Positions 1 through 64,000 of a stretch of 64,000 bases of DNA are shown here, one piece after another (position 1 is the first letter of the stretch; every line of letters begins with the position of its first letter). A program made the translations under genes and the position numbers. Origin of the DNA: Thalassobius vesicularis (GTDB taxonomy: Bacteria; Pseudomonadota; Alphaproteobacteria; Rhodobacterales; Rhodobacteraceae); NCBI RefSeq assembly GCF_004799325.1, contig NZ_SSMD01000001.1, forward strand, positions 248,001 to 312,000. Reading direction: 5' to 3'. Below the pieces are notes generated by a model. It had not been told where the DNA came from. It did not search any database and saw nothing but the letters and a program-made list of their open reading frames with translations.

Positions 1-239
1 ATCTGGCGGCGACCTGCAAATTCTCGGACTGCCAGCACGAAACCGAACCCGGCTGCGCCATCCGCGCCGCCATCGACTCCGGTGATCTGGACGAGGACCG
101 GCTGGACCGCTGGCGCAAGCTGAAGGACGAGGACGCGCGCAACTCGGAAACCGTGGCCGAGGCACGCCAGCGCGGCCGCAAGTTCAGCAAGATGGCGAAA
201 TCGGTGATGAAGGCCAAACGCGCCCGCCGCGGCGAGTAA
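1..239 (+). CDS. rsgA: Ribosome small subunit GTPase RsgA, C-terminal end (partial)
   Basis: Only the last 78 residues are in the window; the reading frame is open to the left edge and ends in TAA. The fragment opens with the zinc-binding C-terminal domain of RsgA (YjeQ/EngC): Cys, Cys, His and Cys ligands in a C-x4-C-x-H-x5-C arrangement followed by EPGCA, as in E. coli RsgA. A basic lysine/arginine-rich tail follows. The family is a circularly permuted GTPase that checks late maturation of the 30S subunit. The GTPase part lies outside the window, so its integrity cannot be judged. Confidence 0.9.
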
Positions 240-321
240 GCCCAGCGGCAATCCGGCGCGTTGCCGGGTTGCCCGGTGCGGGTCATCATACCCCTTCGGT
301 TCAGTCGCGAGGGAGACGCCC

Positions 322-1239
322 ATGACCCGCATTTTCACTCTGATCACGTTGGCGGTGACGCTGTTGTCCGGGCCTGTTTCGGCCCAGATGACCGTTACGC
401 AGATCGCACCCGACACCTATGCGCTGGTGGGGCCGCTGGGCAATCGCGACTCTGAAAACCTGGGCAACAACGCCACGTTCGGGCTGGTTGTGACGACCGA
501 AGGCGCGATCCTGATCGACGCGGGCGGCAGCTACAAGGGCGCGCAGATGCTGGACCAGACGATCCGCACGGTGACGGATCAGCCGGTGAAATACGTCATC
601 AATACCGGCGGGCAAGATCACCGCTGGATTGGCAACAGCTACTGGAAAGAGCACGGCGCAACCGTCATCGCCTCAGCGGATGCGGTGGCGGACCAGACCG
701 CCCGCGCCTCGATGCAGCAGACGGGGCTGTCGATGCTGATCGGCACAGACGGGCTGGCCGGCACCAATCCCGCCTATGCCGACATCACCTTTGACGAATG
801 GTACGACCTGACCCTTGGCGGCGTGACGCTGCAGATCAGCCATCAGGGTGGGGCACATACCCCCGGCGACAGCTTTGTCTGGCATCCCGCTGCGCAGACG
901 GTCTTTGCCGGTGATATCGTTTACGTCCAACGCATCCTTGGCGTGCTGGAGGTTTCGGACGCCGCCAACTGGCTGACCGCATTTGACGCGATGGCCGCGT
1001 TGAACCCGGCCCATATCGTCCCCGGCCACGGCGATGTGACGGACCTCGCAACCGCCACCCGCGACACCCGCGACTACCTGCAAAACCTGCGGGACCGGAT
1101 TCGCGCGCATATCGACGAAGGCGGGGACATCATCGGCTCGGTCGAGGTGAACCAGTCGGCGTTTGAATACCTGGAAAATTTCGACATTCTGGCCCGCCGT
1201 AACGCGCAGGCCGTTTTCAGCCAGATGGAGTGGGAGTAG
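322..1239 (+). CDS. Exported metallo-beta-lactamase-fold protein with altered metal site
   Basis: A 305-residue protein with a clear Sec signal peptide (MTRIFTLITLAVTLLSGPVSA, with Ala-x-Ala-like cleavage near residue 21), so probably periplasmic. The MBL fold is supported by AILIDAGG, the third-strand histidine in AHTPGDS, the bridging Asp in VFAGDI and the last His in PGHGD. The normal HxHxDH motif is replaced by NTGGQDH (about residues 94-100), so two of the three histidines of metal site 1 are gone. It may bind one metal or act differently. The 3' end overlaps the convergent phosphatase gene by 23 bases. Substrate unknown; fold assignment is firm. Confidence 0.85.
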   Translation: MTRIFTLITLAVTLLSGPVSAQMTVTQIAPDTYALVGPLGNRDSENLGNNATFGLVVTTEGAILIDAGGSYKGAQMLDQTIRTVTDQPVKYVINTGGQDHRWIGNSYWKEHGATVIASADAVADQTARASMQQTGLSMLIGTDGLAGTNPAYADITFDEWYDLTLGGVTLQISHQGGAHTPGDSFVWHPAAQTVFAGDIVYVQRILGVLEVSDAANWLTAFDAMAALNPAHIVPGHGDVTDLATATRDTRDYLQNLRDRIRAHIDEGGDIIGSVEVNQSAFEYLENFDILARRNAQAVFSQMEWE

Positions 1240-1711
1240 TCGCCCATTTCATCTGCTCGTCGGTCTCGACCGCGCAGGGCCTGATCCGGCGCAGATGGGC
1301 AAGTGCTGCGTCCGGTTTCTCTCCGGCCTCGATCATCAGGCGCAGCGCCGCCATGCCTGATCGCCCGCACCCGCCCATGCAGTGGATCAGCACCCGGCCA
1401 CCCCCGGCCAGCGCCTGACGGGCGGCGCGGCTGACCTCGGGCCAGTGTTCTGCGACCTGCGCGTTGGGCGTTCCGAAATCCGCGACCGGCAAGTGATGCC
1501 AGCGCGCGCCCCTGTCCTGAATATCCGCCCCGAGCGTCTGCGCCCCGTGCGCCGTCATCTCGGCCAGTGTCGTCATCGAGATCAGCATCGCCGGCTGCCA
1601 TTCCCGCAAATGCTCCAGATCGGCGGCATAGCTGCCACCGCGTCCGGGCAGAGGGGAAATCGCCAGTATCCCGTTTCCGACCTGCAAGGCGTGTATGACG
1701 AAATCCGGCAC
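1217..1711 (-). CDS. Small dual-specificity/tyrosine phosphatase-like protein
   Basis: A 164-residue cytoplasmic protein with the cysteine phosphatase signature HCMGGCGRSG: His110, nucleophile Cys111, phosphate-binding Arg117. A likely general acid is Asp78 in VADFG. The size and the opening VGNGILAISPLPGRGG fit the short bacterial 'protein-tyrosine phosphatase family' proteins found in alphaproteobacteria. It lies 9 bases downstream of the Zn peptidase gene on the same strand, so the two are probably co-transcribed. Substrate (protein, phosphoinositide or other phosphoester) cannot be read from the sequence. Confidence 0.8.
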   Translation of the reverse strand: MPDFVIHALQVGNGILAISPLPGRGGSYAADLEHLREWQPAMLISMTTLAEMTAHGAQTLGADIQDRGARWHHLPVADFGTPNAQVAEHWPEVSRAARQALAGGGRVLIHCMGGCGRSGMAALRLMIEAGEKPDAALAHLRRIRPCAVETDEQMKWATTPTPSG

Positions 1712-1720
1712 CCCGCCCCC

Positions 1721-2560
1721 CTATGGATTACGGACCGACCAGGTATCGCAGCTGTCGATCTTGCCGCTTTTGTACCCGGTTGCGAACCAGCGCGCCCGCT
1801 GCGCGGATGTGCCATGCGTAAAGGTATGAGGCTGCGGCACCCGGCCCGCCCGCTTTTGCAGGTGATCGTCCCCGATCATGCGGGCTGCATTCAGCGCTTC
1901 CTCGATGTCGCCCGGCTCCAGCATTCCGCCGACCTGACGCGCCCAGACACCCGACAGGCAATCAGCCTGCAGCTCCAGCCGCACGGTCAGCGCGTTCGCC
2001 TCGGTCTGGCTGGCCTTCTGGCGGGCGGCGTTCACCTGTTCAAGGATCCCCAGCTCGTTCTGAACATGGTGCGCCACTTCGTGCGCGATCACATAGGCCG
2101 CCGCGAAATCCCCCCGCGCGCCCAGCTGGCGGGACAGGGTGGCAAAGAAATCGGTGTCCAGATACGCCTTTTCATCCGACGGGCAATAGAACGGCCCCGT
2201 CGCCCCGCTGGCCCCGCCGCACGGGCTTTGCGTGACACCGGAATACAGCACCAGAATGGGCGGCTGATACTCGGCATCCAGCTGGTCGGCGAACAGGTCG
2301 GTCCACACGTCCTCGGTCGTCGTCAACACGCGCGAGGAAAACTGCGCCGCCTTCTCCTCTTCCGCCGTCAATTCACGAGGGGTAACGGCCTGCGAACTGG
2401 TCGCCCCGTCCAGCAGGGGCGAGACATCAATCCCCGCGAAATAGCCGATGGCCAGAATGATCAGCAAACCCACGCCGCCGATCCCCGCCTTGCCACCCGC
2501 GCCACCGCTGCGGCGGCGATCCTCGATGTTGCGGCTGCCGCGGACACCTTTCAGACGCAT
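1721..2560 (-). CDS. Membrane-anchored neutral zinc metallopeptidase (YpfJ family)
   Basis: 279 residues from the ATG at 2560, chosen because MRLKGVRGSRNIEDRR is the standard start of the YpfJ/Zn_peptidase family (PF04228); an in-frame ATG further upstream adds 22 unrelated residues. One transmembrane segment (about residues 27-44, GIGGVGLLIILAIGYFAG) follows the basic N-terminus. The HEVAHH zinc-binding motif is at residues 160-165. The peptidase domain probably faces the periplasm. It is divergent from dnaX, with about 200 bases between that must hold both promoters. Confidence 0.87.
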   Translation of the reverse strand: MRLKGVRGSRNIEDRRRSGGAGGKAGIGGVGLLIILAIGYFAGIDVSPLLDGATSSQAVTPRELTAEEEKAAQFSSRVLTTTEDVWTDLFADQLDAEYQPPILVLYSGVTQSPCGGASGATGPFYCPSDEKAYLDTDFFATLSRQLGARGDFAAAYVIAHEVAHHVQNELGILEQVNAARQKASQTEANALTVRLELQADCLSGVWARQVGGMLEPGDIEEALNAARMIGDDHLQKRAGRVPQPHTFTHGTSAQRARWFATGYKSGKIDSCDTWSVRNP

Positions 2561-2757
2561 GACATTCCCCCCGTTTTTATCGACGTTAGCGCCTTTGCCC
2601 CTTTCTGCACATGGAAAATCCGGCACCGTTTTCCCCGTGACCCACGGGCCCCTGCGTCAACACGCGGCGCGGGCGGGCGGTTCCCACGGGCATTCCGGTA
2701 GACGCGCCGCCCCGTCCCGCTTACCTTGGCCCGGTACGACGAATCCGAAGGCACCTC

Positions 2758-4524
2758 ATGAGCGACACCCCAACCAAAGGCTATCAGGTTCTGGCCCGCA
2801 AATACCGGCCCGAGACCTTTGCCGATCTCGTCGGGCAGGATGCGATGGTCCGCACCCTGAAGAACGCGTTCGAGGCGGACCGCATCGCGCAGGCCTTCAT
2901 CATGACCGGCATCCGTGGCACCGGCAAAACCACCACCGCCCGGATCATTGCCAAGGGCATGAACTGCATCGGCCACGATGGCACAGGCGGCCCCACCACC
3001 GAACCCTGCGGCAAGTGTGAGCACTGCGTCGCCATCATGGAAGGCCGCCATGTCGACGTGATGGAGATGGACGCCGCATCGCGCACCGGCGTCAACGACA
3101 TCCGCGAAATAATCGACAGCGTGCACTACCGCGCGGCCTCGGCCCGCTACAAGATCTACATCATCGACGAAGTGCACATGCTCTCGACCAGCGCCTTCAA
3201 CGCGCTGCTCAAGACGCTCGAAGAACCGCCCGCGCATGTGAAATTCATCTTCGCCACCACCGAGATCCGCAAGGTTCCCGTCACCGTCCTGTCGCGCTGC
3301 CAGCGCTTCGACCTGCGCCGGATCGAACCCGAGGTGATGATCGCCCTGCTGCGCAAGATCGCCACCGCCGAAAACGCGCAGATCACCGACGACGCGCTGG
3401 CGCTGATCACCCGCGCCGCCGAAGGTTCGGCCCGTGATGCGACCTCGCTCTTGGATCAGGCGATCAGCCACGGGGCCGGCGAAACCACCGCCGATCAGGT
3501 CCGCGCGATGCTGGGCCTGGCCGATCGTGGCCGCGTGCTGGACCTGTTCGACCTGATCATGAAAGGCGACGCCGCCGGCGCCCTGACCGAGCTGAGCGCG
3601 CAATATGCCGACGGTGCCGACCCGATGGCCATCCTGCGCGATCTGGCCGAGGTCACGCATTGGGTCTCGGTCGTGCAGATCACGCCCGAAGCCGCCGAAG
3701 ACCCCACCGTATCCCCCGACGAACGCGCCCGCGGGCAGGAAATGGCCAAGGCCCTACCGATGCGCATCCTGTCGCGCATGTGGCAAATGCTGCTCAAGGC
3801 GCTGGACGAGGTCGGCAGCGCCCCCAACTCCATGATGGCCGCCGAAATGGCCGTGATCCGCCTGACCCACGTCGCCGAACTGCCCACCCCCGAAGACCTG
3901 GTGCGCAAGCTTCAGAACGCAACACCCCCGCCAGCCCCCGGTCCGGGCGGCGGCGGCATGTCCGCCCCCGGCAACGGTGGCGGCGGACGTGGTGGCATGA
4001 CCTCGGCCTATTCCGGCGCGACCACGGGGGGCAACCCCGGCGGTAACGGCCCGATGATGGCCCTTGCGCAGGATGTCGATCAGGCCCTGGCCCGCTTCCC
4101 CACCTTTGAACACGTGGTCGAGTTGATCCGAACCAACCGCGACGCGAAACTGCTGGTCGATGTCGAAACCGGCGTCCGGCTGGCCGCCTACCGCCCGGGC
4201 CGGATCGAGTTTCAACCCTCGGACAAGGCCCCCTCGGACCTCGCCTCGCGCCTCGGCAGCGCCCTGCAACGCTGGACCGGCAATCGCTGGGTCGTGACCC
4301 TGGTCAAGGACGGCGGCGCCGAAACCATCGCCCAGAAACGCGACGCCGCGGACCTTGCGATCAAGGCCGAAGCCGCGCAACACCCGATGGTGCAAGCCGT
4401 TCTGGCCGCCTTCCCCACGGCCCGCATCACCGAGGTCCGCACCCGTCAGGAACTGGCCGCCGAAATCCAGGCCGAAGCCCTGCCCGAGGTCGAAGACGAA
4501 TGGGACCCGTTCGAAGAGGACTGA
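2758..4524 (+). CDS. dnaX: DNA polymerase III subunits gamma/tau
   Basis: 588 residues. The clamp-loader ATPase core has the Walker A motif GIRGTGKTT (residues 51-59), a zinc module with Cys70, Cys84, Cys87 and Cys90, a DEVH Walker B and a LSRCQRF sensor segment. A glycine- and proline-rich linker (about residues 395-445) separates the ATPase from a C-terminal tau domain that binds the polymerase alpha subunit in this family. It heads a dnaX-ybaB-recR cluster, a common bacterial order. I saw no obvious slippery heptamer with a stem-loop in the linker, so a separate gamma form is not supported. Confidence 0.96.
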   Translation: MSDTPTKGYQVLARKYRPETFADLVGQDAMVRTLKNAFEADRIAQAFIMTGIRGTGKTTTARIIAKGMNCIGHDGTGGPTTEPCGKCEHCVAIMEGRHVDVMEMDAASRTGVNDIREIIDSVHYRAASARYKIYIIDEVHMLSTSAFNALLKTLEEPPAHVKFIFATTEIRKVPVTVLSRCQRFDLRRIEPEVMIALLRKIATAENAQITDDALALITRAAEGSARDATSLLDQAISHGAGETTADQVRAMLGLADRGRVLDLFDLIMKGDAAGALTELSAQYADGADPMAILRDLAEVTHWVSVVQITPEAAEDPTVSPDERARGQEMAKALPMRILSRMWQMLLKALDEVGSAPNSMMAAEMAVIRLTHVAELPTPEDLVRKLQNATPPPAPGPGGGGMSAPGNGGGGRGGMTSAYSGATTGGNPGGNGPMMALAQDVDQALARFPTFEHVVELIRTNRDAKLLVDVETGVRLAAYRPGRIEFQPSDKAPSDLASRLGSALQRWTGNRWVVTLVKDGGAETIAQKRDAADLAIKAEAAQHPMVQAVLAAFPTARITEVRTRQELAAEIQAEALPEVEDEWDPFEED

Positions 4525-4618
4525 GACGCTTTGCCTGTCGCCATTCCCGGCGCCATATGCTTAACACCCCGCGACACAAGATGCGGCCCCGGCCGCCCAT
4601 GCAGACGGAGAGACGAAC

Positions 4619-4963
4619 ATGCTGAAAGGACTCGGCGGCCTTGGCGACATGGCCAAGATGATGAAAGCAGCCAAGGAAATGCAGGAGAAAATGGCCACCC
4701 TGCAAGACGACATGGCCCGCATGACCGTGACCGGTGAATCCGGCGCCGGGCTGGTCAAGGCAACCTGCACCCTGAAATCCGAACTGACCGCGCTGGACAT
4801 CGACCCCTCGATCTTCAACGCCGATGACAAGGAAGTCGTCGAAGACCTGATCCTGGCCGCCATCAAGGACGCCCAAGGCAAAGCCGCCGAAGCCGCCCAG
4901 GCCGAAATGTCGAAACTGACCGAAGGGCTGGGCCTGCCCGCCGACATGAAGCTGCCGTTCTGA
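4619..4963 (+). CDS. YbaB/EbfC family nucleoid-associated protein
   Basis: 114 residues, the normal family size. The N-terminal half is a methionine- and lysine-rich helix ([18 protein letters not shown]) typical of YbaB, followed by the beta sheet and a C-terminal helix. Family members are dimeric DNA-binding proteins. It lies between dnaX and recR, a widely conserved neighbourhood, and a purine-rich GGAGAGACGAAC precedes the ATG at good spacing. Confidence 0.94.
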
Positions 4964-4976
4964 TCGCAGCCCGAAC

Positions 4977-5570
4977 ATGAGCAGCAACCGCGACATCGAC
5001 GCCCTCATCGAGATGATGGCGAAACTGCCGGGACTGGGCCCACGGTCCGCCCGGCGCGCGGTGCTGCACATGATCCGCAAGCGCGGCCTGCTTCTGACGC
5101 CACTGGCCGAGCTGATGCAAACCGTCGCCGCCTCGGCACGCGAATGCCTGAACTGCGGCAATATCGGCACCGGCGACATCTGCGACATCTGCGCCTCCGA
5201 GGCACGCGCCAACGGCCTGCTCTGCGTGGTCGAGGACGTGGCCGACCTCTGGGCGATGGAACGCTCCGGCGTGTTCAAGGGCCGTTACCACGTGCTGGGC
5301 GGAACCCTGTCGGCCCTGGCCTCGGTCGGTCCGGAAGACCTGCGCATCCCCCGCCTGCTGGACCGCGTGAAAACCGAAGGCATCACCGAGGTCATCCTGG
5401 CCCTGAACGCCACCGTCGACGGCCAGACCACGGCCCATTACATCGCTGACCAGCTCGAAGGCACGGTCGCGCTCAGCTCTCTTGCCCAGGGCGTCCCGAT
5501 AGGCGGCGAGCTGGACTACCTGGACGATGGCACCATCACCGCCGCGCTGAACGCACGTAAACGGTTCTAG
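4977..5570 (+). CDS. recR: Recombination mediator protein RecR
   Basis: 197 residues. A helix-hairpin-helix region ([15 protein letters not shown], residues 17-31) is followed by a four-cysteine zinc finger (Cys57, Cys60, Cys69, Cys72) and a Toprim domain starting near [15 protein letters not shown]. Together with RecO and RecF the family loads RecA on gapped DNA. It begins 13 bases after ybaB, so it is co-transcribed with dnaX-ybaB. A palindromic repeat element starts directly at its stop codon. Confidence 0.96.
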
Positions 5571-5634
5571 GGGGCGCTGCCCCCGTCGCCTTGCAGGCGA
5601 CTCCCCCGGGATATTTTCAAAAAGAAGAAGAACA
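5570..5634. repeat. Rhodobacterales-type palindromic intergenic repeat, copy 1
   Basis: The run GGGGGCGCTGCCCCC is followed by a second GC-rich inverted repeat (GTCGCC..GGCGAC) and then CCCCCGGGATATTTTCAAAAAGAAGAAG. The same layout and nearly the same tail recur at 19574-19634. It sits between the recR stop and the convergent trcR gene and could act as a transcription terminator. Confidence 0.75.
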
Positions 5635-5653
5635 AGGCGCGTCGCGCCCCTGG

Positions 5654-5675
5654 TTTCTTTCTGATCCAAATACTC
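5654..5675. repeat. Short repeat CTTCTTTCTGATCCAAATACTC type, copy 1
   Basis: A 22-base sequence found again at 21338-21359 and, with one extra C, at 32528-32550. All copies are intergenic, near gene ends. Read on the minus strand it gives GAGTATTTGGATCAGAAAGAAG. Confidence 0.7.
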
Positions 5676-5706
5676 ATGACCGAACGCGGCAGCCTGCGAA
5701 ACGACA

Positions 5707-5736
5707 AAGGCCCGGACGATCGCCGGGCCTTGCGTT
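5707..5736. terminator. Hairpin terminator between recR and trcR
   Basis: Inverted repeat AAGGCCCGG / CCGGGCCTT (9 bp, 7-base loop) at 5707-5731. It is followed by TGCGTTTT on the plus strand and TTTGTCG on the minus strand, so it may end transcription from both sides. The trcR stop lies about 20 bases to the right. Confidence 0.7.
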
Positions 5737-5752
5737 TTGAACGTACCTGAAA

Positions 5753-6496
5753 TCAGGGCTGTTCGTCGTCGTCCGAGCCGCCCGGCAGGTTAAAGAAGCT
5801 GTCGGCGTCGATGATGTCGTCGTCCTTGTCGTCCTCGTCATCCTCGCGCAGGCTGAAGGTTTCCAGGCCTTCGATCGCAGTGGGAATCTTGGGCTCGGGC
5901 GCCATGCCCAGCGACTGTTCGGTCGACAGCAGCTTGCGGCGCTCATCGTCCGACATCGCGGCGCCATCGGCGGCGCGCTTGGCGGCGGCCTTCTGCACGG
6001 CCGCGTCCAGTTCGGACTGTTTGCACAGGCCCAGAGCGACCGGGTCGATCGGCTGCATGTTGGCGATGTTCCAGTGGGTCCGCTCGCGGATCGACTGGAT
6101 GGTCGGTTTGGTGGTGCCCACCAGCTTGGCGATCTGGCCGTCGGTCAGCTCGGGGTGGAATTTCACCAGCCACAGGATCGAGTTCGGGCGGTCCTGACGC
6201 TTGGACAGCGGGGTGTAGCGCGGGCCGCGGCGTTTTTCTTCGCCTTGGGCGGCGGCGTTGAACTTCAGCTTCAGCTTGTGCAGCGGGCTTTTCTCGGCCT
6301 TGGCGATCTCGTCCTCGGTCAGCTGGTTGTTGGCCACCGGGTCAAAGCCTTTGACGCCCGGCGCCACGTCGCCATCCGCGATGCCCTGGATTTCAAGCTC
6401 GTGCATTCCGACGAAATCGGCGATCTGCTTGAAGCTGATCGTGGTGTTGTCGATCAGCCAGACAGCGGTCGCTTTCGCCATGATCGGTTTGGACAT
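5753..6496 (-). CDS. trcR: TrcR-type transcriptional regulator (DUF1013)
   Basis: 247 residues. The N-terminal two thirds matches the alphaproteobacterial DUF1013 family, annotated as cell-cycle transcriptional regulator TrcR: MAKATAVWLIDNTTISFKQIADFVG, then SPLHKLKLKF and an HTH-like segment LTDGQIAKLVGTTKPTIQSIR. The C-terminus is acidic (EDDEDDKDDD) and probably disordered. A GGAGAGATGAC Shine-Dalgarno supports the start at 6496. The family assignment is firm; its precise role here is inferred from the family name only. Confidence 0.88.
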   Translation of the reverse strand: MSKPIMAKATAVWLIDNTTISFKQIADFVGMHELEIQGIADGDVAPGVKGFDPVANNQLTEDEIAKAEKSPLHKLKLKFNAAAQGEEKRRGPRYTPLSKRQDRPNSILWLVKFHPELTDGQIAKLVGTTKPTIQSIRERTHWNIANMQPIDPVALGLCKQSELDAAVQKAAAKRAADGAAMSDDERRKLLSTEQSLGMAPEPKIPTAIEGLETFSLREDDEDDKDDDIIDADSFFNLPGGSDDDEQP

Positions 6497-6619
6497 GTCA
6501 TCTCTCCTTGACGCAAAACTTCCCCGTTGCCTGAAATCAGGCGGCCCTTGCGGGGCAGGTTACCTTGTTGGGGAACTTGGCGCCTATATAGTGCCGTTAA
6601 TGACGGAAGGAAAGAGTTT

Positions 6620-7261
6620 ATGCGATTTGCCCTGTTTGCCCTGGTTTTTGCGCTGAATTTCGCAGGTTTCGCCCGTGCGGACGGAGAGCGCGCGGGCGCG
6701 TTCGATTACTACGTGCTGTCGCTCAGCTGGTCACCGACCTGGTGCGCGCTCGAGGGGGACGCCCGCAATTCCCCGCAATGCGACCCGCGCGCCGATTACG
6801 GCTGGGTGCTGCATGGGCTGTGGCCGCAGTACCATCGCGGCTGGCCCTCCTACTGCCGCACGACCGAGCCGATGCCCACCCGCTTCATGACCGAAGGGAT
6901 GGAGGACATCATGGGATCCTCGGGTCTGGCCTGGTATCAGTGGAAAAAGCATGGCGTCTGCTCTGGCCTGTCTGCCGCGCAGTATTTCGCCCTGGCCCGC
7001 CGCGCCTATGAACAGGTCAACCGGCCCGCGATCTTTCGCAAGCTGAACCGCGCGGTCACGCTGCCCGCCACCGTCATCGAAGATGCGTTCCTGAAAGAAA
7101 ACCCCGGATGGGAGCGTGACATGCTGACCATCACGTGTCAGGCGGGCCGCATTCAAGAGGCCCGCCTGTGTCTGTCGAAAGACCTGCGCCCCGTGCCCTG
7201 TGGCCGGGATGTCGTGCAGGATTGCCGCCTCAAGGACGCCCTGTTCGAACCGATCCGCTGA
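6620..7261 (+). CDS. Secreted ribonuclease T2 family protein
   Basis: 213 residues from the ATG at 6620, picked because it begins a signal peptide (MRFALFALVFALNFAGFARA) and follows GGAAGGAAAGAG. The two RNase T2 active-site blocks are present: HGLWPQ (His65) and WKKHGVC (His111). The Glu that usually precedes the second block is Gln107 (YQWKKHG). Several cysteines suggest disulfides, consistent with a periplasmic or secreted enzyme that cuts RNA through a 2',3'-cyclic phosphate. Its stop abuts the convergent H-NS-like gene with no spacer. Confidence 0.9.
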   Translation: MRFALFALVFALNFAGFARADGERAGAFDYYVLSLSWSPTWCALEGDARNSPQCDPRADYGWVLHGLWPQYHRGWPSYCRTTEPMPTRFMTEGMEDIMGSSGLAWYQWKKHGVCSGLSAAQYFALARRAYEQVNRPAIFRKLNRAVTLPATVIEDAFLKENPGWERDMLTITCQAGRIQEARLCLSKDLRPVPCGRDVVQDCRLKDALFEPIR

Positions 7262-7594
7262 TTACAGCGACAGGTCCTCGGGCGACTTGCCGGCCTCCAG
7301 CGCAGCGATGAACCAGTCGGGGCGACGGCCCTTGCCAGTCCAGGTTTGCGCGGGGTTGGCGGGGTTGGCGTATTTCGGCACACCGCGCGATTTCGCCTTG
7401 GGGGCAACGCCGGTCAATTCCGCCAGCGAAAAGCCCAATTCCTTGGCCTTGACCTCCAGCGCGGCCAGTGCGGCCTGACGCTGGCGATCCTCGAAGCCGG
7501 CGATCGCTTTTGCAACCTTCCGTTCCAGCGATTTCAGCTCGTCCAGGGACAGGGCATTCAGCTGGTCTGCGGAAATCTGAGCAATATCAGTCAC
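7262..7594 (-). CDS. H-NS/HvrA-family nucleoid regulator
   Basis: 110 residues: an N-terminal coiled-coil oligomerisation half (residues 15-55) and a C-terminal DNA-binding motif TWTGKGRRPDW (residues 84-94), the H-NS family hook with the flanking PKYANPANPAQ typical of alphaproteobacterial members. Such proteins bind AT-rich DNA and in Rhodobacter include HvrA. Its own upstream region (about 7600-7750) is markedly AT-rich for this genome, which would allow autoregulation. Confidence 0.88.
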   Translation of the reverse strand: MTDIAQISADQLNALSLDELKSLERKVAKAIAGFEDRQRQAALAALEVKAKELGFSLAELTGVAPKAKSRGVPKYANPANPAQTWTGKGRRPDWFIAALEAGKSPEDLSL

Positions 7595-7760
7595 GAGACG
7601 AATTCCTTTTTCGTGTCTTTTCTCTGAAGCCCAAATAGCATTAGACGATGCCGATTAGCAAATTGAGTTCAATAAAAGCCGTAGAAATCCACTGAATTGA
7701 CCGGAAGTACGCGGAATAATCTACTTAAAATAGAAACCGCCGAATGCCGGATATAAAAAA

Positions 7761-7780
7761 GGGGGCAAAGCCCCCTTCTT
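7761..7780. terminator. Terminator for the quinone oxidoreductase gene
   Basis: Hairpin GGGGGC-AAA-GCCCCC (7761-7775) preceded by AAAAAA on the plus strand, which gives a U run for minus-strand transcripts, and followed by TTCTTTT. It lies just after the stop at 7787 on the minus strand. Confidence 0.8.
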
Positions 7781-7786
7781 TTGTCG

Positions 7787-8761
7787 TCACAATTCCAGAA
7801 CCGTACTGCCGGTGGTCTGTCGCGCCTCTAGCGCGCGCTGCGCGTCGGCGACCTGATCCAGCGGGAAACGCTGGTCGATCCGGATCGTCACGTCGCCCGA
7901 CAGCACCTTGTCGAACAGGTGCTTGGCCATCGCCTGGCAGTCCTCGTGCTTGGCGATATGCGTGAACAGGGTCGGGCGGGTGATCTTCAGCGACCCGCGC
8001 GAGGCCAGCTCGGCCAGACCGAACGGCGCGACCGGCCCCGAGGCGTTGCCGAACGAGATCATCATCCCCAGCGGTTTCAGGCTGTCCAGCGAGCCCTTGA
8101 ACGTGTCCGCGCCAACCGCGTCCATCACCACGTCCACGCCCTTGCCGCCGGTCAGCTCGCGCACCTTGGCGACCCAATCGCCATCGCGGTAGTTGATGCA
8201 ATGGGCCGCGCCGTGGTCCAGCGCCAGCTGGCATTTGTCGTCCGTGCCGGCGGTGCCGATCAGCGTGATCCCTTCGGACCGCGCCCATTGGCAAGCGATC
8301 AGCCCCACACCGCCAGCAGCTGCGTGGAACAGCACCGTGTCCCCGGCCTTCAGCGGCGTGGTGCGGTGGAACAGGTATTCCACGGTCATGCCCTTCAGCA
8401 TCATCGCGGCGCCCTGCTCAAAGCTGATCCCCTCGGGCAGCGGGCAGACCTGGGCAGCGGGCATCACCCGCGCCTCGCAATATGACCCCGGCGGCATCGC
8501 CGCATAGGCCGCGCGGTCGCCCACCTTCAGATGGGTCACGCCTTCGCCGACGGCTTCGATGACGCCGGCGGCCTCCATGCCCATCGCGGCGGGCATTTGC
8601 AGCGGGTACAGCCCCGAGCGCTGATACACGTCGATGAAGTTCAGCCCGCAGACCTTGTGCGCGATTCGCACCTGTCCGGGGCCGGGCTCGCCCACCGGGC
8701 GATCGACGATTTTCAGAACTTCGGGTCCGCCGTGTTCCTCGATAATGACTGTACGTGCCAT
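7787..8761 (-). CDS. qor: NADPH:quinone oxidoreductase, Qor type
   Basis: 324 residues of the zinc-free medium-chain dehydrogenase/reductase superfamily. The N-terminus (IEEHGGPEVLKIVDRPVGEPGPGQVRI) and the nucleotide-binding loop AAAGGVGLIACQWA match bacterial Qor. No zinc-ligand cysteine pattern is present. It follows the related gene at 8779-9771 by 17 bases, so the two MDR genes and the COQ9 gene upstream probably form one unit. The physiological substrate is not fixed by sequence. Confidence 0.88.
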   Translation of the reverse strand: MARTVIIEEHGGPEVLKIVDRPVGEPGPGQVRIAHKVCGLNFIDVYQRSGLYPLQMPAAMGMEAAGVIEAVGEGVTHLKVGDRAAYAAMPPGSYCEARVMPAAQVCPLPEGISFEQGAAMMLKGMTVEYLFHRTTPLKAGDTVLFHAAAGGVGLIACQWARSEGITLIGTAGTDDKCQLALDHGAAHCINYRDGDWVAKVRELTGGKGVDVVMDAVGADTFKGSLDSLKPLGMMISFGNASGPVAPFGLAELASRGSLKITRPTLFTHIAKHEDCQAMAKHLFDKVLSGDVTIRIDQRFPLDQVADAQRALEARQTTGSTVLEL

Positions 8762-8778
8762 GTTTCCTCCCTCGGGGC

Positions 8779-9771
8779 TCAGTCGCCCGCCACCTTCAAC
8801 ACGATCTTGCCGATATGGCCGCTTGCCTCCATGTGGGCGTGGGCCTTGTTCGCTTCACCTAGCGCGAATTCGCTGTCCATCACGGGGGCAACCTTGCCCG
8901 CGTCCAGCAGCGGCCAGACATTGGCGCGCAGGCTGTCAGCGATCATCGCCTTGGCCAGGTCGCTTTGCGGCCGCAAGGTGGATCCGGTGATCGTCAGCCG
9001 CCGGGTCATGACCTGGACAAAGTTCATCTCGGCCACTTTCGGCCCCTGAAGGAAGGCGATCTGCACCAGACGCCCATCATCGGCCAGAGACCGGATGTTG
9101 CGCGGGATATACAGCCCGCCCACCATGTCCAGGATCAGGTCTGCGCCCCCTTCCGAGGTCATCACCTCGACGAAATCCTCGTCCTTGTAGATGATCGTGC
9201 GCTCGGCCCCCAGCGCCTTGCAGGCGGCGGCCTTGTCCTGGCTGCCCACGGTCACGAAAACCCGCGCGCCGAATTCCCGCGCCAGCTGGATCGCCGTCGT
9301 CCCAATGCCAGACGAGCCGCCGTGGATCAGGAACTTCTCGCCCGCCTTCAGCCCGCCGCGCTGAAACACGTTGGACCAGACGGTGTAGAACGTCTCGGGC
9401 AGGCAGGCGGCCTCTTTCATGCCCATGCCGTGCGGGATCGGCAGGCAATGCGCCGCCGGGGTGGCCACGTATTCGGCATAGCCACCGCCCGGCAGCAGCG
9501 CGCAAACCTGATCGCCGATCGCCCAGCCGCTGACGCCCTCGCCCATCGCCACGATCGTACCCGAGGCTTCCAGCCCCGGCAGATCGCTGGCCGTCGGCGG
9601 CGGCGCATAGCGCCCGGCGCGTTGCAGCGCATCGGGGCGGTTCACCCCGGCATAGGCCACCTTGATCACCACCTGTCCAGCCGCTGGCTGCGGCACCGGC
9701 CGCTTGCAGGGTTTCAGCACATCGGGGCCACCCGGCTCGGTGATTTCCACCGCCCGCATCATCTCGGTCAT
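8779..9771 (-). CDS. NAD(P)H-quinone oxidoreductase, PIG3 type
   Basis: 330 residues, a zinc-free MDR protein closer to the PIG3/TP53I3 group: MRAVEITEPGGPDVLKPCKRPVP at the start, GVNRPDALQRAGRYPPP-like segment, and the loop GGSSGIGTTAIQLA. It belongs to a COQ9 / quinone reductase cluster, starting 10 bases after the COQ9 gene ends. It is about the same length as its downstream neighbour but only distantly similar, so the pair is not a recent duplication. Confidence 0.88.
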   Translation of the reverse strand: MTEMMRAVEITEPGGPDVLKPCKRPVPQPAAGQVVIKVAYAGVNRPDALQRAGRYAPPPTASDLPGLEASGTIVAMGEGVSGWAIGDQVCALLPGGGYAEYVATPAAHCLPIPHGMGMKEAACLPETFYTVWSNVFQRGGLKAGEKFLIHGGSSGIGTTAIQLAREFGARVFVTVGSQDKAAACKALGAERTIIYKDEDFVEVMTSEGGADLILDMVGGLYIPRNIRSLADDGRLVQIAFLQGPKVAEMNFVQVMTRRLTITGSTLRPQSDLAKAMIADSLRANVWPLLDAGKVAPVMDSEFALGEANKAHAHMEASGHIGKIVLKVAGD

Positions 9772-9781
9772 CTCGCTCTCC

Positions 9782-10465
9782 TCAGTTGGTGCCGCCCATA
9801 TGGCCCGGCATGTCGTCGCGCCGCTTGGGGGCCTTGATTGCCCCCAGCACGGCCATCGGCCCTGCCAGCAGCGCGCTCAATGGTTTGTTCGCCCGCACGC
9901 TGGCCTTGAACTTCTCGAACCGCATAACGTCGTCGATGCGGCGGTCCAAGAACTCCCACGTGGCCTGTTCACCCTGCGAATCGTCGCCCAGCCAGTACAG
10001 CACGGTCGAGGAATAAACCCCGCTCAGCGTCATCCGCTTGGTGTACCAGTTCACATCGTCCGAGCTGTCGCCCAGCAGGTTCCAGATCAGATCGCAGGTG
10101 TTCCAGATCAGCCGCGCCCCGTCGGCGGCATATTGCGGCAGCGTGAACAGGGTCGTGCCCCGGCGCACCGCTTCCTTGTCGTCGGCGGCTTCGATCCGGA
10201 ACCGGACCAGCGCGGCCACCTTTTCCGAATAGCGCAGGCCGGTCATGTCCTCGGCCGCGAATCGGGCGGCCATCAGGCGGTCGCCCCGCTGGTGATAGGC
10301 CATCGCCAGATCCACCGCGCCGCGCGGACACACCGCCCGCGCCACCGCCATATCCACCCCGCAATCGGCCACCGCAGCGGCAAAGGTTTCGGCGCTCCAG
10401 CCGTCAAAGGCGACGTGGATCAGCGCGGCATCCAGCAGAGTTTCCTTCACATCGGGCGCGGTCAT
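9782..10465 (-). CDS. COQ9 family protein
   Basis: 227 residues from the ATG at 10465 (MTAPDVKETLLDAALIHVAFDGWS); an upstream in-frame ATG would add 13 unlikely residues. The TetR-like helical N-terminus and the C-terminal WYTKRMTLSGVYSSTVLYWLGD segment are typical of COQ9, a lipid-binding ubiquinone biosynthesis factor that assists the COQ7 hydroxylase. It is followed closely by two quinone oxidoreductases and is divergent from rpsU. Confidence 0.9.
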   Translation of the reverse strand: MTAPDVKETLLDAALIHVAFDGWSAETFAAAVADCGVDMAVARAVCPRGAVDLAMAYHQRGDRLMAARFAAEDMTGLRYSEKVAALVRFRIEAADDKEAVRRGTTLFTLPQYAADGARLIWNTCDLIWNLLGDSSDDVNWYTKRMTLSGVYSSTVLYWLGDDSQGEQATWEFLDRRIDDVMRFEKFKASVRANKPLSALLAGPMAVLGAIKAPKRRDDMPGHMGGTN

Positions 10466-10578
10466 GTCAGGCTCCTTCGTGTCTGTCCGGCACACCCTAG
10501 ACAAATAGGGCGGCCTTTGCTATATGGCCACCTCCTGCAATTCCTTGCAACTCAACTTAGAAAGGTGGTGAAAACCAC

Positions 10579-10785
10579 ATGCAGGTGAGCGTTCGCGACA
10601 ATAACGTCGATCAGGCACTCCGTGCCCTGAAGAAAAAGCTGCAGCGTGAAGGCGTGTTCCGTGAAATGAAGCTTAAGCAACATTTCGAGAAACCGTCGGT
10701 CAAGAAAGCGCGCGAGAAAGCTGAAGCAGTTCGCCGTGCCCGGAAACTGGCACGCAAGAAAGCACAGCGTGAAGGTCTTCTCTAA
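10579..10785 (+). CDS. rpsU: 30S ribosomal protein S21
   Basis: 68 residues, very basic, with the S21 signature ([29 protein letters not shown]). A strong GGTGGTG Shine-Dalgarno lies before the ATG. Codon choice looks typical of highly expressed genes. It stands alone, divergent from the COQ9 cluster, with a hairpin downstream. Confidence 0.97.
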
Positions 10786-10813
10786 GACCTCCTCGACAGC
10801 TTGAATGCTGAAG

Positions 10814-10849
10814 ACGACCCCCGCGGCCCTGCCCGGGGGTTTGTCGTTT
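10814..10849 (+). terminator. Putative rpsU terminator
   Basis: Imperfect hairpin: ACGACCCCCG pairs with CGGGGG...GTCGT across a GC-rich loop and is followed by TTTC. It begins about 30 bases after the rpsU stop. Confidence 0.55.
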
Positions 10850-10868
10850 CTGGAGCATCGGAAACGAA

Positions 10869-10906
10869 AAAGGCGCGCCCGGCTCATCCCCGTGCGCGCC
10901 TTTCTG
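10869..10906 (-). terminator. Terminator for the aldehyde dehydrogenase gene
   Basis: Perfect 10-bp inverted repeat AAAGGCGCGC / GCGCGCCTTT (10869-10878 and 10894-10903) with a 15-base loop. U-rich flanks on both strands suggest bidirectional use, but it is best placed for the minus-strand gene ending at 11031. Confidence 0.6.
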
Positions 10907-11030
10907 TTACGTCAATTCCGGCCTGACCACCCGCTCGCCGTCGAAAGAGGAGCGCGGGAGACAGAACCACGGGCAGTCAGGCCGAAACCGGACGTGCGGG
11001 CCCCGGTGGGCGGGGCCCGACCGAGTTCCC

Positions 11031-12554
11031 TTAGAAGAAGCCCAGCTTGTTCGGGTTGTAGCTGACCAGCATGTTCTTGGTCTGCTGGTAGTGGTCCAGC
11101 ATCATCTTGTGGGTCTCACGACCGATGCCCGACTGCTTGTATCCACCGAATGCCGCGTGGGCCGGGTAGGCGTGGTAGTTGTTCACCCAGACGCGGCCCG
11201 CTTCGATGTTGCGGCCAAAGCGGTAGGCGCGGGTGCCGTCACGGGTCCACACGCCGGCGCCCAGACCGTACATGGTGTCGTTGGCGATCGCCAGCGCCTC
11301 GGCCTCGTCCTTGAAGGTGGTCACGGACACGACCGGGCCAAAGATCTCCTCTTGGAACACACGCATCTTGTTGTGGCCCTTCAGGATGGTCGGCTGGATG
11401 TAGTAGCCGTTCGACAGCTCGCCGTTGAAGCGTTCCGCGTCGCCGCCCACCAGCACTTCGGCACCTTCTTCGCGGCCGATGGTCAGGTAGGACAGGATTT
11501 TCTCCTGTTGTTCCTGCGATGCCTGTGCGCCGACCATGGTGTTCAGGTCACGCGGGTCGCCGCGCTTGATGGCCTTCACACGCTCGATGCAGCGGGCGAT
11601 GAACTCTTCGTAGATGTCTTCCTGGATCAGCGCGCGCGACGGGCAGGTGCAGACTTCGCCCTGGTTGAAGGCGAACAGCACGAAGCCCTCGACCGCCTTG
11701 TCCAGATACGCGTCGTCCTGCGCCATCACGTCCGAGAAGAAGATGTTCGGAGACTTGCCACCCAGCTCCAGCGTGACGGGGATCAGGTTCTTGGTCGCGG
11801 CCTTCATGATGATGCGGCCGGTTTCGGTCGAGCCCGTGAACGCGATCTTGGCGATACGGCTGGATTCGGCCAGCGGGCCGCCGACATCCGGGCCCATGCC
11901 GTTGACGATGTTCAGCACACCGGCGGGCAGCAGGTCAGCGATGACCTCGGCCAGCACCATGATCGCGGCGGGGGTTTGCTCGGCCGGCTTCAGCACGATG
12001 CAGTTGCCAGCCGCCAGCGCGGGCGCCAGTTTCCACGCCGCCATCAGGATCGAGAAGTTCCACGGAATGATCTGGCCAACAACGCCCAGCGGTTCGTGGA
12101 AGTGATACGCCACGGTGTCGTGGTCGATTTCCGACATGGTGCCCTCTTGCGAGCGCAGCACACCGGCGAAATAGCGGAAGTGGTCGACCGACAGCGGGAT
12201 GTCCGCGGCCATCGTCTCGCGGATCGGCTTGCCGTTGTCCCAGGTCTCGGCGGTGGCGATCAGCTCCAGGTTTTCTTCGATGCGGTCGGCGATCTTCAGC
12301 AGGATGTTCGAACGCTCGGCGGCCGAGGTCTTGCCCCACGCTTCCTTGGCGGCGTGTGCGGCGTCCAGCGCCAGCTCGACATCGGCAGCGTCCGAGCGCG
12401 CGACTTCACAGCACTTCAGGCCGGTGATCGGGGTGATGTTGTCAAAGTAGCGGCCATTCACCGGGGCGACGAAATTGCCGCCGATGAAGTTGTCGTAGCG
12501 TGCCTTGAACGGCGAGGCATACTGGGTGGCGCTGGATTGGCTCATGTCATTCAT
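11031..12554 (-). CDS. NAD-dependent aldehyde dehydrogenase, ExaC/AcoD type
   Basis: 507 residues from the ATG at 12554, which follows GAGGAGGAG; longer in-frame starts lack support. The protein has the general-base Glu in LELGGKSP and the catalytic Cys in [13 protein letters not shown], the sequence that marks the AcoD/ExaC acetaldehyde dehydrogenase group. It probably oxidises acetaldehyde or other short aldehydes to acids. The divergent-looking order with an AcoR-like regulator just upstream on the same strand (12699-13649) supports that role. I considered BoxD and rejected it on motif and context. Confidence 0.92.
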
Positions 12555-12698
12555 TTGGAAACTCCTCCTCATTTGCCGGATGGTCCGGCGAATGAAAGGA
12601 AGCGTTCCCTGAAACACTGATTCCCGCATCCCCACCCCGGGGGAGGAGCGGCAGGATGTGTCTCAGAACTGAGACAGCGAGACAGGAAATTGCGAGGC

Positions 12699-13649
12699 TC
12701 AGTCCAGGCCCAGGCGCTTCATCCGGCGATACAGCGTCGCGCGCCCGATCCCCAGCGCCCGTGCCGCCGCACTGGCATTGCCGCCCGCACGCGCCAACGC
12801 CCGGCGCAGGGCCGCGCGTTCGGCGTGGTCCAGCCCGGCCGCGTCGGGGCGCATGCCCAGCAGGTCGGCCGCCGGCAGCGGGTTGGCGAAACTGTCCGCC
12901 GTCAGCCCCAGCTTGCGCCGCGCCGCGCGGGTGGCTCCGATCACCAGATCGTCACGGTCCACCGCCAGCAGCAGCGTTTCCTCGGGGCGGTCCGCGCCGA
13001 CATCAACGAACCGCGCCCCGGCAAAAGCCGCACGGAAATGCGCCGTCTCGATCTGCCGGGCGGTCTGCGCCACGGCGCCCGCGATCAGACGGGTGTAGCC
13101 CTCGGTCTGGTCGGCCCGGCACGAGGACACGTCCAGCGCCGCCACCACCTCTCCGTCCGCGTCATAGATCGGCGCGTCCATGCAGCTCATGCCGGTGTTG
13201 CGGCTGTGGAAATGTTCGTCGCGGTGGATGACGACCTGCCGCTTTTCGGCCAGGCAGGTGCCGATGCCGTTGGTGCCTTCGGTCTGTTCGCTCCAGACCG
13301 CGCCTTCCCACAGGCCCCAGCTTTGGAACACCGCCCGATCCGAATCCGAGCACCGCTGCTCCAGCACCACGCCCTCGGCGTCGGTCAGCAGCACGCAGCA
13401 GCCGGTATTACCCACCATGCGGAACAGCTGATCCAGCTGCGGCGTGGCCAGCGCCAGGAACGCGCCCATCGCATCGCGCCGATAACCGACATTGCTTTGA
13501 TCCACCCGTTCGGGGGCGCGGCTATTGCGCGGGTCCAGCCCGTACGTGACCGCCGATCGCCGCCAGGACGCAGCCAAGCGCGAGGTCGCCGCGGCCCGCG
13601 GCGAAAATGCGTCTTCCAGAACCTTGTCGGCGTGATGCAGCCACGACAT
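12699..13649 (-). CDS. AcoR-like regulator lacking the AAA+ domain
   Basis: 316 residues from the ATG at 13649. The N-terminal part (ASWRRSAVTYGLDP) and a GAF domain (about residues 60-190, including GTNGIGTCLAEKRQVVIHRDEHF) match AcoR-type activators. The C-terminus is a Fis-type HTH (NASAAARALGIGRATLYRRMKRLG). The sigma-54-contacting AAA+ domain that normally sits between them is absent: only about 85 residues separate the GAF from the HTH. It probably senses a metabolite and regulates the adjacent aldehyde dehydrogenase without sigma-54 activation. Confidence 0.85.
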   Translation of the reverse strand: MSWLHHADKVLEDAFSPRAAATSRLAASWRRSAVTYGLDPRNSRAPERVDQSNVGYRRDAMGAFLALATPQLDQLFRMVGNTGCCVLLTDAEGVVLEQRCSDSDRAVFQSWGLWEGAVWSEQTEGTNGIGTCLAEKRQVVIHRDEHFHSRNTGMSCMDAPIYDADGEVVAALDVSSCRADQTEGYTRLIAGAVAQTARQIETAHFRAAFAGARFVDVGADRPEETLLLAVDRDDLVIGATRAARRKLGLTADSFANPLPAADLLGMRPDAAGLDHAERAALRRALARAGGNASAAARALGIGRATLYRRMKRLGLD

Positions 13650-13718
13650 GCGGGGCCCTCCGGTCTCCTCAGCCTGGGTGATACCACGCCCGGGGCCGGA
13701 AAACAAAAGCGTTCAGGC

Positions 13719-14273
13719 CTATATAGACCAACGTCGTACGGCCCGTGCAAAGCGGGTGCCATAGCGGCGCGCGGTCTCGACGTCGCCGTCTGAAACCAGC
13801 AGTTCCTTGTCGCGCACCGTGGTCGCCGCCAGCCCCAGCCAGGTGCCGCTTTCGTTGATGCCGACCTGGTTGCGGTTGACCGGCGCGCCGATCTGATCCT
13901 GCCCGACCCACAGCATCCCGTGCTGCATGGCAAAGGTACTCAGCTGTTGCAGCGCCACGATCTTGTCCCCGCCCGGAAAGGTCGCCACCGTGAACCCGCC
14001 CGCCAGCTTGTCGGCCCATTTCTGGCCGCTCCAGATGTCACTGGTGGCATCCATGAAGCCTTTGTACTCGGCCGCGACGCTGCCCATGTAGGTGGGCGCG
14101 CCGAACAGGATACCGTCCGCGGCCTCCATCGCCTGCCAGTCGGTCTCGCTCATCTCCATGACGTCGATCAGCCGGGCCGAGCACCCCTCAGTCCCCAGCG
14201 CCCGCGCCAGGGTGACCGCCAGTTTGCGGGTGTGCCCCCGCCCCGAGAAAAAGGTGATCGCTACATTCGCCAT
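13719..14273 (-). CDS. Flavodoxin/WrbA-like FMN protein
   Basis: 184 residues from the ATG at 14273. The phosphate-binding loop (FFSGRGHTRKLA) and the FMN-binding GAPTYMGSVAAEYKGFMD segment fit the NAD(P)H-dependent FMN flavodoxin fold. Length fits WrbA-like proteins. The gene lies 19 bases after the GMC oxidoreductase gene, so the two may be co-transcribed. Partner unknown. Confidence 0.82.
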   Translation of the reverse strand: MANVAITFFSGRGHTRKLAVTLARALGTEGCSARLIDVMEMSETDWQAMEAADGILFGAPTYMGSVAAEYKGFMDATSDIWSGQKWADKLAGGFTVATFPGGDKIVALQQLSTFAMQHGMLWVGQDQIGAPVNRNQVGINESGTWLGLAATTVRDKELLVSDGDVETARRYGTRFARAVRRWSI

Positions 14274-14292
14274 GTCCTCGCATTGCCACGCC

Positions 14293-15876
14293 TTAGCGGG
14301 CGGATGCAAGGATCATGTCACTGGCCTTCTCGGCGATCATGATGGTGGGCGAGTTGGTGTTGCCGCTGGTGATGCTGGGCATGACCGAGCAATCAACCAC
14401 CCGCAGCCCGCCGATCCCGCGCATCCGCAGCTGCCCGTCCAGCGGGGCCGCGTCATCCGCACCCATCCGCACCGTACCGGAGGGATGGAAGATCGTCGTG
14501 CCGATATCGCCCGCAGCGCGGGCCAGTTCGGCATCGGTGTCGCCAACGGGGCCGGGCTTCATTTCTTCGGGGGCGTATTTCGCCATGGCCGACTGCGCCA
14601 TGATCCGCCGCGACAGCCGGATCGAGTCCGCCGCGACCTTGCGGTCCCCTTCGGTGGACAGATAGTTCGGCGCGATGCGCGGCTTGGCCTTGGGGTCCGG
14701 GCTGGTGATTTCCACCACGCCCCGGCTTTCGGGCCGCAGGTTGCACACGCTGGCCGTCATTGCCGGGAAATCGTGCAGCGGCTGGCCGAATGCCTCCAGT
14801 GTCAGGGGCTGGACGTGGAATTCCAGATCGGGCGTCTCCAGTTCCGGGCGCGACTTGGCGAACGCCCCCAGCTGCGAGGGCGCCATCGACATCGGCCCGC
14901 GCCGCCGGAACACGTAGTCCATCCCGATCATCGCCTTGCCGAACAGGCTGTTGGCCATCGTGTTCAGCGTCTTGGCCCCCTGCAGTTTCCACGCACAGCG
15001 CAGCTGCAAATGGTCCTGCAGGTTGGCCCCGATCCCGGCCATTTCGTGCTGCACCGCGATGCCATGTTTCTGCAACAAGGCCCCCGGCCCGATCCCCGAC
15101 AGCTGCAGGATCTGCGGCGAGCCGATCGCCCCCGCCGACAGGATCACCTCTCCGGCCCGCGCCGTATGCACCTGGCCGTTCTGTTCGTATTCCACGCCGA
15201 CGCAGCGCCCGCCCTCCAGCAGCACGCGCCGCGTATGCGCGTGGGTTTCCACCTTCAGCGCCTGCCCGCTGCGCGTCCGCAGGAACGCCTTGGCGGTGTT
15301 CATCCGCCAGCCGCGCCGCTGGTTGACGCGGAAATAGCCGACGCCCTCGTTATTGCCCCGGTTGAAGTCGGTGGTCTTGGGCAGCCCCTCTTGCGCGGCC
15401 GCCTCCATCCAGTCGTCCAGCACGTCCCAGTGCAGGCGCTGATTGTCCACGCGCCATTCGCCGCCCGCGCCGTGCAGGTCCGACGGGCCGTCCACGTAAT
15501 CCTCGGACTTCATGAAATAGGGCAGCACATCGTCCCAGCCCCAGCCGGTCAGGCCGGTTTGCCGCCAGCCGTCATAATCCGCCGCCTGCCCACGCAGATA
15601 CAGCATCCCGTTGATCGACGAGCACCCGCCCAGCAACTTGCCCCGCGGGTAGATCAGCGAGCGCCCATTCAGCCCGGCATCCGCCTCGGTCTTGAACATC
15701 CAGTCGGTGCGCGGGTTGCCGATGCAATAGAGATACCCCATCGGGATATGGACCCAGTGGTAGAAATCGCTGCCGCCCGCCTCCAGCAGAAGAACTTTCT
15801 TGTTCGCATCGGCCAGCCGTTTGGCCAAAACGCATCCCGCACTTCCGGCGCCAACGATGATGTAGTCCCACTGCAT
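14293..15876 (-). CDS. GMC family oxidoreductase (choline/alcohol dehydrogenase-like)
   Basis: 527 residues. An N-terminal FAD-binding GAGSAGC motif, GGCSSINGMLYLRG (GMC signature 1), GAIGSPQILQLSGIGP (signature 2) and a C-terminal HPSGTVRMG followed by NTNSPTIMIAEK containing the usual catalytic His/Asn pair. Such enzymes oxidise primary alcohols with FAD, passing electrons to quinone or oxygen. The second GMC gene at 19638-21242 is a distant paralogue. Whether choline, alkanol or another alcohol is the substrate is not clear. Confidence 0.88.
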   Translation of the reverse strand: MQWDYIIVGAGSAGCVLAKRLADANKKVLLLEAGGSDFYHWVHIPMGYLYCIGNPRTDWMFKTEADAGLNGRSLIYPRGKLLGGCSSINGMLYLRGQAADYDGWRQTGLTGWGWDDVLPYFMKSEDYVDGPSDLHGAGGEWRVDNQRLHWDVLDDWMEAAAQEGLPKTTDFNRGNNEGVGYFRVNQRRGWRMNTAKAFLRTRSGQALKVETHAHTRRVLLEGGRCVGVEYEQNGQVHTARAGEVILSAGAIGSPQILQLSGIGPGALLQKHGIAVQHEMAGIGANLQDHLQLRCAWKLQGAKTLNTMANSLFGKAMIGMDYVFRRRGPMSMAPSQLGAFAKSRPELETPDLEFHVQPLTLEAFGQPLHDFPAMTASVCNLRPESRGVVEITSPDPKAKPRIAPNYLSTEGDRKVAADSIRLSRRIMAQSAMAKYAPEEMKPGPVGDTDAELARAAGDIGTTIFHPSGTVRMGADDAAPLDGQLRMRGIGGLRVVDCSVMPSITSGNTNSPTIMIAEKASDMILASAR

Positions 15877-15958
15877 AGCTCTCTCCCGCTGTACGAAATG
15901 ACGTTACGGCAGAAGTAACGTCAAATGTCTTACATTTACAATATCAAAAGTCAGGCAT

Positions 15959-16417
15959 TTAAACCGGCAACGCTGTCGTCTTGAACACCGTCCGCAGGGC
16001 AAAGCTGCTTTGCATCTGCGCGACACCCGGCAATCGGGTCAGGTGCTGGCGGTGGATGCGCGCGAAATCCTCGGTGTTTTCGGCGACGACCTTCAGAATG
16101 TAATCCGCCGTCCCGGCCATCAGGTGGCACTCCAACACGTCCGGAATCCGCGACACGGCCTTTTCGAACGCATCCAGAATCTCGTCCGCCTGACCCTGTA
16201 GCGTGATCTCGACAAACACGGTCGTCGGCACGCTCAGCTTGCGCGGGTCCAGCAGCGCGACATAGCCCTTGATGAACCCGTCATCCTCCAGCCGCTGCAC
16301 CCGCCGGTGACAGGCCGAGGGCGACAGGTTCACCTGTTCGGACAGCTCGGCATTCGAGATCCGCCCCTTGCGTTGCAGCACCCGCAGGATACGCCGATCT
16401 GTTTCATCCAGCGACAT
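15959..16417 (-). CDS. Lrp/AsnC family regulator next to ald
   Basis: 152 residues: N-terminal HTH (TDRRILRVLQRKGRISNAELSEQVNLSPSACHRRVQRL) and C-terminal RAM ligand-binding domain. It is divergent from alanine dehydrogenase (16566), 148 bases apart, the usual arrangement of an AldR-type regulator and its target. It would sense alanine or a related amino acid; that role is inferred from position. Confidence 0.9.
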   Translation of the reverse strand: MSLDETDRRILRVLQRKGRISNAELSEQVNLSPSACHRRVQRLEDDGFIKGYVALLDPRKLSVPTTVFVEITLQGQADEILDAFEKAVSRIPDVLECHLMAGTADYILKVVAENTEDFARIHRQHLTRLPGVAQMQSSFALRTVFKTTALPV

Positions 16418-16565
16418 TTGCGCAAAATCCTTCGCAGAAACTTCATTTCCTTCGCAGGATATTCACAAAAATCGCCGCTTGGCGACCCGTTTTTCAAAGC
16501 ACTTGCGCCGAGGCTGCGACATCCTGACCGCAGGAAAGAACTTACATGATCCTTGGGAGGACCTC

Positions 16566-17681
16566 ATGAAAATCGGCTGCCCCACCGAAATCAAACCGCA
16601 GGAATTCCGCGTCGGCATGACGCCCAACGCCGCACAAGAGGCCGTCGCGCACGGCCATCAGGTCTTTATCCAAAAAGGCGCTGGTGCGGGTTCGGGCTTT
16701 GACGACGCCGCCTATGTCGCTGCTGGCGCGACCATTCTGAACACCGCCGCCGAGGTCTTCGGGACCGCCGACATGATCGTCAAGGTCAAGGAACCCCAGG
16801 CCGGCGAGCGCAAGATGCTGCGCGAAGGCCAGCTGCTGTTCACCTACCTGCACCTGGCCCCCGACCCCGAGCAGACCCATGACCTGCTGGCCTCGGGTTG
16901 CACCGCGATCGCCTATGAAACCGTGACCGACCGCAACGGCGGCCTGCCCCTGCTGGCCCCGATGTCCGAGGTTGCGGGCAAGCTGGCCCCGCAGGTCGGC
17001 GCCTGGACCCTGCAAAAAGCGAACGGCGGCCGTGGCGTCCTGCTGGGCGGCGTGCCCGGCGTTGGCCCGGCCAAGGTCGTCGTGATTGGCGGTGGTGTCG
17101 TCGGCACCCATGCCGCCCGCGTGGCTGCCGGGATGGGCGCGGATGTGACCGTGCTGGACATGTCCCTGCCCCGCTTGCGCTATCTGGACGATGCCTTCCG
17201 CGGAGAATTCCGCACCGGCTATGCCTCCAAGGGCTACACCGCCGAGCTGGTCGAGCAGGCCGACATGGTCATCGGCGCCGTGCTGATCCCCGGTGCTGCC
17301 GCGCCGAAACTGGTCAGCCGCGCGCAACTGGCCACGATGAAGCCGGGTGCCGCACTGGTGGACGTTGCCATCGACCAGGGTGGCTGCTTTGAAACCTCGC
17401 GTGCCACCACCCATGCCGATCCCATCTATGACGTCGACGGCATCATGCACTACTGCGTCGCCAACATGCCCGGCGCCGTGGCCCGCACCTCGACCATCGC
17501 GCTTGGCAACGCCACCATGCCCTTCCTGCTGGCCTTGGCCAACAAGGGCTGGAAACAGGCCTGCGCTGACGATGTGCACCTGCTGAATGGCCTGAACGTG
17601 CATGCTGGCCAGCTGACTTATGCCGCCGTCGGCACTGCACTGGGCATCGATGTCGTGTCGCCGCAGGCGGTCATCAAATAA
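16566..17681 (+). CDS. ald: Alanine dehydrogenase
   Basis: 371 residues from the ATG at 16566, which follows GGGAGG; upstream in-frame sequence is not conserved. The substrate-binding N-terminus [18 protein letters not shown] and the NAD-binding [16 protein letters not shown] are diagnostic. It interconverts L-alanine and pyruvate plus ammonia. Regulated probably by the divergent Lrp-type protein. Confidence 0.96.
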
Positions 17682-17702
17682 ATTTCGCATTTCGCGAAAT
17701 TT
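17680..17702 (+). other. Stem-loop overlapping the ald stop codon
   Basis: Perfect 9-bp inverted repeat AAATTTCGC / GCGAAATTT with a 5-base loop, beginning inside the ald stop codon. It has no U tract, unlike the terminator about 90 bases further on. It could protect the mRNA 3' end or be a protein-binding site. Confidence 0.6.
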
Positions 17703-17787
17703 CTTCGGAACCTTTTCAGCGCGCCTGCGTTGGCCCGCTGAAGAGACCTTGATCCCTGGCACCGGACGGTGCTTTCCTCCCATGGGA

Positions 17788-17827
17788 CCCCGTGCTCGGC
17801 CCCTTCCCGAGCACGGGGATTTTTTAT
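17788..17827 (+). terminator. Strong terminator after ald
   Basis: 12-bp perfect stem CCCCGTGCTCGG / CCGAGCACGGGG (17788-17799 and 17807-17818), 7-base loop, followed by ATTTTTTAT. The interval 17682-18009 otherwise holds no gene that I can see. Confidence 0.93.
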
Positions 17828-18009
17828 CCTCACCCTTGCCCCGACTGCCCGGAATGCTTAGGTCCGAAGGGCCGAAAAATGACAGGCCGGTACGGTTATT
17901 CCGGCCCTTGCTGCGCAAGAATTAGTCCCTCGGGAACCCACGGCATCCACCGCTTGGCGGTAGGGTGCCCATGTCACGGACCCTCCGCCCCCTGTTGAAA
18001 GGAGTGTCC

Positions 18010-18246
18010 ATGCAAGACAGGAAAATCATCATCGTCGCGCAGCTGTTCATCTCGGCCATGATGGCCTTTTTGATGACCGGCATTTTTGGAGCGCTGAACC
18101 TTGGCCTGACCCGGGAATGGCTGGCCCATTGGCCCGAAAGCTTTTTCACCGCCTGGCCCATCGCGTTTGCGCTGTCGATGATCGTCAGCCCGATCGCATT
18201 CGGCCTGTCGTGGCGGGTGAACCGCCTGCTGTTCCGGGCCGAATGA
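18010..18246 (+). CDS. DUF2798 family small membrane protein
   Basis: 78 residues from the ATG at 18010, preceded by GAAAGGAG. Two transmembrane segments: residues 8-30 (VAQLFISAMMAFLMTGIFGALNL) and 46-68. The pattern of the WL.HWPESFFTAWPIAFALSMIVSP segment matches DUF2798. Function unknown. Confidence 0.82.
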   Translation: MQDRKIIIVAQLFISAMMAFLMTGIFGALNLGLTREWLAHWPESFFTAWPIAFALSMIVSPIAFGLSWRVNRLLFRAE

Positions 18247-18249
18247 AAA

Positions 18250-18274
18250 AACCCTCCGCCAAGGCGGAGGATTT
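18250..18274. terminator. Convergent hairpin between DUF2798 gene and mscL
   Basis: CCTCCGCC / GGCGGAGG inverted repeat at 18253-18270 with AAAAAA on its left side, which gives a U run for minus-strand (mscL) transcripts. It ends close to the mscL stop. Confidence 0.75.
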
Positions 18275-18280
18275 CACATC

Positions 18281-18718
18281 TTATTTCTTCAGCGCGTCCC
18301 GGATTTCCAGCAGCACGTCCAGCTCGGACGGACCGGCGGGGGCTGCCTCTGCGGGGGCGGCCGCCTCTTCCTCGCGGATGGCGGCGTCTTTGACGCGGTT
18401 GACCATCTTGACCAGCATGAACACCACGAAGGCGATGATCAGGAAGTTGATGACGGCCATCGCAAAGGCGCCGTAGGCAAAGATCGAGGCCCCGGCCTCG
18501 CGCGCGGCATCCAGGCTGGAGCCTTCGGGCACTTCGCCCGACAGCACGACGTAGTTGTTGGTGAAATCGATCCCGCCAGTGAACAGGCCGATGATCGGGT
18601 TGATCAGATCCTTGACCACCGATTGCACGATCGCCGTAAAGGCCGCGCCGACGATGATACCGACGGCCATGTCCATCACGTTGCCCTTGGCGATGAACGA
18701 TTTGAATTCGTTAAGCAT
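18281..18718 (-). CDS. mscL: Large-conductance mechanosensitive channel MscL
   Basis: 145 residues from the ATG at 18718 ([28 protein letters not shown]), the classic MscL start. TM1 (about 15-40) and TM2 (about 83-105, [21 protein letters not shown]) flank a periplasmic loop, and the C-terminal helix carries [14 protein letters not shown]. It opens under membrane tension to release solutes during hypo-osmotic shock. Confidence 0.96.
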
Positions 18719-18859
18719 GTTTGTCCCCTTTTTCCCCAGCTGCGGGTGCTGTTTCGCGCGTTTCCACACAGCCAATGCGGCGATATTCCACAATCACCGG
18801 CCTGTTGCATCGGGAATTTTGGTCTAAATTCCCCCTCAGGTGACCGAACAGGAGCAACC

Positions 18860-19561
18860 ATGACCTTCCCCGAGGATTTCCCGATCAACGCCCGCTGGCC
18901 CGCGCAGAACCCGGACGTGCTCCAGTTGTACTCTTTTCCGACGCCGAACGGGGTGAAGATCTCGATCATGCTCGAGGAGATTGGCCTGCCCTACGAGGCG
19001 CACCGCGTCACCCTGTCGGATGTCGATGTGAAATCGCCCGAGTTCCTGTCGCTGAACCCCAACAACAAGATCCCCGCCATCATCGACCCGCACGGGCCCG
19101 GCGGGCAGCCTATGCCGCTGTGGGAATCCGGCGCGATCCTGATCTACCTGGCTGAAAAGACCGGCCAGCTGCTGCCGCAAGACCCCGCACAGCGTTACAC
19201 CGTGATCCAGTGGCTGATGTTCCAAATGGGCGGCGTCGGCCCGATGTTCGGGCAAATGGGCTGGTTCCACGCCGGCGGAGGCAAGGATTTCGAAGACACC
19301 CGCCCCCGCGACCGCTACGTCGCAGAAGTGCGCCGCCTGCTGGCGGTGATCGAGAAACGGCTGGACGGGCGCGAGTGGATCTGCGGCGACTACTCGATCG
19401 CCGATATTGCGCTGGGGGGCTGGATGCGGATGCCCGAACGCTATGACGCGGTCGAGCTGACGGGCTGGAATGACTTCCCCAACTGCCAGGCCTACCTGCA
19501 ACGGTTCCTGGCGCGGCCCGCCGTGCAGCGCGGCCTGAACATCCCGCCGCGCGAGGGCTGA
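18860..19561 (+). CDS. Glutathione S-transferase, YghU/YfcG-like
   Basis: 233 residues from the ATG at 18860, preceded by AGGAG. The thioredoxin-like N-terminal domain has SFPTPNGVKISIMLEEIGLPYE and NPNNKIPAI, followed by ESGAILIYLA (glutathione binding). The C-terminal helical domain has the DYSIADIAL motif. This pattern fits Nu-class bacterial GSTs with disulfide reductase activity. Not clearly linked to neighbours. Confidence 0.88.
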   Translation: MTFPEDFPINARWPAQNPDVLQLYSFPTPNGVKISIMLEEIGLPYEAHRVTLSDVDVKSPEFLSLNPNNKIPAIIDPHGPGGQPMPLWESGAILIYLAEKTGQLLPQDPAQRYTVIQWLMFQMGGVGPMFGQMGWFHAGGGKDFEDTRPRDRYVAEVRRLLAVIEKRLDGREWICGDYSIADIALGGWMRMPERYDAVELTGWNDFPNCQAYLQRFLARPAVQRGLNIPPREG

Positions 19562-19573
19562 CAAGGGGCGAGA

Positions 19574-19634
19574 GGGGGCGCTGCCCCCTCGGCCTGCGGC
19601 CTCACCCCCGGGATATTTTCAAAAAGAAGAAGGA
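19574..19634. repeat. Rhodobacterales-type palindromic intergenic repeat, copy 2
   Basis: GGGGGCGCTGCCCCC, then GGCCTGCGGCC, then CACCCCCGGGATATTTTCAAAAAGAAGAAGG. The last part is nearly identical to the copy at 5570-5634. It fills the space between two convergent genes. Confidence 0.75.
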
Positions 19635-19637
19635 CGA

Positions 19638-21242
19638 TCAGGTCGGCGCGCGCATGGTGTGGGCGATTTTTTCGGCCATCATGATCGTGGGCGCATTGGT
19701 ATTGCCCCCGATCAGGCGCGGCATCAGCGAGGCGTCGACGACGCGCAGCCCCTGCACCCCGTGGACGCGGCCCTGTGTGTCGGTGACGGCCATCGCATCC
19801 GTGCCCATGCGGCAGGTGCCGACCGGGTGGTAAATTGTGTCGGCGCGCGCGCGGATGTCGGCCTCGAGCGCCGCGTCGCCGCCGTCATGGGGATAGAGCC
19901 GCTTGCCCCGCCAGGGGGCGAGGGCGGGGGCGTCGAGGATCCCCTCCATCTGGCGGGCGGCGCGCATCAGCAGCGGCAGGTCGCGCGGATCGGAGAGGAA
20001 GGCCGGGTCGATCAACGGTGCGGCCTCGGGCGCGGCCGAGTGCAGGCCGACGCGGCCGCGCGACCAGGGTCGCAGCGCGCAGACATGGCAGGAGTAGCCG
20101 TATTTGAAGTGCAGCTTGCGCATGTGTTGATCGACGATCCCGATCACGAAATGCAGCTGGATGTCGGGGCGATCCAGGCCCGGTTCGCTCCGCAGAAACG
20201 CCGCCCCTTCGGCATAGGGCGTCGCAAACATGCCCTGTCCGGTCGTACGCCATTGCAGCCCCGCCCGTGTCAGCGCCGCCAGCCCCGAAGGGTTCAGCCC
20301 CAGCACGTCGTCGCGTTTCGAGTGGTAGGAGATGACATAATCCAGGTGGTCCTGCAGGTTCTGCCCAACGCCCGGCAGCGCGTGGACCGGTTCGATACCG
20401 TGGGCGCTCAGCTCGTCCTCGGGGCCGATGCCCGACAGCATCAGCAGCTGCGGCGTCTTCAGCGCGCCGGCGGACAGGATCACCTCTTGCCGCGCGTCGA
20501 TGCGTTTGACGGCCCCGGCATGGCGCAGCTCGACCGCCACCGCGCGCCCCTGGTCCAGCACCACGCGGTGGACCTGCGCACCGGTCAGCACCGTCAGGTT
20601 CGCCCGCCCCATCGCCGGGAACAGGTAGGCCGCCGCCGAAGAGCACCGCTCGCCCCGCTTCTCGCCGTCAAAGAACTGGGTCACCTGGTAGAACCCGGCG
20701 CCCTCTTGCCGCTCACCGTTGAAATCCGCGTTGCGCCGGATCTGCATCTGTCCAGCTGCCTCGACAAACGCCTCCGAGATCGCCCGTGGCGCGCTTTGAT
20801 CCGCCACCTGCAGCGGCCCGTCACCCCCGTGCCACGCGTCCGCCCCGCGCATGTTGCGCTCGGCCTTGCGAAAGAACGGGAACACGCTGTCCCAATCCCA
20901 GCCATCGCAGCCCAGATCGGCCCATTCGTCGTAATCCTTGCGGTGGCCGCGGATGTACAGCATCGCGTTGATCGCACTCGATCCCCCCAACGCACGCCCC
21001 CGCGGCTGATACCCCCGCCGCCCGTTCAACCCGGCCTGAGGCACCGTCTGGAACGCCCAGTTGTTGATCTTTGGCCGCCCCGAGACCATCCCTGCCACCA
21101 GCGCAGGCGCCCGGATCATCAGGTCGCGCCCGCCGCCGCCCGCCTCCAGCAGGCACACGCTGACAGATGCATCCTCGCTCAGCCGTGCGGCCATCACCGC
21201 CCCGGCCGAACCACCCCCAACGATCACGTAATCATAAGCCAT
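19638..21242 (-). CDS. GMC family oxidoreductase (second copy)
   Basis: 534 residues from the ATG at 21242 (MAYDYVIVGGGSAGAVMAARL). GMC signatures GRALGGSSAINAMLYIRGH and SAGALKTPQLLMLSGIGP are present, with C-terminal HPVGTCRMG and NTNAPTIMMAEK carrying the catalytic His and Asn. An FAD-dependent alcohol oxidoreductase. It has no obvious partner and lies between two repeat elements. Confidence 0.88.
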   Translation of the reverse strand: MAYDYVIVGGGSAGAVMAARLSEDASVSVCLLEAGGGGRDLMIRAPALVAGMVSGRPKINNWAFQTVPQAGLNGRRGYQPRGRALGGSSAINAMLYIRGHRKDYDEWADLGCDGWDWDSVFPFFRKAERNMRGADAWHGGDGPLQVADQSAPRAISEAFVEAAGQMQIRRNADFNGERQEGAGFYQVTQFFDGEKRGERCSSAAAYLFPAMGRANLTVLTGAQVHRVVLDQGRAVAVELRHAGAVKRIDARQEVILSAGALKTPQLLMLSGIGPEDELSAHGIEPVHALPGVGQNLQDHLDYVISYHSKRDDVLGLNPSGLAALTRAGLQWRTTGQGMFATPYAEGAAFLRSEPGLDRPDIQLHFVIGIVDQHMRKLHFKYGYSCHVCALRPWSRGRVGLHSAAPEAAPLIDPAFLSDPRDLPLLMRAARQMEGILDAPALAPWRGKRLYPHDGGDAALEADIRARADTIYHPVGTCRMGTDAMAVTDTQGRVHGVQGLRVVDASLMPRLIGGNTNAPTIMMAEKIAHTMRAPT

Positions 21243-21337
21243 GCCAGATCCTCCCCGCGCGCAGGCTACGCCCGGGGCCCTGAAATCCCAAAGCATGACC
21301 TTGCGCGAGGCAGCAAAAAGGGGCGCCTGCGCGCCCC

Positions 21338-21359
21338 CTTCTTTCTGATCCAAATACTC
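21338..21359. repeat. Short repeat CTTCTTTCTGATCCAAATACTC, copy 2
   Basis: Identical over 21-22 bases to the copy at 5654-5675. It is directly preceded by the hairpin GGGGCGC-CTGC-GCGCCCC, which could serve as a terminator for pheT. Confidence 0.72.
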
Positions 21360-21378
21360 TCGCCGAAGGCGTCAGCGC

Positions 21379-23778
21379 TTAGCCGCGCAGCACGCCGCCG
21401 GTGGCTTTGGCGACCTTCTCGACGATCTTGGCGGCGACCGCCTCGATGTCCTTTTCGGTCAGCGTCTTTTCGGTCGGCTGGATGCGCACCGTGATGGCGA
21501 TGGACTTCTTGCCCTCGCCCAGCGAGCCGCCAACGAACTGGTCGAAGACGCGCACGTCCTCGATCAGCGCCTTGTCCGAGCCCGCCGCCGCGTTCACCAG
21601 CGTCAGCGCCTCGACGCCCGCATCGACGACAAAGGCAAAGTCACGCTCCACCGCCTGCAGGTCGCGCAACTCCAGCGCGGGGCGGGTGGCGGTGCGGGTC
21701 TTCGGCTCCGGCACTTCCTCGGGCCAGATGGTAAAGGCCACGGCAGGGCCCTTCACGTCCATCTCGGCCAGCACCTTGGGGTGCAGCTCGCCGAACGTGC
21801 CCAGCACCTTCTTCGGGCCCAGGCAGATCTGGCCGTGACGACCGGGGTGCCACCAGCCTTCGCCATTGCGCAACACCTGCACCTTGGCGGGGGCGCCGAT
21901 GGCGGCCAGCACGGCCTCGGCATCGGCCTTGGCGTCGAACACGTCGACCGAGCGCGCCGCGCCATGCACGTCCTTCGGACCGGTCTTGCCGATCAGCACG
22001 CCCGAGATCTGCATCCGCTGTTCACCCGGCTCACCGCCGTTGAACACCGGGCCGACCTCGAACAGGGCCAGGTCCATGAAGCCGCGCGACTGGTTACGCG
22101 CCGCCGCTTGCAGCAGCCCGGCCAGCAGGTCGGGGCGCATGTGGCTCATCTCGGACGAAATCGGGTTCTCCAGCATGGTCACATCGGTGCCACCGCCGAA
22201 CAGCCCCGCCGATTTCTGGTCGATGAACGAGTACGTCACGCACTCGTTATATCCCAGCGCCGCCGCGGTCCGCCGCGCGATCTGCTCGCGCTTTTGCTTC
22301 AGCGACAGGATCGGTTTGGGCACACCAGCGGTGCCACGCGGCATCGGCTTGCCAACCAGCTTGGTCAGCGAGGCCACGCGCGCCACCTCTTCCACCAGGT
22401 CCGCCTCGCCCAGGATGTCCGGGCGCCAGGACGGCACGTGGGCCAGGTTGCCCTCCAGCTTGAAGCCCAGACGCGTCAGGATCTGGCGCTGCTCGGCCTC
22501 GGGGATGTCCATGCCCACCAGCGACTGGATGCGCGCGGCGTCCAGCTTGTAGGCGCGGCTGACATCCGGCACGGCCCCGGCGACCACCAGGTTCGACGGC
22601 TCGCCGCCGCACAGCTCCAGGATCATCTGGGTCGCATCGTCCAGCGCCTGCATGTTGTAGGCCGGGTCGATCCCGCGTTCGTTGCGATAGCGCGCGTCGG
22701 TGTTGATCTTCAGCGCACGGCCCGTGGTCGCGATCTGCACGCGCTCCCACACGGCGGCCTCAAGGAACACGTTCACGGTTTCCTCGGTGCAGCCCGACAC
22801 TTCGCCGCCCATGATGCCGCCGATGGATTCCACGCCGTTGTCGTCGGAAATCACCACCTGGCCTGCGCCAAAGGTGTACTCCTTCTCGTCCAGGCCCAGC
22901 ATGGTTTCGCCACCCACGGTGCGGTGCACCCGCAGGCCACCCTTCACCTTGTCCGCGTCGAACACGTGCAGCGGGCGGTTGCGGTCATAGGTGAAGAAGT
23001 TGGTCACATCCACCAAGGCCGAGATCGGACGCAGGCCGATCGCCTTCAGCCGCTGTTGCAGCCAGTCCGGGCTGGGGCCGTTCTTCACACCACGGATCAG
23101 ACGGCCGGCGAACACTTCGCAGCCGTTTTCACGGGTGTCTTCGTCGATCGTCACGGTGACGGGGCACGGGTACTGGCCCTCGATATGCGCGGTCTTGGCG
23201 GGCTTCATCACGCCCAGCCCCCGCGCCGCCAGATCCAGCGCAACCCCGCGCACACCCAGCGCATCCGGGCGGTTCGGAGTGATCGCGATCTCGATCACCG
23301 GGTCCACCTTGGCCGGGTCGTTCTGCGCCAGCCAGTCGGTGAATTTCTGACCCACCTCGCCGCTCGGCAGCTCGATAATCCCGTTATGCTCGTCCGACAG
23401 CTCCAGCTCGCGCTCCGAGGCCATCATCCCGTGGCTTTCCACGCCGCGGATCTTGCCGACGCTCAGCGTGACGTCGATGCCGGGCACGTAATCGCCGGGC
23501 TTGCACAGCACCACGGTGATGCCAGCCCGCGCATTGGGGGCGCCACAAACGATCTGCTTGTCGCCCTCGTCGGTTTCGACGGTGCACACGCGCAGACGGT
23601 CCGCATCGGGGTGCTGCTCGGCGTGCTTGACCTTGGCCAGCGTGAAATTGGCCAGCTTCGAGGCCGGATTTTCCACGCCTTCGACCTCCAGACCCAGATC
23701 GGTCAGGGCATAGAGGATGTCATCCAAAGAGGCCTGCGTATCCAGGTGCTCTTTCAGCCAGGAGAGGGTGAATTTCAT
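21379..23778 (-). CDS. pheT: Phenylalanine--tRNA ligase beta subunit
   Basis: 799 residues, the normal length of the long bacterial form. In order: an N-terminal tRNA-binding EMAP-like domain (about 40-150), B3/B4 editing domain, B5 domain, catalytic-like core and a C-terminal FDX-ACB anticodon domain (about 700-795). Its start overlaps the pheS stop by 4 bases (ATGA), showing translational coupling. Confidence 0.97.
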
Positions 23779-24848
23779 CGGGACAGCCCCCCGTGCAAAG
23801 TGGGTACATCAAGCGACGCGAAACCATAATGGCGCAGCCAGCGCAGGTCGCTATCGAAGAACGCGCGCAAATCGGGGATGCCGTATTTCAGCATCGCGAT
23901 CCGGTCGATCCCCATGCCAAAGGCAAAGCCCTGCCATTCGTTCGGGTCGATCCCGCCCGCTTGCAGCACCTTGGGGTGCACCATGCCGCTGCCCAGAATC
24001 TCCAGCCAGTCGTCGCCTTCGCCGACCTTCAGCGTGCCGCCTTCCCAGCTGCAACGGATGTCCACCTCGGCCGACGGCTCCGTGAACGGGAAGTGCGACG
24101 CGCGGAAGCGCAGCTCGACGTCGTCCACCTCGAAGAAGGCTTTCACGAACTCTTCCAGCACCCATTTCAGGTTCGCCATCGAGATGTTCTTGTCGATGGC
24201 CAGCCCCTCGACCTGGTGGAACATCGGCGTGTGGGTCTGGTCATAGTCGGCGCGGTACACGCCGCCCGGACAGATCACGCGGATCGGCGCGCCGTGCTTC
24301 TCCATCGAGCGGATCTGCACCGGGCTGGTATGCGTCCGCAGCACGTGCGGCGGGCGATTATCGCCCTCGGCGCGGTGCATGTAGAACGTGTCCATTTCCG
24401 CCCGCGCGGGGTGGTGGCCGGGGATGTTCAGCGCGTCGAAGTTATACCAGTCGGTCTCGACCCGAGGCCCCTCGGCGACCGAGAAACCCATATCGGCGAA
24501 GATCGCGCTGACTTCCTCGGTGACCTGGCTGATCGGGTGGATGGTGCCCTGACGGCGCGGGCGCACCGGCAGCGTCACGTCCAGCCATTCGGTGCGCAGG
24601 CGTTCATCCAGCGCGGCGTCGGCCAGCGCGGATTTCTTGGCGGCCAGCGCGCTGTTGATCTCGTCCTTCAGCGCGTTCAGCTTGGGGCCCATGGTCTGGC
24701 GCTCTTCCGGGCTCATCTTGCCCAGCTCGCGCATCTTCAGGGCGACCTCGCCCTTCTTGCCCACGGCTTGCAGACGGATGTCCTCCAGCGCGGCCTCGTC
24801 ACCGGCGCCTGCGATTGCGCCCAGATACTTGTCTCTCAGATCGTCCAT
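23775..24848 (-). CDS. pheS: Phenylalanine--tRNA ligase alpha subunit
   Basis: 357 residues from the ATG at 24848 ([21 protein letters not shown]). An N-terminal coiled coil precedes the class II catalytic domain, with [24 protein letters not shown] (motif 2 region) and [18 protein letters not shown] (motif 3). With PheT it forms the alpha2beta2 enzyme. A hairpin separates it from the upstream rplT. Confidence 0.97.
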
Positions 24849-24903
24849 CCGACCCTCCGTTACCGTTGGCACCCTGCTACCCAGCGGACGCCCAAAACGC
24901 AAG

Positions 24904-24934
24904 AAGCCGCGAGACCCCAAAAGGTCCGCGGCTT
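24904..24934 (-). terminator. Hairpin between rplT and pheS
   Basis: AAGCCGCG-(A)-GACC pairs with GGTC-CGCGGCTT across a 6-base loop. It lies between the rplT stop and the pheS start. It is a terminator or attenuator; I could not find a Phe-rich leader peptide beside it. Confidence 0.65.
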
Positions 24935-24957
24935 CTCAATGTGTCACCCGGATAGGG

Positions 24958-25320
24958 TTACGCGAGCGCGGCCTTCGCCTTTTCGACGATGGCGCCAAAC
25001 GCTGCGGGCTCGTGCACGGCCAGGTCGGCCAGAACCTTACGGTCGACTTCGATACCGGCCAGGTTCAGGCCGTTGATGAAGCGCGAGTAGGTCAGGGCTT
25101 CGTCGTGCAGACGGACAGCAGCGTTGATCCGCTGGATCCACAGCGCGCGGAAATTCCGCTTGCGGGTCTTACGGTCACGAGTTGCGTACTGGTTTGCCTT
25201 GTCAACGGCCTGGGTCGCCACCTTGAAGGTGTTCTTGCGACGGCCATAGTAGCCTTTGGCTGCCTTGATGACTTTCTTGTGGCGGGCGTGGGTCGTGGTA
25301 CCACCTTTGACGCGGGACAT
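24958..25320 (-). CDS. rplT: 50S ribosomal protein L20
   Basis: 120 residues: [29 protein letters not shown] at the start and the conserved [26 protein letters not shown] core. It follows rpmI by 14 bases. In many bacteria L20 represses its own operon by binding the mRNA. infC, the usual upstream gene, is not here. Confidence 0.98.
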
Positions 25321-25334
25321 TGATCAATCTCCTC

Positions 25335-25535
25335 TTAGCGGTCGTAGGGCATGTAGCCCTTGACGATCTTGGCGTCGGGTGCGGACAGCGTGGTGGTGCC
25401 GCGAGCGTCGCGAATGAATTTCTTGGTGCGCTTGATCATGCCGTGGCGTTTGCCAGCCTGAGCAGCGACGACTTTACCGGAAGCCGTCATCTTGAAGCGC
25501 TTCTTGGCGCTCGACTTGGTCTTCATCTTGGGCAT
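25335..25535 (-). CDS. rpmI: 50S ribosomal protein L35
   Basis: 66 residues from the ATG at 25535 ([21 protein letters not shown]), the family start; the longer in-frame ATG at 25580 is rejected. An AAGGAGACGGAA Shine-Dalgarno precedes it. Forms an rpmI-rplT pair. Confidence 0.97.
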
Positions 25536-25648
25536 TTCCGTCTCCTTGTCTTTCTCAACGGTTGAAACACGACTCGGCATGCCTCTTCGGCCGGTCGCGC
25601 AGACAGGGGGGCCGTATACGAGCCATTCCCCGGCCTGACAAGGGGGTG

Positions 25649-25864
25649 TCAGATGATTTTCGCCACCAATTTATAGATCAGGTGCGGAATCTCGTCGAAA
25701 TGATAGCCGCCGGGCTTGTGCGTGTGGGCCCAGACCATCATCCCCCCGCCCAGAATCAGCACGATCGCGGCGACGCGCGGCACTTCGTTATCACTCCAGG
25801 CGGACACGATCGAGGGCACCGCCATCACGGCGATGAACAGCCCGATCACAAACAGTGAATCCAT
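25649..25864 (-). CDS. Small two-helix membrane protein downstream of pyk
   Basis: 71 residues from Met at 25864 ([17 protein letters not shown]); an in-frame ATG at 25876 would add four residues. Two predicted membrane segments (about 4-20 and 30-47, [19 protein letters not shown]) and a short C-terminal tail [20 protein letters not shown]. It begins 42 bases after pyk and is probably co-transcribed. I do not recognise the family. Confidence 0.65.
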
Positions 25865-25906
25865 ATCCGAGATCATACCTACGCTCCCACCACTTACCGG
25901 GCCAGA

Positions 25907-27352
25907 TTAGCCCGGATCGGTCGCGTAGATCAAACGCTCGTCGCACGGCGCGACGCGCAGGATGTTCGTGGTGCCCGGCTGGTTGAACGGCACGCCCGCG
26001 ATCACCACGATCTGGTCGGTCACGTCTGCATAGCCCTGCGCCCGCGCCGCCCGGGCCGAGTTCACGACCGCCTCCTTGAACCGTGTCACTGCGCCGGTCA
26101 TCACGCAATTCGTGCCCCAGCTCAGCGCCAGCCGCTGTGCGGTGCGGCGCAGGCTGGTCATGGCGATGATCGGCACGCGCGGGCGTTCCCGCGCCGTCAG
26201 CAGCGCCGTCGTGCCCGATTGGGTGTAGCAGCAGATCGCCTTGATGTCGGTGGTTTCCGCGATTTCCCGCGCCGCCGCCACGATCCCGTCCGCGACCGAG
26301 GTCCGCACCGCCTGCCGCGACGCCTCGATGATGTCGCGATAGGTGGGGTCGCTTTCGACCGCGACCGCGACGTCGTTCATCGTGGTCACCGCCTCGACCG
26401 GGTAATTCCCTGCCGCCGATTCCGCGCTCAGCATCACCGCGTCGGCGCCTTCGTAGATCGCCGTCGCCACGTCGGACACTTCGGCCCGCGTCGGCATCGG
26501 CGACTCGATCATGCTTTCCAGCATCTGCGTCGCCACGATCACCGGTTTCCCGGCCGAGCGGCACTTGCGGATCAGCCGCTTCTGGATCGGCGGCACGGCA
26601 CTGACCGGCAGTTCGACCCCCAGATCGCCCCGCGCCACCATGATGCCGTCGCTGACCTCCAGGATCGCCTCAAAGCTTTTCACGGCGGCGGGCTTCTCGA
26701 TCTTCGACAGGATCGCCGCCCGCCCCTTGGCCAGCGCGCGCGCCTCGTTCACGTCCTCGGGGCGCTGCACAAAGGACAGCGCCAGCCAGTCCACGCCCAG
26801 CTCGCACACGAATTCCAGATCCGCGCGGTCCTTTTCCGACAGCGCCGCCAAGGGCAGCAGCACGTCCGGCACGTTCACGCCCTTGCGGTTAGAGATCGTG
26901 CCCCCCGTCACCACGGTGCAATCCGCGAAATCCGGGCCACAAGCGGTGACCTTCAGCCGGATCTTGCCGTCGTTCACCAGCAGGCTCGCGCCCGGTTCCA
27001 GGGCGGCGAAAATCTCGGGGTGCGGCAGGCAGACTCGCGTTGCATCCCCCTCGGCCTTGTCCAGATCCAGCCGGAAGGGCGCCCCCTCGACCAGCTCCTC
27101 GGCCCCATTGGCGAACACACCGACCCGCAGCTTCGGCCCCTGCAAGTCCGCCAGAATGCCGATCGGGCTTTGCAGATCGTCGCCGACCTGCCGGATCATG
27201 CGGTGACGCTCGCGGATTTCCTCATGGCTGCCGTGGCTCATGTTCAGGCGGAACACGTCCGCGCCGGCCTCGTGCAGCTTGCGGATCATCTCATAGGTGT
27301 TCGACGCCGGTCCCAGCGTTGCCACGATCTTTACGTTCCGAAGCCGTCTCAT
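25907..27352 (-). CDS. pyk: Pyruvate kinase
   Basis: 481 residues from the ATG at 27352 (MRRLRNVKIVATLGPASNTYEMI); an ATG 12 bases upstream is an alternative. The N-terminal barrel has FRLNMSHGSHEE, the B domain follows, and the active-site signature ILSKIEKP with its Lys is present. MARGDLGVE is the metal/PEP-binding loop. Catalyses PEP plus ADP to pyruvate plus ATP. Divergent from the N-formylglutamate amidohydrolase. Confidence 0.96.
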   Translation of the reverse strand: MRRLRNVKIVATLGPASNTYEMIRKLHEAGADVFRLNMSHGSHEEIRERHRMIRQVGDDLQSPIGILADLQGPKLRVGVFANGAEELVEGAPFRLDLDKAEGDATRVCLPHPEIFAALEPGASLLVNDGKIRLKVTACGPDFADCTVVTGGTISNRKGVNVPDVLLPLAALSEKDRADLEFVCELGVDWLALSFVQRPEDVNEARALAKGRAAILSKIEKPAAVKSFEAILEVSDGIMVARGDLGVELPVSAVPPIQKRLIRKCRSAGKPVIVATQMLESMIESPMPTRAEVSDVATAIYEGADAVMLSAESAAGNYPVEAVTTMNDVAVAVESDPTYRDIIEASRQAVRTSVADGIVAAAREIAETTDIKAICCYTQSGTTALLTARERPRVPIIAMTSLRRTAQRLALSWGTNCVMTGAVTRFKEAVVNSARAARAQGYADVTDQIVVIAGVPFNQPGTTNILRVAPCDERLIYATDPG

Positions 27353-27489
27353 CCTGCCATCCATCCGTTTCTTGGCGCATCCTTGCGCTTTCGCCACTGT
27401 TAACGCTAACTTATGCGCTTCGGGCGGCAAGGACAATTCCATATCCGGCAATTCTGTCCTAGATCGGCTGCAAAGGACGTGAATTTTCG

Positions 27490-28230
27490 ATGACATACGA
27501 ACCCTATCAGATCATCGGGGCAGATCGCCCCTCGCGCTGGCTGGTCACCTGCGATCATGCCGCCAATACCGTGCCCGATTTCGTGAATGGCGGCAGCCTT
27601 GGCCTGGCCGCGGGCGACATGAACCGCCACATCGCCTATGACGTTGGCGCCGCCGGTGTGTCCAAGGCACTGGGGGAATTGCTGGACGCCCCCGTCATCC
27701 TGTCCAACTTCTCGCGGCTGGTGATCGACCCCAACCGCGGCGAGGATGACCCGACCCTGCTGATGCGGCTCTATGACGGCTCGATCATCCCCGCCAACCG
27801 CCACGCCGATCAGGCCGAGCTGGAGAAGCGCCTGAACCGCTGCTACCGCCCCTATCACACCGCATTGGCCCAGCTGGCCGCGCGCCGGGACGACACCGTG
27901 ATCCTGTCGATCCACAGCTTCACCCGCCAATTGCAGGGCCGCGCGCCGCGTCCGTGGCAGGTCGGCATCCTCTATGCCGCCGATACGCGCCTGTCCAAGC
28001 CCTTGATCCGGCTTCTGAATCAGGAACCCGACCTCTGCGTGGGCGAGAATGAGCCCTACGGCGGCCACCTGCCCGGCGACGCCATCGCGCGCCACGCCAT
28101 CGCCATGCAGCGCCACAACACGCTGGTCGAGGTGCGCAATGATCTAATCGAAACGCCCGACCAGCAACGCGCCTGGGCACAGCGCCTGGCCCCGATCCTG
28201 ACCGCCGCCCTGGCCGAGTGCGTGGACTGA
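27490..28230 (+). CDS. N-formylglutamate amidohydrolase family protein
   Basis: 246 residues of the HutG/N-formylglutamate amidohydrolase family: LVTCDHAANTVP at the N-terminus (metal-ligand Asp and His), DPNRGEDDPTLL, and IHSFTR with a further His. The family deformylates N-formyl-L-glutamate at the end of one histidine degradation route, but no hut genes lie nearby, so the substrate may differ. Followed after 63 bases by the DUF1244 gene. Confidence 0.88.
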   Translation: MTYEPYQIIGADRPSRWLVTCDHAANTVPDFVNGGSLGLAAGDMNRHIAYDVGAAGVSKALGELLDAPVILSNFSRLVIDPNRGEDDPTLLMRLYDGSIIPANRHADQAELEKRLNRCYRPYHTALAQLAARRDDTVILSIHSFTRQLQGRAPRPWQVGILYAADTRLSKPLIRLLNQEPDLCVGENEPYGGHLPGDAIARHAIAMQRHNTLVEVRNDLIETPDQQRAWAQRLAPILTAALAECVD

Positions 28231-28293
28231 CGTCGCATTGGCCCCGTGCCCTGCGCGTGCTAGATCACGGCCAACCCGCTGAAAGGACCAGAC

Positions 28294-28608
28294 ATGGACG
28301 ACCAGACCCGCATCGAGATCGAAGCCGCCGCCTTCCGCGCCCTGCGTGAACACCTGATGGACAAGCGCACCGACGTGCAGAACATCGACATGATGAATCT
28401 GGCGGGCTTCTGCCGGAACTGCCTGTCGCGCTGGTACCAAGAGGCGGCCAACGAACGCGGCATCGCCATGACCAAGGATGAAGCCCGCGAAATCTACTAC
28501 GGCATGCCCTATGACGACTGGAAGGACCGCTTCCAGACCGAGGCGGATGCCGACAAGCAGGCTGCCTTCAAGGTCGCCTATGCCGAAAACGTCGGCGAGG
28601 GGAAATAA
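28294..28608 (+). CDS. DUF1244 domain protein
   Basis: 104 residues, all helical. FRALREHLMDKRTDVQNIDMMNLAGFCRNCLSRWY is the DUF1244 core, including the paired cysteines in CRNC. The protein is widespread in alpha- and gammaproteobacteria as a single-domain cytoplasmic protein without established function. It follows the N-formylglutamate amidohydrolase gene. Confidence 0.88.
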   Translation: MDDQTRIEIEAAAFRALREHLMDKRTDVQNIDMMNLAGFCRNCLSRWYQEAANERGIAMTKDEAREIYYGMPYDDWKDRFQTEADADKQAAFKVAYAENVGEGK

Positions 28609-28695
28609 CCTCGCCCACGGGGGTATACCCGTTCGGACAGGCGCTCATCCGGCTGCCCATTAGGCACTTTTCGGTGTCCGGCGTATCACGTTCTC

Positions 28696-29661
28696 ATGGA
28701 ACATGCATTCGCCCCGGATTTCTATGTTGTCGGCGCCGCCAAAGCGGGAACCACCGCGCTTCGGTCCTGGCTGAGTGCGCATCCCGACGTGTTCCTGCCC
28801 ACCACGGCCGAGCCCGGCCACTTTGCCTGCGTCGGCACTGACCCGCGCCCCGCCGACGGGCTGTTCGATGCCCAATCCGTGCTGCGCATGACGCCCGACG
28901 CCCGCGACTATGCCGCGCTTTATGCGCCGGCGAACGGGCGGATGACGGGGGATTGCTCCTCGGTCTACCTGCATTCGCTGGACGCCGCACAGCGCATCGC
29001 CGCCGCCCGCCCGGATGCCCGCATCATCATCCTGCTGCGCAACCCGACGGACCGCGCCTATGCCCAATACCGCCAGCACATCCGCGCGGGGCTGGAACCG
29101 ATCCGCGATTTCCGCGCCGCCGTTTATGCCGAATCCAATCGCCTGAAAACCGGCTGGAGCTGGGCCCACGCCTATACCGGCGCCAGCGTCTACGCCCCCA
29201 AGATCGCCCGTTTTCAGCAGCATTTCCCGCACGAACAGATCCTGTTCCTGCGGCACGAGGACCTGCGCGACCGCCCCCAAGTCGCGTGGGTCCAAGTCCT
29301 GACGCATCTGGGCCTGTCCCCCTGCCCGCTACCCGCGCGCAGCCAGACCCAGATGCCCCACCCCCAACCCGGTCCCGTTCAGAACCTGCTGAACCGGGTA
29401 ATTTCGTCCCAGCTACGCGCGGGATTTGTCCGCGCGCTGGCAGCCTCGGCCCGTCCCGTGCCACCACTCACCCTGTCCACCCGGGTCGAGCTGTCAGCCC
29501 TTTTTGCCCCCGACCTGCGCCGCACCGCCGCGCTGACCGGCCTCGACCTGAGCGATTGGCTACGGCCGCCGGCCCACCAGACCTGCCTCGACCAGTTGCG
29601 CGAACATTTCGACGGTCGCGGCCCCCACGGGACGATAGGTCAGACCAAGTTCGCGGCGTGA
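28696..29661 (+). CDS. Sulfotransferase family protein
   Basis: 321 residues. The 5'-phosphosulfate-binding loop is at the N-terminus (FYVVGAAKAGTTALRSWL), and the 3'-phosphate site follows at about residues 110-125 (IILLRNPTDRAYAQY). PAPS-dependent transfer of sulfate to a sugar or other hydroxyl acceptor is expected. The last 34 codons overlap the convergent epimerase gene. The tail after SDWLRPPAHQ is therefore antisense to a conserved gene and is probably a recent extension. Confidence 0.85.
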   Translation: MEHAFAPDFYVVGAAKAGTTALRSWLSAHPDVFLPTTAEPGHFACVGTDPRPADGLFDAQSVLRMTPDARDYAALYAPANGRMTGDCSSVYLHSLDAAQRIAAARPDARIIILLRNPTDRAYAQYRQHIRAGLEPIRDFRAAVYAESNRLKTGWSWAHAYTGASVYAPKIARFQQHFPHEQILFLRHEDLRDRPQVAWVQVLTHLGLSPCPLPARSQTQMPHPQPGPVQNLLNRVISSQLRAGFVRALAASARPVPPLTLSTRVELSALFAPDLRRTAALTGLDLSDWLRPPAHQTCLDQLREHFDGRGPHGTIGQTKFAA

Positions 29662-30612
29662 TTTGCCGTTATCCCCGCGCCACGGATAGCCGAACGCCCG
29701 CGACACCAGCTTGCGGGTGATCTGGCGGCTCAGCAACGGGCCGACCAGCCACAGCAGCGCCTTGGGCAATTCCCGCTCCGGGATCGGATAGCCGGGAAAG
29801 GCCGGTTTCAGCACCTTCGCCAGATCCAGAAAACTGTAGGGCGCTTCGAACACCATATGCCGCCCCTCGGCATCCGGCAGGAACCCCGCGCGCAGATGCG
29901 CCTCGGCCACGTCGCGCACGTCGACCATGCCGATCTCATACGCTGGCACGCCGGACTTCATCTTGCCGTTGCCCAGCTGCCGGATCATCCCGAACGATTC
30001 AGACCGGCCCACGCCGCTGACCCCCGGCCCCACCACCAGCCCCGGATTGATCACCACCAGCCGCCAGCGATCCTGCGCATTCGCCATCTCCCAAGCCGCG
30101 CCCTCGGCCAGCGTTTTCGAATAAGAATACGGCTGGTGCGTCAGGTTCGAGGTCGTGTTCCAGTAAATCTCGCTCAGCACGCCGCCGGGGATGTCCTGCA
30201 AATCCGCCTGATCCCCGAACACCGCCGCGATCGAGCTGGTCAGCACCACCCGCTCCACGCTCGCCGTCCGGTTCGCGCTGCCCAGCACATTGCGCGTGCC
30301 CTTCAGCGCCGGATCCACCAGGTCGCGCTGCGCGTCCCGGATCACCGTCACGAAGGGCGAGGCCGTGTGAAACACCACCCCGCAGCCCGCCATCGCCGCG
30401 TCATAGCTGCCCTCGTCCAGCAGGTCCGCCTTGAACAGCCGCACCGTGCCCGGCGTCCCCTCGCCCAGCGCCACCACGGCGCCCGCCCGATCCGGGTCGC
30501 GCACGGCGGCATGAACCGTCAGCCCCGCCTCCAACAAGCGTTTCACCAGCCACCCGGCCACATAGCCCGTGGCCCCCGTCACCAGAACCGGCTTGTCCGT
30601 CGCAATCTGCAT
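29560..30612 (-). CDS. NAD-dependent epimerase/dehydratase (dihydroflavonol reductase-like SDR)
   Basis: 350 residues from the ATG at 30612. Extended SDR fold with LVTGATGYVAGWLVKRLL (nucleotide binding) and the catalytic YSYSK (Tyr/Lys). The end, LGLTYRPVGAATVEMFAQLVEAGL, is typical for the 4-dihydromethyltrisporate/dihydroflavonol reductase-like group, so its C-terminus is intact despite the 102-base overlap with the sulfotransferase. Substrate unknown. Confidence 0.87.
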   Translation of the reverse strand: MQIATDKPVLVTGATGYVAGWLVKRLLEAGLTVHAAVRDPDRAGAVVALGEGTPGTVRLFKADLLDEGSYDAAMAGCGVVFHTASPFVTVIRDAQRDLVDPALKGTRNVLGSANRTASVERVVLTSSIAAVFGDQADLQDIPGGVLSEIYWNTTSNLTHQPYSYSKTLAEGAAWEMANAQDRWRLVVINPGLVVGPGVSGVGRSESFGMIRQLGNGKMKSGVPAYEIGMVDVRDVAEAHLRAGFLPDAEGRHMVFEAPYSFLDLAKVLKPAFPGYPIPERELPKALLWLVGPLLSRQITRKLVSRAFGYPWRGDNGKSRRELGLTYRPVGAATVEMFAQLVEAGLVGRRP

Positions 30613-30631
30613 ATCCCGTACCCCTGAAACG

Positions 30632-30660
30632 AAAACGGCGCCCCGAAAGGCGCCGCTTGA
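30632..30660 (-). terminator. Terminator for the D-amino-acid transaminase gene
   Basis: CGGCGCC-CCGAAA-GGCGCCG hairpin (30636-30655). GAAAA on its left gives a U run on the minus strand. It lies between the transaminase stop (30677) and the epimerase start (30612). Confidence 0.8.
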
Positions 30661-30676
30661 ACCCGTGTAGCCCGGA

Positions 30677-31537
30677 TCAGACCGCCGCCTTGCGGCTTTC
30701 CTCCAGATAAATCTCGCGCAGGCGCGGGGCAACACTGCCCACCTTGCCGCCACCGATCGCCGCACCGTCGATTTCCACGACCGGCATCACAAAGGCCGAC
30801 GCCGAGGTAAAGAACGCCTCGTCCGCCTGTTTCGCCTCTTCGATGGTGAACGGCCGCTCTTCGACCTCCATCTGCGCCTCTTTTGCGAACTTCAGCACCG
30901 CCGCGCGGGTGATCCCGTGCAGGATGTCATTCGACAGGTTGCGCGTGATGATCTTGCCACCCTTGACGATGTAAGTGTTGTTCGAGGTCCCCTCGGTCAC
31001 GAACCCGTCCTCGACCAGCCACGCATCATCGCAGCCCGCCTTCTTGGCCATCATCTTGCCCATCGACGGGTACAGCAGCTGCACCGTCTTGATGTCGCGA
31101 CGACCCCAGCGGATATCCTCGATCGAGATCACCTTGATCCCCACCTTGGCCTGCGGGTTGTCCGCCAGCCCCGGCTTGTTCTGGGTGAACAGCACCACGG
31201 TCGGGCGCGTGTCCTTCGGCGGGAATGCGAAATCGCGGTCGCCCGGCGCGCCACGGGTGATCTGCAGGTAGACCATGCCCTCGTTCACGCCATTCTCGGC
31301 CACCAGCTTGCGATGGATCTCCAGCAGGTCGTCGAACTCGGGCGGGGTCGGGATGTCCAGCTCGGACAGCGAGCGCGCCAGCCGGTTGGCATGGCCGGCA
31401 AAGTCGATCAGCTTGCCGTCCAGCACGCTGGTCACCTCGTAAACGCCATCCGCCATCAGGAACGCCCGGTCAAAGATCGAGACCTTGGCCTCATTCTCCG
31501 GCAGATACTCTCCGTTCACGTAAACAGTGCGGGTCAT
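30677..31537 (-). CDS. D-amino-acid transaminase
   Basis: 286 residues from the ATG at 31537 (MTRTVYVNGEYLPENEAKVSIFDRAFLMADGVYEV), a fold-type IV PLP enzyme. The catalytic lysine lies in the KTVQLLYPSMGKMMAKKAG region and the PLP glutamate in FVTEGTSNN. It converts D-amino acids such as D-Ala or D-Glu to keto acids. It starts 10 bases after dgcA, placing it in a D-glutamate catabolic cluster. Confidence 0.9.
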   Translation of the reverse strand: MTRTVYVNGEYLPENEAKVSIFDRAFLMADGVYEVTSVLDGKLIDFAGHANRLARSLSELDIPTPPEFDDLLEIHRKLVAENGVNEGMVYLQITRGAPGDRDFAFPPKDTRPTVVLFTQNKPGLADNPQAKVGIKVISIEDIRWGRRDIKTVQLLYPSMGKMMAKKAGCDDAWLVEDGFVTEGTSNNTYIVKGGKIITRNLSNDILHGITRAAVLKFAKEAQMEVEERPFTIEEAKQADEAFFTSASAFVMPVVEIDGAAIGGGKVGSVAPRLREIYLEESRKAAV

Positions 31538-31547
31538 GGGCGTCTCC

Positions 31548-32513
31548 TTATCCCCAAAGCGCGGCACTGGGCGGATGCACACCGGCCGCATCGAATTGCA
31601 AAGCGTTGTCCCGGTCTTCGGCCAACAAAAGCGGCCCGTCAAGGTCTGTTACCATTGCGCCCTGCGCCACCAACGTCGCCGGAGCCATCGCCAAGGACGA
31701 TCCCACCATGCAGCCGACCATCACCTGATACCCCTCGCGCAGCGCCTGCTCGCGCAGCGCCAGCGCCTCGGTCAACCCGCCGGTCTTGTCCAGCTTGATG
31801 TTCACCACGTCATACTTGCCCTTCAGATGCGGCAAGGACGCCCGGTCATGGCAGCTCTCATCGGCGCACACCGGCACCGGCCGCGCCATCCCGATCAGCG
31901 CCTCATCCTGCGACGCGGGCAAGGGTTGTTCCACCAGCGCCACGCCCAACCGCACCAGATGCGGCGCCAGATCGGCGTACACGTCCGCACTCCAACCCTC
32001 ATTCGCATCCACGATGATCTTGGCATCGGGCGCGCCTGCCCGCACCGCCTCCAGCCGGGGCATATCGTCCGGCGTGCCCAGCTTGATCTTCAACAAAGGC
32101 CGAAACGCATTCTTCGCCGCCTGCGCCCGCATCTCCTCGGGCTCGGCCAGGCTCAGCGTATACGCCGTGATCTCCGGCCCCGGTGCCGCCAGCCCTGCCA
32201 GCTCCCACACGCGCTTACCGGCCTGCTTGGCCTCCAGATCCCACAGGGCGCAATCCACGGCATTCCGTGCCGCACCGGCGGGCAGCAACTCCTGCAGCAT
32301 CCCGCGCGTCACTTCGCTCGGCAGGCCCAATATCTCCTGCGTCACCGAATCCAGCGTCTCATCGTACCGCGCATAGGGCACGCATTCGCCCCAGCCCGTC
32401 AGCCCGCCCCGGCTCACCCGAACCGTCAAAACCTGAGCCTCCGTCCGGCTCCCGCGCGAAATGGTGAACACCTGCGCCAGACGAAAAACGTCCCGCTCCA
32501 CGGTAATCGTCAT
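31548..32513 (-). CDS. dgcA: DgcA-type N-acetyl-D-glutamate racemase (dipeptide epimerase family)
   Basis: 321 residues from the ATG at 32513. Enolase superfamily, muconate-lactonising subgroup, with the KxK motif in LLKIKLG, metal ligands in DANEGW, EQPLP and DESCH, and the second base in NIKLDKTGG. By sequence alone it would be called L-Ala-D/L-Glu epimerase. Its position after a DgcN homologue points to the DgcN-DgcA route, in which N-acetyl-D-Glu is racemised to N-acetyl-L-Glu. Both activities remain possible. Confidence 0.88.
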   Translation of the reverse strand: MTITVERDVFRLAQVFTISRGSRTEAQVLTVRVSRGGLTGWGECVPYARYDETLDSVTQEILGLPSEVTRGMLQELLPAGAARNAVDCALWDLEAKQAGKRVWELAGLAAPGPEITAYTLSLAEPEEMRAQAAKNAFRPLLKIKLGTPDDMPRLEAVRAGAPDAKIIVDANEGWSADVYADLAPHLVRLGVALVEQPLPASQDEALIGMARPVPVCADESCHDRASLPHLKGKYDVVNIKLDKTGGLTEALALREQALREGYQVMVGCMVGSSLAMAPATLVAQGAMVTDLDGPLLLAEDRDNALQFDAAGVHPPSAALWG

Positions 32514-32527
32514 GACACCGCCCCCTG

Positions 32528-32550
32528 CTTCTTTCTGATCCCAAATACTC
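32528..32550. repeat. Short repeat CTTCTTTCTGATC(C)CAAATACTC, copy 3
   Basis: Matches the copies at 5654 and 21338 apart from one inserted C. It lies in the 78-base gap between dgcN and dgcA. Confidence 0.65.
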
Positions 32551-32584
32551 AAAAGGCCAGAGCGCACCACGCGCGCTCCGGCCC
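32551..32584 (-). terminator. Hairpin after dgcN
   Basis: GGCC-A-GAGCGC pairs with GCGCTC-C-GGCC (one mismatch, 7-base loop), with AAAA on its left giving UUUU for minus-strand transcripts. It may reduce read-through from dgcN into dgcA. Confidence 0.55.
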
Positions 32585-32591
32585 CATTTCA

Positions 32592-33593
32592 TCAGATCGC
32601 TTCCAGAGCGTCCACCAGCTTGCCCGCGCCATAGCGGAACGGGTCAGTCGCCGGCAGACCCAGCTCGGCCTCGACACCCGCCAGGTAGGACTTGGCGTCG
32701 TCATCGCTCATGTGCTGCGTATTGATCGCATAGCCCACGACCACGCAGGCCGGGTTGGCAACGCGCGCCAGCTCCAGCGCCATGTCGCGCACCGCCGCCA
32801 TGCTCGGCAGGCGATAGCCCGGCAGACCGCGCATGTGGTCACGGGTCGGCTCGTGGCACACGATCAGCGCGTCCGGCTGGCCGCCATGCACCAGCGCCAT
32901 CGTCACGCCCGAGTACGACACGTGGAACAGGCTGCCCTGCCCCTCGATGATGTCCCAATGGTTCGGGTCGTTGTCGGGGGTCAGATACTCGATCGAGCCC
33001 GCCATGAAGTCCGCAATCACCGCGTCCAGCGGCACGCCGCCGCCGGTGATCAGGATACCGGTCTGACCCGTCGCCCGGAAATCCGCATCCATGCCGCGCG
33101 CGCGCATTTCCTTTTCCACGCACAGCGCGGTGTACATCTTGCCGACCGAGCAATCGGTGCCCACGGCCAGGCAACGCTTGCCGGTCCGCTTCACGCCGTT
33201 CGCGATGGGGTACTTCACCGACGGGATCCGCACGTCGTGCAGCTTGCGCCCGCAGGCTTCGGCAACGGCGACCAGGTCCGGTTCGTCCTTCAGCAGGTTG
33301 TGCAGCCCCGAGGCCAGATCGAACCCTTCCTCCAGCGCCTGCACCAGCACCTTTTTCCACGCCTGGCTGATGATACCGCCGCGGTTGGCCACGCCGATCA
33401 CCAGGGTTTTCGCGCCGGCGGCCTTGGCCTCTTCCAGCGTCATGTCGGTCAGTTTCATGTCGGCCTTGCAGCCGTCCATGCGGAACTGGCCCACGGCGAA
33501 TTCGGGGCGCCAATCCTTGATGCCCTGCGCCACTTTGGCAGCCAGTTGGTCGGGCGCGTCGCCCAGGAACAGGAGGTACGGAGTCTCGATCAT
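32592..33593 (-). CDS. dgcN: D-glutamate N-acetyltransferase DgcN (DUF1611 family)
   Basis: 333 residues from the ATG at 33593 (MIETPYLLFLGDAPDQLAAKV). DUF1611 family with a P-loop-like GTDCSVGKMYTAL segment (about residues 142-154) and the conserved IIEGQGSLFHVSYSGVT. In marine bacteria DgcN acetylates D-glutamate and DgcA then inverts the product. The order dgcN-dgcA-transaminase supports that assignment over the older names for this domain. It is divergent from mcl1 with a 275-base shared upstream region. Confidence 0.88.
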   Translation of the reverse strand: MIETPYLLFLGDAPDQLAAKVAQGIKDWRPEFAVGQFRMDGCKADMKLTDMTLEEAKAAGAKTLVIGVANRGGIISQAWKKVLVQALEEGFDLASGLHNLLKDEPDLVAVAEACGRKLHDVRIPSVKYPIANGVKRTGKRCLAVGTDCSVGKMYTALCVEKEMRARGMDADFRATGQTGILITGGGVPLDAVIADFMAGSIEYLTPDNDPNHWDIIEGQGSLFHVSYSGVTMALVHGGQPDALIVCHEPTRDHMRGLPGYRLPSMAAVRDMALELARVANPACVVVGYAINTQHMSDDDAKSYLAGVEAELGLPATDPFRYGAGKLVDALEAI

Positions 33594-33868
33594 GTCACGG
33601 CCCTTCAAAGCTGATGTCCCGATCAGTGTTCCGGATTCTCTTCGGGATAAGCTTGCAAAAGCAGCGTCCACCCGCCCCCGCGCGCAAGAATCTTCGACCA
33701 GCACGCGGAAATTCAGCAGATTCTCCCGCCCAGATCAGCCTTCCTGCCCAATCTTGCGCCGCGACGCGGCGATCCTTGCCGCAACCGCGAAATCGCTTGC
33801 GAAGTGGTGCGCAATTTAATAACCCTCACCCCCAGAATTGCGTAATTTCCTTACCCAAGAGGTCATCC

Positions 33869-34828
33869 ATGAGCTTCCGCCTCCAGCCCACGCCGATTGC
33901 CCGCCCGAACCGCTGCCAGCTGTTCGGGCCTGGCTCGAACACCAAACTCTTCGCCAAGATGGCCGCCTCGGCTGCGGACGTGATCAACCTCGACCTCGAA
34001 GATTCGGTGGCCCCCTCGGACAAGGACGCGGCCCGCGCGAACATCATCCAGGCGATCAGCGAATACGACTGGGGCAACAAGACCCTGTCGGTGCGCATCA
34101 ATTCGCTGGACACGCCCTATTGGTACAAGGACGTCGTGGACCTGCTGGAACAGGCCGGCGAGCGTCTGGACCAGATCATGATCCCCAAGGTCGGCTGCGC
34201 CGAGGACATCTACGCCGTTGACGCGCTGGTGACCGCGATCGAACGCGCCAAGGGCCGCACCAAGAAGATCAACTTCGAGGTGATCATCGAATCCGCCGCC
34301 GGCATCGCCCATGTCGAAGAAATCGCAGCCGCCTCGCCCCGTCTGGTGGCGATGTCGCTGGGCGCGGCCGACTTTGCCGCCTCGATGGGGATGCAGACCA
34401 CCGGCATCGGTGGCACGCAGGAAAACTACTACATGCTGCGCGGCGATCAGAAATACTGGTCGGATCCGTGGCACTGGGCGCAGGCCGCCATCGTCGCCGC
34501 CTGCCGCACCCACGGCGTTCTGCCCGTGGACGGCCCGTTTGGCGATTTCTCGGACGACGAGGGCTATATCGCGCAGGCCAAGCGTTCGGCGACTCTGGGC
34601 ATGGTCGGCAAATGGGCCATCCACCCCAAGCAGATCGCCCTGGCCAACCAGGTTTTCACCCCCTCCGAAGAGGCCGTGCTTGAGGCGCGCGAGATCCTGG
34701 CCGCGATGGAGCAGGCCAAGGCCAACGGCGAAGGCGCCACCGTCTACAAAGGCCGTCTGGTCGACATCGCCTCGATCAAGCAGGCCGAGGTGATCGTGGC
34801 CCAGGCCGAACTGATCGCGAACAGCTGA
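33869..34828 (+). CDS. mcl1: L-malyl-CoA/beta-methylmalyl-CoA lyase
   Basis: 319 residues from the ATG at 33869 (MSFRLQPTPIARPNRCQLFGPGSNTKLF), matching the Rhodobacter Mcl1 type of the HpcH/CitE family. Mg-binding acidic residues are in NLDLEDSVAP, the catalytic region in FEVIIESAAGI and SLGAADFAASMG, and a GKWAIHPKQ motif precedes the C-terminal lid. It cleaves L-malyl-CoA and beta-methylmalyl-CoA in the ethylmalonyl-CoA pathway. That pathway would handle acetyl-CoA made by the aromatic routes in this window. Confidence 0.94.
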   Translation: MSFRLQPTPIARPNRCQLFGPGSNTKLFAKMAASAADVINLDLEDSVAPSDKDAARANIIQAISEYDWGNKTLSVRINSLDTPYWYKDVVDLLEQAGERLDQIMIPKVGCAEDIYAVDALVTAIERAKGRTKKINFEVIIESAAGIAHVEEIAAASPRLVAMSLGAADFAASMGMQTTGIGGTQENYYMLRGDQKYWSDPWHWAQAAIVAACRTHGVLPVDGPFGDFSDDEGYIAQAKRSATLGMVGKWAIHPKQIALANQVFTPSEEAVLEAREILAAMEQAKANGEGATVYKGRLVDIASIKQAEVIVAQAELIANS

Positions 34829-34848
34829 TCGCTATATGATCCGGATTG

Positions 34849-34876
34849 GCGGCCCTTCGGGGCCGCTTTTCTTTTG
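34849..34876 (+). terminator. Terminator after mcl1 with UUCG tetraloop
   Basis: GCGGCCC-TTCG-GGGCCGC hairpin (34849-34866) followed by TTTTCTTTT, 20 bases after the mcl1 stop. Confidence 0.95.
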
Positions 34877-35013
34877 TGCGTATGGCTAACCCTCCGTTCA
34901 GATTCGGGGTCCAGCATCGCACGGCATCGTTTCGACGGGGTTAACGTGGCCCCTGCGCCGAATCGTACGAAAACCCGCCAAAATCTGGCGATTTTCCCGG
35001 TTAACCAAACCTT

Positions 35014-35466
35014 TCAGGCCCGGTCATCCTTGGGCGATCCCATCACCACGTAGGACGTGATCGAGGCCACCTGCGGCAGCGTTCCCAGCACGTCCGTGTG
35101 GAACCGTTTATACGCCGCCAGATCCGCCGCCTCGACCCGCAGCAGGTATTCGACATTGCCGGTGATGTTGTGGCATTCGCGCACTTCCGGGGCCAGCGCG
35201 ATCGAGCGTTCGAACGATTCCTGCGAAGATTTCGTATGCAGACTCAGCCCGACCGCAATATATGCCACGAACCCGACCCCCATCGCCTGCGGGTTCAGCA
35301 CCGCGCGATAGCCGCTGATGACGCCCGAGCGTTCCAGCTCCTGCACCCGGCGCAGGCAGGCCGAGGGGGACAGGCCGACTCGTTCCGCAAGGTCCAGATT
35401 GCTGATCCGGCCGTCGCGCGACAATTCTCGCAATATCTTTTGGTTAATGGCGTCAATCTTCGTCAT
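35014..35466 (-). CDS. Lrp/AsnC family regulator next to LysE exporter
   Basis: 150 residues from the ATG at 35466 (MTKIDAINQKILRELSRDGRIS); in-frame upstream ATGs would overlap the neighbouring promoter and lysE start. HTH (NLDLAERVGLSPSACLRRVQEL) and RAM domain are complete. Divergent from a LysE exporter 74 bases away, so it probably controls that exporter in response to an amino acid. Confidence 0.9.
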   Translation of the reverse strand: MTKIDAINQKILRELSRDGRISNLDLAERVGLSPSACLRRVQELERSGVISGYRAVLNPQAMGVGFVAYIAVGLSLHTKSSQESFERSIALAPEVRECHNITGNVEYLLRVEAADLAAYKRFHTDVLGTLPQVASITSYVVMGSPKDDRA

Positions 35467-35539
35467 ATATTGCTCAATTCCCGCCATTACGACGCTGATT
35501 TCAATTTCATGGCGTCCTTCCCACAATATCCTGCGCCGC

Positions 35540-36127
35540 ATGAGCACACAACTGATCACTGCCCTTGCGGCCTTTGCCTTTGTCACCTCGGTCACGCCGG
35601 GGCCGAACAACCTGATGCTGATGGCCTCGGGCGCGAATTACGGATTCCGCCGCACCATCCCCCATATGTTGGGGATCGGAATCGGCTTTACGCTAATGGT
35701 TGCGCTTGTTGGGCTGGGCCTGATGCAGGTGTTCGACGCCTTTCCGGTGATGCACACGGTGCTGAAATACGCCGGGGCCGCCTATCTGATCTGGCTGGCG
35801 CTGAAGATCGCGCGCTCGGAAATGCCGGACACCGCCCAGACCAAGGGCCGCCCGATGCGCTTTATCGAAGCCGCGCTTTTTCAATGGGTTAACCCCAAGG
35901 CGTGGCAGATGGCGCTGACCGCGATCACCCTCTACGCCCCGGGACGAGAGCTGTGGGCGATCCTGATGGTGGCCGGCATGTTCGGCCTGATCAACCTGCC
36001 CACCGTCAGCCTGTGGACCGTGCTGGGCCAGCAAATGCGCCGGATTTTGTCCAATCGCAGCCGATTGATCGCGTTCAACTGGACGATGGCCCTTCTTCTT
36101 GTGGCGACTCTGATCCCGGTGCTGTAA
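35540..36127 (+). CDS. LysE/RhtB family amino acid exporter
   Basis: 195 residues from the ATG at 35540. The family signature VTPGPNNLMLMASGANYGFRRTIPHMLGIGIG starts at residue 18. About five or six hydrophobic segments are seen, and the NPKAWQMAL motif follows the central loop. Exports amino acids or analogues. Controlled, by position, by the divergent Lrp protein. Confidence 0.92.
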   Translation: MSTQLITALAAFAFVTSVTPGPNNLMLMASGANYGFRRTIPHMLGIGIGFTLMVALVGLGLMQVFDAFPVMHTVLKYAGAAYLIWLALKIARSEMPDTAQTKGRPMRFIEAALFQWVNPKAWQMALTAITLYAPGRELWAILMVAGMFGLINLPTVSLWTVLGQQMRRILSNRSRLIAFNWTMALLLVATLIPVL

Positions 36128-36136
36128 CCTTGGGTC

Positions 36137-36754
36137 ATGCGGCTGACCTTTGTGCACACGGCGCAGGTTCATTGCGCCACGTTCGACGGTTTGCGTGACC
36201 GGATCACCCCGGAAACGCAGTTGGATCATATCGTGCGCGCGGATTGGTTGGCGCGGGCCCAAGGCGGCATCGACGACACGCTGACTCAGGAAATTACCCA
36301 ATCGATTCAAGCGATTGAGACGCCGGTCATCTGCACCTGCACGACCCTGGGCGAGGTGGCCGAGGCCGCGGGCGCGATCCGGATCGACCGACCCATGATG
36401 CGTCGCGCCGCCGAGACATGGGGCGATATCCTGCTGGTCTTCACCCTGAAATCGACCGAGGCACCCAGCACCGCCCTGCTGCGGGACGAATTGGACCGCG
36501 CCGGCAATCCGCGCCAGATCGTGCCCCTGCTGCTGGATCGCCACTGGCCGCTGTTCGAGGACGGACGCCCCCACGCCTTTGCCCGCGCGATTGCCTCCGA
36601 TGTGCGCTCGGCCGTGACGCAGCGCCCGGGGCTGAAGGCGATCGTTCTGGCCCAGGCGTCCATGGCGGGCGCGGCGGTGCTGCTGTCGGACCTGCCCATC
36701 CCCGTGCTGTCCTCGCCCGTGCTGGCGCTGAAGGAAGGGTTGGCGCGCTTGTAG
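36137..36754 (+). CDS. Uncharacterised protein, possibly Asp/Glu racemase-like
   Basis: 205 residues, starting 9 bases after the lysE stop and probably co-transcribed with it. I do not recognise a named family with confidence. The layout, with an HT near the start, a cysteine cluster PVICTCTTLG at about residues 62-71 and a later LAQASMAGAAVL, recalls the Asp/Glu/hydantoin racemase superfamily. The second catalytic Cys of that superfamily would be Ala or Ser here. It is tentative. Confidence 0.6.
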   Translation: MRLTFVHTAQVHCATFDGLRDRITPETQLDHIVRADWLARAQGGIDDTLTQEITQSIQAIETPVICTCTTLGEVAEAAGAIRIDRPMMRRAAETWGDILLVFTLKSTEAPSTALLRDELDRAGNPRQIVPLLLDRHWPLFEDGRPHAFARAIASDVRSAVTQRPGLKAIVLAQASMAGAAVLLSDLPIPVLSSPVLALKEGLARL

Positions 36755-36831
36755 CCCGCCCCATGCAACGCTTGTTGCATCTGGACGCCGGGGAAGCCAT
36801 ATATCCCCTCAATCTTGGTGGAGAATGACAG

Positions 36832-37794
36832 ATGACCAACTACCTCGACTTTGAACGCCCGCTGGCGGAAATCGAAGGCAAAGCCGAAGAACTGCGGGCA
36901 ATGGCCCGTCAGAACGAGGAAATGGACATCGAGGCCGAGGCCGCCGCGCTGGACAAGAAAGCCAAGGACCTGCTGAAGGATCTGTACAAGAACCTGACGC
37001 CTTGGCGGAAATGCCAGGTCGCCCGCCATCCCGACCGGCCGCATTGCATCGACTACATCAACGCGCTGTTCACCGAATACACGCCGCTGGCCGGTGACCG
37101 GAACTTTGCCGACGACCACGCCGTGATGGGTGGTCTTGCGCGCTTCAACGACCAGCCGGTGATGGTGATCGGCCACGAAAAGGGCAACGACACCAAGACC
37201 CGGATCGAGCGCAACTTCGGCATGGCCCGCCCCGAGGGCTACCGCAAGGCGATCCGCCTGATGGAGATGGCGGACAAGTTCAACCTGCCCGTCGTCACGC
37301 TGGTGGACACCCCCGGTGCCTATCCCGGCAAGGGCGCCGAAGAACGCGGCCAGTCCGAAGCGATCGCCCGCAGCACTGAAAAATGCCTGCAGATCGGCGT
37401 GCCGCTGGTCAGCGTCGTCATCGGCGAGGGTGGCTCGGGCGGGGCTGTGGCCTTTGCCACGGCGAACCGCGTCGCGATGCTGGAACACTCGGTCTACTCG
37501 GTGATCTCGCCCGAGGGCTGCGCCTCGATCCTGTGGAAAGACTCCGACAAGATGCGCGAAGCCGCCGAGGCGCTGCGCCTGACCGCGCAAGACCTGAAGA
37601 ATCTGGGCGTCTGCGACCGCATCATCCCCGAACCGCTGGGCGGCGCGCATCGCAACAGCGCCACAGCGATCGCCGAGGTTGGCAAGGCCATCGCGGCCAT
37701 GCTGGCGGAACTGTCGGGCAAGACCGGCAAGAAACTGATCGCCGACCGTCGCCAGAAATTCCTGTCGATGGGCGACAAGGGTCTGGCTGCGTGA
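36832..37794 (+). CDS. accA: Acetyl-CoA carboxylase carboxyltransferase subunit alpha
   Basis: 320 residues, normal length. Opens with [21 protein letters not shown] and contains the oxyanion-forming [12 protein letters not shown] and the PEGCASILW motif. With AccD it transfers CO2 from biotin to acetyl-CoA for fatty acid synthesis. Its stop codon is directly next to the stop of the convergent membrane-protein gene, inside a shared hairpin. Confidence 0.97.
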
Positions 37795-37814
37795 TCACCC
37801 GTTGATCACGCTTT
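37789..37814. terminator. Bidirectional hairpin holding two stop codons
   Basis: Perfect 9-bp inverted repeat GCGTGATCA / TGATCACGC (37789-37797 and 37803-37811), 5-base loop, followed by TTT. The accA TGA (37792-37794) and the opposite gene's TGA (37795-37797 on the minus strand) are both in its left arm. Confidence 0.7.
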
Positions 37815-38367
37815 CCAGCCCCAGACTGGCGATCAGCCGGTAATAGCTGAACAGAACGGCCACGAAGAACGCGATCAGGATCAGCTCGTGTTTCCAGTGA
37901 TGCGCGTGGAAAAACGCGCGATCACGGTGGTGCAGCACATCCATCAGCTCGTCTCCGAAGCGGATCGACAGGAAGGTGCCGATGCCGGACAGCGCGATGA
38001 TGCTCCAATACGGCCAGGGCATCGTCAGGATCTGGTGCAGCAGCCGCGACAGGATCGTGGTGTCGTAATAGTGCGGGGCCCATGCCAGCACGGCCCCGTT
38101 CAGCCCGATGGCGATGGCCCAGACCGCGACCTCGGACAGCACCATGCGGATGCCGAACAGCAGGCGCAGCGGGAAATCCAGCAGGAACCCCGCATCGGCC
38201 ACCGGCGTGCACAGCACGAAAAAGCTCCATGTCAGGCCGGCGGCCACGCCCCCGGTGGCAAAGTCGTACTTGAAGCCGAGGTACAGGAAATACCCCACCA
38301 GCAGCGCCAGCAACGCCACGAACTTGAAGATCACCTGAGTCTTTGGATGTGCGCCATGAGTACCCAT
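37795..38367 (-). CDS. Multi-pass membrane protein of unknown function
   Basis: 190 residues from Met at 38367 (MGTHGAHPKTQ); an ATG six codons upstream is possible. Four or five hydrophobic segments are visible: residues about 13-32, 43-60, 70-95, 118-135 and 162-182. A histidine-rich stretch HHRDRAFFHAHHWKHE precedes the last segment and could bind metal. No family recognised. Convergent with accA. Confidence 0.7.
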   Translation of the reverse strand: MGTHGAHPKTQVIFKFVALLALLVGYFLYLGFKYDFATGGVAAGLTWSFFVLCTPVADAGFLLDFPLRLLFGIRMVLSEVAVWAIAIGLNGAVLAWAPHYYDTTILSRLLHQILTMPWPYWSIIALSGIGTFLSIRFGDELMDVLHHRDRAFFHAHHWKHELILIAFFVAVLFSYYRLIASLGLESVING

Positions 38368-38406
38368 GGCCCGATCATGCGGCAAAATCGGCGGGGTGCA
38401 AGCGGC

Positions 38407-39054
38407 TCAGCCCGCCAGCATCTTCAGCCCTTGCGTCACGTCCGAGCGCACCGCCAGCCGCAGCCCCGGTTCGTCCCCGGCCTTCAGCGCGGCGATGATC
38501 AGCCGGTGATATTGCGGCGGATCCTTGCGCTTCAGCCGCCCGTACAGCGCCCGCATGGTCGGCCCCAGCTGCAGCCAGACGGTTTCGGCCATCGCCAGCA
38601 TCGCAGGCGCCTGCGCGCGCAGATACAGGGTGCGGTGGAACTCCAGATTCGTGCGGATATAGCCCACGGCATCCTGCCGGGCGATCATCTCGGTCACGGT
38701 GTTGTTGATGGCCTGCAAACGGTCGATCAGCGCCATGTGGGCGCGCGGCAGGGCACGGCTGGCCAGCTCGACCTCCAGCAGGGATCGCAGCACCGCCAGT
38801 TCCTCGATCCGTTCGTTCGACAGCTCGGGCGTCGACACCCGCCCCGAGGACGACATCTGTAGCGCCCCCTCGGCCACCAGCCGGTTCAGCGCCTCGCGCG
38901 CGGGGGTCATCGACACGTCGAACTCGCGCCCCACACCGCGCAGCGTCAGCGCCTGTCCGGGCGCGATTTCGCCATGCATGATCCGGCTGCGCATGCCGCG
39001 ATACACGCGTTCATGCGCCGAGGTATTCGGATCGGGGCGGCCAGTGCTCAACAT
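38407..39054 (-). CDS. GntR family regulator (FCD/FadR type)
   Basis: 215 residues from the ATG at 39054. Winged HTH with YRGMRSRIMHGEIAPGQALTLRGVGREFDVSMTPAREAL and a helical FCD effector domain with the expected His residues (including EFHRTLYLRA). Members regulate use of organic acids, sugar acids or aromatic compounds. No catabolic genes adjoin it, so the effector cannot be named. Confidence 0.9.
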   Translation of the reverse strand: MLSTGRPDPNTSAHERVYRGMRSRIMHGEIAPGQALTLRGVGREFDVSMTPAREALNRLVAEGALQMSSSGRVSTPELSNERIEELAVLRSLLEVELASRALPRAHMALIDRLQAINNTVTEMIARQDAVGYIRTNLEFHRTLYLRAQAPAMLAMAETVWLQLGPTMRALYGRLKRKDPPQYHRLIIAALKAGDEPGLRLAVRSDVTQGLKMLAG

Positions 39055-39086
39055 GCTGGCATTTGTGATCACAAACGCGCCGTGCG

Positions 39087-39779
39087 TCAATCGCCAAAGC
39101 GATAGCGGTGCAACTGGTTGCCGTGGCTGCGCAGCCATTTGCGCTGGGTCTCGTACGGGCCATACAGCTGCGTGACCGTGTTCCAGAACGCGGGCGAGTG
39201 GTTCATCTGCGCCAGATGCGCGACCTCATGCGCCGCGACATAGGCCAGCACCGGCGGCGGCGCCAACACCAGACGCCACGAATACATCAGCCCGCCCCGT
39301 GACGAACACGACCCCCAGCGCGAGCGTGCGTCCCGCAGCGTCACCCCATCATAGCCGCGCCCCAACTTCTGGGCATAGTGATCCGAGGCCGCGACCAGCC
39401 GATCCCGCGCCAGTTCACGTAGCCAGGCCGCCAGCCGCGCGGCGACGCGATCCTCGGGGCCCGGCACGCCCAGCGTCTCGGCGCCCAGGATGACACGGCG
39501 GCCCGCAACCGGCTCGATCTGCCGTGGCACGCCCTCGACCGGCAGGGTCACGCCATGCCCGATCTGCACCACGTCCGGCTGCTGTTGCAGGTGGCTGCGA
39601 ATCCAGTCGGCCTTTTCGCGGGCAAAGGCCAGCGCCTCGGCCTCGCGCACGTTTGGGGGGGCTGTCAGCACCACGCGCCCATCCAGCCCGGACACCCGCA
39701 GCGAAATCCTGCGCGCCCGCGCGGATCGCCTCAAATGAACTGGAATCGGGGGGTTGCCCGGCAGGACGTGATGCCCCAT
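39087..39779 (-). CDS. YgjP-type (DUF45/SprT-like) metallopeptidase
   Basis: 230 residues with the zinc motif HEVAHLAQMNHSPAFW near the C-terminus (HExxH plus a downstream His) and the conserved RSRWGSCSSRGGL segment. This is the M48-related YgjP/DUF45 domain. Probably cytoplasmic; no signal peptide. Divergent from the TIGR02300 gene. Confidence 0.88.
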   Translation of the reverse strand: MGHHVLPGNPPIPVHLRRSARARRISLRVSGLDGRVVLTAPPNVREAEALAFAREKADWIRSHLQQQPDVVQIGHGVTLPVEGVPRQIEPVAGRRVILGAETLGVPGPEDRVAARLAAWLRELARDRLVAASDHYAQKLGRGYDGVTLRDARSRWGSCSSRGGLMYSWRLVLAPPPVLAYVAAHEVAHLAQMNHSPAFWNTVTQLYGPYETQRKWLRSHGNQLHRYRFGD

Positions 39780-39896
39780 ATCGCCTCCTGACTGCGAATC
39801 CTTGTGCGGGCCCGGAAAGGCTTTGACACACGGGAACTGTTATGGCAGTTGGCGCGGATCGTCGACAAGACCACATGGATCAAGAGGGGATTAACC

Positions 39897-40220
39897 ATGC
39901 CCAAGGAAGAATGGGGCACTAAGCGTATTTGCCCGACCACCGGCAAACGGTTTTATGACCTGAACAGAAACCCGATCGTCAGCCCCTACACGGGCGAGGT
40001 CGTGGAACTGGAAACCACCAAGGCCCGCATGATCGCTGCTGACGCAGCGGATGCCGCCAACAAGAAGATGCGCTCGGCCGATCTGGACGGCGATGATGAC
40101 GTTCTGGACGATGACGTTGACGTCGATCTGGATGACGATCTGCTGGACGAAGACGAAGACGATGAAAACGTCTCGCTGGACGACTTGGCAGACGTTGCTT
40201 CGGACGATGACGACTCCTGA
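39897..40220 (+). CDS. TIGR02300 'FYDLN' acidic protein
   Basis: 107 residues from the ATG at 39897 (MPKEEWGTKRICPTTGKRFYDLN). The N-terminal half is the alphaproteobacterial TIGR02300 domain, with a zinc-ribbon-like ICPTTGKRFYDLNRNPIVSPYTGE. The C-terminal half is almost entirely Asp/Glu. Function unknown. A tRNA-Ala gene follows. Confidence 0.9.
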   Translation: MPKEEWGTKRICPTTGKRFYDLNRNPIVSPYTGEVVELETTKARMIAADAADAANKKMRSADLDGDDDVLDDDVDVDLDDDLLDEDEDDENVSLDDLADVASDDDDS

Positions 40221-40324
40221 GATCAGGGCTGAATAATTCTTTCCAGGGGCGGAATTTTCCGCTTGATCCCGCCCCCGGCTTCCCATAGATAGCGGCCCAC
40301 GGATCAGATTGGTCCGTTGGTTAC

Positions 40325-40400
<76 letters not shown>

Positions 40401-40490
40401 AACCTCCTCTTCAGGACAGATTTTGGTACGGGATTTCGCGCAGGCGAAGGCCCGTTTTTGCCGTTTCTCGGGCCCGGTTTCGGTGCCCGC

Positions 40491-40530
40491 AAAAAGGGCC
40501 TGCCCCGTTGTACGGAACAGGCCCAAAATC
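40491..40530 (-). terminator. Terminator for the TRAP permease genes
   Basis: GGGCCTG / CAGGCCC stem (40496-40502 and 40518-40524) with AAAAA at its left, giving UUUUU on the minus strand. It lies 50 bases beyond the dctM stop. Apart from the tRNA, I see nothing else in 40221-40574. Confidence 0.8.
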
Positions 40531-40574
40531 TTACGATTCTCCGGGTAAAGCAGAGGTTACACCAGCGCCCCGCC

Positions 40575-41933
40575 TCAGTAGATCAGCCGCACCAGCAGCA
40601 TCGTGATCGACGGAAAGGCGACCAGAACGATGATCCGCAGGATGTCCGACACCACGAAGGGCAGCGCCCCGCGATAGGTTTCCGCGATACCGGTTCGCGT
40701 AGACAAGGCGTTGATAACAAACAGATTCATCCCAACCGGCGGGGTGATCAGCCCGATTTCGGCCGACATCAGCACCAGGATGCCGAACCAGATGCCCACC
40801 TCGGCCTGCGGGATGCCGAAATCCAGCCCGGTGATGATCGGAATAAAGATCGGAACGGTCAGGAAAATCATCGCCAGCGAGTCCATGACCGTGCCTAACA
40901 CCAAGTAAAGTAACAACATTCCGCTGAGGATCAGCCAGGGGCTGACTTGTGTCTCCAGGAAAAACTGGGCCAGGGTCTGGGGCACTTGCGCCGCGGCAAG
41001 GAATGAGTTGTAGACCCCCGCCGCCAGGATGATGAAGAAAATCATGGCCGAGGTTTGCCCCGCCGACAGAAGCGATGCCTTGATTTCCCGCAGGCTCAAC
41101 CCGCCTTTCACCCACGCCACAATTGCCGTCCCCGCAACGCCGACAGCCGCCGCGGCGGTGGGTGAAAACGCGCCGGAATAGATCCCGCCGATGACCAGCG
41201 CAAAGATGGTCATGACCGGCCAGACCTGCACCAACGCCTTGAAACGTTTGGAATAATCCAGACGAGGCAGCGCGTTTCCGGACCCTGGAACCAGCCTCGC
41301 ATAGACCGCGATCGTGGCCATGTAGCCCAGCATCGCGATGATGCCCGGCACGAAGGCGGCGACGAACAGCTTCTCGATATTTTCCTCGGCCAGGATCGCG
41401 TAGACGACCAGCACGACGGACGGCGGGATCAGAATGCCCAGCGTCCCACCGGCCGCCAGCGCCCCCGTGGCCAGCGCACCCGAGTAGCCCGCGCGCTCAA
41501 GTTCAGGAAGGGCAACGCGCCCCATCGCCGACGCCGTCGCCAAGGACGAGCCGCACACCGCCCCGAACCCCGCGGAGGCGCCGATCGCCGCCATCGCCAA
41601 CCCGCCCCGACGATGGCCCAGCCATGCCTCGGCGGCTTTGAACAGGGCTGCGGACATGCCGCCCCGGGTGGCGAATTCGCTCATCAACAGGAACAGCGGG
41701 ATGATCGACAGCGAGTAGCTAGTCATCGTTCCATAAGTGAATGTTTTCAATTGGCTATCCATCATCCGCATGTTGCCGGACACGACATAGGTGCCCAGCA
41801 ATCCGGTGATGAACATTGCGGCCGACAGCGGCAGACGAAATGCGATCAAGACCAGCAGAAACGGAAAGCTGAGCAAGCCGATCTGGAAGCTCGAGAAGTG
41901 AGTGGTGACGAAGTCCAGCATGGCGGCCCACAC
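40575..41933 (-). CDS. TRAP transporter large permease (DctM)
   Basis: 452 residues, about 12 hydrophobic segments. The family motif GxxASAMGRVALPELERAGYS-like region and the ILIPPSVVLVVYAILAEENIEKLF segment identify DctM. It carries out sodium-driven uptake with the small permease and binding protein encoded directly upstream. The tandem-HTH LysR gene and the gal operon next door suggest an aromatic acid as substrate. Confidence 0.93.
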   Translation of the reverse strand: MWAAMLDFVTTHFSSFQIGLLSFPFLLVLIAFRLPLSAAMFITGLLGTYVVSGNMRMMDSQLKTFTYGTMTSYSLSIIPLFLLMSEFATRGGMSAALFKAAEAWLGHRRGGLAMAAIGASAGFGAVCGSSLATASAMGRVALPELERAGYSGALATGALAAGGTLGILIPPSVVLVVYAILAEENIEKLFVAAFVPGIIAMLGYMATIAVYARLVPGSGNALPRLDYSKRFKALVQVWPVMTIFALVIGGIYSGAFSPTAAAAVGVAGTAIVAWVKGGLSLREIKASLLSAGQTSAMIFFIILAAGVYNSFLAAAQVPQTLAQFFLETQVSPWLILSGMLLLYLVLGTVMDSLAMIFLTVPIFIPIITGLDFGIPQAEVGIWFGILVLMSAEIGLITPPVGMNLFVINALSTRTGIAETYRGALPFVVSDILRIIVLVAFPSITMLLVRLIY

Positions 41934-41934
41934 G

Positions 41935-42552
41935 TTAGGCGGTCAGTGCGCGCAGGCTGCGCAGAACGCAGAAGGCGGCGACCAGGAAGAAGGAGATGGT
42001 GCAAAGCTCGGCCACGACATAGGTCGGCCACAGGGGCAGGCCAAGGATCTGGCTTTCCTGCGCAGTCCGAACGCGGTCGGCAAAGCCCGAAAGGTCGCCG
42101 CTGACCAGCAGATCCAGCGCGCCGGCCTGCTTGCCCCGCGGCTTATCGAAGATCAGATACCATTGCCGTGTCATGACCATCCACGCGATGGCGCACAGGG
42201 ACAGGTCCGCAAGGACATCCAATACACGATTGAAACCATTGCCAAATTTGGATTCGAACAGGTCTATACGGATGTGGCCGCGGCGGATCATGACCCAAGG
42301 CAGCGCCGAGAACAGGGCCAAACCGACACCGTAGGTGACCAGCTCCTCCTCTCCCAGGATGGCGCGCAGCCAGGGCGCGCTGTCGGTCAGGGCATCGACG
42401 CCAAACGCGGTGTCCAACATGCGGCGGGCCAGCTTCAGGATGATCGACAGACAGGTGACGACGGTGGCGAAAATCAGCCCAAGGCCACCCAGCAGGGCGA
42501 TGCCTTCGGCAAAGCGGGTAAAGGCCCGCTCGGTTCGGTCGAAAAGGGTCAT
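41935..42552 (-). CDS. TRAP transporter small permease (DctQ)
   Basis: 205 residues from the ATG at 42552 (MTLFDRTERAFTRFAEGIALLGG). Four transmembrane segments (near 15-40, 75-100, 115-130 and 172-198). The signature around GEEELVTYGVGLALFSALPWVMIRRGHIRIDL fits DctQ. It ends one base before dctM starts. Confidence 0.9.
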   Translation of the reverse strand: MTLFDRTERAFTRFAEGIALLGGLGLIFATVVTCLSIILKLARRMLDTAFGVDALTDSAPWLRAILGEEELVTYGVGLALFSALPWVMIRRGHIRIDLFESKFGNGFNRVLDVLADLSLCAIAWMVMTRQWYLIFDKPRGKQAGALDLLVSGDLSGFADRVRTAQESQILGLPLWPTYVVAELCTISFFLVAAFCVLRSLRALTA

Positions 42553-42596
42553 GGGGGGTATCCAGACAAGGCGGCCCCCGCAGGGGCCGCGCTGAG

Positions 42597-43616
42597 TTAC
42601 TGATTGGCCGCGATCAGGGCCTTGGCTTGTTCGATCGCCGCAGTGCCGTCGAACCCTTCGCCGGTGGCGCGCTCGACCCAGCGGTCGTAGACGGGTTTGG
42701 AGGCCGCGATCCACCGCGCCACCTCCGCCTCATCCAGCTGGATGATGGCGTTGCCTTCGGCCTTGGACCGGCCGAACGTGTCCGCGTCGCGCATGACTTC
42801 GCCGGCGAACTGGGACAGGGCCTTGCCGGTCTCTGCATCCAGGATTGCGCGCAGGTCGTCGGGCATGCCCTCGTAGACATCCCAGTTCATCGCCAGCACG
42901 AAGGTCGAGGTGTACAGCGCCTTGGCCCCGCCCAGCTCGGTGTGATTGTGAACCAGTTCGGCCAGCTTGATCGAGGGCGTCACCTCCCACGGGATCACGG
43001 TGCCGTTGATCACGCCCTTGGACAGGTTTTCCGGGATCTTCGGCAGAGGCATCCCGACCGGGGTCGCGCCCAGTTCGGCCAGCAGGTCGGTCACGATACG
43101 GGTCGGACCGCGCATCTCCTTGCCGGCCATATCCTCCAGCTTGGTGATCGGATCTTTGGAGTGGATGACGCCAGGACCGTGGACCCAGCCCGCCAGAATC
43201 TTGGTGTCCTTGAATTCGCCATCCTGCAGATCGCTTTGGACCAGATCCCAGAATGCCTTGGAGGTCGCAACCGAGTCCTCCATGATGAAGGGCAGTTCGA
43301 ACACTTCGGCACGGTTGAACCGACCCGTGGTGTAGCCCGGCAGCGTCAGCACTGCCTCGACCGCGCCATCGGCCGCCTGATCGTACAGATCGCCCGGACG
43401 GCCGCCCAGGGACATGCTGTCATAGGGTTCGATCTTGATGCGGCCGTTGCTGGCGGCGGCGACGCGCTCGGCCCACGGCACCAGGAATTTGGAGTGCAGC
43501 GGCGCTTTCTGAGACATGAAGTGATGGACGCGAATGGTGACGTCTTGTGCCTGCGCAAAGCCTGCGGCGGCGGTCAGGACCAAGGCGCCCAAGGTGGATT
43601 TCAAAAGTCTTTGCAT
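42597..43616 (-). CDS. TRAP substrate-binding protein (DctP), gal-linked
   Basis: 339 residues with a signal peptide (MQRLLKSTLGALVLTAAAGFAQA). DctP fold with VGMPLPKIPENLSKGVINGTVIPWEV, where the acid-binding Arg sits shortly before in RGPTRIV. It is clearly paralogous to the binding protein at 60789-61835 (shared VFELPF, WVHGPGxIH, LGATPVGMP and GTxIPWEVT). It heads the dctPQM set and is preceded by a LysR-type site. Confidence 0.93.
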   Translation of the reverse strand: MQRLLKSTLGALVLTAAAGFAQAQDVTIRVHHFMSQKAPLHSKFLVPWAERVAAASNGRIKIEPYDSMSLGGRPGDLYDQAADGAVEAVLTLPGYTTGRFNRAEVFELPFIMEDSVATSKAFWDLVQSDLQDGEFKDTKILAGWVHGPGVIHSKDPITKLEDMAGKEMRGPTRIVTDLLAELGATPVGMPLPKIPENLSKGVINGTVIPWEVTPSIKLAELVHNHTELGGAKALYTSTFVLAMNWDVYEGMPDDLRAILDAETGKALSQFAGEVMRDADTFGRSKAEGNAIIQLDEAEVARWIAASKPVYDRWVERATGEGFDGTAAIEQAKALIAANQ

Positions 43617-43694
43617 AAGTTCCTCCCCAATGCTGACGATTGGCAGAGAGGTATCATCGGGACCGTTCCTGCGATAATTGGAAGGCGGCGACCA

Positions 43695-43713
43695 CTATTA
43701 ATTTTTGCTATAA
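43695..43713. promoter_or_regulatory. Putative LysR site CTAT-N11-ATAA before dctP
   Basis: CTAT at 43695-43698 and ATAA at 43710-43713, separated by 11 bases, fits the T-N11-A form of LysR operators. It differs by one base from the site at 44910-44928. It lies about 80 bases upstream of the dctP start, just after the lysR stop. Confidence 0.6.
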
Positions 43714-43715
43714 AC

Positions 43716-44897
43716 TTAGTTTTCACCAAACTCTGTGGCGAGCTCCCGCAGGATCGACATCAACGTCTTTTGGGTCTGGGTCGGTCGCCAATCTGCGCGC
43801 CATGTCATACCGATTTCCCTCGGGCTATCGCTCAGATCAATCGGTATTCTGTACAGCGACCCGGTGCGGAGCTCTTCGCTGACCTGGTTGGCTGAGATCA
43901 TCGTCAGCCTGTCGCTGTCCTGCAAAAGTCCACGCACCAGCAGCATCGCGTTCGACTCGATCACCGCGCCGTGTCGCCCCCCGAAGAACGCATCGAAATG
44001 CGCGCGCGTTGGTGTGCCTTTGCGGGCCACCACCCAAGGATACGCGGCCAGATCGGTCTTGGAGGGGCGGGTGTCGCGTAAGGGATGGGACGGACCGCAG
44101 AACACACCCAGACGGTCGGTGAACAGCGTTTCCTGCACAACGTCGGGGGCTGGGGCGGGCCAGCGCAACGCGCCCAGCATCAGGTCAATTTCGCCGTGCC
44201 GCAAGGCGTGCAGCATCTCGTCATACGAGCTGTCGCTCACCGATATTTGCAGACGCGGACGCAGACTTGCCAGTTGGTTGAGCGCTCGCGGAAGGATGGT
44301 GCCCCTGGCCAAAGGCAGGCTGCCGATGCGCAAAACGCCTCTCTCAACCCCTTGTAATTGACCGATATCGTCGATGGCGTGATCCATCTCGGCAAAGGCC
44401 AGACGAGCGGCGCGGACAAGTAGTTCGGCGGCTGGGGTCAACTCGATCCCCTTTGGGCGCTTCACAAAAAGGGGTTGTTCAGACAGCGCCTCCAGATCCC
44501 GCGCGGTTCGGTAGAGCGACGGCTGGGACACCCCCACAGACCGCGCCGCGACCGAGAAATTTCCATGCCCGGCCACCGCGATCAAGGCGCGCAACTGGGT
44601 GCTGGTCAGCTGGTCGGCAAAGCCCGCACCCTTACGCGTCTTTTGCGCGGCGGCCCTGAGCAGATCCAACGCCCGCAGGGTTCGCAAATACAGAATTTCG
44701 GCGGCTTGCGTCGGCACCATGCCCTTGCTGGACCGGGCAAATAGCTGGACGCCAAAGTCGTTTTCCAGCCGTGCAATCGCTTGGGTAATGGCGGGTTGGG
44801 ACAGATGCACTGCCCCGGTCGCAGCTGATATCCCGCCACTTCGGCACACCTCGGCAAAAGCTTTCAGGTGTCTGAGGTTGAAATTCTGGCCCTGCAA
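43716..44897 (-). CDS. LysR-type regulator with two tandem HTH domains
   Basis: 393 residues, about 90 longer than a normal LysR protein. Residues 8-66 form a LysR HTH (LRHLKAFAEVCRSGGISAATGAVHLSQPAITQAIARLE), and residues 99-157 form a second (STQLRALIAVAGHGNFSVAARSVGVSQPSLYRTARDLE). The effector domain follows from about 184 to the end. It is divergent from galB and upstream of dctPQM, and a T-N11-A site lies on each side. It probably controls both operons in response to a pathway compound. Confidence 0.9.
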   Translation of the reverse strand: MQGQNFNLRHLKAFAEVCRSGGISAATGAVHLSQPAITQAIARLENDFGVQLFARSSKGMVPTQAAEILYLRTLRALDLLRAAAQKTRKGAGFADQLTSTQLRALIAVAGHGNFSVAARSVGVSQPSLYRTARDLEALSEQPLFVKRPKGIELTPAAELLVRAARLAFAEMDHAIDDIGQLQGVERGVLRIGSLPLARGTILPRALNQLASLRPRLQISVSDSSYDEMLHALRHGEIDLMLGALRWPAPAPDVVQETLFTDRLGVFCGPSHPLRDTRPSKTDLAAYPWVVARKGTPTRAHFDAFFGGRHGAVIESNAMLLVRGLLQDSDRLTMISANQVSEELRTGSLYRIPIDLSDSPREIGMTWRADWRPTQTQKTLMSILRELATEFGEN

Positions 44898-44909
44898 TTT
44901 TCAAAATCC

Positions 44910-44928
44910 CTATAGCTAAATCAAATAG
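44910..44928. promoter_or_regulatory. Putative LysR site CTAT-N11-ATAG between lysR and galB
   Basis: Perfect inverted repeat CTAT / ATAG separated by 11 bases (44910-44913 and 44925-44928), the classical LysR T-N11-A box. It lies just outside the lysR start and about 80 bases upstream of the galB start. Confidence 0.7.
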
Positions 44929-45006
44929 TGCTGCACCGGGAATGAAATGGCAAGTCGTGTGGGCCACCGTCATGTTGCGTCCAAACCTGTCAGGGGGAGA
45001 ACAACA

Positions 45007-45738
45007 TTGACTGATAAGAAAACCGCACTGGTGATTTCCGCACACGCCGCCGATTTTGTCTGGCGCTGCGGTGGGGCGATCGCGCTGCATCAGAAACTCG
45101 GTTACGAGGTGACGGTCGCCTGCCTGTCCTATGGCGAGCGTGGCGAAAGCGCCCGCCTGTGGAAAGAGGGCAAGTCTCTGGACCAGGTCAAATCGATCCG
45201 GCGCACCGAGGCGGAAAACGCCGCTGCCGCGCTGCACGTCCACGATATCCAGTTTCTGGACCTTGGGGATTACCCTCTGAACCTGGGGCAAGAGGCGCAG
45301 GAACGCGTGGTGGATATCATCCGCGCCGTTCAGCCGCGCTTTATGCTCAGCCACTCGCAATATGACCCGTACAACACCGACCACATGCGCACGACCGAGT
45401 TCGTGCTGACCTGCCGGATGATCGCGCAGGCCTGGGGTCACAATCCGGGGCAAAAGGTGCTGGGCGCGCCGCAGTTGTACCTGTTCGAACCGCACCAGAC
45501 CGAGCAGATGGGATGGAAACCCGACACCTTCCTGGACATCACCGAGGTCTGGGACCAGAAGCGCGCCGCTATCGAGTGCATGGAGGGGCAGCACCACCTT
45601 TGGGACTACTACACCAACGTGGCACAGAACCGGGGCAACCATTTTCGTAGGAACTCGGGCGGGCAGGCGGGTGGGCGCGCAGCCCGGTATGCCGAGGGCT
45701 TTCAATCCGTGTTCCCCCGCACCGTCGACGAGCTTTGA
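45007..45738 (+). CDS. galB: 4-oxalomesaconate hydratase (GalB, PIG-L family)
   Basis: 243 residues. I choose a TTG start at 45007 because AGGGGGAGA lies 7 bases upstream and the protein then begins MTDKKTALVISAHAADFVWR, as in Pseudomonas GalB; an ATG at 44947 has no ribosome site. Zinc ligands are His13, Asp16 and His126 (SAHAAD, NTDH). GalB hydrates the enol/keto form of 4-oxalomesaconate to 4-carboxy-4-hydroxy-2-oxoadipate. First gene of a four-gene operon with a dioxygenase, galC and galD. Confidence 0.88.
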   Translation: MTDKKTALVISAHAADFVWRCGGAIALHQKLGYEVTVACLSYGERGESARLWKEGKSLDQVKSIRRTEAENAAAALHVHDIQFLDLGDYPLNLGQEAQERVVDIIRAVQPRFMLSHSQYDPYNTDHMRTTEFVLTCRMIAQAWGHNPGQKVLGAPQLYLFEPHQTEQMGWKPDTFLDITEVWDQKRAAIECMEGQHHLWDYYTNVAQNRGNHFRRNSGGQAGGRAARYAEGFQSVFPRTVDEL

Positions 45739-45748
45739 GGAGGGCCCG

Positions 45749-46708
45749 ATGAACGCACCGACCAACCCGTCCTTCGATATCGCGCATCTGGCGCATGTCG
45801 AGATTTACACCGACAAATTCGACGAAAGCCTGGACTTTTTCACCCGCGTCTTCGGGCTGAAACTGTCCGGTCAGGATGACACCAGCGCCTATCTGCGGGC
45901 TTGGGACGATTACGAATACCACTCGTTGAAGCTGACCCGCCACCACACCACCGGCGTCGGGCATATCGGCTATCGCGCCGCCAGCCCCGAGGCGTTAGAG
46001 CGTCGCGTGGCCGCCATCACCGCGTCAGGCTACACCGTTCATGGCTGGAACGACGGCGATCTGGGGCATGGTCGCGCGTTCCGGTTCGAGGACCCGTTCG
46101 GGCACGTTTTCGAAATCTACTACGACACCCAACGCGCCCCGGCGGACGATCCCTCGGCGCTGAAAAACATGGCGTCGCGGTTCCATGCACAGGGGGCCTG
46201 CCCGCGCCGGATCGACCACCTGAACTTGCTCAGCGCGGACGTTACCGAGTTCCGCCGCTTCATGGAAACCTGTCTGGGCAGCCGCGTGACCGAGATGATC
46301 CAGCTGGACAACGGACGCTTGGGCGGTTGCTGGTTCACGGTCAACAACAAGACCTACGACCTTGCCTGCACCGAGGAACACGGTGGTGGCAACGGCCGTC
46401 TGCACCACGTCACCTATGCCACCGATCAGCGCGAGGACATCCTGCGCGCCGCGGACGTGTTCCTGGAAAACGGCATCCACATCGAAACCGGGCCACACAA
46501 GCACGCCATTCAGGGCACGTTCTTTCTGTACGTCTGGGAACCGGCGGGCAACCGGGTGGAGCTGGCCAACGCCGGCGCGCGCCTGATCCTAGCCCCGGAT
46601 TGGGAACCCGTCGTCTGGACCGAAGCCGACCGCAAGAAGGGTCAGGCCTGGGGGTTGAAAACGATCGAGAGCTTCCACACGCACGGCACACCTCCTGTAA
46701 GCCGCTGA
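45749..46708 (+). CDS. Type I (VOC) extradiol ring-cleavage dioxygenase
   Basis: 319 residues, 10 bases after galB, preceded by GAGGAGG. Two VOC domains: residues about 10-125 (HLAHVEIYTDKFDESLDFFTRVFG) and 153-275 (RIDHLNLLSADVTEFRRFMETCLG). The likely Fe ligands are His157, His220 (RLHHVTYATD) and Glu271 (GNRVELAN). The end, DWEPVVWTEADRKKGQAWG, resembles catechol 2,3-dioxygenase. In this operon it should make a substrate for GalB/GalD, i.e. 4-oxalomesaconate, which in known pathways comes from unrelated LigB-fold enzymes. The true substrate (gallate or another trihydroxylated acid) is inferred. Confidence 0.88.
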   Translation: MNAPTNPSFDIAHLAHVEIYTDKFDESLDFFTRVFGLKLSGQDDTSAYLRAWDDYEYHSLKLTRHHTTGVGHIGYRAASPEALERRVAAITASGYTVHGWNDGDLGHGRAFRFEDPFGHVFEIYYDTQRAPADDPSALKNMASRFHAQGACPRRIDHLNLLSADVTEFRRFMETCLGSRVTEMIQLDNGRLGGCWFTVNNKTYDLACTEEHGGGNGRLHHVTYATDQREDILRAADVFLENGIHIETGPHKHAIQGTFFLYVWEPAGNRVELANAGARLILAPDWEPVVWTEADRKKGQAWGLKTIESFHTHGTPPVSR

Positions 46709-46735
46709 CCTGAAACAGTAAAAAGGAACAGACTC

Positions 46736-47407
46736 ATGGGTGTCGTGGTTCAAAACATCAAACGGACAGAGGCAGAGGTCATCGCGAAACTGGGGCAAGC
46801 GGGTGTCGCAACCGTCCACGAAGCCCAAGGTCGGGCCGGCCTTATGAGCGCGCGGATGCGGCCCATTCAGCGGGATATGTCCATTGCAGGCTCTGCCGTC
46901 ACCATCAGCGCACCGCCCGGTGACAACTGGATGATCCACGTCGCGATCGAGCAGTTGCAGCCCGGCGATATCCTGGTTCTGGCCCCGACTGCGCCTTGCG
47001 ATATGGGCTATTTCGGTGACCTTCTGGCGACCTCAGCGATGGCGCGGGGCTGTACTGCGCTGGTGATCGACGCAGGTGTGCGCGACACGCGCGATCTGCG
47101 AGCGATGGGGTTCGGCGTGTGGTCCTCGGCCGTTTCGGCCCAAGGGACGGTGAAAGAGACGGTTGGTTCAGTCAACGTGTCATTGGTCTGCGCCGGGGCG
47201 TTGGTCCATCCGGGGGACGTGATCGTGGCCGATGACGACGGGGTTTGCGTGGTTCCTCGCGAACAGGCCGGGGCGGTCGCGCAGGCCGCCGCGCAACGTT
47301 TACATGCCGAGGAGGAGAAACGCCAACGGCTGGCGGCAGGAGAGCTGGGCCTCGACATCTACAACATGCGCGCGGCGCTTGCGGCGAAGGGGCTGAAATA
47401 TGTCTGA
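46736..47407 (+). CDS. galC: 4-carboxy-4-hydroxy-2-oxoadipate aldolase (GalC/LigK)
   Basis: 223 residues of the RraA-like HMG/CHA aldolase family. Active-site elements are [12 protein letters not shown] (backbone-binding loop) and [11 protein letters not shown] with its Arg/Asp pair. It splits 4-carboxy-4-hydroxy-2-oxoadipate to pyruvate and oxaloacetate and usually also decarboxylates oxaloacetate. Overlaps galD by 8 bases. Confidence 0.92.
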
Positions 47408-48449
47408 TGGCACACGCGTCATGTGGATGCGCGGGGGCACCTCGAAGGGCGGGTATTTCCTAGCGGACGATCTGCCCTCGGACAGGTCTTTGCGCGACGA
47501 GTTGCTGCTGCGGATCATGGGCTCGCCCGATCCACGGCAGATCGACGGGTTGGGCGGGGCGGATCCACTGACCTCGAAAGTGGCCGTGGTGCGCCCGTCC
47601 AAACGCGACGGGGTCGATGTCGACTATCTGTTCCTGCAAGTGTTTCCGGATCGTCCCGTGGTTTCGGATTCGCAGAATTGCGGGAACATTCTGGCCGGCG
47701 TCGGCCCCTTCGCGATCGAACGAGGCATGGTGTCCGCACAGGACGGTGAAACTCAAGTCACTGTTTTTATGGAGAATACAGGGCAGATCGCCGTGTTGCG
47801 AGTGCAGACCCCCTCCAATACGGTAACGTATGGTGGTCTTGCGCGGATCGACGGCGTCCCCGGCACCGCCGCGCCTGTGCAGATCGAGTTCCGCGACACC
47901 GCCGGGTCCTCCTGCGGCGCCCTACTGCCCAGTGGGCGCGTGGTGGATGTCATCGACGGGATCGAAGCAACCCTGATCGACAACGGCATGCCCTGTGTGG
48001 TGATGCGCGCCGCAGATTTCGGGTTGAGCGGGCAGGAAACGCCTGAGGAGTTGGAGGCCAACTCCGCCTTGCGCGAAAGGCTGGAGGCGATCCGCCTGCA
48101 GACTGGGCCGTTGATGAACCTTGGCGACGTGTCCGCGAAATCAGTGCCCAAGATGGTGCTGCTCAGCCCTGCTTTGCACGGCGGGGCCATTCAGACCCGC
48201 AGCTTCATCCCGCACAGGAGCCACAAGGCGATCGGGGTTCTGGGCGCGGTCAGCGTCGCCTCGGCCTGCCTGACGCCGGGCGCTGTTGGGAACGATCTGG
48301 CAACCCTGCCCCATGGCAACCCTAAGCCCCTGTCGATCGAGCATCCGACAGGTGAAATGACGGTCATCGGCCATCTGGATGGCAACCAACTGGTACGGGC
48401 CGAGGTTTTGCGCACGGCCCGTAAGCTGTTGGATGGGTTTGCTTTTTAG
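47400..48449 (+). CDS. galD: 4-oxalomesaconate tautomerase (GalD, PrpF family)
   Basis: 349 residues, two diaminopimelate-epimerase-like halves. [21 protein letters not shown] at the start is the PrpF/GalD signature. Conserved [20 protein letters not shown] and [11 protein letters not shown] follow. GalD converts 4-oxalomesaconate between keto and enol forms so that GalB can act. Last gene of the gal operon; three bases separate it from the convergent SDR. Confidence 0.92.
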
Positions 48450-48452
48450 ACG

Positions 48453-49235
48453 TCAGTAGATGGTATAACCGCCGTCGATCACAAAGCACTGACCGGTGTG
48501 ATAGCTGGACAGGCCGGACATCAGATAGGACGCGATGCCGCCGTAATCGTCGGGCCGCCCAAAGCGGCGCATGGGGATGCGCGGGATCACGTTTTGCACG
48601 AATTTGTCGTTGGACATCAGGCCGGCGGTCATCTCGGACTCGGCGTATCCGGGCAAGATCGCGTTGACGGTAATGCCGTGGCGGGCGACCTCGACCGCCG
48701 TCGCGCGCACCAGCGAGTTCAGGGCGCCTTTCGACGCGCCGTAGTGCTCGTTAAAGGCCGCGCCGTCGATGGAGGCCACGGACGAGGTGCAGATCAGGCG
48801 GCCAAACGCGTCGCCTTGGGCGGCGCGCTCCATCATGTGCATGGCGGCAACCTGGAAACAGCGAACGACGCCTTCGACGTTTGCGGACAGCATATCGCGC
48901 CACTCCTGGGCGGTGCGCTGCACAAAGGGTTTCGGCCCGCCACCGACACCGGCATTGGCGATCATGCCGTCAACTCGGCCATATTTTTCAAGGGTTTGCG
49001 CCATCGCTGCGTCGATCTGATCCCAGTCGCAGATATCCACCGCAAGCGCCGAGTGATCGCCACCATGTTTCTGGATCGCCTCTAGTGCCGCGGCGTTCTT
49101 GGCGGGATTTCTGCCCCAAATACAGACACTTGCGCCAAGCTCGGCCAGTGTGTTGGCCATACCCAGACCAAGGCCACCGTTGCCGCCGGTGATGACGACG
49201 ACACGGCCTGTCAGATCGAACGGATGGTTACTCAT
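48453..49235 (-). CDS. Short-chain dehydrogenase/reductase
   Basis: 260 residues of the classical SDR family: GGNGGLGLGMANTLAELGA (cofactor loop), NAGVGG, the catalytic Ser and YxxxK in EHYGASKGALNSLVRA. The ending GQCFVIDGGYTIY is typical. Substrate unknown; it may oxidise a hydroxylated intermediate in aromatic degradation. Convergent with galD and divergent from the enoyl-CoA hydratase. Confidence 0.9.
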   Translation of the reverse strand: MSNHPFDLTGRVVVITGGNGGLGLGMANTLAELGASVCIWGRNPAKNAAALEAIQKHGGDHSALAVDICDWDQIDAAMAQTLEKYGRVDGMIANAGVGGGPKPFVQRTAQEWRDMLSANVEGVVRCFQVAAMHMMERAAQGDAFGRLICTSSVASIDGAAFNEHYGASKGALNSLVRATAVEVARHGITVNAILPGYAESEMTAGLMSNDKFVQNVIPRIPMRRFGRPDDYGGIASYLMSGLSSYHTGQCFVIDGGYTIY

Positions 49236-49341
49236 TTACTTCCTCCCTCATGTTGCGGTCAGGATAATCAGGGTGCGAAGAATTTCCACGCAAGAGTGCA
49301 GCCACGACGCGGCGTAAAATGACCGCAAAACAGGAGGCCCC

Positions 49342-50106
49342 ATGACCGAACCCCGATTCGAAACCGTTCTGTACGAGCGTGACGGTGCTGTAGCGATTTT
49401 GACACTTAATCGTCCTGAGGCACTGAACGCGCTGTCCGTCCAGTTGCGCGCCGAGCTGGCCGCCGCCCTGCGCATGGCCGAGGATGACGACGAGGTTCGG
49501 GCCATCGTTCTGACCGGCGCGGGGGAACGGTCGTTCAGCGTAGGCCTTGATTTAAAAGAACTTACTGCGGATCCGTCCAAGCTGAGAAGCGCCACGCACG
49601 GACAACCCGCAGACAGCCCAAGCAAGGCGCTGGAGGACTGCACCTGCCCGATCATCTGCGCTGTCAACGGGTTCGCCATCACCGGGGGATTCGAGCTGGC
49701 CTTGGCGTGCGACGTGTTAATCGCGTCTGAAAACGCCAGCTTTGGCGATACGCATGCAAAAGTGGGGGCGATGCCGGGGTGGGGGTTGTCGCAGCGGCTG
49801 AGCCGCATCATCGGACCCAGCCGGGCCAAGGAAATGCACTTTGGCTGCCAACGGATCGACGCGGCGACCGCCAACGCCTGGGGGCTGGTCAGCCGCGTGG
49901 TGCCGCTGGCCGATTTGCGCAGGCAAGCCGTTGAAATGGCGCATACTTTTTCCGCCCACGACCCCAAGATCATTGCCGAAATGAAGCGCGTTGTGGACCG
50001 GGGATATGCCCTGCCCTTTGGCGACGGGATGGAGCTGGAGGGCGCTGCGGCGCGCGACTGGAACAGCAGCGCCACCCCGGTGGACGTGTCGAAAACGGGT
50101 CGTTAA
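49342..50106 (+). CDS. Enoyl-CoA hydratase/isomerase family protein
   Basis: 254 residues, crotonase fold. LNRPEALNALSVQLRAEL, the oxyanion-hole GAGERSFSVGLDLKEL and CPIICAVNGFAITGGFELALACD are present. Catalytic Glu residues are uncertain: the second usual Glu position reads GDTHAKVGAMPGWG. An AGGAGG ribosome site precedes it. It may act on the 3,4-dehydroadipyl-CoA branch of the box pathway, given its position next to the dehydrogenase-like gene. Confidence 0.88.
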   Translation: MTEPRFETVLYERDGAVAILTLNRPEALNALSVQLRAELAAALRMAEDDDEVRAIVLTGAGERSFSVGLDLKELTADPSKLRSATHGQPADSPSKALEDCTCPIICAVNGFAITGGFELALACDVLIASENASFGDTHAKVGAMPGWGLSQRLSRIIGPSRAKEMHFGCQRIDAATANAWGLVSRVVPLADLRRQAVEMAHTFSAHDPKIIAEMKRVVDRGYALPFGDGMELEGAAARDWNSSATPVDVSKTGR

Positions 50107-50165
50107 CCGGGCGAATCGTAAGATTTCTGGCGAAAAGCGTACGTCGAAAATCGGGGCGAAAATGG

Positions 50166-51416
50166 TTAACTCGGGCTGATCGACCGGCCCGTTCGCGCGG
50201 CCTGTACCAGTGCCGGGGCGGGCATCCAGACGACCGCGTCTTCGGCCTGTAGCGTGCTCAGCGCGTCAACGATTTCGGACAGGCCAAGCTGGTCGGCGCA
50301 GGTCAGGATGCCGCCCCAGTCGGCGGGAAAGCCGAGGGCGTGCACGCTGATCAGATCGAGGTCGGCGGCGGTGACACCGGCGGAAAGCAGCAGGGCCGCC
50401 TCGTTGATCTGGGCCAGCAGCAGGCGTTCGCGCAGGTCGTCCTCGGGGATGTGGCGCGGGGTGACACGGGCAAAGTGTGCCTCGATCCGGCAGAGATCTT
50501 CGACCAGTGGGTCGATGACCTTGCCCTCGCCGCCGGGGTAGCGATACCAACCGACGCTGGCCTTTTTGCCCAAGCGCCCCTCTTCGACGGCGCGGTCGGC
50601 GATGGGGATGTAGCGGCGGGCCGGATCGCGCACCATACGCTGACGTATGGCATAGGCGACATCCATGCCGATCAGATCCTGCGCCTCGTAAACGCCCATC
50701 GGGTAGCCGAACGCCTCGAGCGCCTCGTCGATTTCCCACGGGGTGGAGCCATCCATCAGCAGGGTGTCGGCGGCCTCGAGCAGGCGCATTTGCAGACGTT
50801 CCGAGGTGAAGCCGTCGGGCGTGGCCATGACCGGGGTCTTGCCGATCTGCGCGGCGAAACGGCGGGCGGTGACCAGCGTGGCGGCGTCGGTCTGGGGATG
50901 CGGGGCCAGCTCGACGATGCGCGAGGTGGCGGCGGGGGTGAAGACCTGCGCCCCGATCACGCGGGACGGGTTGGGCAGGTGGGCGGCGAGTTCGGACAGG
51001 TCGGCCCCGGCGAGGTTCACCAGCAGGGGCGTATCGGCGGGCAGATGGGCGGCGAGCCGGGACAGTTCCGCGGCTTTGTGGGCCAAGGGTTCGATCGTGC
51101 GGTCGATCAGCAGATCCGAGGGGGACACGTCCGCCGGCTCGGTCGAGAAGGTCAGCGTCGGGGGCGGCATGGGTGTGAGGCGGGTCAGGTAGTGCTGCGC
51201 GCGCTCCATGCTGGCGGCGTCTTCTTCGAAGAACAGGACAGGGATGCCGGCGGCGGTCAGCGAGAGGGCGACGCCAAGGCCCGTGGCGGCCCCACCCACA
51301 ACGGTGACGCGGGTCAGCGGCGCACCGGGGTCAGGCAGGCGTTCCAGCGCGGTCAGGCGGGCGCGGTTGGCGTCGCGCCGGGGCTGGGGCAGATCGGTCA
51401 GCAGGGGGATGCGCAT
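50166..51416 (-). CDS. Degenerate 3-hydroxyacyl-CoA dehydrogenase-like protein
   Basis: 416 residues. NAD-binding domain then two C-terminal dehydrogenase domains (GVYEAQDLIGMDVAYAIR and a second after residue 290). The catalytic His of HFFNP is replaced: residues 157-161 read QVFTP. The substrate Asn of GFIVNRL is absent (DGFTSERLQ), and the nucleotide loop is GGAATGLG instead of GxGxMG. Starts 9 bases after boxR stops. It probably retains the fold but not normal catalysis. Confidence 0.78.
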   Translation of the reverse strand: MRIPLLTDLPQPRRDANRARLTALERLPDPGAPLTRVTVVGGAATGLGVALSLTAAGIPVLFFEEDAASMERAQHYLTRLTPMPPPTLTFSTEPADVSPSDLLIDRTIEPLAHKAAELSRLAAHLPADTPLLVNLAGADLSELAAHLPNPSRVIGAQVFTPAATSRIVELAPHPQTDAATLVTARRFAAQIGKTPVMATPDGFTSERLQMRLLEAADTLLMDGSTPWEIDEALEAFGYPMGVYEAQDLIGMDVAYAIRQRMVRDPARRYIPIADRAVEEGRLGKKASVGWYRYPGGEGKVIDPLVEDLCRIEAHFARVTPRHIPEDDLRERLLLAQINEAALLLSAGVTAADLDLISVHALGFPADWGGILTCADQLGLSEIVDALSTLQAEDAVVWMPAPALVQAARTGRSISPS

Positions 51417-51425
51417 CCGGGCCCC

Positions 51426-52343
51426 TCAGCCCAGAAACTTGTGATCCTGGATCAGCCGCAGCAGCTCCTCAAGCGATTGGTCCATCGACTTGCCCGAGGT
51501 GTCCAGGCTGACGAGCGCCTTTTCGTACAGCGTTTCGCGGCTGGTCAGGATCGACTTCAGCTCTTTCATCGCTTCGGGGTTGCCGGCCATCGGGCGGGTG
51601 TCACCCTGGGCACGGACGCGGTCCATATGCTCGGACGGAGACGCCTTGACCCAGATCGTGTGGAAACGGTTCAGCAGGGTCGTATAGGTGTCGGGCGCGG
51701 CGACGATACCACCGGCGACGGCAAGGATCATGGTGTCATGGGTCTGGATCACGCGGGACACGGCCTGTGCTTCGAGCTTGCGATAGCCCTCTTGGCCATA
51801 GAGCGCCATGACCTCGTTCACGGGCATGCCGGACTGTTCCTCGATCTCGCGGTTCAGTTCGACGAAGGGGATGTTCAGGCGTTCACCGGCGCGGATGCCC
51901 AGCGTGGATTTCCCGGCGCCGCGCAGACCGATCAGGCAGATCCGGTGCGCCCGCATTTCCTGCGCGCTTTCGGGGCGCAGCAGGCGGGTGACGCGCTGGC
52001 GGGTTTCGGTGTTGGCAGAGCGGTAAAGCTCGGCCACTTGCAGCACCTCGGAGTTCCAGGGGTCGTCCTCGGTCATCAGCCATTCTATGCGGTGGTCCAG
52101 CGCGATGGCGACGCGCTGCAACAACCCGATCGAGATGTTGCCCTCGCCTGCCTCAAGCTGGGCCAGATAGCGCGGCGAGACACCCGAGATTTCGGACAGG
52201 ACGCGGCGGGGAATGCCCTTGCGTTCACGGGCTTTGCGGACACGCTCACCAACGCGGACGATCAGGGCGCGCACTTCCTCTTCACCCAGCGAGCGGGTCT
52301 CGCTTGGGGTGGCTTCGCCCCGGAAGTTGGTGATTTCGCCCAT
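51426..52343 (-). CDS. boxR: BoxR, benzoyl-CoA-responsive regulator
   Basis: 305 residues. XRE-type HTH at about residues 32-88 (RKGIPRRVLSEISGVSPRYLAQLEAGEGNISIGLLQRV), a short linker, then a shikimate-kinase-like domain with P-loop GLRGAGKST (139-147). This two-domain plan defines the BzdR/BoxR family, which represses benzoate genes until benzoyl-CoA binds the kinase-like domain. It has its own promoter with a copy of the shared palindrome, so autoregulation is likely. Confidence 0.94.
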   Translation of the reverse strand: MGEITNFRGEATPSETRSLGEEEVRALIVRVGERVRKARERKGIPRRVLSEISGVSPRYLAQLEAGEGNISIGLLQRVAIALDHRIEWLMTEDDPWNSEVLQVAELYRSANTETRQRVTRLLRPESAQEMRAHRICLIGLRGAGKSTLGIRAGERLNIPFVELNREIEEQSGMPVNEVMALYGQEGYRKLEAQAVSRVIQTHDTMILAVAGGIVAAPDTYTTLLNRFHTIWVKASPSEHMDRVRAQGDTRPMAGNPEAMKELKSILTSRETLYEKALVSLDTSGKSMDQSLEELLRLIQDHKFLG

Positions 52344-52389
52344 GTCCCCTGTCCCTATGCGGAATAGCGCAACATGCGCCTTTCGCTAT

Positions 52390-52401
52390 GCATTATATTT
52401 C
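52390..52401. promoter_or_regulatory. BoxR-type operator upstream of boxR
   Basis: GCATTATATTTC, a partial match (left half perfect) to the palindrome GCAYTATARTGC found at the other box promoters. On the minus strand it reads GAAATATAATGC, containing a TATAAT -10 element 47 bases before the boxR start. Nearby GCGCAACATGCGC at about 52367-52379 may add half-sites. Confidence 0.55.
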
Positions 52402-52448
52402 ACAGGTTAGCGCGAAAATTCAGCGATTTGCAATGAAATTCGCGCCTT

Positions 52449-52892
52449 TCACCCGGCGTCGGGGGATACCAGCAAGGGGGTGACAATGTCCACGATCTCT
52501 TGCGGGGCGGGACGCTTGGTGAAGGTGTCAGCCTGCGTGAAAACACAGACGAAACGGCCGGTAAAACAATCCACCCCGTCCTGCCGCCCGATGACGCGGA
52601 AGGTGATCGAGGTGGTGCCCAGTTTCAGCGGATCGACCTGACACATCAGCCGGTGGCGCGGCGTGACGGGCGAGGTGAAATCCAGGCTCATGTGCACGAA
52701 GGGCGTGCCCATGTTGCGGTCCAGCTCCATCTGGAACCAGCCGTCGCCGCCCAGGTGGTCCTCCCACCAGGCGTTGATGGCGTCCAGCGCGAACCACGGC
52801 AGGCGCGCGGTATAGGCGATCTTGGCCGGGTCGCAATCGCCCCAGGTCACACGGATTTCGTGGATGAAGGGCGATTGGTCTGGTTTGGTCAT
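52449..52892 (-). CDS. Acyl-CoA thioesterase, 4-hydroxybenzoyl-CoA thioesterase type
   Basis: 147 residues from the ATG at 52892. Hotdog fold with the active-site WGDCDPAKIAY (catalytic Asp21), as in Pseudomonas 4-hydroxybenzoyl-CoA thioesterase. It may release CoA from stalled benzoyl-CoA analogues, a known house-cleaning role in such operons. It begins 7 bases after boxA. Confidence 0.9.
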   Translation of the reverse strand: MTKPDQSPFIHEIRVTWGDCDPAKIAYTARLPWFALDAINAWWEDHLGGDGWFQMELDRNMGTPFVHMSLDFTSPVTPRHRLMCQVDPLKLGTTSITFRVIGRQDGVDCFTGRFVCVFTQADTFTKRPAPQEIVDIVTPLLVSPDAG

Positions 52893-52899
52893 TCCGGCC

Positions 52900-54090
52900 T
52901 CAGTAGGTTTCGACGTGATAGCGGCCTTCTTCGCGCATCGTGTCGCGCAGGGCAACCCATTGCACGCCGATGCTTTCGGCGATGTTGGTCAGGGCCTTGC
53001 CGACGCCTTCTTCCATCCCGCGCAGACCGCAGATGTAGATATGGGTGTTCGGATCGCCCAGCATCTCGGCCACGGCGTCCTGTTCGACCATCATCCGATC
53101 CTGCACGTATTCCTTGGGCTGATCCGGCAGGCGCGAGAACACCATGTGGGTTTTCAGCAGCCCCTCGGGCACCTTTTTCAGCGGGCCGAAATAGGGCAGC
53201 GTGTCCGCCGAGCGGGCCCCGAAGAACATGGTCATGCCGCCGGATTTGGCGCCCACGGTGCGCTGACGGCGCATGGTGAAGGCCCGCATCGGGGCCGAGC
53301 CGGTGCCGGTGCAGATCATCAGCAGGCGGGCCTGCGGGTCGTCGGGCAGCAGGAAGGTCGCGCCGAACGGGCCGGTGACCTTGACCTTGTCGCCCGGTTT
53401 CAGGTCGCAGACGTAGTTCGAGCAGATGCCGTGCTCTTCGCGCTTCACGGTCAGCGAGACGTTGCCGTAGTTCGGACGCTCGCCGTCACGCGGGCTGGAG
53501 ACGGAGTAGAGGCGCGGCAGGTGCGGCTGGCCCTTGTCGTCGGTGCCGGGGGCCATGATGCCGATGCTTTGCCCCTCCAGAACGGGGAACGGCTTGCCGT
53601 CGAACGCCAGGATGATGTGGCGGATGTCGCTGTCGGACCCGTCGGCGGTCAGGCGGTAGTTGCCCTGAACGGTCGCCTCGATCGGGTTGGCGAGGTTGTA
53701 CATGTTCACCGTCGGCTTGGCGGCGGATGCGGGCGCCTTGGCCTTGCCACCGGCACCGGCATGCGCCTCGGCCAGAAGGGCGGCCATCGCGGCGTCCAAC
53801 GCCTCCATACCACCGGCGGCTTCGTTCTGGGTGATCTCGGCCTGCGCGGGCAGTTCTTCCCATCCGAATTGTTCGTCCACCGAGTAGGGCTGGGTCACGA
53901 CGCGCCATTCGTCGATCGAGCCGGTCGGGCACACGGGGATGCAGGCCATGCAGTAGTCGCATTTGTCGGCATCGACGACGACGTTGTTGTCGTCATGCAC
54001 GATGGCCTCGATCGGGCAGGTCATTTCACAGGTGTAGCAGCGGATGCAGATCTCGGGGTCGATGAGATGCTGCTTGATGGGCGTATTCAT
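52900..54090 (-). CDS. boxA: Benzoyl-CoA 2,3-epoxidase reductase subunit BoxA
   Basis: 396 residues. An N-terminal 2[4Fe-4S] ferredoxin domain (Cys15, 18, 21, 25 and Cys44, 47, 50, 54), then a linker (about 70-150) and an FNR-like reductase with RLYSVSSPRDGE (FAD) and GTGSAPMRAF (NADPH). Passes electrons from NADPH to the diiron epoxidase BoxB. A 54-residue one-cluster gene lies between boxB and boxA. Confidence 0.96.
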   Translation of the reverse strand: MNTPIKQHLIDPEICIRCYTCEMTCPIEAIVHDDNNVVVDADKCDYCMACIPVCPTGSIDEWRVVTQPYSVDEQFGWEELPAQAEITQNEAAGGMEALDAAMAALLAEAHAGAGGKAKAPASAAKPTVNMYNLANPIEATVQGNYRLTADGSDSDIRHIILAFDGKPFPVLEGQSIGIMAPGTDDKGQPHLPRLYSVSSPRDGERPNYGNVSLTVKREEHGICSNYVCDLKPGDKVKVTGPFGATFLLPDDPQARLLMICTGTGSAPMRAFTMRRQRTVGAKSGGMTMFFGARSADTLPYFGPLKKVPEGLLKTHMVFSRLPDQPKEYVQDRMMVEQDAVAEMLGDPNTHIYICGLRGMEEGVGKALTNIAESIGVQWVALRDTMREEGRYHVETY

Positions 54091-54136
54091 GTTCTTCAGT
54101 CCGTGTTCGCGCGGGCAGGTTGGCGATCTGGCGGGG

Positions 54137-54301
54137 TTAACCGCGGTTCAGGATCGCCTCGGGGAAGGTGATGACCTCGATCAGAGCCTGGCACAGACCA
54201 CGGCAGTTCGTACAGCCCACACAGCTGCCGCCAAGTGCGCTGACGGTGGGACCGATCGCGGCGGTGCGGGGTGCGTTTGCAATCTGACGTTCGACTTTCA
54301 T
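54137..54301 (-). CDS. Small [4Fe-4S] protein in the box operon (54 aa)
   Basis: ATG at 54301 with GGGAGGAG just upstream, TAA at 54137-54139; 54 residues. The sequence contains CVGCTNCRGLC: Cys27, Cys30, Cys33 and Cys37 in the CX2CX2CX3C spacing of a single [4Fe-4S] cluster. The N-terminus is MKVERQIANAPRTAAIGPTV and the end is ITFPEAILNRG. It lies 66 bases after boxB and 46 before boxA on the same strand. I do not know a named family. It could be an electron carrier or assembly factor for the epoxidase. Confidence 0.82.
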   Translation of the reverse strand: MKVERQIANAPRTAAIGPTVSALGGSCVGCTNCRGLCQALIEVITFPEAILNRG

Positions 54302-54367
54302 GTTCTCCTCCCAAAGCTCATGTGCTTGCGGGCCGGGGCGATCGGGCCGCCCCGGCCGTGTTTTCGC

Positions 54368-55819
<1,452 letters not shown>

Positions 55820-55903
55820 TTTTCTCTCCCTAGGGCCGTGCCGGACCAACTGTTCGACCGGACGGCAATAATTTGGGGTGGGCACCATAGCCCACCCCGA
55901 TCA

Positions 55904-57559
55904 TCACACACGTTGCATGTTGTAATCGCCGCGCACGCCGGTGCCGTACCGCTGCAGGGCGCCGTCCTTGCCGACCGCGTTGGGGCGCTGGAAGATCCAG
56001 TTCTGCCAGGCGGTCAGGCGGCCGAAGATGCGGGTTTCCATGGTTTCCGGGCCAGCGAAACGCAGGTTCGCCTCCATGCCGGTCATCGCGTCGGGGCTGA
56101 AGCTGGCGCGCTCTTCCATGAAGATGCGGATTTCGTCTTCCCAGTCGATGTCGTCATAGATGTAGGTGACCAGTCCCAGTTCGTTGGCTTGATCGGCCTC
56201 GATCTCTTCGCCGATATGGGATTTCAGCGTGTCGACCTGCTCGGGCGTGCCCAGGAAACGGGTTTCCAGGCGGGTCAGGTCGTTGCCCATCGGGTAGGTG
56301 CCGAAGTTGCTGTCCGACATGACGATCTTGGCCATCGGGCGGTTGTCGCCTTCGAACTCGTCTTCCATCATGTAGGTGCGGTCGACGGCCCAGAGCAGCT
56401 CGGCCAGGACACCGACGAAGCACGAGCCGTGCTCGACCAGGGCCACCAGCGAGCGCGAGGTCACGTCGACCCGCTTCAGGACGCGCTTCCAGTACTGGGT
56501 GATCTCGTGGGCCAGCCAGTTGTCGTCGTTGTCCAGCAGGATCTTTTCGTTGGCCAGCACCGCGTCGGCGTCGCCCTGGCTGCGGATGACCCACAGGCCC
56601 AGCTCTTTTTCGTTGTTGCGCAGGTGCAGGATCGCGTCGTCGAATTCACGCGCCAGACGCAGCAGGTAGGACTGATCGCCCAGAGCCATCACTTCGTCCA
56701 TCGAGGCGGGCACAGCGGCGTCGGGGCCGTTCAGGGTGATGGTCGCCTTGCGGGCGGCGCGGTCCAGTTCGACCTCGACCAGCGAGTAGCTGATGGCGTT
56801 TTCGCTGAAGGTACGCTGGATCGGGCCCAGGGTGATACCCTTGGTGGCCTTGGTCGGGGTGGCGTCGGCGAATTCCTTGGCGCGGGCGGCGACGGTTTCG
56901 TCGAACTTCGAGTTCGGCACGACCTCGTCCACCAGTTTCCAGTCTTTCGCACGCTTGCCGCGCACGCCTTCTTCCATTGCGCAGAACACGTCGGCCAGAT
57001 CGCGGCGGACCTTGCGCTTGTCGGTGACGCGGGTCAGGCCACCGGTGCCGGGCAGCACGGCCAGCAGCGGCACTTCGGGCAGCGCCACGGCCGAGGAGCT
57101 GTCGTCGGTCAGGATGATGTGGTTGCAGGCCAGCGCCAGCTCATAGCCGCCACCTGCGCAGGAGCCTTTGACGGCCGCGACGTATTTCTGGCCCGAGTCT
57201 TTCTCGGCGGCCTCGAAGGTGTTGCGGGTCTCGTTGGTGAATTTGCAGAAGTTCACCTTGTGGGCGTGCTCGGCGCCGCCCAGCATGCGGATGTTCGCAC
57301 CGGCACAGAACACCTTGTCCTTGCCCGACTGCATCACCACGACTTTGACTTCGGGATGCTCGAAGCGCATGCGCTGGACCACGTCGGCCAGCTCGATATC
57401 AACACCCAGATCGTAGGAGTTAAGCTTCAGCTGGTAGCCATCGAACAGGCCCCCGTTTTCATCCACGTCCATTACGAGGCGTGCAACGTCGCCTTCGTAT
57501 TGCACTTTCCAGTGGCGGTACTTAGACGGGTCCGTCTGAAAGTCGATCACTTTGGTCAC
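55904..57559 (-). CDS. boxC: 2,3-epoxybenzoyl-CoA dihydrolase BoxC
   Basis: 551 residues. An enoyl-CoA hydratase-like fold, with a first crotonase half (about 30-270, PLLAVLPGTGGLTRVTDKRKVRRDLADV) and a second half. BoxC opens the ring of 2,3-epoxybenzoyl-CoA, giving 3,4-dehydroadipyl-CoA semialdehyde and formate. First gene of the boxC-boxB-smallFeS-boxA-thioesterase unit, with three palindromic sites upstream. Confidence 0.95.
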   Translation of the reverse strand: MTKVIDFQTDPSKYRHWKVQYEGDVARLVMDVDENGGLFDGYQLKLNSYDLGVDIELADVVQRMRFEHPEVKVVVMQSGKDKVFCAGANIRMLGGAEHAHKVNFCKFTNETRNTFEAAEKDSGQKYVAAVKGSCAGGGYELALACNHIILTDDSSSAVALPEVPLLAVLPGTGGLTRVTDKRKVRRDLADVFCAMEEGVRGKRAKDWKLVDEVVPNSKFDETVAARAKEFADATPTKATKGITLGPIQRTFSENAISYSLVEVELDRAARKATITLNGPDAAVPASMDEVMALGDQSYLLRLAREFDDAILHLRNNEKELGLWVIRSQGDADAVLANEKILLDNDDNWLAHEITQYWKRVLKRVDVTSRSLVALVEHGSCFVGVLAELLWAVDRTYMMEDEFEGDNRPMAKIVMSDSNFGTYPMGNDLTRLETRFLGTPEQVDTLKSHIGEEIEADQANELGLVTYIYDDIDWEDEIRIFMEERASFSPDAMTGMEANLRFAGPETMETRIFGRLTAWQNWIFQRPNAVGKDGALQRYGTGVRGDYNMQRV

Positions 57560-57594
57560 GTCGGCGTCTCCTCATAACCTATTCGCGTTTTTCT

Positions 57595-57606
57595 GCACTA
57601 TAATGC
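57595..57606. promoter_or_regulatory. BoxR-type operator 1 upstream of boxC
   Basis: GCACTATAATGC, a near-perfect palindrome; its reverse complement GCATTATAGTGC occurs exactly at 61864-61875. On the minus strand it contains TATAGT, a plausible -10, 36-47 bases before the boxC start. Confidence 0.72.
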
Positions 57607-57634
57607 GCCAAACCCCCTCTGGGAAGCCCTTTAT

Positions 57635-57646
57635 GCGCTATAGTGA
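57635..57646. promoter_or_regulatory. BoxR-type operator 2 upstream of boxC
   Basis: GCGCTATAGTGA, one 3' base away from the consensus GCRCTATARTGC. Centre-to-centre spacing to site 1 is 40 bases, about four helical turns. Confidence 0.65.
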
Positions 57647-57709
57647 CAAATCTTTCGTCATTTCTGGGCTGGTTTGGCGCTGATTGCGCAAATCGCCCGG
57701 CTCATTTGT

Positions 57710-57721
57710 GCATTATCATGC
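57710..57721. promoter_or_regulatory. BoxR-type operator 3 upstream of boxC
   Basis: GCATTATCATGC, the same palindrome with one central change. It lies next to the DUF309 stop codon, about 155 bases from the boxC start. Confidence 0.6.
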
Positions 57722-57724
57722 ACC

Positions 57725-58171
57725 TCAATGCCGATCCGGCGAGTCCCGCCGAATCTGATTCTCCAGCGCGTGGATCGCGTCACGCAGGTCTTCCAGCGGC
57801 TGGCCCATGACCGGGCCTTGGCCCAGGTGGTCCAGATGGCCGGCCACGATGCGGCACAGGCGCAGGACCGCGCGGGGGCGGCCCATCTCTCGTTTCAGGC
57901 AGGCATTGGCCAGCTGGATCAGCGCCTGCACCATCTCGCGCTCGCGCGAGCCGCGGGGCAGCGCCAGCCAGATCGGCTCCAGCACCTCGTGGGCCTCCCA
58001 GTAGAAACCGTCCTCCAGATAGGCCAAACCGGCAGCCCAGGCGGGCGTGGCGGCAAGCTCTGCCGGCGAGGCGCCCTGCCGCGCGGTGGCGCGGATCGCG
58101 TCGAACTGTCCCTCGGGGTGGCGCGGAGTCCGGCCGGGCACGTAGGGATATGCCGGATAGGTCAGCTGCAT
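57725..58171 (-). CDS. DUF309 family protein in the box locus
   Basis: 148 residues, helical. The core AAGLAYLEDGFYWEAHEVLEPIWL and REREMVQALIQLANACLKREMGR match DUF309. Function unknown. It begins 3 bases after the alpha/beta hydrolase stop, so it is in the operon with the benzoate-CoA ligase. Confidence 0.82.
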   Translation of the reverse strand: MQLTYPAYPYVPGRTPRHPEGQFDAIRATARQGASPAELAATPAWAAGLAYLEDGFYWEAHEVLEPIWLALPRGSREREMVQALIQLANACLKREMGRPRAVLRLCRIVAGHLDHLGQGPVMGQPLEDLRDAIHALENQIRRDSPDRH

Positions 58172-58174
58172 CCG

Positions 58175-58993
58175 TCAGACCCCTTCCGGCTGCGCGGCTT
58201 CGATCCGGGCCAGACGGGCGGTGAATTCGGCCACGACGGCCAGCACCTTGTCGGTCTGATCGAATTGCGGGGCGTGGCCGCAGGCGTCCAGCACCTCGAC
58301 ATCCACGGGGGCGTAGGAACGGTTGGCGATCTCGTCGATCTGCGCGAGCGAGCCGTATTCGTCGTCACGGCCCTGAATGGCAAGGGTCGGCACGCGCAGA
58401 TAGTCGATCACGTCGGCCACATTCCACGACTGGAACTTGGGGTTCAGCCAGGAATTGTTCCAACCGCGAAAGGCGTTGTCGGGGTTGCGGTGATACTTGC
58501 CCAGCTTGGCCTTCAGATCGCCGGTGTCGTAGACCTCTTTCGCCTTGGCGATCGAGGCCAAGCCCATCGGTTCAGTGAAATAGTGCGGGGCCATCACGAC
58601 CAGCCCGCGCACGCGCATATCCGACACGCCGCCGCAATAGATGCTGGCGATGGTCGCGCCGTCTGAATGGCCCATCAGCACGCCCGAGCGGAACCCGATC
58701 GCGTCCAGCACATGCGGCAGGACGTCGACGGCCTCGTCGGTCATATAGTGCACAGGCCAGGGCAGCGGCTTGCCGTCCGACTGGCCATAGCCCGCGCGGG
58801 AATAGGCCAGCACGCCCCAGCCCGTCGCCGCGGCCAGTTTCGCCGGGAAATCGCGCCACAGGGCGACGCAACCCAGCCCTTCGTGCAGCAGAACGATGGT
58901 GGGGGCCTGATCGGGCGCGGGGCCCCAGCAGGCATATTCCAGCTTTACACCATTGGCGTCTAGAAAGCCGTTACCGGCGGACCAGTCCATCAT
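58175..58993 (-). CDS. Alpha/beta-hydrolase in the benzoate operon
   Basis: 272 residues, alpha/beta fold. Nucleophile Ser110 in GHSDG, an oxyanion-hole LLHEGLG (residues 35-41) and a late His in DACGHAP. Its start overlaps the benzoate-CoA ligase stop by 4 bases (58990-58993). It may act on lactone, ester or thioester by-products; the substrate is not clear. Confidence 0.85.
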   Translation of the reverse strand: MMDWSAGNGFLDANGVKLEYACWGPAPDQAPTIVLLHEGLGCVALWRDFPAKLAAATGWGVLAYSRAGYGQSDGKPLPWPVHYMTDEAVDVLPHVLDAIGFRSGVLMGHSDGATIASIYCGGVSDMRVRGLVVMAPHYFTEPMGLASIAKAKEVYDTGDLKAKLGKYHRNPDNAFRGWNNSWLNPKFQSWNVADVIDYLRVPTLAIQGRDDEYGSLAQIDEIANRSYAPVDVEVLDACGHAPQFDQTDKVLAVVAEFTARLARIEAAQPEGV

Positions 58994-60531
58994 GCGCCCT
59001 CACGCAGTTTGAATCGCTGGATCTTGCCCGTTGCGGTTTTCGGCAGGTCTTTGACCACCTCGACCCAGCGCGGGTATTTCCATTTGCCGATCTTCTGTTT
59101 GACGAACTCTTTCAGCTCGTCCAGCTCGCTCTCTCCGTGGCCGGGTTTCAGGACGACGAAGGCCTTGGGTTTTTCCAGCCCTTCCTCGTCGCGCCACGCC
59201 ACCACGGCAGCCTCCAGCACGGCAGGATAGGCGATCAGGGCTTGTTCAACCTCGAACGGCGAGACCCAGATGCCCGAGACCTTGAACATGTCGTCGGTGC
59301 GGCCGCAGTAGATGAAGCGGCCCGTTTCGGTGCGTTCGTATTTGTCGCCGGTGCGGGTCCAGTGGCCCTCGAAGGTCGAGCGCGACTTGCCCCGGTTGTT
59401 CCAGTAGCCATCGGCCGCCGAGGGGCCGCTGACCAGCAATTCACCGACGCCGCCGGGGCCGACATCGGCACCGTCTTCGTCAACAAGGCGAACGTCGTAG
59501 CCCGGAACCGGCAAACCCGAGGTGCCATAGATCACATCACCCGGACGGTTGGACAGGAAGATGTGCAGCATCTCGGTCGAGCCGACGCCGTCCAGAATAT
59601 CGACGCCCCAGCGGGCGAACCATTTCTTGCCGATCTCCTCGGGCAGCGCCTCGCCAGCGGAAATGCAGGTGCGCAGCTTGGTGTCGGGCAGGGCTTTGCC
59701 GTCCTCCCAATAATGCACCATGGCGGCGTAAAGCGTTGGGACGCCACAGAAAATCGTGGGCTTGTGGATGTCCATGATCTCGGCCGCGACGTCCGGCGTG
59801 GGACGGCCCGAGAACAGGATCGCCGTCGCGCCGACCGACATCGGGAAGGTCATGCCGTTGCCAAGGCCGTAAGCGAAGAACAGCTTTGCGACCGAATAGA
59901 CGACGTCATCCTCGCGGATGCCCAGCACATGCGCGCCGTAGGTGTCGGCGGTGGCGCAGAGGCTGCCGTGGACGTGCTTCACGCCCTTCGGCTGGCCGGT
60001 CGAGCCGGAGGAGTAGAGCCAGAAGGCGATCTCATCCTCGGAGGTTTCGACGGTCTGCGCGGGCTCGGCCCCCTGCATGAAGGCGTCATAGGTGATCGCG
60101 CCCTGCGGCGCGTCGTCGGCGATGATGATGACCTCGCGCAGGAACGGGTTGTCCTGCAGCGCGGGGGCGACGACCGGGTAAAGCGACTCGGACACGAACA
60201 GGGCGACGGCGCGGCTGTCGCGCAGGATCACGTCATAGACCGACGCGGCCAGCAGGGTGTTCAGCGGAATGGGGATGACCCCGGCCTTTAGCGCGCCCCA
60301 GAACAGCACGGGCATTTCCTGCTGGTCCAGCACCAGCAGCGCCACGCGTTCTTCGCGGTTGATACCCACCTTGCGAAAGGCCGCAGCGGCGCGGGCGGTC
60401 TGGTCGGCCAGCTGGGCATAGGTGATGTCACGCTGTTTGCCATCGGCCTCGCGGAAGGCCAGCTTATCACCGCGCCCCTCCGATACATGCCGATCCACGA
60501 AATGGGTCGCGGCGTTCTTGCAATCCGTCAT
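58990..60531 (-). CDS. bclA: Benzoate--CoA ligase
   Basis: 513 residues from the ATG at 60531. ANL superfamily with the AMP-binding YSSGSTGQPKG-type motif, DGVGSTEMLHIF, YKRTETGRF-type domain boundary and the C-terminal catalytic Lys in KTATGKIQRF. The motifs and position place it in the benzoate/aryl-CoA ligase group. It makes benzoyl-CoA, the substrate of the BoxAB epoxidase and inducer of BoxR. Confidence 0.92.
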   Translation of the reverse strand: MTDCKNAATHFVDRHVSEGRGDKLAFREADGKQRDITYAQLADQTARAAAAFRKVGINREERVALLVLDQQEMPVLFWGALKAGVIPIPLNTLLAASVYDVILRDSRAVALFVSESLYPVVAPALQDNPFLREVIIIADDAPQGAITYDAFMQGAEPAQTVETSEDEIAFWLYSSGSTGQPKGVKHVHGSLCATADTYGAHVLGIREDDVVYSVAKLFFAYGLGNGMTFPMSVGATAILFSGRPTPDVAAEIMDIHKPTIFCGVPTLYAAMVHYWEDGKALPDTKLRTCISAGEALPEEIGKKWFARWGVDILDGVGSTEMLHIFLSNRPGDVIYGTSGLPVPGYDVRLVDEDGADVGPGGVGELLVSGPSAADGYWNNRGKSRSTFEGHWTRTGDKYERTETGRFIYCGRTDDMFKVSGIWVSPFEVEQALIAYPAVLEAAVVAWRDEEGLEKPKAFVVLKPGHGESELDELKEFVKQKIGKWKYPRWVEVVKDLPKTATGKIQRFKLREGA

Positions 60532-60666
60532 AAGGCTCCTCCCTTTGCCCGGGAGGGTGCAAGACATTCCCGGGCGCCTTGTCCTGTGCCGGCGATGTCG
60601 ATGCCTGGCTGGGGTCCTCCTCCCTGCCGGTGGAATCGACGCGTCGCACGGCTGCGCGAGTCATAT

Positions 60667-60688
60667 GCTCTATAATGCACTATTTCGC
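60667..60688. promoter_or_regulatory. BoxR-type operators upstream of the benzoate-CoA ligase
   Basis: GCTCTATAATGC (60667-60678) overlaps GCACTATTTCGC (60677-60688) in tandem. A third relative, GCACTTTTTCGC, is at 60719-60730. They lie 136-200 bases before the ligase start. The first contains TATAGA on the minus strand. Confidence 0.62.
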
Positions 60689-60788
60689 ATCACTCGCAAG
60701 CATCAGATCGGCATTTGTGCACTTTTTCGCATAAACGAAAAAGGGGCCGCGGTGTTGCCACCACGACCCCTCCACGGGAGCGTTCAGA

Positions 60789-61835
60789 TCACTTCGTATA
60801 TTGAGCGATCAAAGCGCTGGCTTCGTCGATCAGAGCCTGACCGTCGATTCCCTTGCCCTTCACGTCTGCGATCCATTCGTCGTAGACGGGCTGAGCGGCT
60901 TTCTTCCACTCTGCGGTTTCTTCGGCCGACAGGGTGATGATGTTGTTGCCCAGTTCCACGGCCTTCTGGCGCGCGGGACCATCGGCATCCGCCTGGGTGC
61001 CACCTGCGAACACCGAGAATTCTTCGCCGGAGTTGGCGTCGATCACGGCCTTCAGGTCATCGGGCAGGCTGTTGTACTTGTCCTTGTTCATCGCCAGAAC
61101 GAAGGTGATGGTGTACAGCGCCTTGCCGGTGAATTCGGTGTGGTTCTTCACCAGTTCGGGCACTTTCAGCGCGGCGGTCACTTCCCACGGAATGGTGGTG
61201 CCGTCGATCACGCCCTTGGACAGCGCCTCGGACACGGCCGGAACGGGCATCCCGACGGGGGTTGCACCCAGCACGGTCAGCAGCGAGTTCACGGGGCGCG
61301 AGCCGCCGCGGATCTTCATGCCGTTCATGTCTTCGGGCTTATGCACCGGCTTGTTGGTGTGGATCATGCCGGGGCCGTGGACCCAGGCGCCCAGGATGTG
61401 GACGTCCTTGAATTCGGTGTCTTTCCAGTGCTTGTCGAACATCTGCCAATAGGCGCGCGACACGGCACGGGCATCGGTCATCATGAAGGGCAGCTCGAAC
61501 ACCTCGGTCGAGGGGAAACGGCCCGGGGTGTAGCCGACCACGGTCCAGACGATGTCGGCGACGCCGTCAATGGCCTGGTCCATCAGCTCTGGCGGCTTGC
61601 CGCCCAGCTGCATCGAGGGATAACGCTCGACCTTGATGCGGCCCTTGGAGTCAGCCTCGACCTTGTCGGCCCAGACATCCAGCACCAGCTTGGGCACGTT
61701 GGCCTGAGCGGGCAGGAACTGGTGCAGCTTCAGGGTGACTTCTTGTGCCATAGCCGGAGCGGCGGTGAAGGCCGTGGCCAGCGCGGCGAAAGCCGCCCCA
61801 CCCAGCACGCCCAGAATGGTTCTGCGGTTCGTCAT
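60789..61835 (-). CDS. Orphan TRAP substrate-binding protein (DctP) in the box locus
   Basis: 348 residues from the ATG at 61835 with a Tat- or Sec-like signal (MTNRRTILGVLGGAAFAALATAFTAAPAMA). Paralogue of the binding protein at 42597-43616. No permease gene follows or precedes it here. By position it should deliver benzoate or a related aromatic acid, perhaps using the DctQM at 40.6-42.6 kb. Confidence 0.9.
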   Translation of the reverse strand: MTNRRTILGVLGGAAFAALATAFTAAPAMAQEVTLKLHQFLPAQANVPKLVLDVWADKVEADSKGRIKVERYPSMQLGGKPPELMDQAIDGVADIVWTVVGYTPGRFPSTEVFELPFMMTDARAVSRAYWQMFDKHWKDTEFKDVHILGAWVHGPGMIHTNKPVHKPEDMNGMKIRGGSRPVNSLLTVLGATPVGMPVPAVSEALSKGVIDGTTIPWEVTAALKVPELVKNHTEFTGKALYTITFVLAMNKDKYNSLPDDLKAVIDANSGEEFSVFAGGTQADADGPARQKAVELGNNIITLSAEETAEWKKAAQPVYDEWIADVKGKGIDGQALIDEASALIAQYTK

Positions 61836-62253
61836 GTATCTCCTCCCATGCGCCGAGTTTTCGGCATTATAGTGCCTAAATCTATGCACATGGTGCACCA
61901 TATTGCTAGAAGAATCTGCGCCCTTTTGCGTGATTTTGGCAGGTTTTCGGCGGAATTCGGGACTGGCGTCCGCGCCACCGCGTTACGGGCCCACGACCGG
62001 CGGGCGAATGTGGCACCGATTCGACGGGCGGGACTCTGGCGCCTTGGGCGGCACTGTCGAAAGCACGGAAACAACGGGTCAGTCTGCCCCAAAACCGTTT
62101 CCGAAACTGCCCAGATACGGACGCAACCTATCACTGTATTGCCCCCTGCCCTGCCCAAATTCGCCACATTTAGAGTCAAATCTGAACAGGAGAAAAAATC
62201 CGTCCCAGGCCCTGGAAACGCCATGTGGACGCGGTCGATTTGGGTGAGATGAA
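61836..62253. other. Intergenic region between TRAP gene and response regulator
   Basis: 418 bases with two promoters pointing outward: the box-type site at 61864 for the minus-strand gene and, presumably, a plus-strand promoter near 62160-62250. Apart from the palindromes I see no RNA gene or conserved ORF. A 114-codon plus-strand frame (61903-62247) is judged spurious. Confidence 0.55.
61864..61875. promoter_or_regulatory. BoxR-type operator upstream of the orphan TRAP binding protein
   Basis: GCATTATAGTGC, the exact reverse complement of the site at 57595-57606. On the minus strand it gives TATAAT about 32 bases before the start codon. A further repeat GCACATGGTGC is at 61886-61896. Confidence 0.7.
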
Positions 62254-63252
62254 ATGAAGATACTGGCAGTTGACGACGATCCAATGGTGCTGGACCTGCT
62301 GCAGGGCGCATTGCCCAAAGCGGGGTTCCCGGACATCACCACCGCCGCCTCGGCCGCCGAGGCGATGGACCTGATCCAGACCGCGGACAAGCCCTTTGAC
62401 TGCTTCCTGCTGGACATCCAGATGCCGCAGATGTCGGGCATCGAGCTGTGCGACTGGATCCGTTACATCCCCGAATATTCCGAAGTGCCGATCCTGATGG
62501 TCACGGCCATGTCGGACAAGGTGTTCATCAACCAGGCGTTCGCCGCCGGTGCCTCGGACTATGTGACCAAGCCGTTCGACCCGCTGGAGCTGACCACGCG
62601 GATGCGTGTCGCCGAACGCCTGAACCAGAAAAGCCGCGACGCCCGCCAGAACGGCGAGATGGTACAGGCGCTGCTGAACGACAACTTCCGTGGGCCGAAG
62701 TTCAACTTCGACACCGCCTTTACGGTGCGCGATGTGGCCGGCGTGATCGACCGCGTGGCGCTGGAGAACTTCCTGCTGCAGTTGGGCCGCGGCGGCATGT
62801 TCGCCACCAACGTCTTTGCGTTCCAGATGGTCAACGCGCGCGAGCTGTACGACAGCTGCACCCCCGAAGAGTATTTCTATACGGTGACGGACGTGGCCGA
62901 GGCGATCTCGGACAGCCTGAGCTATGGTGAAAGCTTTGTCGCCCATGCCGGGCGGGGCGCGTTTGTCTGCGTCTGCCACGGGCGCGACCAGATCGATGCC
63001 GAAGAGCTGCAGATCTCGGTTCAGCAGGCCATCGACAAGATGGAGCTGGCCTATGACGACTGGCGCGAAATGGACGTGCAGGTCACGATCAGCCCGGTTC
63101 AGCGGATGGGTCTGCGCTCGGGTCGGTCGGCGATCGACGCGATGGACGCCGCGCTGGACAAGGCGCGCAAGGCGGCCAGCGAGGCCGTGCACACCAGCGA
63201 ATATGCTGGCTGGAAGCGCGACCTGATCAAAGCCTTCGCCTGGGCGGGCTAA
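62254..63252 (+). CDS. Response regulator with degenerate GGDEF-like output domain
   Basis: 332 residues. REC domain with VDDDP, phosphoacceptor Asp54 (FLLDIQMPQMSGIE) and Lys106 (VTKPFD). The rest resembles a diguanylate-cyclase fold in layout, but the place of GGDEF reads AGRGAF (in SFVAHAGRGAFVCVC), so it cannot make c-di-GMP. It is followed 3 bases later by an Hpt gene. Probably a signalling protein acting through protein contacts. Confidence 0.82.
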   Translation: MKILAVDDDPMVLDLLQGALPKAGFPDITTAASAAEAMDLIQTADKPFDCFLLDIQMPQMSGIELCDWIRYIPEYSEVPILMVTAMSDKVFINQAFAAGASDYVTKPFDPLELTTRMRVAERLNQKSRDARQNGEMVQALLNDNFRGPKFNFDTAFTVRDVAGVIDRVALENFLLQLGRGGMFATNVFAFQMVNARELYDSCTPEEYFYTVTDVAEAISDSLSYGESFVAHAGRGAFVCVCHGRDQIDAEELQISVQQAIDKMELAYDDWREMDVQVTISPVQRMGLRSGRSAIDAMDAALDKARKAASEAVHTSEYAGWKRDLIKAFAWAG

Positions 63253-63255
63253 GCC

Positions 63256-63624
63256 ATGGCCGCCGACGCAATCCAGGCGGCCCGTGCCGCCGCCCATGCC
63301 GAGCTGTTCGCCGCCAAACTGGCCGAGATGCGCCCGCGTTTCGCGGCCACCTTGGTCGAACGGCTGGACCACATGGAAGAGATGCGCGACAGCCCCACGC
63401 TGGAGACCAATCCGGCCGAAGCGATGGAGCTGTTCAAGCACTACGCCCACAAGACCGCCGGCATGGCCGCGACGATGGGGTTCCCGGAACTGGGCGAGCT
63501 GAGCTTTGCCGCGGAGGCCGCCGTGAACAGTTTCCTGCGCCGGGAAAGCGGCATCGGCCCCGCGCTGGACGCGGTGGATGACATGCTGGGCGAGATGGCC
63601 CTGATCGTCGAAAACAACACCTGA
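63256..63624 (+). CDS. Hpt-like histidine phosphotransfer protein
   Basis: 122 residues, helical. The phosphotransfer motif region reads LFKHYAHKTAGMAATMGFPELGELSFAAEAAV, with His65 as the likely phosphorylation site. It starts 3 bases after the response regulator and faces another response regulator downstream. Together they could form a phosphorelay. Confidence 0.78.
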   Translation: MAADAIQAARAAAHAELFAAKLAEMRPRFAATLVERLDHMEEMRDSPTLETNPAEAMELFKHYAHKTAGMAATMGFPELGELSFAAEAAVNSFLRRESGIGPALDAVDDMLGEMALIVENNT

Positions 63625-63643
63625 CAGCGACAGGTATTCAGAC

Positions 63644-63669
63644 AAAAGGCCCCCACGGGGGCCTTTTTG
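63644..63669. terminator. Bidirectional terminator between Hpt and response regulator genes
   Basis: AAAAGGCCCCC-ACG-type stem with GGGGGCCTTTTT, about 11 bp with A and T flanks on both sides. It serves the Hpt gene and the convergent regulator. Confidence 0.93.
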
Positions 63670-63672
63670 CTG

Positions 63673-64000
63673 TCAGCGGGAGGCCCAGAAATCCTTGATC
63701 CGGTCGGCCAGGGTCATCGCATCGAAGGGTTTGACGATCACCGCGTCGCCGCCCTGTTTCAGCAGCGCCGAATGTTCCGAGCTTTGCGCGCGGGCGGTCA
63801 TGAAGATCGCGGGGATGTCGGCCATTCCGGGCAGAGCGCGCAGCGCGTTCAGCGTTTCGATCCCGTCCATGTCGGGCATCGACATGTCCAGCAGGAACAG
63901 ATCCGGCGCGATTTCGGGGGCGCTGGCGATGGCCTCGGTCCCGGATTCGCACTGCACGACCTCTAGCCCACCAATGACGTTCAGCGCCAGCCGCGCGATT
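63673..64000 (-). CDS. Response regulator receiver protein (partial)
   Basis: A receiver domain whose 5' end lies beyond the window; the frame is open to the right edge. Visible: the phosphoacceptor Asp in DLFLLDMSMPDMDGIE, the Thr of FMTARAQ and the Lys of VKPFDAMTLADRI. No output domain follows, so it is a single-domain CheY-like protein. It may pair with the Hpt protein. Confidence 0.9.
   Translation of the reverse strand, partial: IARLALNVIGGLEVVQCESGTEAIASAPEIAPDLFLLDMSMPDMDGIETLNALRALPGMADIPAIFMTARAQSSEHSALLKQGGDAVIVKPFDAMTLADRIKDFWASR

Follow-up and report, generated by a model that had tools for sequence, protein, structure and literature searches.

Gene content of the locus

The analysed window was a stretch of 64,000 nucleotides from the Thalassobius vesicularis genome (contig NZ_SSMD01000001.1). 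Four + strand genes at positions 45007-48449 form a tight operon, galB - VOC dioxygenase - galC - galD, adjoined by a divergently oriented LysR gene and by the genes of a TRAP transporter. The first gene (45007..45738) encodes a galB-like 4-oxalomesaconate (KCH) hydratase of the PIG-L family (PF02585), with the 4-oxalomesaconate hydratase 5cgz as its best solved relative (E 4.6e-86). A TTG start, with a plausible AGGGGGAG upstream, was preferred over the in-frame ATG at 44947, which is also possible. The second gene (45749..46708) encodes a type I extradiol dioxygenase of the VOC fold, 319 aa long, for which the role of gallate dioxygenase is proposed below. It is followed by galC/ligK (46736..47407), encoding 4-carboxy-4-hydroxy-2-oxoadipate aldolase (NF006731, score 374.7, cut-off 179; TIGR02798, 349.9, cut-off 304.5), and by galD (47400..48449), encoding the 4-oxalomesaconate tautomerase of the PrpF family (NF033377, 522.3, cut-off 440), whose start overlaps the galC stop (47400 vs 47407). 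The initial annotation had placed galB, galC and galD in one operon with a VOC-fold ring dioxygenase; the matches to curated models (GalC, GalD) and to a solved relative (GalB) bear this out and assign all three proteins to the lower gallate pathway.

On the - strand, the LysR-type regulator (43716..44897, 393 aa) gave two HTH_1 profile matches. The TRAP transporter comprises the solute-binding protein DctP (42597..43616, - strand; PF03480, NF037995 over cut-off, closest solved proteins 7nr2 and 5im2), the small permease DctQ (41935..42714, - strand; PF04290, 48.0 bits vs 28.3) and the large permease DctM (40575..41933, - strand; PF06808; TIGR00786, 302.1 vs 268.45). Since the DctQ match is restricted to residues 119-257, the true start of this protein probably lies further inside the ORF.

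The VOC-fold dioxygenase and its Tyr203

GalA and DesB, the known gallate dioxygenases, consist of a LigB catalytic domain fused to a LigA domain and have the type II LigB fold. The protein encoded between galB and galC showed neither a LigB nor a LigA domain in the Pfam search; it matched PF00903 and PF22247 over cut-off, which corresponds to the two-module VOC fold of type I enzymes. Its predicted model (pLDDT 83.4) retrieved 3lm4 in a Foldseek search with E 2e-36. The metal ligands foreseen in the initial annotation, His157 (46217..46219), His220 (46406..46408) and Glu271 (46559..46561), all encoded on the + strand, lie at the predicted positions; they were unchanged in 36/36 rows of a homologue alignment, His157 was also placed by a separate alignment to homoprotocatechuate 2,3-dioxygenase (HPCD), and the triad was present in all 135 homologues of at least 44% identity. 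The likeness to catechol 2,3-dioxygenase, earlier ascribed to the C-terminus, is real but not confined to it: TIGR03211 aligned with residues 12-316, scoring 304.2 bits (cut-off 320.2). The type I HpaD model TIGR02295 gave 207.7 bits, below its cut-off of 321.4.

One residue departs from the usual type I pattern. In HPCD the second-sphere His200 is important for catalysis, and alignments place Tyr203 of the VOC enzyme (46355..46357, + strand) at this position; the HPCD residue numbers (His200, Arg243) and the ligand roles mapped from that enzyme are taken here as presumed. Tyrosine was found in 133/140 homologues, including 133/133 of those with at least 55% identity, and the remaining seven, the most distant ones, carry His. 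The Tyr203 sequences were monophyletic in a tree of 53 sequences (support 0.94), and catechol meta-pathway genes were found at 4/4 examined His-bearing outgroup loci. The structures of the HPCD mutants H200N, H200Q, H200E and H200C were among the fold-search matches listed. If the substrate proposed below is correct, the enzyme would present a natural Tyr in place of a catalytic second-sphere His, at a position that has been mutated in HPCD.

Conservation of the gene order

The initial annotation had proposed a search of other genomes for the same gene order. Among the best 80 of at least 587 confirmed matches to the VOC gene, a set that leans to close relatives and includes a few loci from the same or near-identical organisms (e.g. 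L034/L035, L069/L070, L095/L096), galB, galC and galD were all present on the same contig at 68 loci, and at 55 galB-VOC-galC-galD formed an uninterrupted run with order and strand unchanged. The association of galBCD with the VOC gene is thus far from chance. Linkage to galB, galC and galD, a feature of GalA/DesB, is shared by the VOC gene here and at those 68 loci. At 7/80 loci there was no gal gene on the available stretch, and a LysR relative (at least 30%) was found at 47/80. Neighbours were counted by tblastn and clustered from ORFs of a home-made caller; the cluster L048:8965-9888, considered as a folate enzyme, was dropped for want of a Pfam match at 1e-8.

Genes for the release of gallate were also found near relatives of the VOC gene. 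In one locus (L081) a tannase gene is inserted between galC and galD, and on the Agrobacterium pAt plasmid from walnut it follows galD. LigM, relatives of which occur at 11/80 loci, counts as a further gallate-forming neighbour. A close tannase (at least 60%) is carried by 22 plasmid records, all of them belonging to strains with a listed VOC gene; 19 of these are near-identical pAt plasmids and three are from Thioclava with the VOC gene on a different plasmid, and plasmid annotation is incomplete, so that absent neighbours are weak evidence.

A sample of 248 genomes of the family was also analysed, absence being defined as no match at the limits 1e-60 (VOC), 1e-70 (LigI), 1e-30 (DUF1932) and 1e-40 (tannase). 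A match to the tautomerase model (E 0.001) was present in 41/44 VOC genomes (21.1 expected, Fisher p 4e-12) and lay within 15 kb of the VOC gene in at least 29 of the 44. No LigA match was found in 40/44 VOC genomes, and 32/44 had neither a LigA match nor a LigI-like match at 1e-70. The test for mutual avoidance of VOC and LigA was null, the two occurring together in 4 genomes against an expectation of 4.8 (p 0.80).

Sources of 4-oxalomesaconate in the T. vesicularis genome

One objection raised in the initial annotation was that the real partner of galBCD might be a gallate dioxygenase of the LigB fold encoded at another site of the genome. Such an enzyme was looked for and not found: of the three LigB-family proteins of T. 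vesicularis, one is an HpaD_Fe homoprotocatechuate enzyme, another a DOPA-dioxygenase, and the third matches no NCBIfam model at 1e-70, none of them being a GalA, and the domain search found no LigA domain in the genome. PDC as the source of 4-oxalomesaconate was likewise rejected, no relative of the PDC hydrolase LigI being found at 1e-70 or 1e-5 in a single-query search whose query matches other loci. The identity of this query was itself inferred: it is an Amidohydro_2 protein below the cut-off of its one matching NCBIfam model and shares 67-74% identity with genes that neighbour LigA/LigB in a further five genomes (L114, L115, L117-L119). The same genome gave no match to LigM at 1e-10 (again with a single query that matches other loci), to DUF1932 at 1e-30 or to tannase at 1e-40, and the ORF list contains no esterase within the operon. 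Protocatechuate was rejected as the substrate of the VOC enzyme in this strain, as PcaH and PobA are encoded at a separate locus; the ORF adjoining PcaH, which carries a second PF00775 match but matched none of the NCBIfam models under a stringent threshold, was taken as PcaG. With no LigB-type GalA, no LigA and no LigI relative, gallate cleavage is the sole route to 4-oxalomesaconate visible to us in this genome.

Proposed gallate pathway and alternative substrates

Gallic acid is a constituent of plant tannins, and gallate arises from the breakdown of tannins and syringyl lignin. The operon is probably a complete gallate-degradation unit in which the ring is opened by a VOC-fold dioxygenase replacing the LigB-fold GalA/DesB. 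The adjacent TRAP transporter would import gallate. The VOC enzyme, whose ligands His157, His220 and Glu271 are shown by alignment and would hold Fe(II) or Mn(II), would split the C4-C5 bond with O2; because both C4 and C5 bear a hydroxyl group, the expected product is the carboxylate 4-oxalomesaconate and not a semialdehyde. Judging from the family models and the solved relative, GalD would tautomerise this compound, GalB would hydrate it and GalC would split the product into pyruvate and oxaloacetate, reactions that other bacteria are known to carry out (PMC12314914). For the LysR protein, a pathway intermediate is the probable signal.

The non-homologous replacement of gallate dioxygenase put forward in the initial annotation is thus supported at the level of genome inference by the lack of a LigB-type GalA and of LigI, by the gene order, by tannase and LigM neighbours and by the absence of DmpF, DmpG and DmpH relatives at the related loci. 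Its second branch, a different trihydroxylated acid giving the same product, may also apply, because LigI, MobA, LigAB or a real GalA lie close by in a few relatives; 3-O-methylgallate or protocatechuate may be the substrate, or an additional one, of the VOC enzyme.

It is unlikely that the enzyme mainly cleaves 3-O-methylgallate (3MGA) derived from syringate to CHMOD/PDC, with galBCD acting after hydrolysis and gallate being a side substrate or handled otherwise. Relatives of LigM occur at 11/80 loci, including L088, where the match exceeds the curated cut-off, and those of LigI at 7/80, with LigI directly 3' of galD in G143 and L091. The co-occurrence of VOC and LigI-like matches of any identity in 12 genomes of the sample (6.4 expected, p 0.016) speaks for the rival readings, and a precedent exists in Pseudomonas sp. 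NGC7, where 3MGA passes through MgaAB-MgaC-MgaD to GalD-GalB-GalC (PMC12314914). At one locus (L130, genome G005) the VOC gene shares a run of genes with that of a true gallate dioxygenase (NF009904, score 720 against a cut-off of 412), and in this case the VOC enzyme is therefore not a simple replacement of GalA. On the other hand, T. vesicularis lacks LigM and LigI at the limits given above, its operon contains no esterase, LigI at 60% or more was found in 7/44 VOC genomes (5.3 expected), and the tannase neighbours yield gallate, not 3MGA.

Quite improbable is a type I protocatechuate 4,5-dioxygenase, converting protocatechuate to CHMS, which would yield 4-oxalomesaconate after oxidation by a dehydrogenase (either DUF1932 or an aldehyde dehydrogenase) and subsequent hydrolysis. 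A DUF1932 gene, to which no pathway step was assigned, was found at 36/80 loci and in 25 VOC genomes vs 8.2 expected, but only 5 of these 25 have LigI at 60% or more, and T. vesicularis has PcaH/PobA and neither DUF1932 nor LigI. MobA (3-hydroxybenzoate 4-hydroxylase) occurs at 5/80 loci, the one tested matching PDB 2dkh with E 1e-272, and LigAB-type genes at 2/80; together with LigI these neighbours indicate PDC or protocatechuate for the lineages concerned. The Thermus relative (58%) is adjoined by PobA and an aldehyde dehydrogenase, PIG-L and GalC being present and no tautomerase annotated within 7 kb, whereas aldehyde dehydrogenases lie within 3.5 kb of the VOC gene at only 2/80 loci.

That a catechol or alkylcatechol 2,3-dioxygenase merely adjoins galBCD is very hard to credit: the TIGR03211 score is near the cut-off, which the Thermus relative passes (332.2 bits), the nearest folds are AphC and 3lm4, and a solved relative (9wgj) is labelled as a catechol dioxygenase, but the enzyme itself misses that cut-off and has Tyr203 in place of His, DmpF, DmpG and DmpH relatives were found at 0/80 loci at 1e-25, so that catechol meta-pathway linkage is missing, and gal genes stand beside the VOC gene in both alpha- and gammaproteobacteria.

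Returning to the gallate dioxygenase, we lean, with some reserve, towards a broader conclusion: that bacteria possess a second line of gallate dioxygenases, not homologous to the first, in the form of the Tyr203 VOC clade, which occurs in alpha- and gammaproteobacteria and has relatives in Actinomycetota and Thermus. Within this clade the usual second-sphere catalytic His would have become Tyr on the move from catechols to trihydroxybenzoates, and plant-associated and marine bacteria would use its enzymes to open the gallate derived from tannins and syringyl lignin. The clade would be hidden in databases under the labels seen on its relatives, 'catechol 2,3-dioxygenase', 'BphC' and 'VOC family protein', a common annotation that would then be corrected. 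Genome screens based on GalA/DesB only would miss those VOC carriers that lack a LigA match, 40/44 in the family sample. No report of a VOC-fold gallate dioxygenase was among the open-licence PMC papers listed.

Comparison with known systems

The known gallate-cleaving enzymes from Pseudomonas and Sphingobium have a different fold from the VOC enzyme. GalA of P. putida KT2440 and DesB of Sphingobium SYK-6 share with it the proposed reaction, the downstream GalD, GalB and GalC and the gal linkage, but belong to another superfamily, with which the VOC enzyme would be convergent.

Among type I enzymes, AphC (7q2a, with 4-ethylcatechol) and 3lm4 from RHA1 share the fold (TM 0.87), 37% identity and the metal triad; they have His where the VOC enzyme has Tyr203, and the latter stands beside gal genes. 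HPCD/HpaD (1f1x) shares the fold (TM 0.82) and the triad at 28% identity, its Arg243 corresponding to Thr247 and its His200 to Tyr203 (HPCD numbering as presumed above). The closest solved protein, 9wgj, labelled 'catechol 1,2-dioxygenase' and absent among the fold-search matches listed, was compared as a PDB chain by sequence (E 1e-102 over residues 9-319) and shares the Tyr. The syringate route of Pseudomonas sp. NGC7, MgaAB-MgaC-MgaD with GalDBC, has the same GalD-GalB-GalC end, but its ring cleavage is carried out on 3-O-methylgallate by the LigAB-type MgaAB, unlike the VOC enzyme (PMC12314914).

Organization of the operon and its surroundings

The initial annotation placed galB, a VOC-fold dioxygenase gene, galC and galD in one operon, and this arrangement was recovered on the forward strand of the window (G000:C1:248001-312000 of a 3.79-Mb draft in 46 contigs with a completeness estimate of 100 %). 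The product of galB (45007-45738) matches the solved 4-oxalomesaconate hydratase 5cgz, the VOC dioxygenase gene (45749-46708) follows, and the products of galC (46736-47407) and galD (47400-48449) both exceed the cut-offs of curated NCBI models. The successive genes are spaced by gaps of 10 and 27 bases, then by an 8-base overlap.

The opposite strand encodes a LysR protein and the TRAP transporter components DctP, DctQ and DctM. The LysR regulator (43716-44897, minus strand, 393 aa) gives two HTH_1 matches, a duplication of the LysR DNA-binding part; the two relatives tested (from loci L036 and L066) also have two matches each, and the LysR cluster (median length 396 aa) is present in 47 of the 80 best related loci. 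A benzoyl-CoA epoxidation cluster at 52900-61901, in which BoxA, BoxB, BoxC and a benzoate-CoA ligase family protein exceed their cut-offs, also holds a second TRAP binding protein.

Properties of the dioxygenase

The VOC protein scored 304.2 bits against the catechol 2,3-dioxygenase model TIGR03211, below the 320.2 cut-off, and 207.7 against the HpaD model, far below 321.4. The proposed metal site, His157, His220 and Glu271, is unchanged in 36 of 36 alignment rows. The nearest folds to the structure model (pLDDT 83.4) are 3lm4 and AphC 7q2a (TM 0.87, 37 % identity), followed by LapB and homoprotocatechuate dioxygenase (HPCD). By sequence the nearest solved chain is 9wgj, labelled 'catechol 1,2-dioxygenase', and the closest relatives among the matches listed come from Rhodobacteraceae, e.g. 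Thalassococcus halodurans (91 %).

Tyr203 aligns with His200 of HPCD, a second-sphere catalytic residue. Among 140 distinct homologous sequences taken from the fetched loci, Tyr occupies this position in 133, comprising all those of at least 55 % identity, and His in the 7 most distant (at most 47 %). A FastTree phylogeny built on a thinned set of 53 sequences groups the 46 bearing Tyr in a single clade (support 0.94). The position of HPCD Arg243 is Thr247 here and Ser in one homologue among the sequences listed.

The gene context changes with the residue at position 203. Catechol meta-pathway genes occur in all four His-bearing loci examined, a count leaving out L190 (no annotation) and two HpaD-type outgroups, L001 and the second gene in L136. 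L177 and L191 (Thermus thermophilus record) carry acetaldehyde dehydrogenase and 4-hydroxy-2-oxovalerate aldolase, whereas L136 and L137 each carry a 2-hydroxymuconic semialdehyde dehydrogenase. Gal genes surround the Tyr clade: the 80 best loci, out of at least 587 confirmed matches, contain relatives of galB in 70, galC in 72 and galD in 68; all three are present in 68 and none in 7. Since no relatives of DmpF, DmpG or DmpH were found in these 80 loci and aldehyde dehydrogenase relatives were found in 5 (2 within 3.5 kb), semialdehyde-processing enzymes are nearly absent around the Tyr clade, as expected if the ring-cleavage product were already a tricarboxylate.

Neighbourhoods in other lineages

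On pAt of Agrobacterium tumefaciens (walnut) the order is LysR, DUF1932, ABC transporter, galB, VOC, galC, galD and tannase, the last with a tannase domain; A. vitis has the same run but with a carboxylesterase where the tannase would be. In L165, L166 and L186 the VOC and gal genes sit on plasmids of plant-associated Agrobacterium that are large and predicted to be conjugative. In Pantoea piersonii an aromatic-acid/H+ symporter precedes the VOC gene, with LysR and galB-galC-galD adjoining, which resembles the galT-galA arrangement of P. putida; Pantoea At-9b and Chimaeribacter have no annotated gal gene within 7 kb of the VOC gene. Among the more distant members, the Nonomuraea relative (55 %) has GalB, GalC and GalD relatives alongside. 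Four large alphaproteobacterial genomes with relatives of 62-63 % have GalB and GalC in two cases, GalC only in one and neither within the stretch looked at in the fourth.

A DUF1932 dehydrogenase-like gene (L105:1434-2348 and 35 further loci) occurs in 36 of the 80 best loci, in 34 of them no farther than 5 kb from the VOC gene, and also adjoins the LigA/LigB-sized genes of L116. Also among the more distant members, the Methylobacterium relative (59 %) has DUF1932 and ligK nearby, and the Roseomonas relative (60 %) has as neighbours an extradiol dioxygenase of class III, DUF1932 and a hydrolase resembling LigI. The Tyr-clade relative on Thermus oshimai plasmid L170 (58 %) adjoins PIG-L, GalC, aldehyde dehydrogenase, PobA and DUF6282, hinting at a variant of the pathway tied to protocatechuate.

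Substrate of the VOC enzyme

Gallate is probably the substrate, a fairly confident reading drawn from genome comparison; 3-O-methylgallate and protocatechuate are the main rivals. Several neighbourhoods speak against gallate. LigI directly follows galD in G143 and L091; among the best 80 loci LigI is nearby in 7 (one a 57-residue fragment), MobA in 5 and LigAB-type genes in 2. In G005 the VOC gene shares one run with a TRAP transporter and a genuine gallate dioxygenase. These findings fit an enzyme that in some lineages accepts a wider range of substrates (3-O-methylgallate, protocatechuate), or else a varied diet handled by more than one ring-opener, as happens in SYK-6: according to PMC3962378, DesB there degrades gallate, LigAB protocatechuate and DesZ 3-O-methylgallate.

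Co-occurrence was counted in 248 genomes of the family, with carriers numbering 44 for VOC, 119 for the tautomerase model (110 above cut-off), 27 for LigA, 36 for LigI-like proteins and 46 for DUF1932. LigI (at least 60 %) was present in 25 of 27 LigA genomes; thus the protocatechuate 4,5-route travels as LigAB plus LigI. The tautomerase was found in 41 of 44 VOC genomes (21.1 expected), LigA in 4 (4.8 expected), LigI of at least 60 % in 7 (5.3 expected) and any LigI-like match in 12 (6.4 expected, p 0.016), and 32 had neither LigA nor any LigI-like match; thus galBCD accompanies the VOC gene and LigI mostly does not. The two genomes among the 248 that have a close tannase (64-65 %), G039 and G042, are both VOC carriers, and G042 also has LigA and LigI.

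The own genome was searched for a LigB-fold gallate dioxygenase, which the initial annotation had named as the possible real partner of galBCD. Its three LigB proteins are HpaD_Fe (446.7 against a cut-off of 315.95), a DOPA-dioxygenase and one with no NCBIfam model match at 1e-70; no GalA was recognised among them. No LigA was found, no LigI-like match at 1e-70 or, with a single query, at 1e-5, and no DUF1932 (1e-30), LigM (1e-10, also a single query) or tannase (1e-40) match. PobA and PcaH lie together on contig 6. With no LigA, GalA-type LigB or LigI-like match, the searches turned up no further known source of 4-oxalomesaconate; this, together with the gal-gene linkage, argues for the proposed non-homologous gallate dioxygenase. 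The four genes galB-VOC-galC-galD would suffice for gallate, with the VOC protein as putative gallate dioxygenase.

Comparison with known systems

PMC4250580 and PMC3962378 assign catechol 2,3-dioxygenases to VOC and gallate dioxygenases to the LigB superfamily, and no report of a VOC-fold gallate dioxygenase was found in the open-licence literature. Two folds at one step have a precedent in the same genome: on G000:C9 (L001) the non-homologous homoprotocatechuate dioxygenases type I HpaD and type II HpaD_Fe adjoin.
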